A DNA stretch of 64,000 nucleotides, from NCBI RefSeq assembly GCF_022201045.2, contig NC_068556.1:22301501-22365500 (forward strand). The letters are read 5' to 3'. This DNA comes from Citrus sinensis. Taxonomy: Eukaryota > Streptophyta > Magnoliopsida > Sapindales > Rutaceae. The notes under the pieces are model-generated. The model was not told where the DNA came from. It did not search any database and worked only from the letters and a program-made list of their open reading frames with translations. Made by a program: the position numbers and the translations under genes. Of this stretch, positions 1 through 64,000 are shown piece after piece (the first letter of the stretch is position 1; each line of letters opens with the position of its first letter).

Positions 1-990
1 GTTGATCGAACTTCATTAGATCAAGCACACTTGTATGTTTTGCATAACACTGAGGAAGTTCAGCCTTATATAAGGTGATGTTATCTAACTTGTGTTATTT
101 TAGCTTTATATTTGTCAGGTTTTGGTAGTTTAGGAACCTGAAAATTTTGTCTTTTTAACTAATTTTTAGAGAGCATGAGGATTGGTTACAACTTTGCCAT
201 CCACGAAAAAATGAGAAGTGGTTGCAAGATGAACACAACCGAACATTTGCAGATTGGCTAACAGATAAGGTTTTGATAACATTAGTTTAATTAATTTCTT
301 TTTTCCTTTCTGTTTCGATTTGTGCTTGTTTAACATTATATTCCTATTGATTAATAATAGGTAAATATGTTGATAGAGAACGGTGACGTTGTTACTCAAA
401 CAATCCGTTGGTTATCCCAAGGGCCTCGTCCTTATGTTTTCCAACATCCTGGATATGACATAAATGGTTTTCACTTTGTTACAAGAGATCGAGACTTAAA
501 TAGAGTTACTCAAAATAGTGAAGTGTCATTGGTTGCACAAACAATTTCAGTCGCAAGTTCAAAAGATAAAAATCCTGTCACTTCTAACATCACATACTAT
601 GGAGTGATTAGAGAGATTTGGGATCTAGATTATGTTATCTTTAGAATTCCAATAATGAAGTGTGACTGGGTACATACCAGAGGTGGTGTTATGAAGGATA
701 GACTCGGATTTACTTTGGTAGACTTGCAACGAATGGGTCATAAATCTGATCCATTTATTTTAGTTTCTCAAGCCAACCAAGTTTTTTATGTACCTGATCA
801 GCTTGATAAGAAGTGGTCAGTTGTATGCCAAATGCCTAGAAGAGGTAAACCCACACAAAGAAGCGAAGATGCAGTGGAATACCCTTCGTTGACTACTGAA
901 TTTCCAAGTGCTGATAACATAAACTCTATTGACGATGATTCTGAAATGTACGCACGAGACAACAAAGAGGGAATTTGGATTGGACCTTGA
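1..990 (+). CDS. TNP2-type CACTA transposase, C-terminal part with DUF4216
   Basis: This is the 3' end of the transposase gene, with exons at <1-74, 170-269 and 361-990; reading phase is kept across both introns. The first two exons encode a stretch typical of the region before DUF4216 (HLYVLHNTEEVQPYI, then FADWLTD). The last exon holds the DUF4216 domain, with the family hallmarks YYGVIREIWDLDY, KCDWVHTRGGV, LGFTLVDL and PFILVSQANQVFYV. In CACTA elements TNP2 is the catalytic transposase that cuts at the terminal repeats; its catalytic domain would lie upstream of this window. No internal stop is seen in the visible part. Activity cannot be judged without the 5' portion. Confidence 0.85.
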
Positions 991-1173
991 ATATCGTTTC
1001 TGTGTTTGTTTGCATGAGCTGTTTGTTGAGTCCTTCTCAAAATGATATATGTTAAGGTTAATACAAGAAGTATTTATGGTATCTATTATTATTTTATTTT
1101 ATATTTTTTGACAGTTTTTATATGGTAGTGTATTCTCATCATTTGATTTTGTTCTGCAGTTGTGATATTCATC

Positions 1174-4100
1174 ATGGACAAGGGAAAAAATGTCCCTGAG
1201 AGTTCTTCACCTGAGCAATCTGATGCCCATTTCGATGAGTTTTTAGATGAACAAAATGATGGATTTGTTGGTGAGGAATCAGAGTACCATGAGGCACTTA
1301 TCCGCGAAGGATATGATCCTGAAACGCCCCTGGCCGATCATGTCCCTGATCTTGATGAGTTTGGAGATGGGAACGAGGATGAACCTGAGAGCAGCAGTAA
1401 GCGAAGCAGAGGTGGCACTGTTGGGTCAGAACAAAACAAAAAGAGGAAAAGAAGTGGAAGGTTTGTGGTTAAATACAACAGCCTTGGTGTTCCAGTTGGT
1501 GAAGAAGCCATTGAGCTGGCTACGTATATTGGTGTTTTGGCTCGTACATCAATTCCAATCCTCTACAACGATTGGCGTAGAGTTCCAGATGATACGAAGG
1601 AGCGTCTATGGGAATCTGTTAAGGTATAAAATAATTTCCTTTAGACGATTACTCTAGTTTTATTGTGGCTGGAAAAATCTCACATTTTCATAATGAAACT
1701 TGAAGGTGTACTTCGTGGTTCATCCTCGAAGTAGGAAGCAAGTACTACAAGCCATCGGAGCTGCATTTCGGAACTTTAAGTACACTCTAATGAGGAACTA
1801 TGTTTTACCATTTGTTAATGACCGTAAAAGGCTTTTCAAGCCACCAGCACGGTACAGCACGATTGCTAAGGAAAGTTGGATTAAGTTTGTAAAGGAAAGA
1901 CTATCTGAAAAATTTCAAGTGAGTGTCTAATTCAAGTGTTAATAATATATCAATGCTTATGACATTTTTCCTTATGGGTTTATCCATTGTTTGTTTGGTT
2001 GTTTTAAGCAGAAAGTTAGTGGTGTGAATAAACTTAGGCGGGCACAAAACAAGTTTAATCATCGCCTAAGTAGAAAACGTTACGTTGGGTTAATGCAGGA
2101 AGTGGTATGTACTGTGAGTTAATTGCTAACATTTTACTGTTGTTTGGTTAATGCAAATAATGATTGTTACTAACATTTTAACTTTTTATTAACTTTTTTA
2201 CAGTGCTCAGAAACAGGCCTTACTGAAGAAGAAATGGACAGGAGTGTTCTTTGGAAGAGAGCTCGGCAAATGAAAAACGGAGGATACCACCCCGATGTTG
2301 AACCAGTTATTAAAAAAATCGTAAGAAAGTTTTTGCTTACTACTGTAATTCTATTTGTGATTACTTATACTTTGATAACATTGGCTTACTTAATTCATTT
2401 GTGTGGTAGGATAAATTGGAGATGGAAGATAAGAAAGGAAAGATGCGGTCATCCGGAAAAAATGATATTCTCGCACAATCTTTAGGAAAAGCTCCAAAAT
2501 GTGGTCATATGCAAGGAGTGGGCAAGTTTGTGACCCCGTCTCTGTATTTTCAAACTTACCAGAGGCCTGCTGATAGAGACAGGCAAAGAGAGGACCGTCT
2601 ATGGAGGGAATCAATTAATCGGCAGTTGGAAGAAATGAGAAATGAACTAAGAAAAACACCTCGTCATTCAGATATAGCAAGTTCCAGCTACCCTCGCGTG
2701 CCTGGTGAAAACAATAATGTTGTTGGAGATGATGGCATAGAGTCTGTTCAAGCTGAAGCAGTTGCTGAAACAACAAAGGTCAGTTTGTTTACTATTTTTC
2801 TTATTATTTCTAGATTTAGTCTTTTGCTGGATAAGGGTTGTTGTAGTTACTGTTCTTACATGTTATTTGTGGATTTAGTTTGCTGTATGTTTACTATTTA
2901 TACATATGTTCTTTCTGGGGTGTCATTTGATACTGTTAACTACTTTGTAAGAGAAATTTAGAGTATTTAGAAACTATTTATGCCAATCACACTGAACAAT
3001 TATGTTTGTAACAGCCTGATCATTTGAAAAAAAAGAAGCAAGGGACACCTAAGAAAGAGACAGACATAGCAAACAAAAACAAGAATACACCTGCCAAAAA
3101 ATTCTCTGTCATTGCAAGAAAGAGTCCAAGATTGAACCCAACTGAAATCCCAGTGGAGATGCCTGATGATTTGTTACAGGGAAAAAAAATAGCAATCCTA
3201 AACATCAAAGCACAAAAAAACATTTGAACTTTGAATCAGCAGAACATCATAATGATATAATAGAGATAGGACATACAGATGCTGTAAAACAGACCAAGGA
3301 CGAGGGCAAAAAAGTTGCAGTGAAGCCTTTGCCAACAAGGAGGAACACAAGGCATGCAGGAGGAGTACAACGAAACAAGATTCCGTTGCTGCAGTTGTTT
3401 GGCACAATGTGTGAAGCTAAGATGTCAGACCAAGAATGGATTCCATATCTACTGGATGATGGTGTTTTCCATTTGGAAGGGATTAGAGCTCATATTGGAA
3501 GGCGTGACTGTAGTGCAGTTCTGTCAATGGATGCTATAGGAGTAAACGTAATCGAAGTCTATATTGCGTAAGTGATTCATAATCATTCTAGTTTTATGTG
3601 TACTTTATATGGGAGTCCCAATTAATGGACTTTAACATTGTTTGTCTATTGTTTATCAGGATGTTGTATGCTTCCATTCTCCCTGGGAAAAGAGGAGTGA
3701 AACCATTTGGATTCATTCGTCCAGGTCTGGTTTCACTAGGCGAAGAACGTAATCCTACTGCATCATTTGACCTTAGGGCACGTGGAGTTTGTGATCGATT
3801 GAAAAAAGCAAAGAAGGGACAATTCATCTTTATGCCTTATAATCCCTAGTATGCTCCTTTAATACTTTTCAACTCATATTAATTTCTTTTCTTGCCTTAA
3901 TTTACTGAAATTGCTACCATACTGTTCTTTCTTTTATTATAGTTATCATTGGGTGCTGGTCATCTTTGATGTGTTGAAAAAAGAAGTTTATTATCTCGAT
4001 TCTTATGGGGGAGATCCTGATGATGATTTAAAAGAGCTCATTAAAGTGTATGTTCAATTTTTTTTATTACCATTGTCAATATAAAATTACTTTTACATAA

Positions 4101-4572
4101 TTTACAGATACTTTGTTACAATTTTTTTTTTGTATACAGCTCTATGACAATGTTTATAGCACAAGAGGGTAAGGAGAAATGGAATTATAATAAGATGGTC
4201 AGATCCGTAAAGGTTTGAACTATTACCTTAACTATAATTATATATTACCATGCTTAATTGTTATTAAAATGAACTGTACAATTGCTGATTGTGAACAGGT
4301 CCCACAGCAACCAACAAGTTCAGTCGTGTGTGGATTTTACGTCATGAGATTCATGAAAGACTTAATTAATGACTTCTCTTTACTAATGAACAATGTGAGT
4401 TCCTTGATCATAATTTGCTTCATAAAAAAGAACATGTCCTGTTTCAAAGTTTCACTAAATATTTATTTTTCATAAATAGTTCAACGGAAAGACAACATAT
4501 TCTGATGCTGAATTAGATGAAGTCCGTATTGAGTGGGCAAACCATTTTTCTAGAGTACTTGCTGTTATGTGA
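1174..4572 (+). pseudogene. CACTA second gene: Ptta/En/Spm-like region plus Ulp1-like cysteine protease
   Basis: Exons read by eye: 1174-1623, 1706-1918, 2012-2104, 2204-2320, 2410-2778, 3015-3227, about 3228-3569, 3660-3848, 3943-4046, then three short exons to the stop at 4570-4572. The N-terminal half is acidic then basic (KRKRSGRFVVKYNSLGVPVG) and resembles the plant Ptta/En/Spm transposase family. The C-terminal half is a Ulp1/C48-type domain: His in YYHWVLVIFDV, Asp in YYLDSYGGD, Cys in SSVVCGFYVMRF. That gives a plausible His-Asp-Cys triad. The frame changes near 3216-3230 beside an A-rich run (the upstream frame stops at 3225-3227 and the downstream frame is shifted), so this copy is probably frameshifted unless a tiny intron is used. 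Confidence 0.72.
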
Positions 4573-5561
4573 GGTAACCCTTACCTATTATGTTGTTATT
4601 GTGAGTTCATTAATGAAATATATTTTACTTGGGCAGTTATCTAGCTTATTATACTTCTATGTTGGATTATGATGAAGATGGTGGGTACTGCTGGAGTTCG
4701 CTAGTTTTTTTTCTTTGTTTGGAAAATAGCTCCTGGATATTGATGCAATTTTACACATTTCGGTTGTTCTTAGGTTGGATTTTCACGTTTGGGAACTGCT
4801 GGCCTTGTCTGATCAGTATTTTTGGCTCCTCTTATGTTGCTGGAAGTGTTGCTGGAAATGTTGCTGGAAATGAACTATGTTGTTGCCTTTGTTCATGTTG
4901 GTAGAAATGACTCTGTTGTTTGGCTTCCTTATGCTACTGGAATTGAACTGATCATTGTTAATTTGTGCTGTACATGCTGCTGGAATTTAGTTCTTAGGTT
5001 GTTACAATACTCTTCTTCTATTTATGTTGGATTTGTCACTCTCAAATTTGATTAAATTATGTTTGCTCACAATTATGAAATCTTAGTCAATGTTATCCAT
5101 TTCAGTTTCTTTGTCAGTTAATTTTTAATTGCAATATTAATTTTAATAATCTAATTAATTAGCTAATTTATGAAATATTAATTTCTACTAAATCATTTGC
5201 AGGATTGTTATTAAAATGATAATAATTTCATGGTGCAAAAAAAATACCCCTTTTTTATTAATTATAATTTCAATTTTTGATTTAATTGAAAAAATTCATT
5301 TAATTATAATTTGCATTTCGCGCCAAATTTGATTTTCCCGCCAAAAATTCAAAATATGGCGCACAAATTTAAAAAAAAAGGGCCAAATTCAAATTTATTA
5401 TATTCCTCTCTAAATAAAGTTATGACAGTTATGTGACTAAAAATATTTATCACAGATTATGACTGGTATTATTCTGTCATCAATTCTTGACGGTGGCTAC
5501 AATGACGGTATGAACAACCGTCATCCACCCCCTACTATGACAGATTTTGCCTGTCATGGTA

Positions 5562-5580
5562 GGCACTTTTTCTTGTAGTG
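5562..5580. repeat. CACTA terminal inverted repeat (right end)
   Basis: The last 19 bases of the element, read on the minus strand, are CACTACAAGAAAAAGTGCC, which matches the conserved CACTA terminus. The preceding 100 bases contain several copies of TGACAG and GACGG-type words in both orientations, which are candidate subterminal transposase-binding sites. Confidence 0.85.
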
Positions 5581-5688
5581 TGTGCTGAGGACTTAAGCTT
5601 TAAATGGACTTTTGAAACTGTTAACAGAAACACTCAATAAGAGTGAGTTAATGAGCCATTCAGGCTCAGCTACACTCCTACTCTCTAA
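5581..5688. other. Short spacer between CACTA element and polygalacturonase remnant
   Basis: About 100 bp with no gene or recognisable repeat. It joins the transposon end to the truncated exon 1 of the polygalacturonase pseudogene and may mark the site where the gene's 3' part was lost. Confidence 0.5.
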
Positions 5689-5900
5689 GCTTTCTTTTGG
5701 TACATATATTGTGGCTAATTCTGTGGAGTCACAAGCTGCAGCCCAAGCTTTGGCAAATGCTAGTGTGGAGTCTGTACACCATTGCCTTTGGCTCCAAAAC
5801 TCAACGCATTAAAATTTTTTGTTGTTGCAGATGATGCTTGTTTTAAGTTAAAACAGAGAATGAGAAGAAATATGGAAAGAAGAGTGAAGAAACTCATCAT
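5689..5900 (-). pseudogene. Truncated polygalacturonase pseudogene (exon 1 only)
   Basis: On the minus strand from about 5900 this matches the first ~75 codons of the polygalacturonase genes downstream: signal-peptide-like start, ATTKNFNALSFGAKGNGV, then the region ending at VPKGR. Three defects are visible. First, a one-base deletion relative to the intact copies just after GAKGNGV shifts the frame and leads to an early stop. Second, homology ends abruptly near 5689, so the rest of exon 1 and exons 2-4 are missing. Third, the 5' UTR and TATA region (about 190 bp in the intact genes) is deleted. Homology to the upstream sequence resumes at about 5930. The CACTA element begins only ~110 bp away and may have contributed to the truncation. 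Confidence 0.85.
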
Positions 5901-5919
5901 TTTCCGTCAAATTAATTTG

Positions 5920-8235
5920 GATTAGATAATTGACAAGGTATAGTGTAGGTTTTAAGAAATTTAAATTTAACTCAAAGAAAGCAGCGCCGAAGCTAAATTA
6001 AAGCTTAGCCACCTCTCATTCGTGTACCCATGTTACGTAAATCCTAGTTCGCAGCCAAACAATAGTGTAGTAACAATATTAATTTGTACGTATGGCTTTC
6101 ATATATGTTTGAGATCGGGTAATCATGAAAGCATCAGAAAATTTCTGCAACGCTCAGAATTTTTTGGTTATGGGATGAAAATATTAAATGTCCGCACAGT
6201 AATATATAAATATACCAGCAAAACCTCAAATCAATGCTAGATTCAAATTCTTAATTAGTAACACCTTGGGTTTCAAACTAGCTATAAGAAGAAAACAAAA
6301 GCTCGCTAGAGGGCACAGTAAATATGGCCCGTCCACCAATTAAATTGCTTACTTTGGACTGAACTGAGAAAAAATTCATCAATTTTCATGATTAACCAAC
6401 ACTAATATATTCACTTTTTTGACTGTTGACAAATCACCTCGTGATCTTGATCTTTACGTTTTATTCATTTATTTTCTAAATCAAGAAACTTATTATTATT
6501 AAAGTAAATGTTATATAAAGAACCTTAATATTATAAGATTGAGTTAATGTTATATAAAATCATTTGAATACTTACTTACAATAATATTAGGTTATTTGGC
6601 AATCTTAAGTAATTGAACCAGATCAACTTGAAGTGCCATTACAGAATGTTTTACTGTAATAAACTTTATACGAGTACATTTGCTCGCCAACCAGTGACTT
6701 GTCAGAAACATTGCTCGTACAAGCGTAAGTCAACGAGGTTGATCTATTTACAAAATTAAGCAAACATTTGATCTATTTACAAAATTAATCAAACATTCTT
6801 TCCATTGTTACTTAAGACACAAGTAAATTAACCAAATGTTTTTTTGGTGCAAATTAAGGGGTTAAAGTAATAAATACTCTTTTAATTTTATCATGCATCG
6901 TTGCTTCTGTTATTGATCTATTCCTGAAAAATCAAGTCCCCGAACAAAGGAAAAAAAATTCTCTCTCTCTCTCTCTCTCTCCCCCTTATAAAACCAACAT
7001 ATAATTGAAAAGAGTGACAATTTTAAATCAGCCCTAAATTCAAAATAAAGTTCTAATAACATTAGTCATTAGTTATGTATGACCTAATCAGTTGGAGCTA
7101 GTTAAGTTTTTTTTTTTTTTTTTTGATAGGGAGCTAATTAAGGGGTTAAAGTAAGGGATTCAGATTCTCAACTAGGCATTTTTTCTCTTAATCTTTCTAA
7201 ACTTTTAAAGATCTATTGATATGTGTAATTAATAAAATTAAATGGCAGAAGTTAAATCGTAAATTGTAATCTTATTTTTCAAACTGATGGTAACTCAAAA
7301 AATTCTTAATTAGCAATGCCTTGGGTTTCAAATTAGCTACACTTCGTACTTCGCAAGAAGAAAACAAAAGCTTGCTAGAGGGCACAGTAAATATGGCCCG
7401 TCCACCAATTAAATTGCTTACTTTCGACTGAATTGAGAAAAAATTCATCAATTCTCAAGATTAACCAATTATATATTTATATACACATATACAATTAGCG
7501 ATAGGCTGCTGACGTGGGAATTAATCGATTCAGGGCCTCTTTCAATTCAGTGTTATATATTCACTTTTCTGATATTTGACGAATCGCCTCGTCTTGATCT
7601 TTACGTTTTATTCATTTATTTTCTAAATCAAGAAACCTTATTATTATTAAAGTGAATGTTATATAAAGTACCCTGTTATTGTTGGATTAAGTTAATGTTA
7701 TATAAAATCATTATGAATACTTACTTATAATAGCATTAGGTTATTCGGTAATCCGTAATCTTAAGTAATTGAAACCAGATCGAGTTGAATATGCCATTAC
7801 CGAATGTTTTACCGTAATAGACCTTATACAAGTACATCTGCACGTCAACCAGTAGCTTACCAGAAACATTACCCGTGCAAAACTTGGGTCAGCGAGGCTG
7901 ACCTATTTACAAAATTAATCAAACATTCTTTCCATGGTTACTTGAGACACAAGTAAATTAACCGAATGTTCTTTCGCAGCTAATTAAGTTTTTTTTTTTT
8001 TAGTAGGGATAAATACTCTTTTAATTTTATCATGCGTGGTTGCTTCTGCTACTAATCTATTCCGAAAAAATCAAGTCTCCAAACAAAGGGGGGAAAAAGC
8101 TGTATCTTTTTTTTTTTATATATATCATAAAATTAACATATAGTTGATAAGAGTCACAATTCTAAATCAACCCAAAATTCAAAATAAAGTTCTAATAACA
8201 TCAGTCATTAGTCATGTATGGCGTTATCAGTTGCA
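5920..8235. repeat. Duplicated polygalacturonase upstream module (two tandem units)
   Basis: Two diverged direct repeats lie at about 6248-7097 and 7303-8235. Each starts near a TTCTTAATTAG..AC/GCCTTGGGTTTCAAA-type segment and includes the shared word GGGCACAGTAAATATGGCCC. Each ends near ATTCAAAATAAAGTTCTAAT. The second unit has an extra segment (around 7470-7545, with GGGCCTCTTTCAATTC) that is deleted in the first. Related segments occur upstream of the intact genes (10560-10610, 15600-15760, 19300-19440), so the unit is polygalacturonase promoter-side DNA copied along with the genes. No coding potential is evident. Confidence 0.75.
6961..6984. repeat. (CT)n microsatellite
   Basis: An uninterrupted CT run followed by CCCCC, inside the first duplicated upstream module. 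It is a simple repeat with no other visible role. Confidence 0.9.
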
Positions 8236-8593
8236 GACGATGCAGTGGCCACGCTCAGGCCTAAAGATGGCCACTCGAGTGTTAAGGGTGTAACAATAAA
8301 TTTAGTCTAGAGAAGCAATTTCAAAATTAAACATGTCATATTTTTAATAATTCAATAACAATAGTATATAACATACGTTCCCAAATGACAGTTTCAAAAT
8401 TTTAGAAACTACAAAGAGCATAGTCTAAAGTGAAAAGGAGCAATTTGAAAACTATCAAAATGGCAAGCCGCGTTTCGCTGTCCTAAAAAAGGAATACTCA
8501 AAGCTCACAAGGCAATTCGTTAAAAAAATGAAAGATGTATGATATATATAACTTACAAATACATTGTGTACAATAAGTTTTTGTGCACTTATA

Positions 8594-10098
8594 TTACAAA
8601 CAACTATTGGGTTGGACTAAACCCAGTGCTTTTCCAATTACATTATTACAAGATGATTGAGCTTCTTGTTTTAAATGCCTTAAATTTATGTTCTGCAATC
8701 TTATTCCTTGGCAAGGATATTTTGGGCTACAATCAAATTTTATAGCGATAGGCGTAGCTGATGTTCCTCGAATATCTTGATATATGACATCACTAATTTT
8801 TACTCCAGATACCTGATATTAAATAAAAAATAAAAGTTAAAAAATAGTCGACATAATTCGTTTCTTGAATTTTTTCAACAGAGAAATAGCAGCAGGTTTC
8901 TCTTACCTGACCCGGACAATTTAAGTTGTGAGGACAGTAATTTTGGTCGATGACAATGGGAAATTGAACATTTCGCATGACAGCATCGATGAAACGAACG
9001 CCTTGCACAAATCCATTGCTGGGCCTAGCCCAGGACTTTATTCTAAACCCATTTGTGGTTCCAGTGAAAACTGTTTTGAAAACGGTAACATTCTGAACCC
9101 CTTCCTCGACCAAATCTTTCGCTAAGCTTCCAATGCTGCAAGTCATACATATGATGTTAGTATCACAGTTGCTAGAAAGATGGAATTAATTAATAATGTT
9201 AATTTATCTATGGTTATTGAAAATTGTATTAAAAATTTTACCTAATGCCATGACCAGGGCCGCAAGTGACACGTTCAATCCACAAGTTCTTAGTGCCAGG
9301 GCCAATGGGGATACAATCATCGCCTGTCTTGATAGTGCAGTTCGTGATCTTCACATTCATTGACAACTGGACGTGGATACCGTCTGTGTTGGGGCTGTTT
9401 CCTGGTGCTATGACGGTAACTCCTTCAACGTGCACGTCCTTACAGCCGTTGATCACGATGTGAAACATCTGGCTGTTTAACGACAATAGTCCATTGATCC
9501 TGATGTTGTTGGAGTTGGTAAAGCTCAATGTCTGCACTCACGCACATAATAGATAATCAATTTTCTAAAAGTAGAGGCACAACTGAACGGAAACAAGAAC
9601 ATTAAGCGATCGAAGTTAAAAGAGAAGGCAATTGTGTAATACCGTGGCTCCATCGGGACAATTAGTGCCTGAAGCCTTGCATGCCCACAAGGAAGATCCC
9701 TTGGCATCGAGTGCCCCACCGATGATGGAAACGCCGCTGACTCCTTCAAAGCTAAGCCAATTGTCAGCTTGACCCAGTACACGGTAATCCGCCGGAGCCA
9801 CAAGGGTTCCATCAATCCGGAAAGTTATATCTGAGCTTTTGCAATCACCATTGAATGCCACAGAGCCGAGCAGATACCTTCCTTTTGGTACATATAATGT
9901 GGCTGATTCTGTGGAGGCACAAGCTGCAGCCCATGCTTTGGCAAATGCTTGAGTGGAGTCTGTGACACCATTGCCTTTGGCACCAAAACTCAACACATTA
10001 TAAGTTGTCGTTGTTGCATATGATGAGGCCAAGTTAATTGACAAAATGAAAAGAATTATGAAAAGAGAACTGAAAAGCGAACTGAAAAGCCTCTCCAT
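8594..10098 (-). CDS. Polygalacturonase 1 (glycoside hydrolase family 28)
   Basis: Four exons on the minus strand: 9643-10098, 9242-9531, 8907-9135 and 8594-8812, with phases 0, 2 and 0. They give 397 aa, a normal size for a plant polygalacturonase, with no internal stop. The protein starts with a hydrophobic secretory signal (about residues 1-28), fitting a cell-wall enzyme that hydrolyses alpha-1,4-galacturonan in pectin. The family signatures are present: SPNTDG (Asp about 202), TGDDC (Asp 223 and 224), GPGHGIS (His about 246) and RIK (about 280-282). One oddity: the residue two after the GDDC cysteine is Pro (CIPIG), where the two sister genes have Ser. The start is the ATG opening the signal peptide and lies 164 bp below a TATA box. 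Confidence 0.95.
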
Positions 10099-10261
10099 TT
10101 TTGCTCAATGAAATATATGTACGATGGAATTAAGTGGAGGAGAGATAAATCAGAAGAATATTTTTCAGAATTCAGATGATATATTGTAGCTTGGAATAAG
10201 TTCAAGAAATATGAAAGGATCTATAAATGGTAGTTGATGGAAGAAGTTGAAAAGATTTAGG

Positions 10262-10269
10262 TATTTATA
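10262..10269 (-). promoter_or_regulatory. TATA box of polygalacturonase 1
   Basis: On the minus strand this reads TATAAATA within CCTCTATAAATACC, about 164 bp upstream of the start codon. The same position and context is conserved in polygalacturonase 2 and partly in 3. Confidence 0.7.
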
Positions 10270-11239
10270 GAGGCATGGATACGGATGTTTGGATTAGATC
10301 ATAAGAAGGAATAGAGTAGTAGGTTTTAAGAAATATAAATTAATCTCAAAGAAAGCGAAGCCGAACCTAAACCCATACTAGCTAGCTCTCTTGCATGCAC
10401 CCATATTTCGTAACCCCTAATGCGCAGCCAAATTACGCAGTAACAATAATCTATAGGAAGAGGGAAAAATAGACGCATCGTTAATTTATTAGAATTTAAA
10501 ACCTAAATAAATCAATGCTTGGTTTTTACGTGACTACAAAACAATATTATGCTTTTAAATTCACGATTAGATAGAGGAAATTTGACGTGGGGATTAATCA
10601 ATTCAGGGCCTCTCTCAAGTCCGTGAATATTCAACTCTAAACTCTATTCTATCCATTGACAATTTCCTTCGTCATCAATTTTTTTTCTTTTTCCCCGCAT
10701 AACTCTCTTCTTCAATCTTTAGGATAAAGTAATTTAATTAACAATAACTTAAAGCCATATAGAATCGTTGGTAATTAACTTGGTTGATGATGCCTATAAA
10801 ATGGTCGCTAGCTGGTGCACCACCCTGAAAATAAAGGAAGGATGATGGTAATTAACTCAGCTAGTATAATTATATAGAGTTGGCGCAAAATCACTGTTAT
10901 TACTTGTAATTAATTGTAAATTTTCCATTCTTAATTTGATGAACCAAATCTTGGTATTTTAGCTAGAGACTTGAACTTGACATTATTTGCGTCGATTGCT
11001 TTTACATTCATGAAGTGTGCTAGTGTAGTCAATTAATATTTAATTACTAGGTTAATTATTCCAAAAAAAAAAAAAAACCAGCCGGTCTTGTAATATTGCG
11101 ATACTGCGCGTCTACTGGCGGTAGCTTAATAGAGTCATTGCTTCAACAAACTTAAGTCTGCGTCACTCCGTCAATCGTGATCTCAGTTACCTAAATTAAT
11201 AAACATTTTCTCATTTAAATTAATAAACATATTATCTCT

Positions 11240-11800
11240 GTTGTGTATTCAGTGAATCAAATCAAAGAGGATGAAACGACAGTGTTGACTTGCGTTTTGT
11301 GATGCTCGATAACTTCAGCAAAACGACGCACAAAGACTGCGTTTAAATAAGTAAATGAATTGCTTGTCACAACGACATACAGTCTTACCGTTTTTGGAGT
11401 TAATGAAGCACAAGCAGAACACGTGCAAACAAAAGGTTGTTAAAGAAACCGTTATTGCACATGATCCTCACGTGTGTTTCTGGAAGTGCCTCTGAGATGT
11501 TTTATAAGCTGTTATACGCAGCTGGAAAAACAGAGAGTTGTTGAGACACTGAAAGCATTGTAACGAGAGAAAGAAAGCTTGAGAGCTAGGTGTTTTCTTG
11601 TTCTTATTAAGTGCTTGATAATCTCTGTAATCGAGACTTGAGTAATATCAATAAAGCTGATGAGTTTGTTCCCCTGTGGATGTAAGTCAATGCAAATTGA
11701 CCGAACCACGTTAACTAGCTGTGTTATGTGATTTCTTGTTTTCAATCCATTTCTTTGTTTGTTTCTAAACACAATCTTAGTCTTAGTTAAGTGAACATTA
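11240..11800 (+). repeat. Copia-type LTR remnant (probable)
   Basis: The segment has an arrangement typical of plant Copia LTR ends: AAGCTTGAGAGCTAGGTG, a polyadenylation-like ATCAATAAAGCTGATGAG, then CCTGTGGATGTAAGTC and GACCGAACCACGTTAA. No coding part, primer-binding site or partner LTR is seen nearby, so it would be a solo or broken LTR. Borders are estimates. Confidence 0.45.
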
Positions 11801-12487
11801 TTTCATTAGCTTTCTAATTGGTTTGTGAGACATCTTGTTGATTCTAATCCAAGATCTTTGGGGGAGTATTCTATAAAGCTTATGTTATCAGCTTGTCAGA
11901 ATCTTCAATCTCCTTTAATTCCTTCCATGGTTAAGGCACACAAGCAATTTAACTACGTGTTTGTTTCTAAGAAGTTAAAGAAATGTTGTGACCTGTCGGT
12001 GCCTAATTCAAAGAACCAATGCTCTGGGTGCTAATTGGTTCAATATAGAGATAATATTTATTATTAGAGTAATATATGAAATTAGGGTTTGAATCCCTTT
12101 CACTCAAGTAAAAAAGAGATTTAGTTTTTATTTAGTAAAAACGAGATTTAGTCATTTAGTAAAAAAGAAAATATGTAAATAAAGTGAAAGTTATTCTTTT
12201 AAAAACTTTTTTTTATAAATTGATATTTTATATATGTTTCTATGGGTGCTAATCTAATGAACATATCGTATTTTTCACTTTTATAACAACATTCCTTCAC
12301 ACTTTATTCAATGTATTAGATCCAACTTGTTTTAAGTCTAGATTTTCAAGCTATATCATATTATAATGTACGGAGAAGATTTTAATTAATTTCTTATTTG
12401 ATAAACTGCTTAATTCAAAAGTTTAAGTTGATAGGTAAAAGTTCAACAACATAAGTTAAGACATTAAAAATTTCATGTTAGATAAAT

Positions 12488-12826
12488 TGTTTAACCAAAA
12501 TGTTTTAAGCTTACTGGTAAGGGCTCAACAACATAAACTAATACATGGGAACGAAAGTAACCATCAATCAATTTCTAATATAACATTTATTTAAGAGAGA
12601 GACAGAGAGAAGATGAAACTTTCTTTTTAAGGAGAGAAACTTATATGAGATTGTCTCACTACCTCATCATGCTGAGGTGACGAGATAGCGAATTAAGACT
12701 TTTCAATGAGACAGTCCCACAACATAAACGAAAATGTTTTAAGTTTACCGGTAAGAGCCCAATAACATAAACTAATACATTGGAACGAAAGTAACTATCA
12801 ATCAATTTCTAATATAATATTTATTT

Positions 12827-12870
<44 letters not shown>

Positions 12871-12980
12871 AAGCTTTCTTCTTAAGGAGAGAAGTTTGTG
12901 TGAGATTGTTCCACTACCTCATCATGCTGAGATAACGAGACAGCCCATCAAGACTTTTCAATGAGACAATCCCACATAAA
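12488..12980. repeat. Two-copy tandem repeat of about 240 bp
   Basis: Copies at about 12488-12725 and 12731-12980 share AACATAAACTAATACAT, GAACGAAAGTAAC, ATCAATCAATTTCTAATATA, then a GA-rich tract, CACTACCTCATCATGCTGAG and AAGACTTTTCAATGAGACA. A weaker third partial copy precedes them near 12411-12470. There is no coding potential. Confidence 0.8.
12828..12866. repeat. (GA)n microsatellite
   Basis: A long AG run inside the second unit of the tandem repeat. In the first unit the same place holds a short interrupted GA tract, so the run expanded after the duplication. Confidence 0.9.
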
Positions 12981-13507
12981 TGTTTCTCTTTGTTCAGTGT
13001 GGTTTGAAGCTATTAATTACAAACTATTCAGTTGAACTTGTCTTATACCATTAATTAATTGTTGAATCCTTAACCTGAAAACTTAGATATTCTAATAAAG
13101 TAAATTCTCTATCATGTTGACACAATCAAAAGTAATTTGTTCGAAACTTCGTGTTCTTTTGATATTACAATAATTAATTTATTTTAGTTTTGCCGATTGA
13201 ATAATCTTTATGTATTGGATCCGTCGTCCACGTTCTAATTTTATAGGGATTTTTCGAGTATCCACGGATTAAAACCCTTTGAATCTGCCGGCACCGCTAG
13301 CCATACTAATCGTTAACTACAAGGGTTTGGGTATCGTGTGGTCATAAACAGCCTGGCTGGACCATAGTCAAATGTGTGATTTTGGATCACAAGATATTAA
13401 AATCGAGAGGAGTAATTCCAGCCAATAAAAACAGTAATTCATTAAAAAAGAATGATATGGTACATATGTTGCAAATAAATTTTGTACAATAAATTTATTT
13501 ATTTAAA

Positions 13508-15035
13508 CTATAAACAAGTATTGGGTTGAACTATGCCGAGCGCCTTCCCAATTACATTATTACAAGATGATTGAGCCACCAGCTTCAAGTAGCTTAAATT
13601 CACTTTATACAATCTTATCCCTTCACAAGGATATTTGGCACTACAATTAAATTTTATGGCAATTGGTGTAGATGATGTTCCTCGAATATTCCAATAAATG
13701 ATATCACTAATTTTTACTCCTGACACCTAAAATTAAAAAAAAAAAGGAAAAAAATTAGTGTACATACATTTTTTCTTGTATTTTTTCTTTGTTAACAAAG
13801 AAATATTTAGGAAATTTTGTTACCTGGCCAGGACAATTTAAATTATGAGGGCAGTAATTTTGGTCGATGATAATGGGATTTTGAACATTCTGCATGACAG
13901 CATCAATGAAGCGAACACCTTTTACAAATCCATTGCTGGGCCTTGCCCACGACTTTATCCTCAGACCATTTTGGGTACCAGTAAAAACCGTCTTCCAAAC
14001 TGTCACATTTTGCACACCTTCCTCATCCATATCTTTACCTAGGCTTCCAATACTGCAACATCACAAGGCACCCACTTTCATGATCGATCGATCGATATGC
14101 ATGATGTTAATGTATAAAAACCACGGTAGAAAGATCAAATTAAGAATTAATGTATATATAGCTATGGCTTTGTACACTCACACTCACCTAATGCCATGAC
14201 CAGGGCCGCATGTGACGCGTTCAATCCACAAGTTGTTGGTGCCACGGCCAATGGAAATGCAATCATCCCCAGTTTTGATTGAGGAGCTCCTAATCTTCAC
14301 ATTTCTAGATTGCTGGATGTGTATACCATCTGTGTTTGGGCTGTCGCCTGCAGCTATGATCTTCGCTCCTTCAACGAGCACGTCCTGGCAACGATTGATC
14401 ACAATGTGGTACATCTGGCTGTTTAATGACAAGAGCCCCTTGATGCTGACGTTGTTGGAGTTGGTAATGCTCAATGTCTGCATTCACACACACAACAAAT
14501 TAAACATTTGTAGGTTGCTGAAGGTGAGACAAAATTCTTCATAGAAAATGATAGTTGAAGAAAAAATAGTTATATGTATTACCGTGGCTCCGTTGGGACA
14601 GGTAGTGCCTGCGGCGGCCTTGCAAGCCCACAACGAAGTTCCCTTGGCATCGAGTGCCCCACCAATGATGGAAACACCGCTGACTCCTTCAAAGCTAAGC
14701 CAATTGTCAGCTTGACCCAGCACACGGTAATCCGCTGGAGCCACAAGGGTTCCATCAATCTGGAAAGTAATATCTGAGCTTTGGCATTCACCTTTGAATG
14801 CCACTGAGCCTAGCAGATACCTTCCTTTTGGTACATATATTATTGTTGATTCGTTGGAGGCACAAGCTGCAGCCCATGCTTTGGCAAATGCTTCTGTGGA
14901 ATCTATCACACCATTGCCTTTGGCTCCGAACCTTAGCACGTTATAAACCGATGATGTTGCTGCTGATGGGTTTAAATTATTAGAGACAGTGAAAAGAAAT
15001 ATGGAAAAAATAAGACTGATTAAGAACTTAGCCAT
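13508..15035 (-). CDS. Polygalacturonase 2 (glycoside hydrolase family 28)
   Basis: Four exons on the minus strand: 14583-15035, 14188-14477, 13824-14052 and 13508-13726. They give 396 aa with intact phases. A secretory signal covers about residues 1-26. Catalytic motifs are complete: SPNTDG (Asp 201), TGDDCISIG (Asp 222 and 223), GPGHGIS (His 245) and RIK (279-281). The C-terminus ends in SCNNVIGKALGIVQPNTCL, conserved in the sister genes. Exon sizes of 290, 229 and 219 bp are the same as in polygalacturonases 1 and 3, showing recent tandem duplication. The expected role is hydrolysis of homogalacturonan in the wall, for example in cell separation or expansion. A TATA box lies at 15149-15156. 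Confidence 0.96.
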
Positions 15036-15148
15036 TTTTGTTGAATGTAGGAGGAAAATTAATCAAGTGATCGATATAAGTTCGAGAAAGATTTTATATA
15101 AGGATCGATGAGTCGTAATTGATGGGAATTAAGTTCACAAGATTAAGC

Positions 15149-15156
15149 TATTTATA
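15149..15156 (-). promoter_or_regulatory. TATA box of polygalacturonase 2
   Basis: The minus strand reads TATAAATA in the context CCTCTATAAATAGC, about 115 bp upstream of the start codon and homologous to the box of polygalacturonase 1. Confidence 0.7.
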
Positions 15157-17055
15157 GAGGCATTGATACTGATGTCTAAATTGGATTAGATAAGAAGGAA
15201 TAATGTAGGTTTCAAGAAATTAAACTGAAACTCAAAGAAATTAAGCTGTTGCGAAGCTAGAAGCCAGCTAGCTGGCTCTCCTACCGTCATACGTGTACCT
15301 ATGTTACGTAACTCCTAATGCGCAGCCTAGCGATAGCTCATATCTCCGGTTTGATCTTAAAATGGGTTACTAAAATATTATTGACGATGCTGACAATTTT
15401 GTAGTTATTTGATATTTTTCAAAAATATTTTGAAGTTTTGTTACACCTCAATACTTGTTGTATTCAATTGAGATTAGGCCTAAATTTAAGTATATGATTA
15501 ATGATAATAACCTTTTAAATGATCATTTTACCATTAACGTAAATGATTCATTTAGCTAGTGATGCAAGTACAGTAACGTAGTATATTTACACATGATGAT
15601 TGATGAATGAACGCCCGCCCACCAATTAATTGCTTACTATTGAGTGAATTAAGAAACAATTCATCATTTGAATTTCATGATTAGTCAATCATATGTACAA
15701 TCAGCAAGAGGCTGTTGACGTTGGAATTAATCAATGCCAGGGCCTCTCTCCCTCCATCCATCGGCGGTTAATTAAGACACAAGAAATTGATTAACCCTTT
15801 CTTTTGTGTTAGAGAAGAAGGCAATAAAGTAATGCTCTCTTAATTTTATAAAGGTCGTTCCGGTACTTTGGTCAATCGGGGCAGAGCCATTTTGATCAAT
15901 TGCTGCGGTTGTTCTATTTTATTCATTTTTTCCTTATGTGACAATTTTCCTTCTGTATATACATACATCCCTTATAAATTCACTTGACCAATCAGATGCG
16001 TGGTATCTTCTAGATTTCGTTTTACCTTTTCAAAATACCTGATTTTCCCGCCTCACGAGGATCGATTTAAGACTTTGTTGAATAATTACTTAATAAGATG
16101 ACTTGAAATTGAAGAACCAAACATAAAATAAATCAAGAATCACCAAATCCAAGATTCCTGATAAACTGGAAACTCCCTGGAAGCTATCCTCATAGCCGAG
16201 TAACTTAATAGCTTTATTATGAGCCTAAAAAAATAGCAGAATTTGGCAAAACTTCAGTAAAATTCACCGTTAATAATCGAGTTTGATGGTTTTGTCACCG
16301 GTTTTGAAATGACACACAACCTTCTGAGACTATCTGATTTACCTCACAGAATTAATGTTGACTGTTGATTCAATTAAATTTCATTTTACCTGCACATATG
16401 GCCATGTATTAATTAAGGTAATAATTAAGACGACTGGTAGTGCACATATGATAAAAGTTAAGGACGTCACAGACACATTTGACAAGATTGAAAACAATTA
16501 TACTACACATATAAAGATATAATGAAAAATTATGATCATTACGTGCATGTAAATATGGAAAACGAATCCTAAACTATAGTTCGCTTGTTCATTCTATTAT
16601 GTATATTTGCAATAATTAGATTGGCATGACAAACTTGTTGTTGTTTTTTTTCTGTTGATTAATGCCATTGTAGAGTTGTTTGGTTTTCTCATTTTATTTA
16701 TTTCAGCATCAAGAAGACACCATATAATGACGAGTGAGGAACGTCGATGTATATAATTTTAGTTAAATGAATGTAACGCACCACTGAAATTATATACTCT
16801 TCTCGATTAATTGTTTGGCATTGTTTCATCTCTTTATCAATGTATTCATTTAGTTGGTGCTTGGAATAAGTATTAAATCTGTATGTTGCGACATCTTTGT
16901 ACCGTAAAAAGCCTGCTGGCTGAACAATAACATGTCGAAGGGATCAAAAATTACTTTAATCAAGAAAAGCATCAGATAATAAAAAGCAACTCATTGAAAT
17001 GAAATAATGCTTGTGTTACAAATAAGTAATGTACAACAAATTTTTGTTTAGTTAA
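15157..17055. other. Intergenic region between polygalacturonases 2 and 3
   Basis: No gene is seen. The first ~650 bp share the polygalacturonase upstream blocks (TAGGTTTCAAGAAATTAAAC near 15207; CGCCCGCCCACCAATTAATT near 15610; GCCAGGGCCTCTCTC near 15735). From about 15.9 kb onward the sequence is AT-rich without recognisable features. Confidence 0.6.
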
Positions 17056-18541
17056 TTACAAACAACTATTTGGTTGAACCAAGCCTAATGCCTCCCCAAT
17101 TACATTATTACAAGATGATTTAGCCTCTTGTTTCAAGTGCCTCAAATGTACATTATGTAGTCTTATCCCTTTGCAAGGGTATTTGCTGCTACAATCAAAC
17201 TTTATAGCGATTGGTGTTGCAGATGTTCCTCGAATATCTTGATAAATGACATCGCTGATTTTTACTCCTGATATCTAATTAGAATAAAAGAAATAGATAT
17301 TACAATAATACTCTTTATATTTATTTTTTTTTATTTTTTTATCAAATAATCATTTAGAGAATTTCCGTACCTGACCAGGACAATTTAAATTGTGAGGGCA
17401 GTAGTTTTGGTCAATAATAATGGGATGTTGAACATTTTGCATAAGAGCATCAATGAAACGAATGCCTTGTACAAATCCATTGCTGGGCCTGGCCCAGGAC
17501 TTTATTCTAAGCCCATTTGTGGTACCTGTAAAAACTGTCTTGAAAACTGTGACATTTTGCACCCCTTCCTCATCCAAATCCTTAGCTAGGCTCCCAATGC
17601 TGCAAATCAAAAGGCACATCGGTATCCATGAAGTTAATATGTACCCTAGTAATAAGGAAACCAAAGTAATCAAAATAATAACGTAAATGTGTCTTGTAAA
17701 ACCAACCTAATGCCATGACCAGGGCCGCATGTGACACGTTCAATCCACAAGTTGTTGGTGCCAGGGCCAATGGAAATGCAATCATCCCCAGTTTTGATTG
17801 AGGAGCTCTTGATAATCACATTTCTCGATTGCTGGACGTGTATACCGTCCGTGTTTGGGCTGTCGCCGGCAGCTATGATCTTAGCTCCTTCAACGAGCAC
17901 GTCCTGGCAACGATTGATCACAATGTGATACATCTGGCTGTTTAATGACAAGAGTCCGTTGATCCTGATGTTGTTGGATTTGGTAATGCTCAAGGTCTGC
18001 ACCCACAAAGGCATATATTAGCTAGTTTACTAAATTGTCATGACATTATGAGGTTAAGGAAAAGTTAATAATGTAAAATATATAATACCGTGGCTCCATT
18101 GGGACAATTAGAGCCTGCTGCGGTCTTACAAGCCCACAACGAAGTTCCCTTGGCATCAAGTGCTCCACCGATGATGGAAACATGGCTAACACCTTCAAAG
18201 CTAAGCCAATTGTTGGCTTGACCCAGTACGCGGTAATCTGTTGGAGCCACTAGTGTTCCGTTAATCAGGAAAGTAATAGACGGGCTTTTGCATTCGCTTC
18301 TGAAGGCCACGGAGCCAAGCAAATATCTTCCTTTTGGTACATATATTGTGGCTGATTCGTTGGAGGCACAAGCTGCAGCCCATGCTTTGGCAAATGCCTG
18401 CGTGGAGTCCGTGATACCATTCCCTTTGGCTCCACATCTTAGTACGTTGTAGATTGTTGATGTTGCAGATGAGTGGAGTAAGTTATTGGTACCGAGAACA
18501 AGAAGAAATGCATAAAGAAGAGTACTGAAGAACTTATCCAT
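17056..18541 (-). CDS. Polygalacturonase 3 (glycoside hydrolase family 28)
   Basis: Four exons on the minus strand: about 18089-18541, 17707-17996, 17371-17599 and 17056-17274, giving 396 aa. The exon 1 donor is placed so that phase is kept and may be off by one base. A secretory signal is present at residues 1-26. The motifs SPNTDG, TGDDCISIG, GPGHGIS and RIK are intact, so the enzyme should be active. Exon 1 is the most diverged of the three genes: it has LRCGAKGNG where polygalacturonase 2 has LRFGAKGNG, and FLINGTLVAPTDYRV. The TATA region is weakened to TTTAAATA at 18703-18710. It is the most upstream gene of the minus-strand array. Confidence 0.95.
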
Positions 18542-18702
18542 TTTTTTCTGAGATTAAAAATATTGGAGGGAATTTAAGTGATGAATAAGAAGAGAGATGA
18601 TTCAGATGATGGTATTTAGCTAGCTTTGGAATAAGTTCAAGAAATGTCTAAGCATATATCGATGAGTTTGTATTGAATGTGAAAAAGATTGAAAGATTTA
18701 GC

Positions 18703-18710
18703 TATTTAAA
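18703..18710 (-). promoter_or_regulatory. Diverged TATA box of polygalacturonase 3
   Basis: The position matches the TATA boxes of the two sister genes but reads TTTAAATA, one base off the TATAAATA found there. It lies about 162 bp upstream of the start codon. Confidence 0.5.
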
Positions 18711-21049
18711 GAGGCATCGATGCAGATTTTTGGATTAGATAGGCATAAATAGTGTAGGTTTTAAGAAATCTAATTGAAACTCAAAGAAATCAACGCTGGA
18801 GCTAAAGCCTAGGCAGCTAGCTAGAAAGCTCTCATACTTGTCCCAGTATTAGGTAATTAACTCTTAATCCACAGCCTTATTACTAGCATAATTAATATTA
18901 TTATATATGGAAAACATAGGGCCAGATTATAGCTTGGTTAATTAATTTGTGTGGTTGGTATTTTGCTAGGGCATCATAAAGTGAAAAATAGTGGACGAGC
19001 ACATCCACTGATAACAATGATAATGATGCAAAGAAATTTTTGAAACACATAACATGATTTTATTTGATAGTACTATTAGAATCATCCCATTTATTTATTT
19101 TTTCCTTTGTCAAGAAACACTCAATTATATCTGTTTCAGTTATTGAATAACATTTCGAAACACTTTACCAAGAGAAAATAAAAAGTTCTGTTCTAATAAT
19201 TAAGACTATACAGTATTTTGTAACAACGATAGTACTGTAATCTAGCCTTCTTTACATTTGACCATTCGACCGTTAATTTTGAAGACTTATTTAGCCAACA
19301 AATTAATTAATTGCGTAGTATTTAGTTAATCAGAAAATAATTCATTATTTCCATGGTTATCCGATTATGTATATGTACATCCAATAAGCTAGGCCGTTAA
19401 CGTGGGAGTTAATCAATTCAGGGCCTCTCTTAATTCTGAATTATATATTACTTTTCTGACTATTGACAACCTGCCTTCATCTTTACGGTGTTTTTAATTT
19501 ATTTTTTCTTTTTCCCTCTTCTTTTCTCTTTAATTGATTAATCTCTCCTAATTCGTTTACTCTAACTCATTCTTGTGATTTTGTTATTGAGTTGTGCATT
19601 TAATCAGAGAATTACAACTTGTGATGGCAGATAATTCGGCTGTCTTAAATTAATTATATTGAACCAAATCGTCTTTTAATTTGGCAATACCAGAAACCGA
19701 TTGCTTTTACTTTGATTGAAGTTTAGTGAATTAAAATGTTATAATTAGTACTCAATTTTGTACTTGGTTTAATTACAAATCAATTGAGGCGATTAAGTTT
19801 GTTTACATGATGTGCTTTGAACCTCCCATCCATGTTAATGATATTATATTGCAGCTTGCAGGTCAACTAGTAGCTTGTTAGAGGGACATTACTTCAACAA
19901 AACTCAAGTCGCCGTAGTATAACTAAATTAATCAACATTATTCCTTCCGCGGTTACTTAAGAAACAATTAAGTTGAACGAATGTTTTTTCGTAGCCAGCC
20001 AAAAGTTAAGTTAACATAACATTAGCTTCTGATCATGGACATTTTGCAATTGCCGTTAGCGATCGATCATTGTTATTTTGGTGAATTGCTGCTGTCCGAA
20101 GTCGTCGTAGTTATAATTACTTGAGAGAGTATTGCTAACAATTCCAAAATTTTTATCCCAAATCATTTAAGATGATTTTTTAGGATAAATTTTAGTTGAA
20201 CATTATTAATCGTTTATTTTTTTTAATGTGTTTAGGTATCCAAGTTAAAATATTAGGCTATTGGATGAAAAGACATATCCTACTTGTAAGTCTCAAGAGG
20301 GTTTATTGTATAAATTAATGTGAGACACAACTTAACAATTCTTCCTTGGATGAGAAGCCACTATTGAACCCTGCTCCTTTCATCTGACACATGCAAATTG
20401 TTCCATCACCGCATTCTAGCTATTAAGGTTTAGCTCTAATATCATTTATTGAGGAGTTGAGTCTAAGAATTCTTAACATTCAATCTAAAAGACTAACTTA
20501 TTAAGTGGAAAATTCTATATATCTTACTTTTAAGCTCAAATTTGTCGTATTAATTTACTAGCTAACACAATTCTACATTTTACTTTTCAAATTTCATTTT
20601 AATTTGAACCAGTTATTTCTCAATTCTACAGAGTTTGCACTTCAGGGTGGGCCTATAGCATCTTAAGAAATATTAAATTAAATAATAAGAAGAAGGCGGC
20701 ATCACAAACTTGCATCGAAACCTCTTTGGAGCGATTACAGTAATTCTCTTATTCGCAGAGGAAGATTTCTTGGTGAGTGATCACTTCTTTCAATTAATTT
20801 CTATCAGGCAGTGAACGAAGAAGCACGATAAATTTTTTCGTTTGTTCACATTTTGTAACGCCTTTGATTGTTAGATGGATCTTTTTTTTTATTTTTCTAA
20901 TTTTACATTTCTTTGTTATAAGGTCGTGCAAAGTTTTATGGAAACTTTAAGATTATTATTTTTTAATTGTATGACACTACTACTCAAATTACAATTCATT
21001 TAGATGAGATTATAACTGATATTTACAATCAGACAATTATTGGGATTAA
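18711..21049. other. Gene-free spacer between the polygalacturonase and TMBIM-like arrays
   Basis: The first ~750 bp retain the polygalacturonase upstream blocks (TAGGTTTTAAGAAATCTAAT near 18757; GTTAATCAATTCAGGGCCTC near 19409). Beyond that the sequence is AT-rich. Around 20690-20790 a short GC-richer stretch ends in a donor-like GGTGAGTG, but no open frame or homologue supports a gene there. Confidence 0.5.
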
Positions 21050-21395
21050 TTTACATTAAATCTTATATAACACTGTCAAAAAATTTTTGAATTAAATGAG
21101 ACTACAACTCGTACTACAATTAATATTTACAATCGGATAATTACTTGAACTAGTTTACATTTTTTTTAATACAGGAATAGTTTATATTAAATTTTATATA
21201 ACACTGCCAAAATTTTTTAATACTCGAGGGATGTCAACTCCACTCACATTTTTAAATAGAGAAAATTACCTTCACTCAAATTTGAAAAAAGAATTAAACC
21301 CATCATAATACTTTTGTGAGGATTCGAACCACACCATCACAATTGTGTGGGAGTGACTCTTTGGCCGAGTGGGAATAAAAACTTTAAGAGTGAAA
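21050..21395 (-). mobile_element. tRNA-derived SINE, diverged, with rearranged head
   Basis: On the minus strand this contains a B-box-like GTGGTTCGAATCCTC (about 21329-21343), then GTGAGTGGAGTTGACATCCC and a tail with GATTGTAAATATTAATTGTA. The same ordered blocks occur in the better-preserved SINE at 26563-26881. The A-box-like word (TTGGCCGAGTGGG at 21361-21373) lies on the opposite strand from the B box, so the head of this copy appears inverted. The tail segment is partly duplicated (21000-21060 and 21110-21200). Confidence 0.6.
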
Positions 21396-21566
21396 TTGAA
21401 TTTTTCTTTTCTTTTTTTTTCCCCGAAACAGAAAATTAGTAGATGGTGAAGGGCACTGTTTGTCCGCAAACATCCAACCAATTAAAATGTTCAACGTTTT
21501 TAGCTCCTCTGGCTGTCCACCAAAACAAGCTTCGTAAATCTAAAACCAAAGCCATCACCCTCGAAA

Positions 21567-22950
21567 ATGAACCAAAAAATAAGCTCTCAAATCCGACCGG
21601 ATTCCACTCATCTCAGCTTATCCTCCTTCCTTAACCGACCCGTTTGGACTCCGCCACAACAACAACCACAACCGCGCAGCTTTTCCCACCAAAATCATCA
21701 CCTAAACCGCCAAAGCACCCACTGGGCACTATATCTAAACAAGAAACAAACTGAACTCTATCGTCTGCATGCTTCCACTAAACTGAAAAAGTAGCCGCTC
21801 ATTGCTCAGATCTTGCTCGCTAATATTGTTGTTGCATCGTCGAATGCCAGCCTTCTTCCAGAAACACTTCGTCCATTTTTTCAGCTTCATGTTAACTGCA
21901 TTATTGCGTACGTACATTTTATTACTCTACACACCTTCTTCGATTTTTGATTTGTATTTAGACCTAGTGTATGGAGAACGAGACAAATTAATAATCAATA
22001 TGATTCTATGTATTCTGTTTTGGATTTTGATCTTCCGTCCTGATATATATGACAATTAATTAAGGTAATTAACGTTATCTGCAGTTTATTTTGTTAATTA
22101 AAGAGAAGAAATTCATGCATGGGTAACATCGATCTTAACACTTTTCATTATGGCTGATTCTATCTTCACTGGTGTTGACTTAGCCAATCTGAATCGTCTG
22201 TAATCCTGCCCCTATTATAGCTCTATTAATAATTCAAACATCCTTTAATTTTTTTTTCCTTTGTGGTAATTAAATATTTTCTTATTAAGAAAAATGACCT
22301 ATATATATACATATATATTGGCAGTGGATGCTATGCTCTCAATCCCAGGATGTTGAAAATTAAGGACGACACTAAACTACTCAAAGTTAAAATTATTTGA
22401 GTAATAAAATTTTTTTACAAAAACAAAGAACTTTATTGATATTTTATAATAGAGACGATGTAACACTCACTGCTTACACTTTTTATTTCTCTCTTATTCT
22501 TGACTTCACACTTAATGCCTATAATTAAGCTCTATTTATAGTATCCTAAAACTAATACAAATCACTCAAGTATTAAATTATAAAAAATTAACAACCGCAT
22601 TTTACAAATATCTCCAAATATTCAAGAGATTTTAAAATTTAGATATTTCTACTTTTATTAGATATTTTTTTTGGATTAGAACCATCTCTCATTCTCTACA
22701 TAATTCATGAAACTTCCATGGATTGAACTTTGAAATTGGGCTTGGACAAGTGTATTGGATTGTACCATGAAATTGGCGTTGGACTTTTAACCCAGGACCT
22801 TTGGCGCTTGTAGCAAAAATTACGACCAGGGCTATGGTTGCTGAAATCATAGAGTTCACTTGCTAGGTTTCTGATGAGAATGACAACGAGTTCATGTACG
22901 GCCTAAGCTTCTCATTATTCGCAGTCATTGCTACTGTAATTTAATAATTG
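21567..22950 (+). pseudogene. T1: decayed TMBIM (Bax inhibitor-1)-like gene
   Basis: Fragments in the right order match the intact array members. A presequence-like start lies at 21567 (QISSQIRPDST-like in frame with ATG). The end of exon 1 is at 21840-21905 (RRMPAFFQKHFVHFF, compare ITAFFKKN in T9). An exon 2 trace is at 22140-22200 (ending VDLANLN). An exon 3 start is at about 22323-22346, and an exon 4 trace at 22785-22950 includes NPGPLALVAK and VSDENDNEF, compare VSYENDKGF in T2. Stops and a probable solo LTR between exons 3 and 4 make it non-functional. It is the first visible member of the array. Confidence 0.6.
22348..22785 (-). repeat. Probable solo LTR or TRIM inside T1
   Basis: A ~440 bp insertion interrupts T1 within exon 3. 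Its minus strand holds AAGTCCAACGCCAATTTC near one end and a TATA-like TATAAATAGAGC (22530-22541), as in LTR promoters. No coding sequence is present. The class is inferred from layout only. Confidence 0.4.
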
Positions 22951-23853
22951 ATGCTTCTTTCCTGGTCAATTGATATATATCTATTGGAGGTAAATTTGTC
23001 TTAATTAAGTGAACATATGTCAATTTTACTTATGAGAATTAGTTTTCGCAGATGTTCAAGTTCAACCCAGCTCTTGTTTCTTCTGTACTTCTTCCTAGTC
23101 TCAAAATTTTCTATCAAGCTGAAAAGCTGCTGAAGGCTTTGATGATCTGATGACTATATAGCGATGATCACGGTACCTTTTATTGAAACTTCTAAGGATG
23201 ATTTCAGTAGACAAGTATTGATGATCACAGCATCAGCTGATCTTTATAAAGATCGGAATATAGTAAATTTAGATCATAACATTTACATTAGGGCAGCACA
23301 ATGTTCATTTATTCATGAGATTAAAGATTAAGATAAGTATTGAGACTGACGCTCAAAGATGTTAAAAGCAGAAAACGTTTTAACTTAACAGGACTTTAAT
23401 AGTGTACTCTTAGTATTGCGAAGAGGTCATGGGTTAAAATCTAGACAATAACTAAAAAATAAAAATCTATATATACTATATGATCAACGACTGAGATCTG
23501 GTGCTGAATTGATTTTTTTAATTAATTAAATCTTAATCTATATATGTACAAGTAATAGAAAATTATGAAGAGAACAACAAATATTAAAAAGTTGAGCATT
23601 AACTCCAATCCATATGATCACAAGCTTGGATTATACACAAAAGGTCGCAGTGCCTATAACTAAATTGATCAAATCTTTCCGAGATTTACTCGGACATGAA
23701 GTAAATTATTATCAGACCGTGCACCAGAACAGTCGATAGAAACCCTAAAAAAGAGAAACCCTTCACAAATTGAAGGCTTCTTCTTGTGCTTTCTCTTCAC
23801 CATCATCGATCACTTCCTCAAAGCCCCTAAAAGTAAATAAAGAACCGACAATA
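22951..23853. other. Spacer between T1 and T2
   Basis: AT-rich sequence without a supported gene. The last ~150 bp before T2 contain AACCCTAAAAAAGAGAAACC and are probably its promoter and 5' UTR. Confidence 0.5.
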
Positions 23854-25889
23854 ATGATATCAAATCGGACCGGAATTAATCCGGCCATCTCAGTTCCATT
23901 TCACCCCATCACATCTCCTTCTTGGCCATGCTCCGTTTTCAAGGCAGATCTTGCTCTCCCAGCGGCCTGGTTTCACCACAAGAGCCTCTCTCTTCTGCCA
24001 TCACCAAAACCCTAAAACTTTCCCCGCAAGTTTTCCCCAGAAAATCATAACCTCCATCCAAGAGCGAAAATCATCAACCAACCCTGCTGCCACACATGTC
24101 ACCGTCAAAGATGAAGTGGTCTTAAGCAGAAATGAAAAGAAAAAACGAGATAAGGCGTTGAGATTGAATTTTATAAAGAAAGTATATATTTATTTAGGTT
24201 CTCAGTTCTGGTTCACTGGTCTTGTTTACACAGTATTTAAGATCGCAGGCCACACCCCAAATCCAGCGCTATCATTCAGCGCCAGCGGCTCCTCAGTTGT
24301 CCTGCTTGCTCTTGGGTTTTGTATGTAATTGCTAACCGTATCTGTTTGGTCTTTAGATAATCTCATTGCTTTTCTAATTTTATTGTATATTAGTTTGTTG
24401 AAGGTGTTAACCTTTCGCTTATCGTGGTTTCCCTTGGTATTATAGAGTCATAAACTCTTCCCACAACAGAATTAGTCGGAGAACACATAATTTTTCTTCT
24501 TGTTTTGTGCCATCTCGCTATACCTCGTCAGTTTGTGGGCTTGTATCCCCATAATTGACAAAATAGGTATTAATGTTACGACAACAAATACAATGTGAAC
24601 TTAAATATTACATCAAAGTTTATTCGCTTTGTTTTTCTTATCAAACTTAGTTTAAATCACCTAGTACAGTCATATTTTCGAATAAATCATGTAGACAATA
24701 TGATGTTTTCATGTAAATAATATCATGTCAGAGTTTGTCCCTCTATTTTTTTTTTTTTAAAATCAAACTACAGGTTAAATCATCTTGCACAGTTATAATT
24801 TTTTAGCCTCTACTGCCAGACAATCATACCTGGATTACTCACTGTTTTATTGCCGTCTCTTATCCCCTCATGTTTATCATATTTTCTAAATAGATGTAGA
24901 GGACATGTATAAATTATACAGTATAATTACATAATCTAGAGTGTTTTGATATATTTTTTTTGAAAATATAATAATATTATTTGGGTCTCACCATTCTTAA
25001 TTAATTCCCGAAATCTTGGCAGATTATACTTTGTACGACTCCAAATGGAAATCCATCAACTCTATGTTTCTTGGACTTTATTCTCTGGCTACAACTGTCC
25101 TGTTTGGAAGAGACTTAGCCATTTTGAATGGTTTGTACGCTTGCCCCCATTTAAAATTTCTCATTAATTGATTAAATTTTCTTCATATATCTTGTCCTCC
25201 CAGGAAAAGCAATGCTTGCATCAGGAGCAGCAACTTTAGCCATAGTTGTTTCCGTAACAAAACTCGCTTTCTGGGAACCTGAAAAGAAACCCATGGCATT
25301 GGAATTTCGTCCATTGTTTATCATGTTGACTTTACCTGTTCAAATCATTGCTGGCTGTATCCAGGTCAGTTTTGTTTCTCAAAGTTTAACTAGATCAACT
25401 AAGTAGTCTAATTATTTAAAAAAAAAATTGAACTTTAAGTTATATTGGGGAATGTACCTCTTGGGCTCACTGTAAAGAGTTAAACCAATTGGGTTATCAT
25501 TTTAGGATTAATACCTACGGGCACTTTTCTACTGAAATGAATATTTTCTAAATATGGACATGGTTGTTGTTTGTATGCAGATATGGGCGCCAGGTCCAAT
25601 TTCTACTGCAATTTATCATGGAATCACTATTATTTCATTGTCAAACATTGTATTTCATCAATCTAAAAGGCTGCTGAAAGTTTCTTATGAAAATGATAAA
25701 GGCTTTAACTCTGATGAGTATAAAACAAGGACATGGCTGAGCATCATTCTCCAACGCTCTACCAATTTCAACAAAGGGTTTAACCCTGATGAGTATACAG
25801 TGGCGTCCGTACAATTATTCGTGAGCATAGCTCTCCTTTTCTGGACACCACTGATGACTATAAGGCAACTGCCGGTGTACATGGTTTAA
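23854..25889 (+). CDS. T2: TMBIM (Bax inhibitor-1/LIFEGUARD)-like membrane protein, N-terminus frameshifted
   Basis: Exons are about 23854-24320, 25023-25130, 25204-25364 and 25581-25889; introns are GT-AG and phases agree from exon 1's second half onward. The ATG at 23854 opens a presequence (MISNRTGINPAISVP) homologous to those of T7 and the L22 gene. The frame needed to reach the membrane domain differs by one base, and the switch lies around 23935-23960. No in-frame ATG exists in the downstream frame, so this copy is probably broken or uses an unseen splice. The membrane part starts at LRLNFIKKVYIYLG, matching the RWGFIRKVY start of LIFEGUARD proteins. Exon 4 has an internal duplication (KGFNSDEYK and KGFNPDEYT) and lacks the family's conserved TM6 and TM7 aspartates. 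Confidence 0.65.
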
Positions 25890-26419
25890 GTAGTTGCCCA
25901 GTTACATTTTTTTAATCTTTTTTTTTCCCAAACTATATAAGTTGTATTTCTCTTCATATATATATATATGTCATATCAGGGCTTAATACCTTGACTAGAT
26001 ATGCTGTCAAGACTATATATATGACTTCTCGAGTTAGACAGACACACATTTTGGGCACTATCTCTATTTGTTGCTCGTTAACTTGTTTATCTTTTTCTTC
26101 TTATTGATCCACGGGAAGTGCAATATGGCATATAAATTATATCTGATTGGTTGAATCTTTCATAGCTAAGATTGCAACAAGTAAATGAATCTTGGATTAA
26201 TTCATAATTGCAATGTTTATATACCATATGATCACCTTTGGATTGCACAAGACGTCATGAAGTGAGAAAAAAATAAAAAAATAAAAATAACGATCTTCAT
26301 TACTTAACATTTAATATCTTTAATCGAGCGCTTAAATGTTACGTGGCTACAATTACATGAAATATTTGCAAATGAATATGTTTTAAATTCATATAAAAAG
26401 AAAGATGCATTCCCTTTCT
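25890..26419. other. Spacer after T2
   Basis: AT-rich; it contains the T2 3' flank and no gene. Confidence 0.5.
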
Positions 26420-26960
26420 CTTGCGCTTGCACCGCTGGCTCTGGCTCCAAAACTCGACACATATTAATTTAATTTGTTGTCGTTGCGGATGATGTGTATA
26501 AGCTTTATTGACAGAATAAATGAGATGAAACGTGCAAAGAAGACTCAAGAACTCAATCATTTTATAAATGGGCCTTTGGTCTAGTGGGAGAGCCATTTTA
26601 CTTACAATGTTGAGTGCAAGGGTTCGAGCCTCCATAAAAGCATTTATGAGGGTTATTTACAATCCTTCCTCAATTATCAAATAATTGAGTGGAGCCAGTC
26701 TATCCCTCACGAAATGTGAGTGGAGTGGACAGCCCTCGAATATTTGAAAGGGTTTGAAGAATTTGGGCAGCGCTTCAGAGGAGTACATGTCACGAAGAAG
26801 GTCCCAATTGTAAAATCTATTTGTAAATATTAATTGTAATACCTACAGTCCTGTATAACAATATTCAAAAAAAAAAAAAAAAAGAACTCGACCATTTTTG
26901 CTGAAAACTAGAGAAATTAACTGATGGCGCTGGACAAATCGATCACAGTAGCTAAGAAGA
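26420..26960 (-). pseudogene. Polygalacturonase exon 1 fragment split by a SINE
   Basis: The minus strand from 26562 down to about 26420 resembles the polygalacturonase signal peptide and the start of the mature region: MIEFLSLLCTFHLIYS, then a decayed equivalent of the NVLSFGAKG segment. Homology to the 5' UTR resumes on the far side of the SINE at 26882-26960 (minus strand AAAAATGGTCGAGTTCTT). Exons 2-4 are absent. This shows that a polygalacturonase copy once lay about 8 kb beyond the present array, inside what is now TMBIM-like territory. Confidence 0.65.
26563..26881 (+). mobile_element. tRNA-derived SINE with 17-bp target duplication
   Basis: The head has a Pol III A-box-like GGTCTAGTGGGAGAG (26577-26591) and a B-box GGGTTCGAGCC (26621-26631). 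A ~250 bp tRNA-unrelated body follows, ending in a poly-A tail (26867-26881). Flanking copies of AAGAACTCAATCATTTT (26546-26562) and AAGAACTCGACCATTTT (26882-26898) form a target-site duplication with two mismatches. The element sits exactly over the start codon of the polygalacturonase fragment, so both duplicated flanks contain that ATG. It belongs to the same family as the copy at 21050-21395. Confidence 0.85.
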
Positions 26961-27617
26961 ACTTGATTTGATTATGTAATCAATTTAGTTTTTCGTTGCT
27001 ATTGTGGTTCTTTTGGGTAAGAGGGCTGGGGCAGTAACCAAAGTGCGCATTATATAATCATAGATTTGTAGTCAGTGAATTTTATTAGCGTGGGGTAATG
27101 TAGATTGTGTACTGATTGATAGATAAAATAATGGATTAATTCACTTGGTAAATATTGCAATAATTGCCCAGTTATTAATTCATCAGCATGCACGCCTTGC
27201 TTGCGTCTCTTGCCATCCTAACTCTCTGATATTTATTAGTTACATGAAATATGAATTTCCTTCTATATTTTTGGTTTATATGTGATCTGCTGCCATTTTT
27301 ATATGCCATCTCAGCACTCTGCAATTCAGTTCTGTGCCTGATCTTTGTTTGTGCTGCATTTTTTTTTTAAACTGGCAAGCAAGCAAGCAATGTCTAATTA
27401 ACAAGACAAAATCCGCAGCAAGCTTTGCTGGCTGCAATTTTGTACAAAATTGATCTCATAATAAATTTCAAAAATATATATTTTCAAACCAGTAAAAAAA
27501 ACAGAAACGTAACAAGTGGTAGTACAACAGGTACTCTGTTTTCTCATAATTCACCTCAATAAATTCTGCAAATTCCAAAATCCTTCATCAAAGTTTCCAT
27601 CTTTGAAGGAAAAAACT
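26961..27617. other. Spacer before T3
   Basis: AT-rich with a short GCAAGCAA tandem run near 27376-27390. No gene is seen. Confidence 0.5.
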
Positions 27618-27817
27618 ATGCTTTTTAACCAGATCTGCAACCGCATTTCACCCCTTCTCATTTCCTCTCCGGCCCATTTCCAACACCTATGTCTTTCAAC
27701 ATAGGCGTCAAGGCTGCTGGTCTCACTAACCAGGTAGGCCAGCTTCACTCTTAGACTTGACCCGTTTTGCAGCTTCACCCTCACTCACACCACCCGAAAA
27801 AGAATTAAAATATCACA

Positions 27818-28120
27818 TATTGGATCCTTAATGCAATGTTGAACTTATACATGAATAATTATATGTTACACACTGTCATATAAAGTTAAACCTAATTAAA
27901 AGTAATTTATTAAGATTTTCAGTAATTTAGACTTTAATATATCTCATAAGGTGTCAACCTTTAATATGCAAATACTTAAAGATAATTTTTATTTTTATGA
28001 TGGGTTGAAATAAAAATACCTAAAGATAATAGGAAAAGTTATCTATATAATTAGCTATAGTGCCCAAATCACACGTAATATTATATTCTCTTATGACATC
28101 CCATCATCTGAGAGAGTGCA
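27818..28120 (+). repeat. Copia 5' LTR
   Basis: Starts TATTGGATCC (the 3' LTR has TGTTGGATTT) and shares with it ATGAATAATTAT, CTGTCATATAA and TCTCTTATGACATCCCATCA. The end near GAGTGCA is estimated from the point where similarity to the 3' LTR fades. Confidence 0.75.
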
Positions 28121-29216
28121 GAAAATTTCCTATACATCAACAATAAGAAATATAATGTAAGCTCAGGTATGTACGCGATTGAATATTGCGTACATTATTG
28201 GGATGTTAGGCAAATATTTAAGCAATCTAGAAGTAAACCATTGGAAAGTAGCCAAACATGTCTTGCAATATTTACAGATAATAGAGATACATGCTCACGT
28301 ATTGGAGATCAGATCAGCTTGAGATTGTTGGATATACTGAATCCGATTTATTGAATGCCAAAATACCATGAAATCCACTTCGAGTTACATCCATCTTTTA
28401 GTTAGGGGTGTTGTATCCTGGAAGAGTGTTAAACAGTCTCTTATAGCCTCTTTTACAATGGCAATAAAGTTCATAACATGTATAAGACATCTAATCAAGA
28501 AATATAGCTGTAAAATTTTGTTACAAGGTTATGCATAATAGATGATATTGATATACCACTCAAGTTATTTTATGTTAATAAGTCAGTAGTGCTTTATTAC
28601 AATAACAATAGGAGCTCAACGAAATCAAAGCATATAATCAAATTCCTAGTTGTTAAAGAAAGAGTTCAGAGTGGGCAGTTGTCTACAAAGCACATTGGCA
28701 CAAACTTCATGATTGTAGATCTACTTGCTAAGGGATTACCGTCCAAAATGTTTCATGAGCACACCACTCATATGGGTGTCATATTATTATAGGAAATTTA
28801 GTTTCACTGAGAGGTTGTTATTTTAGATGCTCGTATGATATAGACATTTTTCAGTTTATGGATATCTAAGGCTATTTTCTACATAAATAAGGTTTTGGTT
28901 TATTCATACTTTGATTTTGATATGGTTTAATATTACTAAGATTTAAGGTGGACTAGTTAGAACTAGGCATGTTAAGATCATATTGGATAAAATATTTATG
29001 TTACACATCTACATCATTATCCATGTCATTAAGTTGGATTGACATAATGGCCATTAATGGGTCGAGTTACGACAGTTGTAACAAAGGCCGCTTTGATCAT
29101 ATATTAGTATGATTGATGGTATAGATACATTTCGATAATGACAATAAGATTGAGCTCATAAAGATATTTTCATAAAATATGATTATAAGGTTACACATAT
29201 AATCCAAATGAGAGAT

Positions 29217-29509
29217 TGTTGGATTTTTAATCCAACATTGGGATTATATGTGAATAATTATGTGTTGCAGGCTGTCATATAAGGTTAAACTCAATTAAAA
29301 GTGATCTATTAAGGTTTTCAGTAATTTGAACTTTAATGTATCTAATGGAGTGTGAACTTTTAATATATAGATACTTAAGGATAATTTCTATTTTTATGAT
29401 ATGTTAAAATATGAATACCTAAAAATAATAGGAACAATTATCCATATAAGTGTCCTAGGTCATATATAACAGTTTATTCTCTTACGACATCTCGTCATCA
29501 GAGAATGCA
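29217..29509 (+). repeat. Copia 3' LTR
   Basis: Begins TGTTGGA directly after a purine-rich tract and ends near GAATGCA. Its body matches the 5' LTR segment by segment. T3 exon 2 sequence resumes within ~40 bp. Confidence 0.8.
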
Positions 29510-30701
29510 GTAAGAAAGTTAAAAGATTGTCTAAGATAATTAAATTTGATGCTTCTCGCCAATATCCCCCGCTTCCAAGGACGTGGCATCATTTGTAAAA
29601 CGAGCATAATGGAGAGCACTATATCTGTTGAACTTGTCAAAGTGGCTATTGTTGCACTTGGTCTAATCTTGGCTGATATAAGACTAACCCATTCATATGG
29701 TATGCATTCTTGCTCCATTTGACTAAATTTTTCATGTATTGAATGATTTCATATATATATATATATGAATAATTTTGCTTGGAGCATTAATTTTAACCTT
29801 AGCTATGTCTGCAATTGTAATGGGAGTCACTTTCTACAAATTTGTTATGAAGCGCAATTACTTGAGCCCGCCCACATCTTCCCAAACAATGCCTAATTTT
29901 CTTCTCATGGCTAGCATTATCCAAGTCAGTTATCTAACCTTTTTTACTAATGTGTTAATAATGATTTCAAATATATGGAGCGTAGAGTCACGTTTCGTTG
30001 CAATGGGGAATTGATGGGTAATATATATCTAAATTTAATTACGTGTGACAAATTGCAGATTGTCACCCCATGTCCTATTACATCTGCAATTGAAATGGGA
30101 CTTTGTGTTGAGATATTCTCAATGTTTCTGGTGTGTCACAGCTGGACCGTCTTGAAGCCTTATGATTAAGATGCTTGCTAGTCCCATTATGTGCCATACG
30201 AAGGTCTCTGGGATGCCGTCCAGCTTCTTTATAAGCTCAATTTGAGTCTATATTTATGCTATTAGTTAAATAGAGCTAGCTAAGTTACTGCATTGGCAGA
30301 TTATATACATATTTTGGTACTAAAAACACATAGGTTCCTTTAGTTTTCTTCAGATCAATTTCACATTTATAATTCTTGCTTTCTTCACTAGTGCGAAGAT
30401 AGAAGTTTAGTATCGAGAATGGGAATGGGGTAGGAGCTTAGGAGAATATAATCCCCTTTCTGGCTATCCATATATTTAAATTACAAAGGACTTTATTGAC
30501 AAAAAAAAAAAAGATTTTTGGGAACCACCAGTTTAATTCATTTTTCTACAAACCCCAAGGACTTAAATGTAAATATAACTATTGTAAGGTTGAGACTTGG
30601 ATTCTCGGCTAACGTGATCCTTGCGCTCAGCCGCTCATCGTTTCGCATTAAATTACCATAAGAAAAAGAGGGGGCAAAAAAAATACAGAAAAAACCGTAA
30701 A

Positions 30702-31307
30702 ATGATGATATCCAGCACGACTCGTATCCTCCTCCCCTCTCCGCCGCCAACATGTTTGGCCACCAGGCAACTGGGTCACAACCCATTAATTCTCCGCCGG
30801 GATCAGGCTGGTTTTACTTCAAGAACAGATTTTTCTCGCAAACTTTCTCACACCCACAATGAAATTTTTAATTCCAAGAAAATAATCAGCAGTGCCCAAA
30901 AGAGAGGAATATCGCCGCCGAACAACAGAAACAAGACCAACAAGAAGGCAGAAGTGTCTGCTTCAGCTCGATATCTGCACATGTCTGCTCACAAAGCCCG
31001 AAGGGTAATTGATCAGATTCGTGGACGTTCTTACGAGGAAACCCTTATGATACTCGAACTCATGCCTTATCGAGCATGTTATCCCATTTTAAAATTGGTT
31101 TATTCTGCAGCAGCAAATGGTATTCACAATCTGGGTTTCAACGAGGCCAGTTTAGTCATCGTCAAAGCGGAAGTGAACGAGGCTTCTTCTGCTAAAAGAC
31201 CGAGACCTAAAGCTCAAGGGAGGGTTCATATGATCAAAAGACCCACTTGTCATATCACTGTTGTGTTAAGAGACATGTCTTTAGATGATGAATATGCGGT
31301 TTCCTAA
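30702..31307 (+). CDS. rpl22: Nuclear-encoded plastid ribosomal protein L22
   Basis: A single open frame of 201 aa. Residues ~1-85 are a Ser/Arg-rich, acid-poor targeting presequence. Residues ~86-201 are a plastid-type L22: [56 protein letters not shown] and [16 protein letters not shown], all strongly matching chloroplast-encoded L22. L22 binds 23S rRNA in the large subunit and lines the exit tunnel. The presequence matches the N-terminus of T7 almost block for block (ATRQL, then GFT.RTDFS.KLSH, then KRGI.PPN), and sequence downstream of the stop matches T7 intron 2 onward. Start chosen: ATG at 30702 (a second in-frame ATG at 30705 aligns with the T7 start). No intron is seen. Confidence 0.95.
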
Positions 31308-31739
31308 TTACAGATTTCACTTGTATTTCAAGTTTGCTTAGTTATCTTTTGCTGTTTTTCTAATGAGTAACGTCCCGTTCTTTGTTTTTTTTTTTTTTTT
31401 TAAATTTTTTGTTATTCATTCCAAAAAAAAGGAAAGAGTATAAATATAGAAGCAGGTCGGAAGCTAACTTCAATTGAATATAATTGTTTGCGGGTGCTGA
31501 TTTGATTGACTCTTTTTGGTAAATTTTGTCCTTGATAATCGGCACTTAATATGTTTGATGAAAAACCTGAAAGAACTGCCGAGGTCAATGCCAACCAACG
31601 AGTCTTCATTAAATTCATAAGATAGATTTAATTGTGCCAAGTGGTTAATCAAAGTAAAACACTGGATTCACGAATAAGAGAAAAGACAAAAACTAGAGTT
31701 ATTGGAGAAATTGAACCGAGGCTTTTTTTCTTGCTATAT
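31308..31739. other. 3' flank of rpl22
   Basis: AT-rich with a T-run at 31387-31402. Probably the 3' UTR and polyadenylation region; no other gene is seen. Confidence 0.5.
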
Positions 31740-32520
31740 TTACATTTTCTTTAAGTTCAGTTATAACCTAAGGTCTATTCAAATTAACCATAATTACTTC
31801 CTATTGCCTGATGTGATATTCAATGGTCGTGACAGGAATGATCTTGCTCCCAACATTAATTCCAATCTAAGCAATGTTTGTTCTATTAAGGTTCAGTGCT
31901 ACCTTCGAGGTTGTTGTGCAGGACGGGGACTTGAGCTGTTTTGAACCATCCAAGTACTCCTCTCTATGACCACGGCCATCCTTGCTGATTTTCTCCAGGT
32001 CAGTTGTCTTACTTTTCCGGGCAATTATAGCTGTAACTTGTTGTTAGACTCTCTTGTTTTACGAACAATTTACAATATGAAATGAAAATCTTAGTTGCGT
32101 CATAAGTAATCATCTACATGCCAATGCATACCTATGTATCTTTTTGTGATGGGGTAGTACATGTTGCTAGTAATGTATACCACATATAATTATGTTCCTC
32201 TGCAATTAATTATGTGCATTATTATGCAGATTTTAACTGAGGGCCAAGTACTACTGCAATTGAAACTGGATTCACTGCTTTGGTATTCAGCATTTTTGCA
32301 TTCTATGATGCCGGAAAGATCTTGAAGTGTTGATCATGATGACTATTATGCGGCCTCTACTCACCTTTTTGGGAACTTGTGTGAAATCTTTATCTGCTCA
32401 ATCAAGCTCTTAGCTATGCTATCTGGCCTTTTTATCAGTGCTCAGCCTTACGTTTATATGACTCACTTGTATGGTTGTATTCTAGACACAGACAATTAGA
32501 CAAGTTAGTTGCGATTTGAT
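31740..32520 (+). pseudogene. T4: 3' remnant of the TMBIM-like gene that hosts rpl22
   Basis: From about 31740 the sequence aligns with T7 intron 2, then with exon 3 (31838-31998, including GAGGTTGTTGTGCAGGACG and GAGCTGTTTTGAACCATCC, with frame breaks). After an intron, it aligns with exon 4 (32230-32460, AATTGAAACTGGATTC and ATGATGCCGGAAAGATCTTG, with a stop straight after). The order and distances are those of T7. Exon 2 and the first membrane segment are absent; their place is taken by the L22 coding region. The copy is non-functional as a TMBIM protein. Confidence 0.75.
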
Positions 32521-33049
32521 TAAAGGCTGTGTTATATAGTGAGGCTAAGAGCTATTTACTTAATTGATGCATTCATGCAATATTAACATAAGACGTTGAT
32601 ATTTAGTTTTTATAAAACAAAATTTAAGCTTGAGATCTTGAATAAGTGACATAGTATTGTTTGATGGGATTTGAGAGAACATGAGGTTCTAGAAGTATGT
32701 ATTCTGGAGTTAAAATTTATTTAGAGTACTTGTACTTGAGAATTCCAAGTGGAAAATTTAAAAAAGTTTGAAAAATATGGGAAAATCTGTAAAGTTTTGG
32801 GCAAGATATTTGGATTAGCTCATTTATTCTAGTTATGTCAGTTGAAGTTAGAAAAATTTGCTCTTAAAGTTTGAGGCAGAGTTCAAGTTCTGACTTTCTG
32901 TCCTTTGTCTCACTGAAGCAAGATTGTTTTTGCTTATTCTCTTTTCTGTTCACTGGCTGTTTGTAATTGTAACATTACAACTAAATTTGGTTAATTTTCA
33001 ATTTTCTTTGTGCCCTTTTTTTGTCTTTTTGGTTCAACAATTATTACAT
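32521..33049. other. Spacer between T4 and T5
   Basis: AT-rich, no supported feature. An exon 1 for T5 with the first membrane helix is not recognisable here. Confidence 0.5.
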
Positions 33050-33588
33050 TTGACATTTGTCGGTTTCTTGCCATTATCCCCTCTTCCAAAGACAGGCATT
33101 TTTCCTAAAAAGAGCTTAGTGAAGAGCTCTATGTTTGTTGGACTTGTCAATATGGCTATTGTTCCACTTGGTGTAATCTTGGCTGATATCAGACTAGCCA
33201 ATTCAAATGGTATGTAATCTTTCTCCATTTAGCTAGACTTTTCATGTGACTGATATATAAAGCTTTTTTGCAACTGTTTTTCACAGAAACAATTTTGCTC
33301 GGAGCATCAGTTTTCAATATTGGCTATGTTTGCTATCTTAAGGGACAATTTGATGGCTATCTGAATTTAATTATGTGTGTCACATTGCAGATTGTCATCC
33401 CAACCCCTGTTGCAGCTGCAATTGAAATGAGACATTATGCTGTGATATTCTCAATGTTTCTCATGTGTCATACCTGGATAATCTTGAAATGTTATGACTA
33501 TGATAAATATATGATGGTGTCCTCCAATCTTTTATTGGACTTACTTGACATCTATCTTCTCAATCAAGGTTTTCTGGATGCTGTCTGA
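33050..33588 (+). pseudogene. T5: partial TMBIM-like gene
   Basis: Exon 2 ends at 33209 with SSMFVGLVNMAIVPLGVILA followed by DIRLANSNG. Exon 3 begins at 33287 (ETILLGASVFNIGYVCYL) but is cut short and runs into intron-like sequence. Exon 4 at 33391-33588 encodes IVIPTPVAAAIEM, then ILKCYDYDKYMMVSSNLLLD, then a stop. Presequence and exon 1 are missing and exon 3 lacks its second half, so it is probably a pseudogene. The exon 4 end keeps one Asp in SNLLLDLLDIYLL. Confidence 0.65.
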
Positions 33589-34231
33589 TCTGATTATGTG
33601 CTCCAAAAAGGTTTTTGGTTTGCTGTCTGGCTTTCATTGTCCCCTCAGTCAAGTCTATATGGATGCTATTGTTACTGAAGGTAGTTGGCTGATTAAAGCA
33701 CTGCATTTTTGTTGATCATATGCCTGTAAGATTGTCCTGAACTTATTGGTTGCCTTGGCAACTCACTTGAAATTAAGCATATATTTTGGTACTAAATATT
33801 ATATTTGTTTCTATAAAAAAAAATTATATATTATATTTGTTACCTTTCTCCAGAGTAATTTTGCATAGAAACTGCATCTCCTGTTGGTTTTATTGTAGTT
33901 CTAATTTCAAAACATCGGTAGCCGAGCATTATATCCAAATTTTAAGCTAAAAATAGATGGAACAAAAGTGAATTAACAAATACAGGCATGCATAAGACGA
34001 TAAGACGTGGCATAAAAGAGAAAAGAGTCTACCAACAATGAGTGAGAGAATTTTTTTTTTTTAAATGCTTTGTTGTGTGCGCGTGGTGCAACACCTTATG
34101 GTGGCTCCGTTGCTCGTGAATTTCGAGTTACAAGGGGCAAAAGAGTTGGTGTTTATTATTCAACCTCATCCGATTTTTCTAAAAATGATCGTTGAAAGAA
34201 AAAATTTATATTGATAATTTGTTGACGTTTG

Positions 34232-34312
34232 ACATGTTCTTGGACTTCTCAATGTGGGGTTTTGCTGCCATTGGTGTAATCTTGGCCGATATGCTCCTAG
34301 CCAATTCGAATG
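34232..34312 (+). pseudogene. T6: isolated TMBIM-like exon 2
   Basis: A single exon-2-like segment encodes MFLDFSMWGFAAIGVILADM followed by LLANSNG and then a GT donor. This compares with ILADIRLANSNG in T5 and WADVHLANSNG in T7. No other exons are recognised around it. Confidence 0.6.
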
Positions 34313-36291
34313 GTTTGTGAACTCTTCCTCAGATTTTTCTTGTTTAATCTGCCAATAGATAATCTAAGCCAGTGGATCCTAATATTAAAATCACAATTTA
34401 TATCCAGCTATACTGTTACTCATCTATATAACGACTTTCAAAACTATTAAAATTGTTATTGTATAGATGAATATCATATTAATTAGGAAACGAATCGATT
34501 TCTAAATATTACGAACATTATTCAACTCAAATCCATACGTTCTATTAGTTATGAACTACAACTTAGATTTATCATTTATATATATATGTGTGTGTGTGTG
34601 TGACTAAAAGTTTGTATTTGTCTAGAAAACAAATATGTTTTGGTACTATTAAACTTGGTGAAAATAATATAGTATTAGTGTTATTTATAACCATTTACAT
34701 AATATTAAAAATAAGTGATAGTGACACGACCCGCTCTAACTTATATGTTAAATATGAGGCAAATCATGTGGTCTAATCACTAAAACTCATGGCACAAATT
34801 TAATTCATGAACATATAAAAAATGGCCCCTACCATAAACACATAATAACTTTTGTGCCTCATCTGAAAAAATACATTAAAAAATTGCACAGTTCATATCT
34901 CACTATACATACTTACATTACAAATATATACATAAAAACATTAGCAACATAAATGTGCACAAAATGTAAGTCATTCAGCAATGCGTCTTGTGGTCCAACC
35001 TCAATTGATCTGCACGAAATCCTGCAGAATCCTAAGATAAATAGGAAAATAATGAGCATGCGGTTCAGTGAATGGATATAAATTTATATATAAAAAATAA
35101 AATTGCGTACTAGGGTTTATACATAATCACGTGATATAACTCCACACTAAGTGTAATGCATCAGCAAACATGGGAATTATACATGCATAACCAAAACTCA
35201 CCAAATAGTACCCAAAGAAAATAACTCTCAATACTTGCCAGGATCATTATTACACGAGTACAATGAGCGAAAAACCTCTTAATACCCTACAGAATTTAAC
35301 TACATCACATGGGTAAAATAATTTAACTCTCAATACGCATGTGGAAAAGTTGTTATGAAACATATAGTGATTGGCAATCACATCTCATGACTCAATCAAA
35401 CATATAATATGCGTACATGTAATCATAACATAATATTAAATCATACTATGAAACATAAATGATTCATAGAAAACATAATAGTAATAATAGTATCAACTCA
35501 CAAATTATGTTTCACTCCAAGGTTCGTTGGGGTTCCTAAATTCTCGGATTTCTCCTAAAATACAGGATTTAAAAATTAACAATTAGAACTAATATAAAAA
35601 CTTATACGTATAAAAATCATAACTACTTAAATTTCATAAATCTATTACTCACTGACTCACTTAATATAGATCTAACTGTCCAATTCTATTTCCCGTAATA
35701 TGTCCCTCAATTCCAGTTTTTAAATTCTTTTTCACTCTCGGGTTTTCCTTCTTTCTTCTTATTTCCTTTTTCTTTTCTTTCTCTCTTTCTCTTTTATTTT
35801 CTCATTGTCTTTGTTTCGATCTCAGTTGGAAATGATATCTAATTGTCCAGCAATCTCAATTTTCAACTTGATAAAATGAAGTAGCTCACAATATTTCTCA
35901 GTTGTATAGCCACTGGCCCGTCGAATCCAAGCAAGCAGGTGAAGCATGCACGTGAACTTACGAAGCAGCAGCTGGCTGTTTTCAAGTCAACAAGCCATGA
36001 GCGGCCTCTTAATGCACAAGCAGTGCATGACAAATAGAAAATATTTACATAAAGATGAAAATAACCAAAAGTGGTCACTATTCAAATGGCATCTACATGT
36101 TATAGAAATAGCATAAAACAAGTAAGGAAAAATTAGGATTTTAATAAGATTAGAGCAAATAACTTGACTGCTAATTAGAAGTTAATAAATAAAATAATAA
36201 AGAAATTAATATTTTATTTATACTCTATTACTAAAATACACGTGACAAAAGTATTTAAAAGCGTATTCAAAAGCTTAGTAGAACTTAAATC
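34313..36291. other. Repeat-like AT-rich stretch, possibly a Gypsy-type LTR
   Basis: No gene is supported. The segment from about 34720 (GTGACACGACCCGCTC) through ATAATGAGCATGCGGTTCAG near 35053 to a pyrimidine-rich stretch near 35740-35810 resembles parts of large plant LTRs. No coding region or second LTR is visible. A (GT)n run sits at 34588-34601. Confidence 0.35.
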
Positions 36292-36967
36292 TAGGGATGA
36301 CAATGGGGTGGGGTGGGGGTAGGGAGGCCTACCACATTCTCCACCCCACTAAATTTTTTTGCTTCCATTTCCCACCCCATTCCCCAGTAAATTTAGTTGG
36401 GTGGGAATGGGGAATCCCCATGTGGAGAATGATTTCTCTATCCCCACCACATTTCTCATTTATCAATTTTATAGTAGGTATAGATACATAATTTCAATAA
36501 ATTAAAAATTAGAGACTTAAAATAAAATTATCACCATATTATAAAGTATTTAAATTATTTAAAAAAACTAAAAGTTTAAAATAATATCTTAAAATGATAT
36601 CAAAATTAAAAAATGTTCGAAGAGAGCAGCACCATAAAATAGAAAAAAAAACATAACAATATTTTAGAGTCGAAAAAGAATTATATCGTAGGGTTTTCTT
36701 TTAGTTATATCCTATTTATATTACATAAAAATAAAAATAAAATTTATTAATTGACATTATATTTTATAAAACAAAAATTATTAAATAAAATTAAAAAATA
36801 TTTATATATAATCAGGATTGAGGTGGGGTGGGGAGTACAAAACCAAACCCTTCTCCGTTAAGAATTTGAGGATTATTTTTCTCTCATTCCCTAAAAATTA
36901 TTTAAAATTTTCTCCATTTAGGGTGGGGCTCTGTGGGACCCCAAACCCGCGAAGGATTTTGTCATCC
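36292..36967. mobile_element. hAT-like non-autonomous element (MITE)
   Basis: The left end is TAGGGATGACAATGGGG and the right end, read on the other strand, is AGGATGACAAAATCC, an imperfect terminal inverted repeat. The flanks CTTAAATC (36284-36291) and TTTAAATC (36968-36975) form an 8-bp target duplication with one mismatch, the size expected for hAT elements. Both ends have G-rich GGGGTGGGG blocks around an AT-rich centre. There is no transposase gene. It lies about 260 bp upstream of the T7 start codon. Confidence 0.7.
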
Positions 36968-37228
36968 TTTAAATCAAGAGAGGATTCTGTTGTAAGAAAA
37001 TTACTTGTCTTTATAATTTACGAAAAAGGAAATAAAACAATTAAAAAATTATAATAACAAAAGTAAAGAAGCGAGTAGTATAAGAAAATACATATATTAA
37101 AAAAATATATAATAACAAAAGCAGAGAAGCCAGTAATATAACAATATATATACACACACATAAAACCAAACCCTAGAGTATACGTGAAGAAAAGAAGAAG
37201 AAGAAGAAGAAGGAAAAAAAAACCTAAA

Positions 37229-39607
37229 ATGATATCTAACCAGACCCGCATCCGTCCCTCTCCGCTGCCAACATCCTCAGCCACCAGGCAGCTGGCTCAC
37301 AGTCCGTTACTTCTCCGACGAGTTCGGGCAGCAGGTTTTACTCCAAGAACAGATTTTTCTTGCAAACTTTCTCACGGCCATGAAAGTTATAATTTTCCGG
37401 AGAAAATAATCGCCACTACCCGAAAGAGAGGAATACGGCCACCAAATATCAAACAGAGTGAAGTAGCCGGAGCGGCTGCCGGCGCTGGTGAAGATGAAGA
37501 GGAAGAAGAAGAAAAGAAGGAAAGTGGTGAGCCAGTGGAGGATCGGTTGAGTGAAGAAGAAAAAAAGAAAATTTGTGAGTTTGCGGAGAGATTGGGTGAG
37601 GAAGAGAAGATAAGAATTTTTGAGATTTTGATGGGATTGAGCGAAGAAGAGAAGAGGAAACTTAGTGAGATAGTGGAGGAATGGAATTCTGGAGGGGAAG
37701 ACGGGAAAATTGGTGAGCTTGTGGAGGGTTTGAGCAGAGAAGGGAAAAGGAAACTTTGCGGGGTCTTGAAGGATTTGAGCGACGGGGATAAAGAAAAGAT
37801 AACAGAGTTATTGGAGAGATTGAACGAAAAACAAACGAGGAAGCTAATCGAGCTTGTAGAGAGCTTGAGCGAAGAAGGATTGAAGAGAGTCAGTAAGCAT
37901 GTGTTGGCGAGCGGCGGAGTTGAAAGCAACAATGCATTTGAGTTGCTGCTTATAGATGGATTAAGCAAAGAAGATAGGAAAAGAGTTAGAAATTTTGCAT
38001 GTAGCGTGGCCATTTTCAAGATTTTGTTGTGCCTGCGTGAAATTGTTAAGGTTGATGATGGAATCAGCAAAGAAGAGTTGGTGAAGGATATTAGACATTT
38101 TTGGGAGGGAGAAAATAACACAATTGCTAAATTCCTGAAGTCATTGGAAGTAGATTATCAAGATGAAGTAAGAGAAATTAGAGAGTCCTTGGTAAAACTT
38201 AAAGAGTCTACGGAAAAAGAAAAAAAGAAAAGTAATAAAGATTCTGTGGAAGGGTCCCGAGATGGTGAAACCGTGAAAATTAAAAAGATTCTGAAGAGAT
38301 GGGGCTTGAGCGAGAAAGATATGAAGCCCGCTTTAGAGTTAGTGGATGGATTGAGTGAGGGCAGCAGAGTGAATTCGAGAAAGTTCCTTGAGAGCTTAGA
38401 GGAAGAAGCCGCTAAGATTTTAAAGCTTAAGGATTTGGCCAACGGCTTCTTAAACAAAGATCTTGAGAAGTATATTAAGAAGGCCTCCTTGAATCTTTCG
38501 CCGAGGCTAGAATTTATCAAAAAGGTTTCTGTTCATTTAGGGGTTCATCTCTTATCGGGTATTGTTGCTTACGCATCCATGAAGATGTGTCCCCCAAAAG
38601 CTGCGGCCTTCAAGAAAAATTACTCTCATTTTCTATCTCCTCTGCTTTTTCGTAAGTAAACTATTTGTAACGCCTTTTTTTTATATACGTTTTCATCAGA
38701 TTTGTTATATATGCCGTTAGTATGTTTACATTTGATTGTGTATTTTGTCAGTCATACCAACATGCAAGGCTTTCAAGAAAGAAATATCCAAGCAAAAATA
38801 TGATTCCACGGCCGGGCTTCTCGTGAGTGCGGTTCACACTGCTTTTGGTGTATTCTGGGCCGATGTACACCTTGCTAATTCGAATGGTTTTGTATTCCTG
38901 CTGGATTTACATTTTCTTCATATCAAGTTCATGTTAATTCAAACCAAAACTATAATTAATTAATTACTGCCTGATATCAATCAATGGTTGTTCACAGGAA
39001 GGATCATGCTCGCGGCATTACTTACAGCCACATATATCCTTTTTCATGTAAGTTTGGGAGCTGTCTTTGAGGTTGTTGTGAAGGACGACGGGGATCTGAG
39101 CTGTTTTAGACCATCCAATTACTCCCTCTCTATGACCATAGCCTTCCTTGTTAGCTTTCTCCAGGTCAGTTGTATTGCTCTTTCGAGCGATTATAACTCT
39201 AATTCATTGTTAGTAAGAGTACAATATTAATTTAATTATCTTGTGTTTTAAGAACAATTTGTGATATAAAATGAACATATTTTTGTCGTATAGTAAGTAC
39301 TCGTCTCCATGTTAATGCGTACCGACATATCTTTTTATGATGTATATGTATAGTGGATGTTACGGTGTGCTATAATTTTGTTTATCTGAAATTGATTTTG
39401 TAGATTTTCAACCGAGGGCTTCTTATTACTGCAATTGACGCTGGATTCGGTGTTTTGGTGTTCACCATGTTTGCGTTATATGATGCCGGGAAGATCTTGA
39501 AGCGTTCTGACAGTGATGACCACCACAAGGCGTCTGCTCATCTTTACTGGGACTTGTATGGCCTCTTCATCTGCTCAGTCAAGATGCTATCTATGCTACA
39601 TTCATAA
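37229..39607 (+). CDS. T7: organelle-presequence TMBIM-like protein with 15-residue repeat domain
   Basis: Exons 37229-38651, 38752-38886, 38998-39164 and 39404-39607 give 642 aa; all phases agree and no stop interrupts. Order: presequence (~1-85, nearly the same as that of the L22 gene), acidic run EDEEEEEEKKE (~90-100), then about eight tandem 15-residue units from residue 107 with consensus LSEEEKRKLxELVEG. A charged helical linker follows. From ~428 there is a TMBIM (Bax inhibitor-1/LIFEGUARD)-type membrane domain: FIKKVSVHLG, exon 2 ending WADVHLANSNG, exon 3 RIMLAALLTATYILFH, exon 4 FALYDAGKIL and HLYWDLYGLF. The two aspartates of the family's TM6 and TM7 positions are kept. Plant TMBIM proteins are normally ~240 aa without presequence. 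Function is not known; a membrane role in plastid or mitochondrion is inferred. Confidence 0.85.
37547..37915 (+). repeat. Coding tandem repeat, ~8 units of 45 bp (15 aa)
   Basis: Within T7 exon 1 successive units begin LSEEEKKK, LGEEEKIR, LSEEEKRK, (a diverged 16-residue unit), LSREGKRK, LSDGDKEK, LNEKQTRK and LSEEGLKR, each followed by a hydrophobic-E-hydrophobic end such as ELVEG or ELLER. The units are amphipathic and strongly charged, probably helical. Remnants of the same repeat occur in T8 (around 41410-41480). Confidence 0.85.
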
Positions 39608-41174
39608 ACACACAGATTTGGGGTACCAAATGGAAGTACCTTTCCAAGTTGTTTGATTTTATTTTTTCAGTTTTGCAAAGAAAATGGAGTACCTTGCAGC
39701 ATAGTTATATTACAGTTAGGGATTTACTAAAGGTCTGGATTCTTAGAATTATACTATTTGTACAAGAGAGATATTGATCCCAATAATGACTCAACCCTCA
39801 TCCCCAATGTGAAGGGAGGGACAACCCCAACCACTCAGTGGCTGTCTTAATTACTAAGTGAAAGACATTGAATTGACTGCTTTGTAAGAAGTTTTTTATT
39901 TTTATTTTAAAACGGAAAAATATCACCCCCGAAACATTTTTAAATTTTGATATAAAAAAATGACAAATTTATCTTTTAGTGAAGATATTTCTAATTTTTA
40001 AATATATAAAGAAAGTTTCAAACAACTCTAATTTATCTTATCTCACAAATGTATTAGTATTAATAGTAAATAAATAAAACCATTTTATCATACCAACCCC
40101 CACTTCTCAGTTAGCCTCACTGTAAATTTTAAAATAATCTTAATCTCTCAATATACCCACATTTAATCTCCACTTTACTCTTATTGTAATTGTTATCATT
40201 TTTGTAAACGCCCTACCCTATAAAACTTAAAAAATCTGCATTAAAAAAATAAGCTCTAACAATCTTTCTCTTTCTCTTTGTATCATCAATGCCTCTCAAA
40301 AACGATTTATCATCAGTGCAGGTGGTTCAGGTGTGGGTTTCTTTTGTTAAAATTTTGGTTACTTGAATCCAATTAGAGTTATATATTGATGAAATTTTGT
40401 GGCGGCAGGTAATGAATGGATTTGCCCCATGATGCTAGCGTTGTAGCAGCAATTTTATCTTGAATTTTGTCCTTTGATAAAATTGTAGTTTCGGAATAAT
40501 GCATAAGCTTAAATGCTCACTATAAAATCGAGAACAGAAATTGAGGTATCAAAACTTTAAACTTACTTCTTGTTAAAAGAAATTAGGCTTCTTCAACTGC
40601 ATTCCTTTATATTATTTTTAATTTTCGTACACCATATACCAATATCACTCGAAGCAACAAATACTAATGATCTTTATCTTCTACACATAGATTTTTTTTT
40701 TTCTTTTCCGTACTTGTTTATTGTTTTTTAAAAATGAAATCCTTGTCTGCTGTTTCTTTTAATAACTGTATTTTTTAAAAGTTTATGAATGAGTGCACAT
40801 AATTACACAATGTTCAAAGTATATTATAGAATATAAATAATCTCATTCTTTATAAAAATATAAAAAAAATTATTAATATTAATATATGGTTAGAATTTAA
40901 CTTTTTTTTTAATCTATCAATCCCTCTTTATGCAGAAGAATTTTGCTTAAAAAATTCATATCCCAGTAAAAGACCTATGAAAGAAATTAATAAAAATGGT
41001 ATTGGTAGTGGACCAGAATTTTTACATCTGACGAATTGCATATATTTCAACCAATAAGAATCTACAAACATAAATGTGATACATCCTAAAACCTTGAAAT
41101 ATTTCTTCTTCTCTTTAAAATCCTAAACCGTAATGTATTTGTGCTTCAAATACTAACAAGAAATCCTCCAATTA
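39608..41174. other. Spacer between T7 and T8
   Basis: AT-rich intergenic DNA. The T7 3' UTR probably occupies the first ~150 bp. No gene or clear element is seen. Confidence 0.5.
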
Positions 41175-42805
41175 ATGCTATCTAGATCGACCCCTACTCT
41201 CTGGTGCTCACATGGTCCGGCTCCGCCACCGGTGTGGGTGACAACCCGATACATCTCCGACGGGGTCGAGTTGGTTTCCGTCAACCAACCCTTCTTGCAG
41301 GCCCCTCGCGTCAATAAAATTATTACTATATCCAAGGAAATTTTTGTTGGTCCTTTGAAAAAAGGAAAATAGGAAATCGTTATTAACTTCAAATAATAAC
41401 AGTGAAAGAGAAGTTAGTGAGATTTTGGGGGTACGTAGCAGTGAAGAAGACAAGAAGAAAATGATTGGGTTTTTGGAGGCCTTCTGTCAAGAGATATAGA
41501 TGAAGCATGCAGCGGGGTTCGGCGAAGGGTATAAGCTATAGATGTTTATGAGGCCATGAAGAGCAAGAGCGAACCTTTTGGTCGCTTCAGCTTCAGCGAG
41601 AGGGAAATCAAGAAAATTAAAAGATTTTGCCGAGTGCTTGGTGAGAGAAGAAATGAACAAAATTCGTATGGTTATGGAGGGAAAGAGTGAACGAGGATCC
41701 AGAATATTAATGAGCTTGTTGCTTGCTTGAGCAAAGATGACAATAAGAAACTTGGTGATCGTAAAAGGCTAGAGAGAGTAAAAAATGAAGAAAGTTAGAA
41801 AGTGGCACCCTCAACACTCTCAGACTTGCACTTTTCAATGTGGCTATTGCTGCCTTTGGTGTAGTCTTGGCCGATGTTCGCATTGCCAACTCAAATGGTT
41901 TGCACTCCAGCTACTTGCTAGCTCCATTTTTTTTAATTTTTCTTAGGTTCTTCATGTAACTTCAAATTAATCTTTTTCAATCGTTAATTTGCTCGATCAT
42001 CACCGCATTAATCATGCTGGGAGCATTAAATTCAACTTTAGCTCTGTTTCTTCTACAAATTTCGCTCGCTTACGCCCTGATGGTTTTCAATAACAAGGAC
42101 TTGAGCAAATTTGAATCAGACATTAATGCTCACTATTCTGTAACTACTCCTGCTATCATCAATAATTTTATCCAGGTTAGTTCTTCTTATTACTGTCTTG
42201 TAAGACTACTAATGCTGCTGCTTTTGGTTAATGTTTGTTCTGAGAACAATTTGTGGTGAACTAATTAAACTATTGATGGGTCCCCTCGCGACACATGTCA
42301 ATTACTCATGCCATATCTTGTTCATTATGTGCATTACACAATGCAGGTTATCAACCCAGGCCCTATTACTGCTGCAGTTGACACTGGACTCAGTTGTATA
42401 CCATTTCCAGTACCAGTAGTTTCTAACATCGCGATGGTCTTCAAGGGTTTTTACAATGATGACGACTATATGGTGGCGTCCATTCATCTTTTCTGGGGAT
42501 TGTACGGCCTCTTTATCTGCATAATCAAGGCTTTTGCGATGCTATCTTGCGTCTTAATAATCTCAAGTAGGAGTTTTGGGATTGCTATCTGGCCTCTTTA
42601 TCAAGGCTACGGGGATGCTATTTGGTTGAGCAGTTTGTTTATTAAACTACAGTATTACATTCACTATACCTTCATGTATATGGGGCCAAGAATGTCCTTT
42701 GACTCTGTGCTTAGCCTTGGATTTATATCGTCAGCTGTATTTTCGACAAATATATTTCTGGGCACGTACCAGATAAACACATTACTCTTTGAACTTGTTG
42801 TCTGA
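41175..42805 (+). pseudogene. T8: TMBIM-like gene with broken exon 1
   Basis: The ATG at 41175 opens a presequence-like stretch (MLSRSTPTLWCSHG) that ends in a stop at about 41370. After it, decayed 15-residue-repeat sequence (SSEEDKKKMIGFLEAF) runs to ~41790 with several stops. Exon 2 (ending 41897, FGVVLADVRIANSNG), exon 3 (about 42013-42175, IMLGALNSTLALFLLQ) and exon 4 (42347-42805, VINPGPITAAVDTG, then DDDYMVASIHLFWGLYGLFI) are open. The first membrane segment is missing, and the exon 3 acceptor seems lost: ACCGCATTAATC stands where other copies have CACAG. Exon 4 continues ~65 codons beyond the normal end. Confidence 0.7.
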
Positions 42806-44206
42806 TCTTTCCCCTTATGATTAATTTTGCAATGCTGTTGGTGTCTTTGCTTCGGGGTCTTTCTTGCAGTTAAAGCATATCCGGTTTCTTGCTGCTAAAT
42901 AGTGCAGATATTTTGATTGACTGAAGTTGCTTGGTTTCTAGAAAATTTTTACAGCATGAATTCTGATCCGTTGCTATTGAAGGAACGTTTCAGTCAAAAA
43001 ACCAAGAACAGCCTTCTAGGCAAACGATAACGATTTAAGGCTATGTTTGGAAGGTAGAATTGGATTGAATTGGCTTTTAGGATTGAATTGGATTAAATTG
43101 AATTATATGTAATGCTATCTTTTGTTTGGTACAATATTAAACAGGATTATGTTAATTTAATTTATTAAAGTTAAATAATTATTTGAATATTATAATATTT
43201 TTAAATTATATTGATGATTATGGACTTTAATATTTAATATTCAATACTACTATAAAGAAATATTTGATTATTTTTATCTTTAATATTCAATACTAGTTTA
43301 GAGTAGTTTTCTAATCAGAGATTTTTGACTTTATTAAAGTCAGGAATCAGCTAATAGATAAAAAAATTTAGATTTTAATACACTATATGACAAAATACAT
43401 TGCATTGGAGTCTGTGTTTATTTTATCTTTTAGTTGATTCCTAACTTTATTAAAGTCAGAGTTTCCTGATTGGAAAATTACTATACTAATTTAAATAAAT
43501 TAAAGAATAAAATTTTGATATTTAATCTTAAATTAAAAATAATTTTAAAAAATTTATTGAATTTTTTTTATATTGTAAATAATATAAATTTACAGGTTAT
43601 AAAAATTATAAAACAAATTTTGAAGTTTAATTTTTATTAAAATATTAGGTTAAATAAAAAATAAACTAGTCATAAATAGGATAGAAACTTTTCGTTTAAT
43701 TTTCTCCCACTTAATCCCATATAAAAATATGGATTAATAATCTTATTAGTTTAAATAAAATTTTAACCTACTTAATAGTTCATGACAACTAAACATACTA
43801 TAAATTAAATTATTTTCTTAATCTCAAAATCTAATCCAATTTCACAATTTATCCAAGCTCCCAAACTTAGAATCCCTGTACTAGACAATAGAAATGTTAT
43901 AGACATGTAGCATAAAACAGTAATTTATTTTATTTTAGTATGAATCGAATCGACACACCGTTTTAATGCTCAATTCTGAATCAACTGATTTAGGGTTATT
44001 TTTAGGGAGCATCCCTTAGATTTTCCATATTTACACTTAACGTCAAAAATATGACCACAAGTACACTTGCCTCCCCTGTCGTTTGTATGACCATGCTTTG
44101 ACCGTTCTGTGACTCGTACAAAGACAAAACTACCCCTAACACAAGAATAAGGATCCATAATGTATAACATAATAGCTACAGCTTCGGTTATTGTTGATTC
44201 ATTACA
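42806..44206. other. Spacer with nested MITE-like inverted repeats
   Basis: No gene. At about 43039 the words GGCTATGTTTGGAAGG and, at 43850-43870, TCCAAGCTCCCAAACTTAG look like the ends of a non-autonomous hAT or Harbinger element. A second inverted repeat lies inside it (see separate entry). Confidence 0.4.
43285..43500. repeat. Inverted repeat, MITE-like, nested
   Basis: Arms at about 43290-43365 and 43425-43500 are reverse complements with mismatches, each containing GACTTTATTAAAGTC-like or ACTTTATTAAAGTCAG sequence and a TAATCAG/CTGATTG border. This is consistent with a short non-autonomous DNA element. Confidence 0.5.
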
Positions 44207-44645
44207 AGGAAAATTATCATTTGTATATCCTTAATTTACTCTATTATCAAAAATGCTACAACACTTTAAGGGTGTATTAATCGTCCACCATAAGTTGACA
44301 AAATGTATATGCCGTCCACCAAACCGTTACTTGCCGTTTAAATAGAATGAAATCATAGGGGTAATTTAGTCTTTTCATATGATACAAGTGATAATTTAAG
44401 GGTATACAAGTGATAATAAGCGAATTTAAGGATATACAAGTGATAATTTTTATTTACTTTAATTTAAGTTTTAAAGGTAAAATCGTCAATTTGCTATAAT
44501 TCCATTAACTTTCAAACGGCAGCTAACGGTTTGGTGATCAGCAAATAACTTTTGTCAATTTAGGATGGACAATTGATATACGCTTAAAGTGTTTTAATAT
44601 TTTTTATAACAGAGTAAATATAAGGTATACAAATGATAATTTTTC
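44207..44645. mobile_element. Mutator-like MITE, copy 1
   Basis: Long terminal inverted repeats of about 130 bp. The left arm holds AAAATTATCATTTGTATA, then ATCAAAAATGCTACAACACT and CCGTCCACCAAACCGTTA; the right arm holds their reverse complements. The flanks TTCATTACA (44198-44206) and TTCATTAGA (44646-44654) form a 9-bp duplication with one mismatch, the size typical of Mutator-like elements. There is no coding sequence. It is the same family as the copy at 47397-47813. Confidence 0.82.
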
Positions 44646-46430
44646 TTCATTAGAATGATGACAAAAATACCTTCAAGATACCAGTGTGACATAAAAATCA
44701 TCTTGGAACAGCAATCCTATAGCATAAATAACCTACAACTTTTACGCACACCACCCCCAAAATCATCTGCCTGGAAGAGCTAAAACTTATTACTAATTTT
44801 TTTTTGTTTGCTTTTCTTTTTGCTAGTTCAACAGTTATCCAATATGAAACCAGCACTGTACATATCCATTTGTAGAAAAAATAATAATTAAATCATGCAC
44901 AAGTATCTTAGCATCAACTTTGCAGTGTTGGAATAACTTTGTAATGGCACGTGAAAAAGGCAAATCATGCATCAGTATCCAAGGTAATGGCACAGCAAAA
45001 TCATGAAAAAGGTATCTTAAAATTAAACCACGCTTCGGTAACAATATTAATAACCACAATTTCATTCTTATTGACAGCAAAATAGCAAAACAGGAGTGCA
45101 TTACCACGAATGTCTAAATTAGAAGCATAAACCCTAAGTTAATAGTGCCACTACCACTATCTATATCAAATGGCAAAAGAATTACCAATATTATGGAGCA
45201 CAGACAACCACCCTTTTCAGCTTCTTCAAAACAACACCGAAAACCCATCTTTCCTCACAAAACAAACACATAAAATCACTAATTTCTAGCAAGCATTGGT
45301 TTATTTAGCTGGAGGAAATTTTAAGAAGTTCGATATAAACAACAACATCCACATTCTTCATATCATAACAGTGCTAAATCCCATTTTTATTCAACAAACA
45401 AACTCACATAAAACCCCCCAAATTTCTAGCATCATAAGGTTTGATTAGCTCACAACTTCATAAATCAGATTGTAAAAGTGACAAATGACAAATGCATCAG
45501 CTTCGTCACACACATCAACAAAGCCATTTTTATTTTCAATTAGCAAAAAATGCCCTCAGTTTCTTCAATAAATAACCGATTTCCAAAAAAACAACAATCA
45601 TTAGTTTCTAACATGTAAGGAGCTTTTCCAAAGACCAACCTTTTATGTTAGGATCCCTCATCAACTAGATCTAGGATTAGGTGACACCCCCAAGGTCAAG
45701 AACGCAAGACCCTTGTCGCAAGGGCCAACTTCAAAGGATCAACCTAACTCTAATATCAATTGTTACAAACCCATAAGGTAGAATTCAATCGTAAAAATAG
45801 ACTTGTAATAGAAGGGTGCTTAGGGGTTAATGAACTAACAACTAGTCTTCCACTTAGTTGATGTGAGATCCCAAAATTTTACATAGTTCTACAGCAGTCA
45901 TTTTTGACACTGGCCATCTGCAAAACTCACTCATTACCACCTTTGAGCCACGACCTAATTAATCTTTCGTCGTTCATGACTTTGATTATGCTTTGCATCA
46001 GTGACTAAGCAGCTTTTGCTTTTCTTTTCTTTTTTACTAAAATTGTCTGAATACGAATTTACCCTCAAACATTCATAGTTTAATAGTCTACGAAACAATA
46101 TTGAAAAGGTGGGGGAGGTAAGTGTAATAACGATCATACTTTCTATCTAAGTGGAAATAAGATAAATCGCATGGAGGTCCCTAAAAATAACCCAAACGAC
46201 TACAGTACAAAACAGCACAGTGAAAGCAAAAGTGACAAACCAATACAATCCTAATTCCTAAAAGTCGGCCAAAGTTAAAAAAACATTTATTGTGCGAACG
46301 CAACAAAAATTCGATCAGCTTACAGAATGCACAGACTGAGACACCACCATATACAAACATAGTTTTCTTGACAATGCTTCTTCATTTTTAGACCAAAACC
46401 TTAAAGCAGCACAACAGAAAAACCCAACAA
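44646..46430. other. Spacer between MITE and T9
   Basis: AT-rich; no supported gene. The last ~300 bp before T9 may be its promoter. Confidence 0.5.
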
Positions 46431-48037
46431 AATGCTCTCTCTGATGATCTCCGCCCAGTCCTTATCACTTCCTCTTCAAACCCTCTGCGTCGGGGTCTCA
46501 AGACTCTCACTTCAAACCCGGTCTCTTTCACTTTCACTCCAACAAAAACCAACCCTTTTCTCATAAAGCAAACAAAAATGTACCCACTTGCTGCTGCCTG
46601 CGGTGAAGGCCATGAAGAAGCCTTGAGCAAAGATGAAGATGAAGAAATGAAAAGGAGAGACCTTGAGCTGAGGTTGAGGAGGGGTCTTATCAAAAAAGTG
46701 TACTGTATCTTGGTATCTCAGTTGTTGTTTGGTGTTGTTGTCTATGCAGTGGCCAAGATTCACCCTCCAATCACAGCTTTCTTCAAGAAAAACTTACCTA
46801 CTTATATGGTCCTGTGATCATTGGCACCTTCTGTATGTAAAACTAAAACAATAACCCCGATATCTCTTTTGGTTTTCTTTTATTAATGTTTGTTCTTTAG
46901 TCTTTACTAACATAAAACCCACAATCTTTTTGCAGTCTGCATACCCATGATGCTTTTTCGGAAAAAGAGCTTCCTGAATGTTGCCTTGCTTTTGCTTTCC
47001 ACTGTTGGTATGCTTGTTCCAGTTGCTGTAAGCATACCTGATAGACCTTTAGTTGGGCTCAATGGTTTGTGTTCTTATTCTTTTGTTGACCCATTTAAGG
47101 ACTTGTCCTATTTCTCTATATGTATGATTGATTTTTTAATGGGTAATGCTCACAGAAAGAATGGTGCTTGCGGCGTTGCTTTCTACCTTGGCCACGGTTG
47201 CTTCACTCACCAAGTTCACTTTTTGGGCTTCTAAGAAGGGAAAGGACAAAGCGTTGAACCAGCTTGAGCCTTTAGTACAATTTACCCTTGTTTTTACTTT
47301 CACCAATGGTATTATGAAGGTTGGTGGTGATTTTTCTTTTTAAAGCTACAGTCACATCACACGGTTCTAATTAGTCTTTTCATTTAATTTATTTTAGGGA
47401 AATTATCATTCGTATACCCTATATTTGCTCTGTTATCAAAAATACTACAATACTTTGAGGGTGTATCAATCGTCCACCCTTAGTTGATAAAATGTATCAG
47501 CTGACCACCAAACCGTTAGTTGCCGTTTGAAAGTTAACGGAATTACAGTGAATTGACGATTTTACCTTTAAAAATTATCACTTGTATACCCTTAAATTCT
47601 TTTTTTATCACTTGTATACCCTTAAATTATCACTTATATCATATGAAAAGACCAAATTACCCTTCTGACGTCATCATACTTAAACGGCAACTAACGGTTT
47701 GATGGTCAGCTGATACATTTTGTCAACTTAGGGTGGACGATTGATACACCCTCAAAGTGTTGTAGTATTTTTGATAATGGAGTAAACTAAGGGTATACAA
47801 ATAATAATTTCCCTTTATTTTAATCTTGGATCATTTGTTCATTGGTTCAATTCTGCTGCTGCTATTGCTGTGCTGCATGTTTTCATCTGCTCCGGCTTCG
47901 TCATTTGTCGCACTCACAAGCTGCTGAAGCGTTTCGGCTATGATGAATATATAGGGGCCTCTGCTCATCTTTTCTTCTTCATATTTGGCCTCTTTGTCAA
48001 GATATGGGAGATTCTATGGACGTGCTACAGAGGCTGA
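46431..48037 (+). pseudogene. T9: TMBIM-like gene, frameshifted and with MITE at exon 4
   Basis: An ATG at 46434 opens a Ser/Leu-rich presequence (MLSLMISAQSLSLPLQTLCV) that stops before the membrane domain. The membrane domain is in another frame, open from ATG 46578 (LIKKVYCILVSQLLFGVVVY). Just before the first donor (about 46800-46838) another frameshift is needed to read YGPVIIGTF. Exon 2 (46936-47064, ending VGLNG), exon 3 (about 47153-47321, MVLAALLSTLATVASL, then FTFWASKKGKDK) and exon 4 (about 47824-48037, HKLLKRFGYDEYIGASAHLF) are recognisable. Exon 3 is the closest in the array to classical LIFEGUARD proteins. A MITE sits at the intron 3/exon 4 border. It lacks the 15-residue repeats and both family aspartates. 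Confidence 0.7.
47397..47813. mobile_element. Mutator-like MITE, copy 2, inserted in T9
   Basis: Ends are GGGAAATTATCATTCG and, inverted, CAAATAATAATTTCCC. Long inverted arms include ATACTACAATACTTTGAGGG and GACCACCAAACCGTTAGTTG, with their complements in the right half. A perfect 9-bp target duplication, TTTATTTTA, flanks it (47388-47396 and 47814-47822). No transposase is encoded. The insertion abuts the start of T9 exon 4. Confidence 0.9.
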
Positions 48038-49165
48038 AGGTTTAAACAGCGGCATCGTTTTTTTTAATTGGTAGTATCCGGTAAAAGATATCTTTGCAAT
48101 GACAAATCTTTTGTAGTAGACATTTTGGGAACAAATGTAATCATGCGGCAGCCTTCCCTTCTGTTAATTTTGCTCTTAAATCATCTGGTTGAGTTGAGAC
48201 TCAAGAGAGCGTATTCCTAGTAGTTGTTTTGAAACTGACAATTTCTAATGCAGTAAAGTAGAGATTCATCATTGAATTTATCTGAACTTCAAATGATAAA
48301 GAATCCCTTCAAGGTTTTGGAAAGGATTGACTTAAGAATGCAGGACATGTCTTCTAGGATTCACAAGACTGAAACTCTAATACTAAAACAACCCGAAACA
48401 ATGCCGATTTAACAGAGCTGATTATATATAGACAGAGCACATCAGAAGAAAGTTGAAAACCACTAACACAGTTTCAGTGTCTCAAAGCCTCATTAAAACT
48501 GATTTTATCTATACATTAAATTTCGCTAAAACAACATGTATGCTAACCTTTAGTCCGTTTCCGTGGCAGAGCAAATGATGCAAAATCTATAATAACCTAA
48601 TTTAAAAAATTTTAAACCATAACTTCAACAAATCATTAAGAGAGTTGATAGGATGAAACAACTCAATTTAAAATGGGATTGAACCATACATGGCTGGAAA
48701 CCATAGAATAAATCCGAAAACTTTATTAACAACATGAGCATGTATGAAGCAATCCAATTACTAACAGCAAAATAACCACAAATGCAGGCATCATTCTTAG
48801 CAACGATAAAATACCGATAATAGTTCTTAGAAACAAATATAGAGCAGCAGGGTTGGGAACATTAAAGGCTTAAGATGAGGATAGAATTTTGTAAGGAAAG
48901 AGACAGATATAAAAGGAAGTTTCTACCATAGCATCATCGTGGGTTCCCGCAAAAACTTGCATTAAAAGAAATTCTGATCAATAAAAATCATAAAATGTGA
49001 TTTTAATATGAATCCAGTTACTTGGAATTTTCTATTGAATAAAATATTTACAAAATAAATTACAATGATCAAATAAATTATTTAAGACAAACTAAATACA
49101 CATTATTCTGAGAGTAAAACACATGTTATTAATTCAGAACACTTTTGTCCTGGAGTCATAACTAA
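48038..49165. other. Spacer between the TMBIM-like array and the BSD gene
   Basis: AT-rich, no gene. The right ~100 bp are the likely 3' UTR of the minus-strand BSD-domain gene. Confidence 0.5.
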
Positions 49166-50350
49166 TCATGATTTAACTGGTTGATCGTCATCTTCAATAT
49201 CCCAGCTCAAATCCTCATCTTCCTCAGCAGCATTCAACTGCTTTCGCAAATCAGCTCTACTCACGCTGCTGACAGCATCACCCTTATTCTCATCATTGCT
49301 CCTAATATCCTCAATCTCATCCCACCCAAGATCTTCCTCCTCAGGCATAGACGGTTGGCTTGAGACCACCGACACATCACTATCTTTGCACGAATCAACA
49401 TTCTCTGCCTTCTCCTTCACAACCACAGATTTCTCACTACTATTTTCCTCGCTCCCAGAATTTCCATTCCCTGACTTCTCAACATCATTCTCATTGACTA
49501 AATTCTCAGCCGAGTCTCCCTCCTTCGGCTCCAAATTTCCACTTGATTCACCCTTAATCATAGACACACCACTCTCATCATCGTCATCAAAATCCCAACT
49601 CAAATCCTCATCCTCATCCATAGAAATGACTCTGTTCACCAGCCTAGCTCTCGCCTCCTCCGCTTGTTTCAACTTATGCACCCCATAAAAATACCTACTC
49701 CAAAATGTTTCTTCATCAACAACTTCATTATTCAACACAACCTCCCTATAAATCTCTCCAATAACCCCATTTTCCTTGAGCAGTTTCTCAATTTCAACCA
49801 TTCTCTCACCATCCAACTTAAAACCTAATTTCCAACTCCCAAACTCTTCTAAATCCTCCGGTTCCTTACAATACGTATCGTAATTGCTCTGAAGCGAATT
49901 CAATTGCATTTCAAAACGACTATAAATTTTAACATCACTCAACCGTCTGCTACCACTTCGACTATTATTATTAATATTATTATCAGAACCAGAATCGTAT
50001 TGATCTTGTGATTCGGTTAAGAGATTGCGCTTACCCTGAGAGATAATATCAGCCGTCGATTTCCAGACGGTGGAGCTGATGTCGTCGATGGCTTGGCCGA
50101 CAGACTCCAGCGACTCTTGCGCGACGGAGGCGCCGATCTCGAAGGACGCAGGTAAGTCCTTGACGGCGCGCGAGGCGGCCTCGCGGATCACAGCGGTCTC
50201 CTTTTTCAGGCCGGATCGGAAATCCTCGAAGTCCTTTTTGTAGGATTCGATCACCGAGCCCCATACTGAGTTCAAATTCGGATTCGGGTCCGGGTTTTCC
50301 GACTCAGAGGGTTCTGGATCTTTAGAGAACACGGACTTGAAGAAATTCAT
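49166..50350 (-). CDS. BSD domain-containing protein
   Basis: An uninterrupted frame of 394 aa. The N-terminal third holds amphipathic stretches (VWGSVIESYKKDFEDFRSGL, and IDDISSTVWKSTADIIS). A BSD domain lies at about residues 175-240, with the hallmark Phe-Trp pair in EETFWSRYFYGVHKLKQ. The C-terminal 150 residues are Ser/Glu/Asp-rich with three short acidic tryptophan motifs: EDLSWDFDDDD, EDLGWDEIEDI and EDLSWDIEDDD. BSD domains are three-helix modules also found in TFIIH p62-like and synapse-associated proteins; the exact plant role is not established. The start is the first ATG (MNFFKSVFSKDPEPSE). It lies downstream of the MO25-like gene on the same strand, ~720 bp away. Confidence 0.92.
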   Translation of the reverse strand: MNFFKSVFSKDPEPSESENPDPNPNLNSVWGSVIESYKKDFEDFRSGLKKETAVIREAASRAVKDLPASFEIGASVAQESLESVGQAIDDISSTVWKSTADIISQGKRNLLTESQDQYDSGSDNNINNNSRSGSRRLSDVKIYSRFEMQLNSLQSNYDTYCKEPEDLEEFGSWKLGFKLDGERMVEIEKLLKENGVIGEIYREVVLNNEVVDEETFWSRYFYGVHKLKQAEEARARLVNRVISMDEDEDLSWDFDDDDESGVSMIKGESSGNLEPKEGDSAENLVNENDVEKSGNGNSGSEENSSEKSVVVKEKAENVDSCKDSDVSVVSSQPSMPEEEDLGWDEIEDIRSNDENKGDAVSSVSRADLRKQLNAAEEDEDLSWDIEDDDQPVKS

Positions 50351-51068
50351 CGAAGGTTTCCTTTTTCTTCCTTCCTCTTTTGGTGTTTCTCAGGGGTTTC
50401 GAAGAGGAATCTCGGTATGCCAGCAGGAGACGCCAGAGAGAAAGTGCAAGAATATATAATTGTCAGCTAATAGAGTTTCCACTAATTACTGATATTGTAA
50501 TTATATAAATAACTAATTTGATTAATTATAGAGTTCTAAAATCTTGCATTATTATTAATATTATTATACGGGGAAAAAAAAAGGGTTAAAGTTGAAGGTT
50601 GTTTAGCAGTTTTAAGGATTTACAGCCCACATCTGAGAGGGAAAGAAACTGACAGGATGTTAGTTAACCTGTCCGGCTATTAACTGTATAAACTGTCACG
50701 CTTAACAAACATAATCCCTAAATCGACAGATGTTGTACCACTAACGGTTGACGTTAACGGGCCTCTCAAGTCAATATTATGAAAATGATCTAATGTGAAA
50801 TGAACATTTCTAACACTCAAAACCAGCTCTGTCCATCTACAAACAATTTGCTTTGATTTGCTTGATGAAAACGATACAACACCAACTATAAAAACCAGAT
50901 CGATTTTGTTTCATAACTTGTAAGAACAGGATGTGCCGCATTTACAACTATGCATTTATGACTTGTCTTTCCACTCGGCAAATCATAGCAGCAGAAAAAT
51001 CATTTTAATTTTAAATATAGATAGAATCTCATTACAAAAGGAGATACAGACGACTCGGGATTTGGAAC

Positions 51069-54000
51069 CTAGCAGTCATGATTAGGCAGACCAGACACTC
51101 TTTCAATTTCCTTCATGATCAGTTCCTTTTCCTCTTCAAACTGGTCGTCATCCGCACCTGCAAAGTATTCTTGGAGTGATGATCTTGAAGCACAAGTAAG
51201 ATTTTCACCGAGGGCTTTCCTAAACGACATTTTCAAGTATAAATTTCAGGTCTCGTGCCAGGCAGCATGCAATTACCTTTTCCAACAGAGAGATTGCGAA
51301 GCAGCTCCAGCAATTTTTCATGGTTTTTCGCCAGAATAACCTTTACTTCATGCGGCTTGTTAGGATTAGCAACAAAAACCTACATGTTAGAAAGGAGGAG
51401 AATAAAAGCAAATGAGAACCAAATTTAAGTGGAATTATTTTCATCAACTAATTCTCTGTCACAATAGTTAACATGCATTCTTCAACTCATTGGTCCCCTT
51501 TCACGTATTAAAATTTAAAGGGTGATTTGGATTCTCCCACACCAGATAAAAATATTCATTACACTGAGGAGGATTCAAAATCTGGAATAAATTCCCCAAC
51601 TGTTCTGTCACGTGGAATCTTGTCAAAAAAAGAAGTAAGTGGATCCACTAGCTTTTGCTCTCACTGTCTGTCAATACCAGCTCAGGATGATCATGAAATG
51701 AATATTTCAAGATCGTTGAAACACTTCACATATCAAAATGCATCCATAAACTTGTTCAATATTCAAAGGATGGCACAAACTCCCTGTTACTTTCAGGTGG
51801 GAAGCAAGAAGGCAGGATTTGGGGATAAGTGCTCTATCGCCCACCAACTCATGCCATTGAAAAATTTTCAAAAAGAGCATTTGTTTTATTTCTTCTTTTA
51901 AGAAAATTTATATATCCATCTGAGCAAGTAGAATTGATGTCTTCCCAATAGATATCCCAAACCAAAGACAATTAATTTATGTGCTAAAATAAAATGGACT
52001 CCAGTTCTACCGAATGAGTGGTACTGCACCCATGGGAAACGTATTGGGATCAAGTCATGACATTGAACCCAATTGTGGATGAGCCTAAGGCATTAACAGC
52101 TTTGTTGATATATAGACAGGAAGGGAAAATGAGAAAGCATGAAGAAAATGGAATATCATCACCTTGAAAATGTGGAAAGCTGAGATCTGAATATTTTTGC
52201 TCGAATCCTGTTAGTCCAAAAGTAAACAGAGAAGAAATGGTTAGGAACAAGGTAAAAGCTGCAAATATCTACTGAACACGAGATTTTAGACTATTTTAGA
52301 TTTGGCAGTCCATTCATTCACAACCAACATTATCATCTCACGATTCAAACCTTCGAACTGTAAACCAAATCTTATCTTATCAGAAAGATGAAAAGAAACA
52401 CAGTCCTTCGTGAAACAAAGTCCAAGAACAAAAATAATAATAATAGCCCCTAGCATAGCAAAAATTACTAAAACATTTTACTTTCCTTCAAGCAGAAACT
52501 CCACTCCTGAGGGTTGTCTAAGATGGCCTTTGATCATTATCAGCTCTTATTCTCATTCTAATTTGCATAAAAAGAAGATTGATCATGGTGGAAAGCATTT
52601 TAGAAGATATTCTTCTGGGATAACTATAAAAACGATAAAGGAATGAAATGCTTCAAGACATCAGACCAAAGAAAGCCAACAGTTAAATTCTATTACAGAG
52701 TCCAGCATGGGAATAGAAGCATCTTTATGTTGTTGACAAAATATTGAAGTGAAACAAATAAAATCATGTACGCCAGAAGAAAAAGACAGCCCAAGCTGAA
52801 TAAAAGACAGCAAAAAAGATAGTGAACATTCATGATTTATCATAATAGGGAATCACCATAATGCTGCCCAGAAAAGTACCACTACTGGTCATGCAGACAA
52901 AAGATGACCAGAAGAACCACAAAGCACATAAGGAAAGAATTAAAATACCTTCAGCAGTGTCATCATGACTTTCAAAAATCGAACTTCTAAAATGTATCTC
53001 TTCATTATATGGGAATTTGGAGGCTCCAAAAGAAACTCCGAGAGAAGCTAAATCCATGAAGACTACATAATTAGTAAATCTTGTAGATCTAAATAATGAA
53101 AGAGACCAAAGTGGAAACTCTAGCCTGAACTAACCTTCAAAGATTGCCTTCTTGTTACGTAATTAGAAGACGTCAACAGTTTCTCATACAGATCAAAGAA
53201 CTGGAACAACAGTATCTCATCAGATACGCTGAAAGGATAAAATGTAAATCAAATTTATGAATAAAATTTTAAAAACAAATGCTATTTTCGCTCCCTGCAC
53301 CATGCAGATGCATAAAATCAAGGGCATGTGCACTTGATTGTCTCAAAAACAACAACAAAAACTCAGACCTTTTAAAACTGTTTTCTAATAAACTTTAAGC
53401 CAAAGAAAATTAGTAGGTGGAAACACATTCAATCTTGATTAAGAGTTCTGAAGCAACACTTCAGCCATATGTAGATCTGTCATGAATACCATCACACAGA
53501 AATTAAGTGAGTGCATACCTCATCATAATGAGCAGTCAAATATTCAGAGACTACGGTTAAATGTTTTGTAAGCAGATCCTGTCATTCAAAAGGAACCATA
53601 AGCATAAAAGTTCAATAGGTAAATGTCAAAAAAATATGGCAGATAACAAACTAATAAGTCTGACCTTGAAGGTAGAAAATGCATCTGAAGCAACGTCAAA
53701 GGTAGGTAACTCCACAAATTTGAAGAATAATTCAAAGCTTGCAGACTCTAAAATGTATCTGAAAAATCACTATAAATTTAACTGCATGAAAAGATGAAAA
53801 CATAAAGGGGCACATACATTTTTCTGCAAGAAAAAAACATATCAAAACAGCGGATTCCATTATGGAAATTTTATTGCTTTGACAAAGCGCTGGGTTTTCA
53901 TAAATTTTTTATGAGATCTAAGTATCTCAGTTCTGAAAGCTTGACCACTTATTCCTCCAACTACATGCAGTTCTCTATATTGCATGTCGGGTTCATTTCA

Positions 54001-55587
54001 CATTTAAATGAGTAATATGGTCCTTTCTGTCCACCATAAACAACCCAGAAAGAAACAGACAAGGTGCAAAGAAATATCTTACCTAGCAAGTGACGGAAAT
54101 TTTATGCACTCCCTCAACATAATTCCACAATGTAAAGCAACTTCCTTATTATCATAGCTGCTTGTACAAAAAACAATGTGTCACACGCAGTATTACCATA
54201 CTTGATTTGTATATTGAAAACAATAGATAAGTGTAAGAAGACGGTAATCAACTACATTTTTGGGTCAAGATAGTTCCTTGAATGAACAGTCACTGAGTAC
54301 AACTAAACAATCTATGAAATAAAACAGCAACAATTAACATATGTACAGAACCTCAAGCCTATAAACAGAATCATCATCTTTCCAAATGATAGTACTCGGG
54401 CCTCCCCAGGTGACTAAATTGGCCATATCTACACAAGATAGGATGACCGGATATGGTGAACAACCCATTCTCAAAAAACATAGAAATAAGGCACAAAAGC
54501 GTAAGTACAAATGAAAAATATGGCATAAAATTACCAGACGACAAGAAAATCCAGTAACTCGAAATGGTTCTCAATGAATTGTACACAGCAATATGTGGAG
54601 TCAACTTTTTGCTTCAACAATATGGACCAGCAATGCACTAAATCCTTTCTCGCCTATATCAAACAAACAACATATACATCATTGCGAGAAAATACATAAT
54701 CTACATGCATGAAAATGTTTAAATAGTTGTGATAACTTACTTCCCATCCCAGTATTGGCAACTTGTGAACTAGAAGGATGAGAACATCCTCTTTACAAAC
54801 TTCAGTTGCCAACTGTAAAACTTGGTCTGCATTTGGTTCAACCTCCCCATCTCCAGAAAGCATACACCTCATTGTTACAAAATTCTTTTCAATTTCTTCC
54901 ATTGCCTGCAGTAAATACACGAAAGAAAGGTATCAATATCCATAGAAATAACTGGCCAAAAGAGAAATCCGGTCCAATATCACTTATGGACTCCTTTAAG
55001 AATATGTCTATGTATGAATTAACATGTAAGCTAAGTGACTGTGTCAGTCTCTGCTCCACAAGATTGTAGCATTTGCTTCCTTCTTTAGGGTAACATGGCT
55101 ACTGCAGAAAGCAGACTTCACACTTCCACAAACTGAAATCATGCACTCACCAAGCAAGCAAAACACAGTGATCGCATTTGTAATCATCCATTTCAAGTAT
55201 TTGATTTCTCTGTCTCTCTCTTTTCTTTTCTTTCTTTTTTTTTTAAAAATTAAATTCTCTAAAACAATGAATGTACAGTAATGCCAACAAATATAACTAT
55301 TCAATTTAGCAGTCCACAGTAAAGCAAAAGCAATTGATAGAAAATCATCATATTACGGACACAATCCACAGAACCCAAATGAAAATTTCTTCATTAACAA
55401 CAATTCAAGGCTAACCCAGATGAAAATTCAAGCATAAAACAGAGAAATTGAATCAAAATGATACCTTTTCGAGGGCTTTGACTTCAACAACGGTCTTGAT
55501 GTCGAGAGCCATTAGGCTTACCTTGGTCGCCTTCACCACCTCCAGAGGCGTTTTAGGCCTTGACGGCTTGAAGAATGAGAACGACAT
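51069..55587 (-). CDS. MO25-like protein (CAB39 family scaffold)
   Basis: Eleven exons on the minus strand: 55465-55587, 54741-54905, 54535-54653, 54083-54157, 53665-53758, 53519-53578, 53135-53200, 52949-53047, 52163-52207, 51277-51379 and 51069-51157. They total 1038 bp (345 aa) with every phase consistent, the usual family length. The Mo25 helical-repeat domain spans the whole protein: start MSFSFFKPSRPKTPLEVV, then LHCGIMLRECIKFPSLAR, FVELPTFDVASDAFSTFK, NYVTRRQSLKLLSEFLLEPP, QISAFHIFKVFVANPNKP and an acidic tail ending GLPNHDC. MO25 proteins are armadillo-like scaffolds that activate STE20/GCK-type kinases, in plants linked to cell polarity and division. The largest introns (52208-52948 and 51380-52162) hold no gene. 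Confidence 0.95.
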
Positions 55588-57031
55588 GATCGATCGTCGT
55601 TTTGAATCTGATCAATTCAAACTCTCTTTGTATCTTCTTTACCTTTGCTTTATTATTGCTCGTGTTTGGTTTTTGTAGTCTCTTTTGTTATTAGGTCGCC
55701 TGATCATGCATTTCACTGTTTTTTTTGTTGATTTTTCGTAGAGTTCTACAAAATTGAAAATGTGGAAAAATTAGAACAACCAGAACAAGCTGTGTTGAAA
55801 CTAGACATCAATTATGACTTTAGTCCCTCAAGTTTTATAGAATCTTCAACAAGTTCAATAATATTACAAATATAGCAATTTAGGGCCAATTTGGAATTAG
55901 ATATAAGCTATTTCCGTTGGGCCGATAAAAAAAGTTGTTAATTTAAAAAATATTTTGATAGTTGATAAATTATATTAGTGTAGTTGATGTGAGTTTAAAA
56001 AGTACAATAAATGTGTTTATAAATTTTATTATGAAAGTACTATTTTATTGTAAAATAACTAAAATAAACATAAGTTTAAATTGTCTATTAAAATAAGTTT
56101 AATAAAATTGTTTAAACATGTCTTTTTTTCTTTTTAAAGCATTTAAAATTACATAAAAGTGAAAAAATTTAATTAAAATAAAATATAACGAATTTTATAA
56201 TCTATTAAATAAAATATAATAAAAATTCATATTTATACACACATCCAAATAAAATAAAAAAATAATATGAATTACATTTACATTAAATTTGTTACAACAA
56301 TTTTTCTCAATCTTTCTGTTTCTTGTGATCTAGAGTTATTAATATTGTGATACTCTTCTTAAGTGCCATTGTTTTTTTCTATTTCTTCCTCAAAAATCGA
56401 AGTAGGATCATTTTTAATGTTGTCAAAATGAATATCACAATGTGCATGCCTCATTGTGTATTGTACAATGTTATAATTTTAATGAATATTTACGCAATCA
56501 TATGTAAGTTTTATTAATTCTAATAATAGAAAATAAACGTAAAATACAAAAAATGTGAATTCATTAGATCAAAATTTTGATATTAAAGAAAATGTATAAT
56601 AGTTAGAGCGGTAATATAATATTTAATGGTTTATATATTATAGTTATCTTTTTATTAAAACGATAAAGTTGAGACTTTAAAAAAGTGTGATGACTTATTT
56701 AATGAGCTCATTATAAAAAATAATTTTCCACTTATTTTTATAATTTTTGTTAAAAGTCGTAAAATAAGTAGGTCATAAAATTTTAACCTTGTCACAAATT
56801 ACCCAATAATTGTAATTAGTGTTATCGTTTTATGACAGTGATGGTAATTACGACAAAAAGTAGGGGCATTACTGGTAATTAAAAGCACCATAGAAGCTTG
56901 TAACCGCCGACTCCGCCAATCGACCCGACTGACACAACGTAATAAGAAGACAACAATCAGAACAAGCGCGAAGAAATCACAATTCACAAAATTCAATCAT
57001 CAATCGTCAATCAATCATTTGAGATTTGATA
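55588..57031. other. Divergent intergenic region between the MO25-like and FBL4-like genes
   Basis: About 1.4 kb of AT-rich DNA between two diverging genes, so it holds both promoters. The middle (about 55885-56790) starts with GGGCCAATTTGGAATTAGAT and ends near AAGTCGTAAAATAAGTAGGT and may be a decayed hAT-type MITE. No coding sequence is seen. Confidence 0.45.
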
Positions 57032-60000
57032 ATGCGAGGGCACGATCGGATCAACACGTGTCTGCCGGACGAGGTGATTCTAGAGATATTCCGACACCTC
57101 GATTCCAAGGCTAGCCGCGACGCCTGCTCACTCGTCTGCCGGCGTTGGCTTACGCTAGAGCGGCTCAGCCGCACCACCCTCCGCATCGGCGCCTCTGGTA
57201 GCCCCGACCTCTTCGTCAAGCTGCTTTCTCGGCGTTTTGCTAATGTCAAAAGTATTCACATCGATGAACGACTCTCTGTTTCGATCCCTGTCCAGCACGT
57301 AAGCACGCCCCGTTTAATGCCTTTTGTTATCTTTATATAGATTGTCAATTTATGAATTTTTTTCATTATTTTTGTTCAGAAGACTTCACATTCTGAGGAG
57401 ATGATTTATAATCAAATTGAGATTTTGGTTGGAACTGAAAATTGTTTTGTCGTGTCAATAATTATTCATGAAGGACTCAGTTGGGGGGGGGGAAATTGAA
57501 TCTTCACGTGCAACATAGCTGAAATTTTCGAACTCTTTATTGATTTTCTTCGAATTCTTTATTGATTTTCTTTTTTGTTCATGTTTTAAGTTTAGGAGAG
57601 ATCTGCAGCTGAAATGAAGTTAGTAAGATAATATATATTCTTATATATATGTTATGTAGGGTCGAAGACGTGGTGATCAGTCGAAGTTGTCAGCTCTGCA
57701 GCTGCATTACTTGACCGAGAAAACTGGGTCTGAGGATGGTCAATTTCAATCTGAGTCGTATTGTTTATCAGATTCTGGGTTGAATGCGCTTGCTGATGGA
57801 TTTTCAAAGCTTGAGAAGTTGAGCTTGATATGGTGCTCAAACATTTCAAGTTTGGGATTGATGTCCCTTGCCCAGAAGTGTATACACTTGAAATCTTTGG
57901 ATTTGCAGGTAATTTTTACTCCCTTTTCCTGAGTCGTTAATGTTTCGGTTGTCGGTGTGTGAGTTCTGTTTATTGATGTTTGAATGACAGTGTCTTTTCC
58001 ACATCAAGCTTGCCTGCCATTTGAATGCTTAAATTGGTCCTGAATTTTGGTTTTTGCAAGGGTTGCTATGTTGGTGATCAAGGTCTAGCTGCAGTAGGAA
58101 AAGTTTGTAACCAACTTGAAGATCTGAACTTGCGTTTTTGTGAAGGCTTGACCGACACAGGTCTAGTTGACTTGGCTCATGGTTGTGGGAAATCATTAAA
58201 ATCTCTTGGTATTGCAGCCTGTGTGAAAATAACTGATGTTTCATTAGAAGCAGTGGGGTCTCACTGTAAATCTCTTGAAACCTTGTCACTGGATTCAGAA
58301 TTTATCCATAACAAAGGAGTGCATGCTGTGGCCCAAGGTTGTCCACTTTTGAGAGTTTTGAAGCTACAATGCATCAATGTTACGGATGAGGCTTTGGTAG
58401 CTGTGGGAAATCAGTGTCTGTCTCTGGAGTTATTGGCTTTATACAGCTTCCAGCAATTTACTGATAAGTGAGTTCCTTTTCATTCTTATGTTATGCAAAG
58501 TTACAAAATCATATCATTCGAATTGTAAACAAACTGTAAGAACTTCAAACATAATTGGTCATTATCTTTTAGTAACTTCGTTATTGAATGAAACATCAGA
58601 TCTAGGTTCAAATCCTTGTTTTTTATATTATGGGCCGTATCAAAATAGAACAAGCATTAGAAAAGATGAAAATTCTTGCAATTGTTTAAGACTCCATAGA
58701 AATCTGAACCTTTATTGGTGATTTTAAATCACTATCTTTCTTCTTCCAGGTAATATATGATGTTGAGTTAGTGTAACTTATATTTCAGGGGCCTACATGC
58801 TGTGGGAAAGGGGTGTAAGAAGTTAAAAAATCTGACTCTAAGTGATTGCTATTTCCTGAGTGACATGGGCTTGGAAGCAATTGCCACAGGTTGCAAAGAA
58901 CTTACACATCTTGAAATAAATGGCTGCCATAATATTGGAACTATGGGATTGGAGTCCATTGGAAAATCTTGCCGGTATGCTTCTTTTTGTAGTCTTAATT
59001 TAAATAAATAGGTAGTAGTATGATTTGCAAGCATTGCCAGGAACTAGCATTATTTTCCTTGGGAATAAATTTTCATGAAACCAATTATGAAAGTAAATTT
59101 TTATTTATTTTTTTGCAAAGCTTGTTAATAAACTAGCATTAAAGCTGTCGGAAAAAATCCTTGTACATGCTTTTGGTGTTTCAGCTTGTGTTACATTTTT
59201 TACTTTCTGCAGAAGCAAGAAATAAACTTCAAGCTTATTTACATATCAATCAATTGTTTTAGCAGATCAAGCAGTGATAATGCCTGGCTGCAGGTCTTCC
59301 ATTATCCTTTTTGGGAATAAATTTTTCCATCTCAAGATTTTATAGTTTCTCGTCATATGATACCCTGAATATGCTGATTAAAGTTTAATATTTCTCAAAA
59401 CCTGTAAAATGTACGTTTAGTTTTTAAATATACGTCCTTCCTGCTTCATATTGTAAGGGAACTGCAAAGAATGAATCACCTTTGATTATTATTATTATTT
59501 TTAAACGTCCATGATTAACTAAACATTTTATTTTCTATAGAAAAAAAGTAAATATTTTATTTGTTATCTGTATTTTTTTCTCTTGGTTGTAGTGTTTATG
59601 AAGTGTTTTGACCTCAACTCATTTGGATAACTGATGAGTGATGATCAAATCCTTAGTAGATTGGTGCAAAACTGTCATCACCAAACTACAGCCTTCCATG
59701 TATCTTCTCTTTAATTGCTCAAATGTTAATGTATTCTTTGACTTGTTTCTCACTGTTAATATAGGATGTTATATCTGCTTGCACGCTGGTCAATCTGAAA
59801 TTTATTCCATATTTCATATTAATTGCAAGAGTCATGTTTTCAATTTCATGGTTAAAATTGTTCACTCTCTTTTTGTTTACTAGCAATAATTTTACAAAGT
59901 TGTCATCTCCAGATCTGTTGACTATTTGCAGGAATCTTACTGAGTTAGCATTGTTATACTGCCAAAGAATTGGTAATTTGGCTCTTCTTGAAGTTGGAAG

Positions 60001-61707
60001 GGGCTGTAAGTCTCTGCAAGCTCTTCATTTGGTAGATTGCTCCAGTATTGGAGATGATGCCATTTGTAGTATAGCTGAGGGTTGCCAGAATTTAAAGAAA
60101 CTTCATATTCGCCGATGCTACAAGGTTCTCTCTCTCTCTCTCTCTCAAACCATTGCTTTTGTCAGTTTATTTGTGGTTCCGATACTACCTTCTCAGTTTG
60201 TTTCGACTAACATGATACTATGACAAAAATATTGCTAAGTTCCTGGCACTGATTTTATGGTTAACAGATTGTTGCTTGAACTCGGAAGAAGTTTTGCAAC
60301 ATATTTTTTGCTTTTACTATTCTACTATAATTCTGTGCAAAATGTTGGACTTCTGGCATGATTCTCTGTACCAAGCTAATGATCTAGGACATCCTTTCAG
60401 TTTCAGAGATCAATTTTGGTTTTTTGACATTAAGTGCTGTCCTGAATGTTGGTTTGGGACAATTAGAAATGGGCAAAACGATTATAAGAAATGTAAGAAA
60501 CAGTCGATTCAGAAATATAAAAGTTTTTTTTCTTATTTGTCTGTTGTTTATTGTTTAGTCATTTGTTTGTATCTGCCTATTTTACTGAAGAACTGGTATT
60601 TTCTCTAACCAGTCTGCTCATGTTCTTTAGTTATCAATTTAAATGATGTAAATGTTATTTTACCTTTGAGGATCTATTAACTTTTTATGGTTCTTGTTCA
60701 TAGATTGGCAACAATGGAATTGTAGCTGTGGGTGAGCATTGCAATTCTCTGACTGAACTCAGCCTCAGGTTCTGTGACAGGTACGGTAAATTTTTTTCCC
60801 CTCAGCTTCATAGTTATTCCCATTTCCACCTGGGATGCTTATTATTTAAATTTGCTAACTTGAGAGATATTTTATGTTGGTTTGGTATCATATAGATACT
60901 TGGTTGATTGTTTCTCTTTCATTCAGTAGTTGTCATGGTGTAGTTTCATGTTATATGATCGCAATAATCCATGATCTGCAAAGCCTTCTTTGTTTGCTCG
61001 ACACCATTTGGGGAAATTTGGTGAATCATTGAAGTTGGCTTCTACCATAATGTTCTAGCTGATTTCGTATCAGTAGATAAACTTCTGATAGAATTGTTTA
61101 TATTTTTGGGAAGCTTAGTGGATTAAACCTCTCTGGTTCTCTAGCTTTCCTTATTCACTCTTTCATATTAACAGGGTGGGGGATGAGGCCCTCATTTCCA
61201 TAGGCCAGGGTTGCTCCTTGCAACATCTAAATGTTAGTGGCTGCCATCAAATAGGTGATGCTGGAATAATGGCCATTGCAAAAGGATGCCCTGAACTCAA
61301 TTACCTGGATGTAAGCGTTCTCCAGGTAAGCCCTTTTCTGTCTCTTCTTGGTACATCTTCCAATTTATTTTTCATAAAGTGTTATTAAATTTAAATTTCT
61401 TGATCGGCAGAATTTGGGAGATCAGGCAATGGTTGAGTTAGGAAAAGGCTGTCCACTACTCAAGGACGTAGTGTTGTCGCACTGTCGTCAAATAACTGAT
61501 GTCGGTCTATCCCATCTTGTTAAAAATTGCAGAATGCTCGAGTCCTGTCACATGGTTTATTGTCCTGGTATTACTGCAGCAGGAGTTGCCACTGTGGTTT
61601 CTGGTTGTGCCAACATAAAGAAGGTCATGGTTGAGAAGTGGAAGGTAAGTGAACGGACAAAAAGGAGGGCAGGAACTGTCATCTCGTACCTATGCGTGGA
61701 CCTTTAG
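57032..61707 (+). CDS. FBL4: F-box/LRR-repeat protein, FBL4-like
   Basis: Eight exons: 57032-57298, 57660-57908, 58061-58467, 58789-58974, 59932-60124, 60704-60780, 61175-61325 and 61411-61707. They total 1827 bp (608 aa), in phase throughout. An N-terminal F-box (about residues 8-50, CLPDEVILEIFRHLDSKASR then ACSLVCRRWLTLERL) should bind SKP1. It is followed by ~17 cysteine-containing LRRs of the GCxxLxxLxLxxCxxIxDxGL type. Exon structure, length and sequence match the plant F-box/LRR-repeat protein 4 family, substrate receptors of SCF ubiquitin ligases whose target is not evident here. The C-terminus is VEKWKVSERTKRRAGTVIS followed by YLCVDL. The start ATG opens MRGHDRINTCLPDEV. Confidence 0.95.
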
Positions 61708-62642
61708 ATAATTTCATCACAAGAGAATGCAGAAGAGCAATCCGCTCCTTTTTTTTTTTTTTTTTTTTGGGTTTTCTGTTATCTTTGGCTTTTGGTTCAA
61801 TATATATATATTTTTTTTCTGGGTATAAGCTTAACTGTCTGCAAGTGTTTGTATCTAAATTATCTAGTATAAGGAATGTTGGGCAGTTCAGAGGAGTAAA
61901 TAGTGGTTGCTGATGTATAGACAAATGTTATTGAATAGAAAAACAAAGAAAAGAAAAATGAAGCTGTAAATAATTTGCTTTTCATGTTTTATGCTTTCTA
62001 CAAGCTCAACCTAGGGAACTATTAAGCGGACGGACCAAAAGGGGGAAGGTACGGTGATCTCTCATTGAGTCATAACCGTGTATGTACCCAATGCGGAGCT
62101 TGTAGACCATCCCAAAAGAATGCATAAGAACTACTCGTGTGAACCCTCTTTGGGATTCTTTATTCTCTTTTTTGTTATAAGTTTAGTAAAATGTGTACTT
62201 GACAAGAAGTAGAACACACTGTAATTGAAGGTCACCGCTGCGGGCCGTCGACATTTTTATTTTTAATATCTCAGGGTAAGGATACGAGAAAAAGGGATTT
62301 GTTAGAAATCTGATGAGAGTAAATTTAATGTTGTGTCGTTTCGACAAATCGAAACTCGAAAGCATAATTAAGGCACGGGTCATCGTCGATATTGTCTTAA
62401 GGGTAGTGTCGTAATTTCAGCATAACTACATATGTTTAGAGTTTATAAGCAGGAGTTACGCCCTCTTATTTCATTTTCAACCAGCGCGAGAAACGCAGCG
62501 TTTTCCAACGGGAGGAGAGAATCGACATCTACCGAAACAGTAACACCGCCAATCTCAATCGCCAGTAAAATCTGTAGGCATCTTCATTTCATTTCTCTTG
62601 TGCACTGTTAATTGACAAGCAAGAGACGCGCAAAGCAAAGCC
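61708..62642. other. Intergenic region between FBL4-like and AP-5 mu genes
   Basis: Contains the FBL4-like 3' UTR with a T-run (61749-61768), a partial duplicate of the last FBL4 exon (see separate entry), and the AP-5 mu promoter and 5' UTR up to 62642. Confidence 0.6.
62015..62130 (+). pseudogene. Partial duplicate of the FBL4-like last-exon end
   Basis: The stretch GCGGACGGACCAAAAGGGGG, followed by a GGTACGGTGATCTCTCATTGAG-like segment and later AAAAGAATGCATAAGA, parallels the end of the FBL4 coding exon and its 3' UTR at 61650-61735 (GTGAACGGACAAAAAGGAGG, ACTGTCATCTCGTACCTATG, CAAGAGAATGCAGAAGA). It looks like a short decayed tandem copy ~370 bp downstream. Confidence 0.45.
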
Positions 62643-63763
62643 ATGCCTGGTGGATGCAGCATCAGAGCTCTATGGATCCTCAACAATTTCGACGCCGTCG
62701 TTTTCTCCCGGTACATTATTCTTAATCTTTTATTGCTCTACCTAATTACGCCGTCGTTTCTTTTCCTTAGCTAAGCCTAGGAACTGCTTTCAATTTAAAT
62801 TACTGTGCATCCAATCCAAACATTGACCTTGCGTAAAATCATTTCGGTTGTGATTTTAAATTGAAATTTTCGTTTTTATTATATTAGGAGGTTTCCAGTA
62901 GTGGAGAGGCGGTGGCGAGAAGCTTGCAAGACCGAAAATGAGAGCTGTATCGAGGATCCTATTAAGTACAATGTTTTGCCTTTAGTACCGACTGATTCGG
63001 AGTTAGCTTCTGCATTTGCTGAGAGAAAAAGAAGGTTCGGATTCACTTACTCCATTGCTTCTCAAATTAATATTCAAAATGTGTAATAGATGTGTTGAAT
63101 AATGATGCAGTTGCTGTTCTTGTTAATTTTAGAATACTTGCTAACTGCATTTCTAGATTGACCTTCCTAGTTCGAAAATATAGTATTTTTGTTCTGCATT
63201 GCTCACTTTGGGACCACAACTGGATAAATGAGTTTCTTTAGTTGCATCAGTTTCACTACAATGTGATAGATTGTCAAGCGAATGTATGCTGGTTATATCA
63301 TGTTGTCTTGGATTACTGGTTCTCTTGCAAAGATTTTTACAGTTTATTTTCTAATTGTGATTGTGGTTGTTTTTTCATGTAGCTTGTGGTAACTTTCCGT
63401 TGACATATCATGGATTATCATTAATAGTTTATCTGAATTTATGTAGGGAGGGATCTGTGCGGGGATTTGGTGTACGAGTGAGTCAGTCAACTGAAGGTTC
63501 TGATTCATGGGTTGATGATCCTATTACTCGCCATGTTATAGGCCTTTATATTGATACAGAGGAAGGAGGAGAGAATCATCTTCTATGGCCATTGATATTG
63601 CATGTAAAAGGCCCTTATTGCATCCTTGTGTTGCCTCAAGTTGAACCGAGGCATTTAAAAGCATATGCAAGATTATGTAAAAAATCTGATTGTGGAAATG
63701 CTGTAGGAGTGGATGACAGTTTATCTTCCCTCCTGCTTGATCTTCCGTCCATCACAGGGTATG
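62643..63763 (+). CDS. AP5M: AP-5 complex subunit mu, N-terminal part (runs off window)
   Basis: Visible exons are 62643-62710, 62888-63034 and 63447-63763 (532 bp, ~177 aa), all joined in phase; the rest lies beyond the window. The protein begins MPGGCSIRALWILNNFDAVV and continues FSRRFPVVERRWREAC, then EGSVRGFGVRVSQSTEGSDS and WVDDPITRHVIGLYID. This matches the longin-like N-terminal region of plant AP-5 mu (clathrin-adaptor medium-subunit family). AP-5 is an endosomal adaptor that works with SPG11/SPG15-type partners in other eukaryotes. The start is the first ATG, after a GC-richer 5' UTR. It is transcribed in the same direction as the FBL4-like gene. Confidence 0.93.
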
Positions 63764-64000
63764 GTAAGTTACTTGCATTGTTTTTTTAAAAAGAATAGCA
63801 TGAGAAGGTCACTGCCCAAAGTCACCAACTTTGAATCGGCTAACATCAGAACTTTTAGCATTCCCAAATGAATTTTTTGTAAAGCTTGATTAAATAATAA
63901 GTGTCTCTCCTGCTCTTTCCTTGGTTATTTGTTTTAAGGTAATGATATGTATTTGTACATTTATAAACATGCTTGACTGGATTTCTTGTTTTAATCTCAA
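63764..64000 (+). other. AP-5 mu intron (partial)
   Basis: Begins with GTAAGT and is T-rich; no acceptor followed by coding sequence is found before the window ends. Confidence 0.7.

Follow-up and report, generated by a model that had tools for sequence, protein, structure and literature searches.

A nuclear rpl22 gene in Citrus sinensis that probably arose by landing in a tandem Bax1-I gene copy

Described transfers and the Citrus case

The nuclear rpl32 gene of the Malpighiales Populus, Bruguiera and Euphorbia is described, in the available sections of two papers, as fused to a superoxide dismutase (SOD) transit peptide (PMC8018952, PMC4329224). The locus of Citrus sinensis considered here resembles that system, as far as those sections extend, in that a plastid ribosomal gene appears to have taken the front end of a nuclear gene and in that a duplicated donor copy is associated with the fusion. 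On the same accounts the donors differ: SOD is plastidial and its fusion has been proven in plastids by GFP, whereas the Citrus donor is of the TMBIM type and is known here by sequence. Unlike in rpl32-SOD, an intact sister of the donor lies 6.5 kb away in Citrus, and relics of the copy that received the insert flank it on either side.

Other precedents concern rpl22 itself. In the accessible part of a 2021 paper, the earlier nuclear rpl22 genes of Fabaceae, Fagaceae and Passiflora are listed with a novel transit peptide acquired (PMC8429499), and Salicaceae are also named among the rpl22 losses (PMC8018952, in the part available). Within the reach of these sources, the Citrus gene shares with them the identity of the gene, the move from plastid to nucleus and an N-terminal presequence; it differs in that the transit peptides there are termed novel, whereas in Citrus the presequence can be traced to its source. 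According to its abstract, a 2011 rpl22 paper reportedly found no donor for the legume and Fagaceae transit peptides.

The state of the plastid gene in Citrus and its relatives has been described in several ways. In the consulted part of the 2006 plastid genome paper, C. sinensis plastid rpl22 is called not functional; a frame shift is noted, 84 codons lie in the repeat, and more study is urged (PMC1599732). A further source, in the portion available, gives the Citrus plastid frame as 252-264 nt, conserved and transcribed, without terming it a pseudogene (PMC4232571), and in eight Ruteae plastomes the coding ability of rpl22 is reported, again in partial text, as lost (PMC9911629). Several plastid L22 proteins of other Aurantioideae, among the matches listed, have an intact domain, so that L22 there may be supplied by more than the nuclear copy alone. 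A report of nuclear rpl22 in Citrus, Rutaceae or Sapindales was not found in the best-ranked literature, a scope that leaves most subscription papers outside.

The window, the whole stretch of 64,000 nucleotides that was analysed (bases 22,301,501-22,365,500 of its contig, in a 300-Mb assembly of 11 contigs), contains a gene that probably is a nuclear gene for plastid L22, formed when rpl22 landed in exon 1 of one Bax1-I copy (T4), took over its presequence as the rest of T4 decayed, and came to serve the plastid by import. The Citrus case is a known kind of transfer with three features of its own, namely a presequence with a known source and an intact sister, a relic of the receiving copy behind the insert, and a possible later conversion.

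The fused gene and its presequence

The frame at 30702-31307 on the forward strand is intact and without an intron in the window; its 201 codons specify a presequence of ~80 residues followed by a complete L22 domain. It is located on nuclear contig C1 (24.8 Mb), adjoining T7, a spliced gene of the same Bax1-I family as T4. Its parts are as follows.

30702..30938, + strand: start codon and presequence of nuclear L22 (~80 residues), attributed to exon 1 of T4; 76% DNA identity to 37217-37446
30939..31295, + strand: plastid-derived rpl22 coding part, from alignment of plastid-type rpl22 genome fragments over 30939-31295 and Pfam Ribosomal_L22
31305..31307, + strand: L22 stop codon, from the translation

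Pfam, chloroplast L22 structures and grouping with Rutaceae plastid L22 agree in assigning the coding part a plastid origin. The Pfam Ribosomal_L22 domain covers residues 87-190 (3e-30), the NCBIfam family rplV_bact is matched above its cut-off (6e-28), and among solved structures chloroplast L22 is the best match (2.6e-45), with plant mitochondrial uL22m far behind (2e-12).

Presequences rich in Arg/Lys and poor in acidic residues are compatible with plastid or mitochondrion, and those of L22 and T7 are both of this kind, with 17% and 18% Arg/Lys, respectively, and ~4% acidic residues in each. This make-up is what speaks for targeting to mitochondria or to both organelles, in which case the gene would be no simple replacement of plastid L22. 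Such targeting is nevertheless unlikely in view of a mature part of the plastid type, of the separate mitochondrial uL22m that plants possess according to solved structures, and of prolines early in the presequence, which by eye argue against a long amphipathic helix. The presequence probably addresses the L22 protein to the chloroplast, and it is predicted to bring L22 into the plastid.

The donor family and the relic of the receiving copy

In a self-comparison of the whole window, 30689-30922 matches 37217-37446 in T7 at 76% over 240 columns (E=2e-40). Aligned in its full extent, the presequence region runs over 30660-30933 against T7 37192-37455, with the L22 start codon inside the match; the score of 227 compares with a maximum of 34.5 among 300 resampled sequences of the same dinucleotide make-up, and as proteins the presequences of L22 and T7 agree at 62% over 74 residues. 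The shared presequence that the first-pass annotation had proposed from a few motifs therefore lies far beyond chance. The exons of T7, as read from a four-exon model and from the protein identity of its spliced product, are:

37229..38651, + strand: T7 exon 1, comprising the presequence, a long acidic stretch and the start of the Bax1-I part
38752..38886, + strand: T7 exon 2
38998..39164, + strand: T7 exon 3
39404..39607, + strand: T7 exon 4

The spliced model has 642 residues and is identical over its length to the annotated protein WN943_028675 of Citrus x changshan-huyou. Its C-terminal 216 residues carry the Bax1-I/TMBIM domain (PF01027; 5e-15, 56.2 bits against a curated cut-off of 34.1), in agreement with the TMBIM-like identity first given to it; a Pfam scan of exon 1, alone and whole, yielded no match above threshold, with sub-threshold matches only. 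Between the presequence and the Bax1-I part, at 37460-38500, exon 1 contains a long acidic, repeat-like stretch of ~350 residues, which to our knowledge is unusual for the Bax1-I/TMBIM family.

A second match in the self-comparison lies downstream of L22, where 31728-32421 pairs with T7 38895-39598 at 69% over 730 columns (E=3e-77). With these matches on either side of the plastid-derived part (E=2e-40, E=3e-77), the donor gene of the L22 presequence is identified by sequence as T4/T7. The DNA behind the L22 stop codon can be divided as follows.

31308..31673, + strand: filler of other origin, 366 bp, from a search of the genome DNA
31674..31716, + strand: stub of T4 exon 1, 43 bp, matching T7 37788-37825; 0/300 resamplings as good; blastn E=7.6e-4
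31723..32421, + strand: decayed T4 remnant with intron 2, exon 3, intron 3 and exon 4 in T7 order, from alignment with T7 38890-39598
~31836-31998, + strand: exon 3 of the T4 remnant, from alignment with T7
~32230-32421, + strand: exon 4 of the T4 remnant, from alignment with T7

Gaps aside, the T4 remnant is identical to T7 at 76.3% of exonic (271/355) and 77.0% of intronic positions (241/313). The pattern marks T4 as a dead copy, a pseudogene, because exons and introns have diverged equally, the exons have taken four indels, three of them frame-breaking, and third codon positions show no excess of change. As these values lie close to the 76% of the presequence, they fit a single duplication as the source of both sides.

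Alignment with T7 also fixes the breakpoints. On the 5' side, similarity to T7 stops at ~30933 (T7 37455) and plastid similarity spans ~30939 to 31295; behind the gene, T7 similarity resumes with the exon-1 stub at 31674 and continues in intron 2 from 31723. The expectation that the downstream DNA would follow intron 2, exon 3 and exon 4 of T7 in decayed form was right for those segments, whereas the first match behind L22 proved to be exon 1. Survival of this stub at 31674-31716 contradicts the further proposal that rpl22 replaced everything from the presequence to intron 2, and indicates instead that rpl22 landed inside T4 exon 1; the missing stretch between exon 1 and intron 2 is best explained by a loss of its own. 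Part of the filler, 31474-31659, also occurs at C6:3807646-3807829 (76%). Plastid rps3 or rps19 beside L22 gave no match in window positions 29000-33000.

Gain of a promoter in the same event, as had been suggested, finds no counterpart in the flanking DNA. No T7 similarity was detected upstream of ~30660, and when upstream regions of ~500 bp from L22, T7, T8, T1 and T9 were compared pairwise, 0/10 pairs beat all 200 resamplings, the best being T8-T9 (17/200 as good) and T7-T1 (19/200). Capture of the promoter from T4 along with the presequence is possible.

A sequence of steps can be proposed from the layout of the locus. Plastid DNA with rpl22 entered exon 1 of T4, a local tandem Bax1-I (TMBIM-type) copy, at a point that the homology on both sides places directly behind the presequence-coding stretch and in the same reading frame. 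T4 lost its coding role, its middle gone and its exons 3 and 4 decayed, with the sister T7 intact 6.5 kb away. The fused gene would be expressed as a precursor whose presequence takes L22 into the plastid, and import of the nuclear product would leave the Citrus plastid gene free to decay. In three respects this account retains what the first-pass annotation had put forward: plastid-type rpl22 in frame behind the presequence of the TMBIM-like duplicate T4, decay of the rest of T4 downstream, with its four exonic indels, and an intact representative of the donor family next door.

Another way to view the locus is as plastid DNA that came by chance to lie in frame with a decayed duplicate and has no function. 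Plastid-DNA fragments (NUPTs), the same raw material as the Citrus nuclear rpl22, are common in the genome, the host T4 is a pseudogene, and the open frame alone is only moderate evidence of function, since in a simulation counting stops only, frames stayed open under random substitution in 185/5000 cases at 20% and in 895/5000 at 10%. The L22 and T7 presequences give a dN/dS of 0.79, which bootstrapping spreads over 0.41-1.60 and which does not demonstrate selection on the presequence, and the 98 codons compared with the majority of plastid fragments include 17 that differ in amino acid and 8 that differ silently, a count that does not strongly support constraint on the L22 part.

What makes a chance insertion quite unlikely is the integrity of the fusion, here and elsewhere. 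Its 603 coding bases are in frame, against four indels taken by T4 within 355 aligned exonic bases, and in place of the lack of intact coding capacity expected of an inert NUPT there is a 201-codon open frame with a complete L22 domain. Further rpl22 fragments are found on C3, C4, C5, C6, C8 and C9; the rpl22-like matches other than the C1 copy are partial, short or interrupted by stops, whereas the one on C1 is whole, forms an in-frame fusion and is accompanied by full-length relatives. A search with L22 returned 3518 proteins, of which two among the best 120 cover the whole query, P0003 (94%, from a cluster of 52 sequences) and P0004 (87%), which stem from public assemblies, and both carry the same full-length fusion of presequence and L22, intact. 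The other 118 of the best 120 cover 50-64% of the query, Rutaceae plastids first. An older presequence on other L22 genes, raised at first pass as a competing origin, did not appear when the presequence alone was searched, within a scope limited by protein length and shared words: only P0003 and P0004, L22 proteins with the same fusion, were returned.

Two of the genomic fragments, at C4:23957330-23960622 (L003) and C9:13396819-13399948 (L007), both break frame near plastid codon 84, which fits the reported shortened plastid rpl22 of Citrus. At C10:284000-287000 (L039), a plastid-like rpl22 tail with rps3 (the latter by eye) stands directly behind a run of N, the 1001 bases of scaffold C10 before 285001 being N. 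The plastid rpl22 of the same plant is absent from the assembly.

The start region of T7 recurs in other members of the array.

23853..24081, + strand: T1 start region, homologous to the presequence region of T7 (score 49; 0/500 resamplings as good against T7)
41170..41341, + strand: T8 start region, homologous to the presequence region of T7 and L22 (scores 68 with T7 and 76 with L22; 0/500 each)

The first 218 bp of T7 align from the ATG with T1. Compared with the L22 start region alone, T1 is not significant (49/500 resamplings as good), and presequence similarity of T9 is not significant with either L22 (46/500) or T7 (80/500). Because T1 and T8 share the presequence region, it is older than the fusion and passed from the array to rpl22. 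The reverse direction, in which the presequence arose in L22 and was later acquired by Bax1-I genes, is allowed by T7 and L22 alone, which give no reading of direction, but is exceedingly improbable given the start region carried by T1 and T8 (0/500 for T7-T1, T7-T8 and L22-T8) and the T4 remnants in T7 order behind L22.

Searched against the genome, the T7 protein yields 10 matches, a lower bound as tblastn adds further weak copies in the window. Nine are on C1 and one on C9; eight of those on C1 fall in the window (the four exons of T7, L22, T4 exon 4, T8 and T9), and the ninth, ~15 kb to its left, reads by eye as an ordinary member of the wider family. At C9:10862404-10865607 (L027) there is a lone piece of T7 exon 1, 188 bp long (75%), that takes in the end of the presequence. 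A protein search with T7, over the 8000 candidates sharing most words, found two.

The window also contains other repeated and single-copy features. Two long palindromic elements, at 44206-44647 and 47396-47819, are 83% identical in inverted orientation; each is like its own reverse complement, and by eye they look like non-autonomous transposons. On the minus strand, 8514-18837 holds some three related genes in tandem, with 76-77% identity, whose reading frames by eye resemble polygalacturonases, and 49166-50350 holds the gene of a BSD-domain protein (Pfam BSD, 2e-11).

Relatives, age and a plastid-like central tract

The relationships of the L22 part were examined in a tree of 35 sequences, made up of 32 of the 118 listed matches and the three nuclear proteins, with ultrafast bootstrap. 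The three nuclear L22 proteins form one clade with a support of 100. When codons 97-147 are omitted, this clade joins the Rutaceae with UFBoot values of 90 (all sampled Rutaceae) and 87 (without Dictamnus); over the whole domain the values are 63 and 58, respectively. The L22 part thus appears, with moderate to weak support, to nest among Rutaceae plastid L22. Its grouping with Rutaceae plastid sequences suggests a transfer independent of those in legumes, Fagaceae and Passiflora, one that would date from within or near the base of Rutaceae, before the three nuclear sequences diverged.

Unexpectedly, the centre of the gene differs sharply from its flanks.

30984..31144, + strand: tract near-identical to plastid-type rpl22 inside the diverged L22, its ends set by visual inspection of the alignment

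Compared with seven plastid-type fragments from six genome places, two more on C5 having been left out, the window L22 differs from the plastid type at 1/151 scored sites in codons 97-147 and at 37/194 in the flanks (Fisher 2.7e-9); for third positions the figures are 1/51 and 14/62 (p=0.0014). Both p-values are optimistic, as the segments were chosen with the pattern already in view and twelve further sites were set aside where the fragments themselves may have decayed. Four residues of the window L22, 99, 130, 141 and 144, are those most frequent among Rutaceae plastid sequences (12, 8, 12 and 12 of 12, respectively), and at these positions P0003 and P0004 agree with each other on different residues. 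A tree built on the flanks unites the window L22 with P0003 (97). Over the centre alone the window L22 has exactly the sequence of plastid L22 from at least four Rutaceae, and P0003 groups with P0004 and not with it (73).

One reading of this mosaic, for which the odds are close to even, is that ~150-160 bp in the centre of nuclear rpl22 may have been replaced by plastid-type DNA through gene conversion, long after the transfer. Since the tract has roughly the length of a single short read, an artefact of assembly polishing, with the tract overwritten by plastid reads, must be excluded. Polishing has nevertheless not made the plastid fragments alike, given that the two copies on C9 share 94.7% identity and that the C3 and C4 fragments differ at 28/137 central sites. 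The C4 fragment is itself a mosaic, with a decayed 5' part and with 10/52 sites differing from C9b in the centre and 0/79 behind it, and could be a product of either conversion or polishing.

For Citrus, an intact nuclear rpl22 that carries a presequence offers a direct candidate answer to the question posed by a plastid rpl22 described, in the part of the 2006 paper available, as apparently non-functional (PMC1599732). The steps of a gene transfer can be read at this locus, from the landing site through the losses to the surviving read-through, with the wreckage of T4 still in order. If conversion of the central tract is real, renewal of a transferred gene by plastid DNA, or by nuclear fragments of it, can continue after the move.
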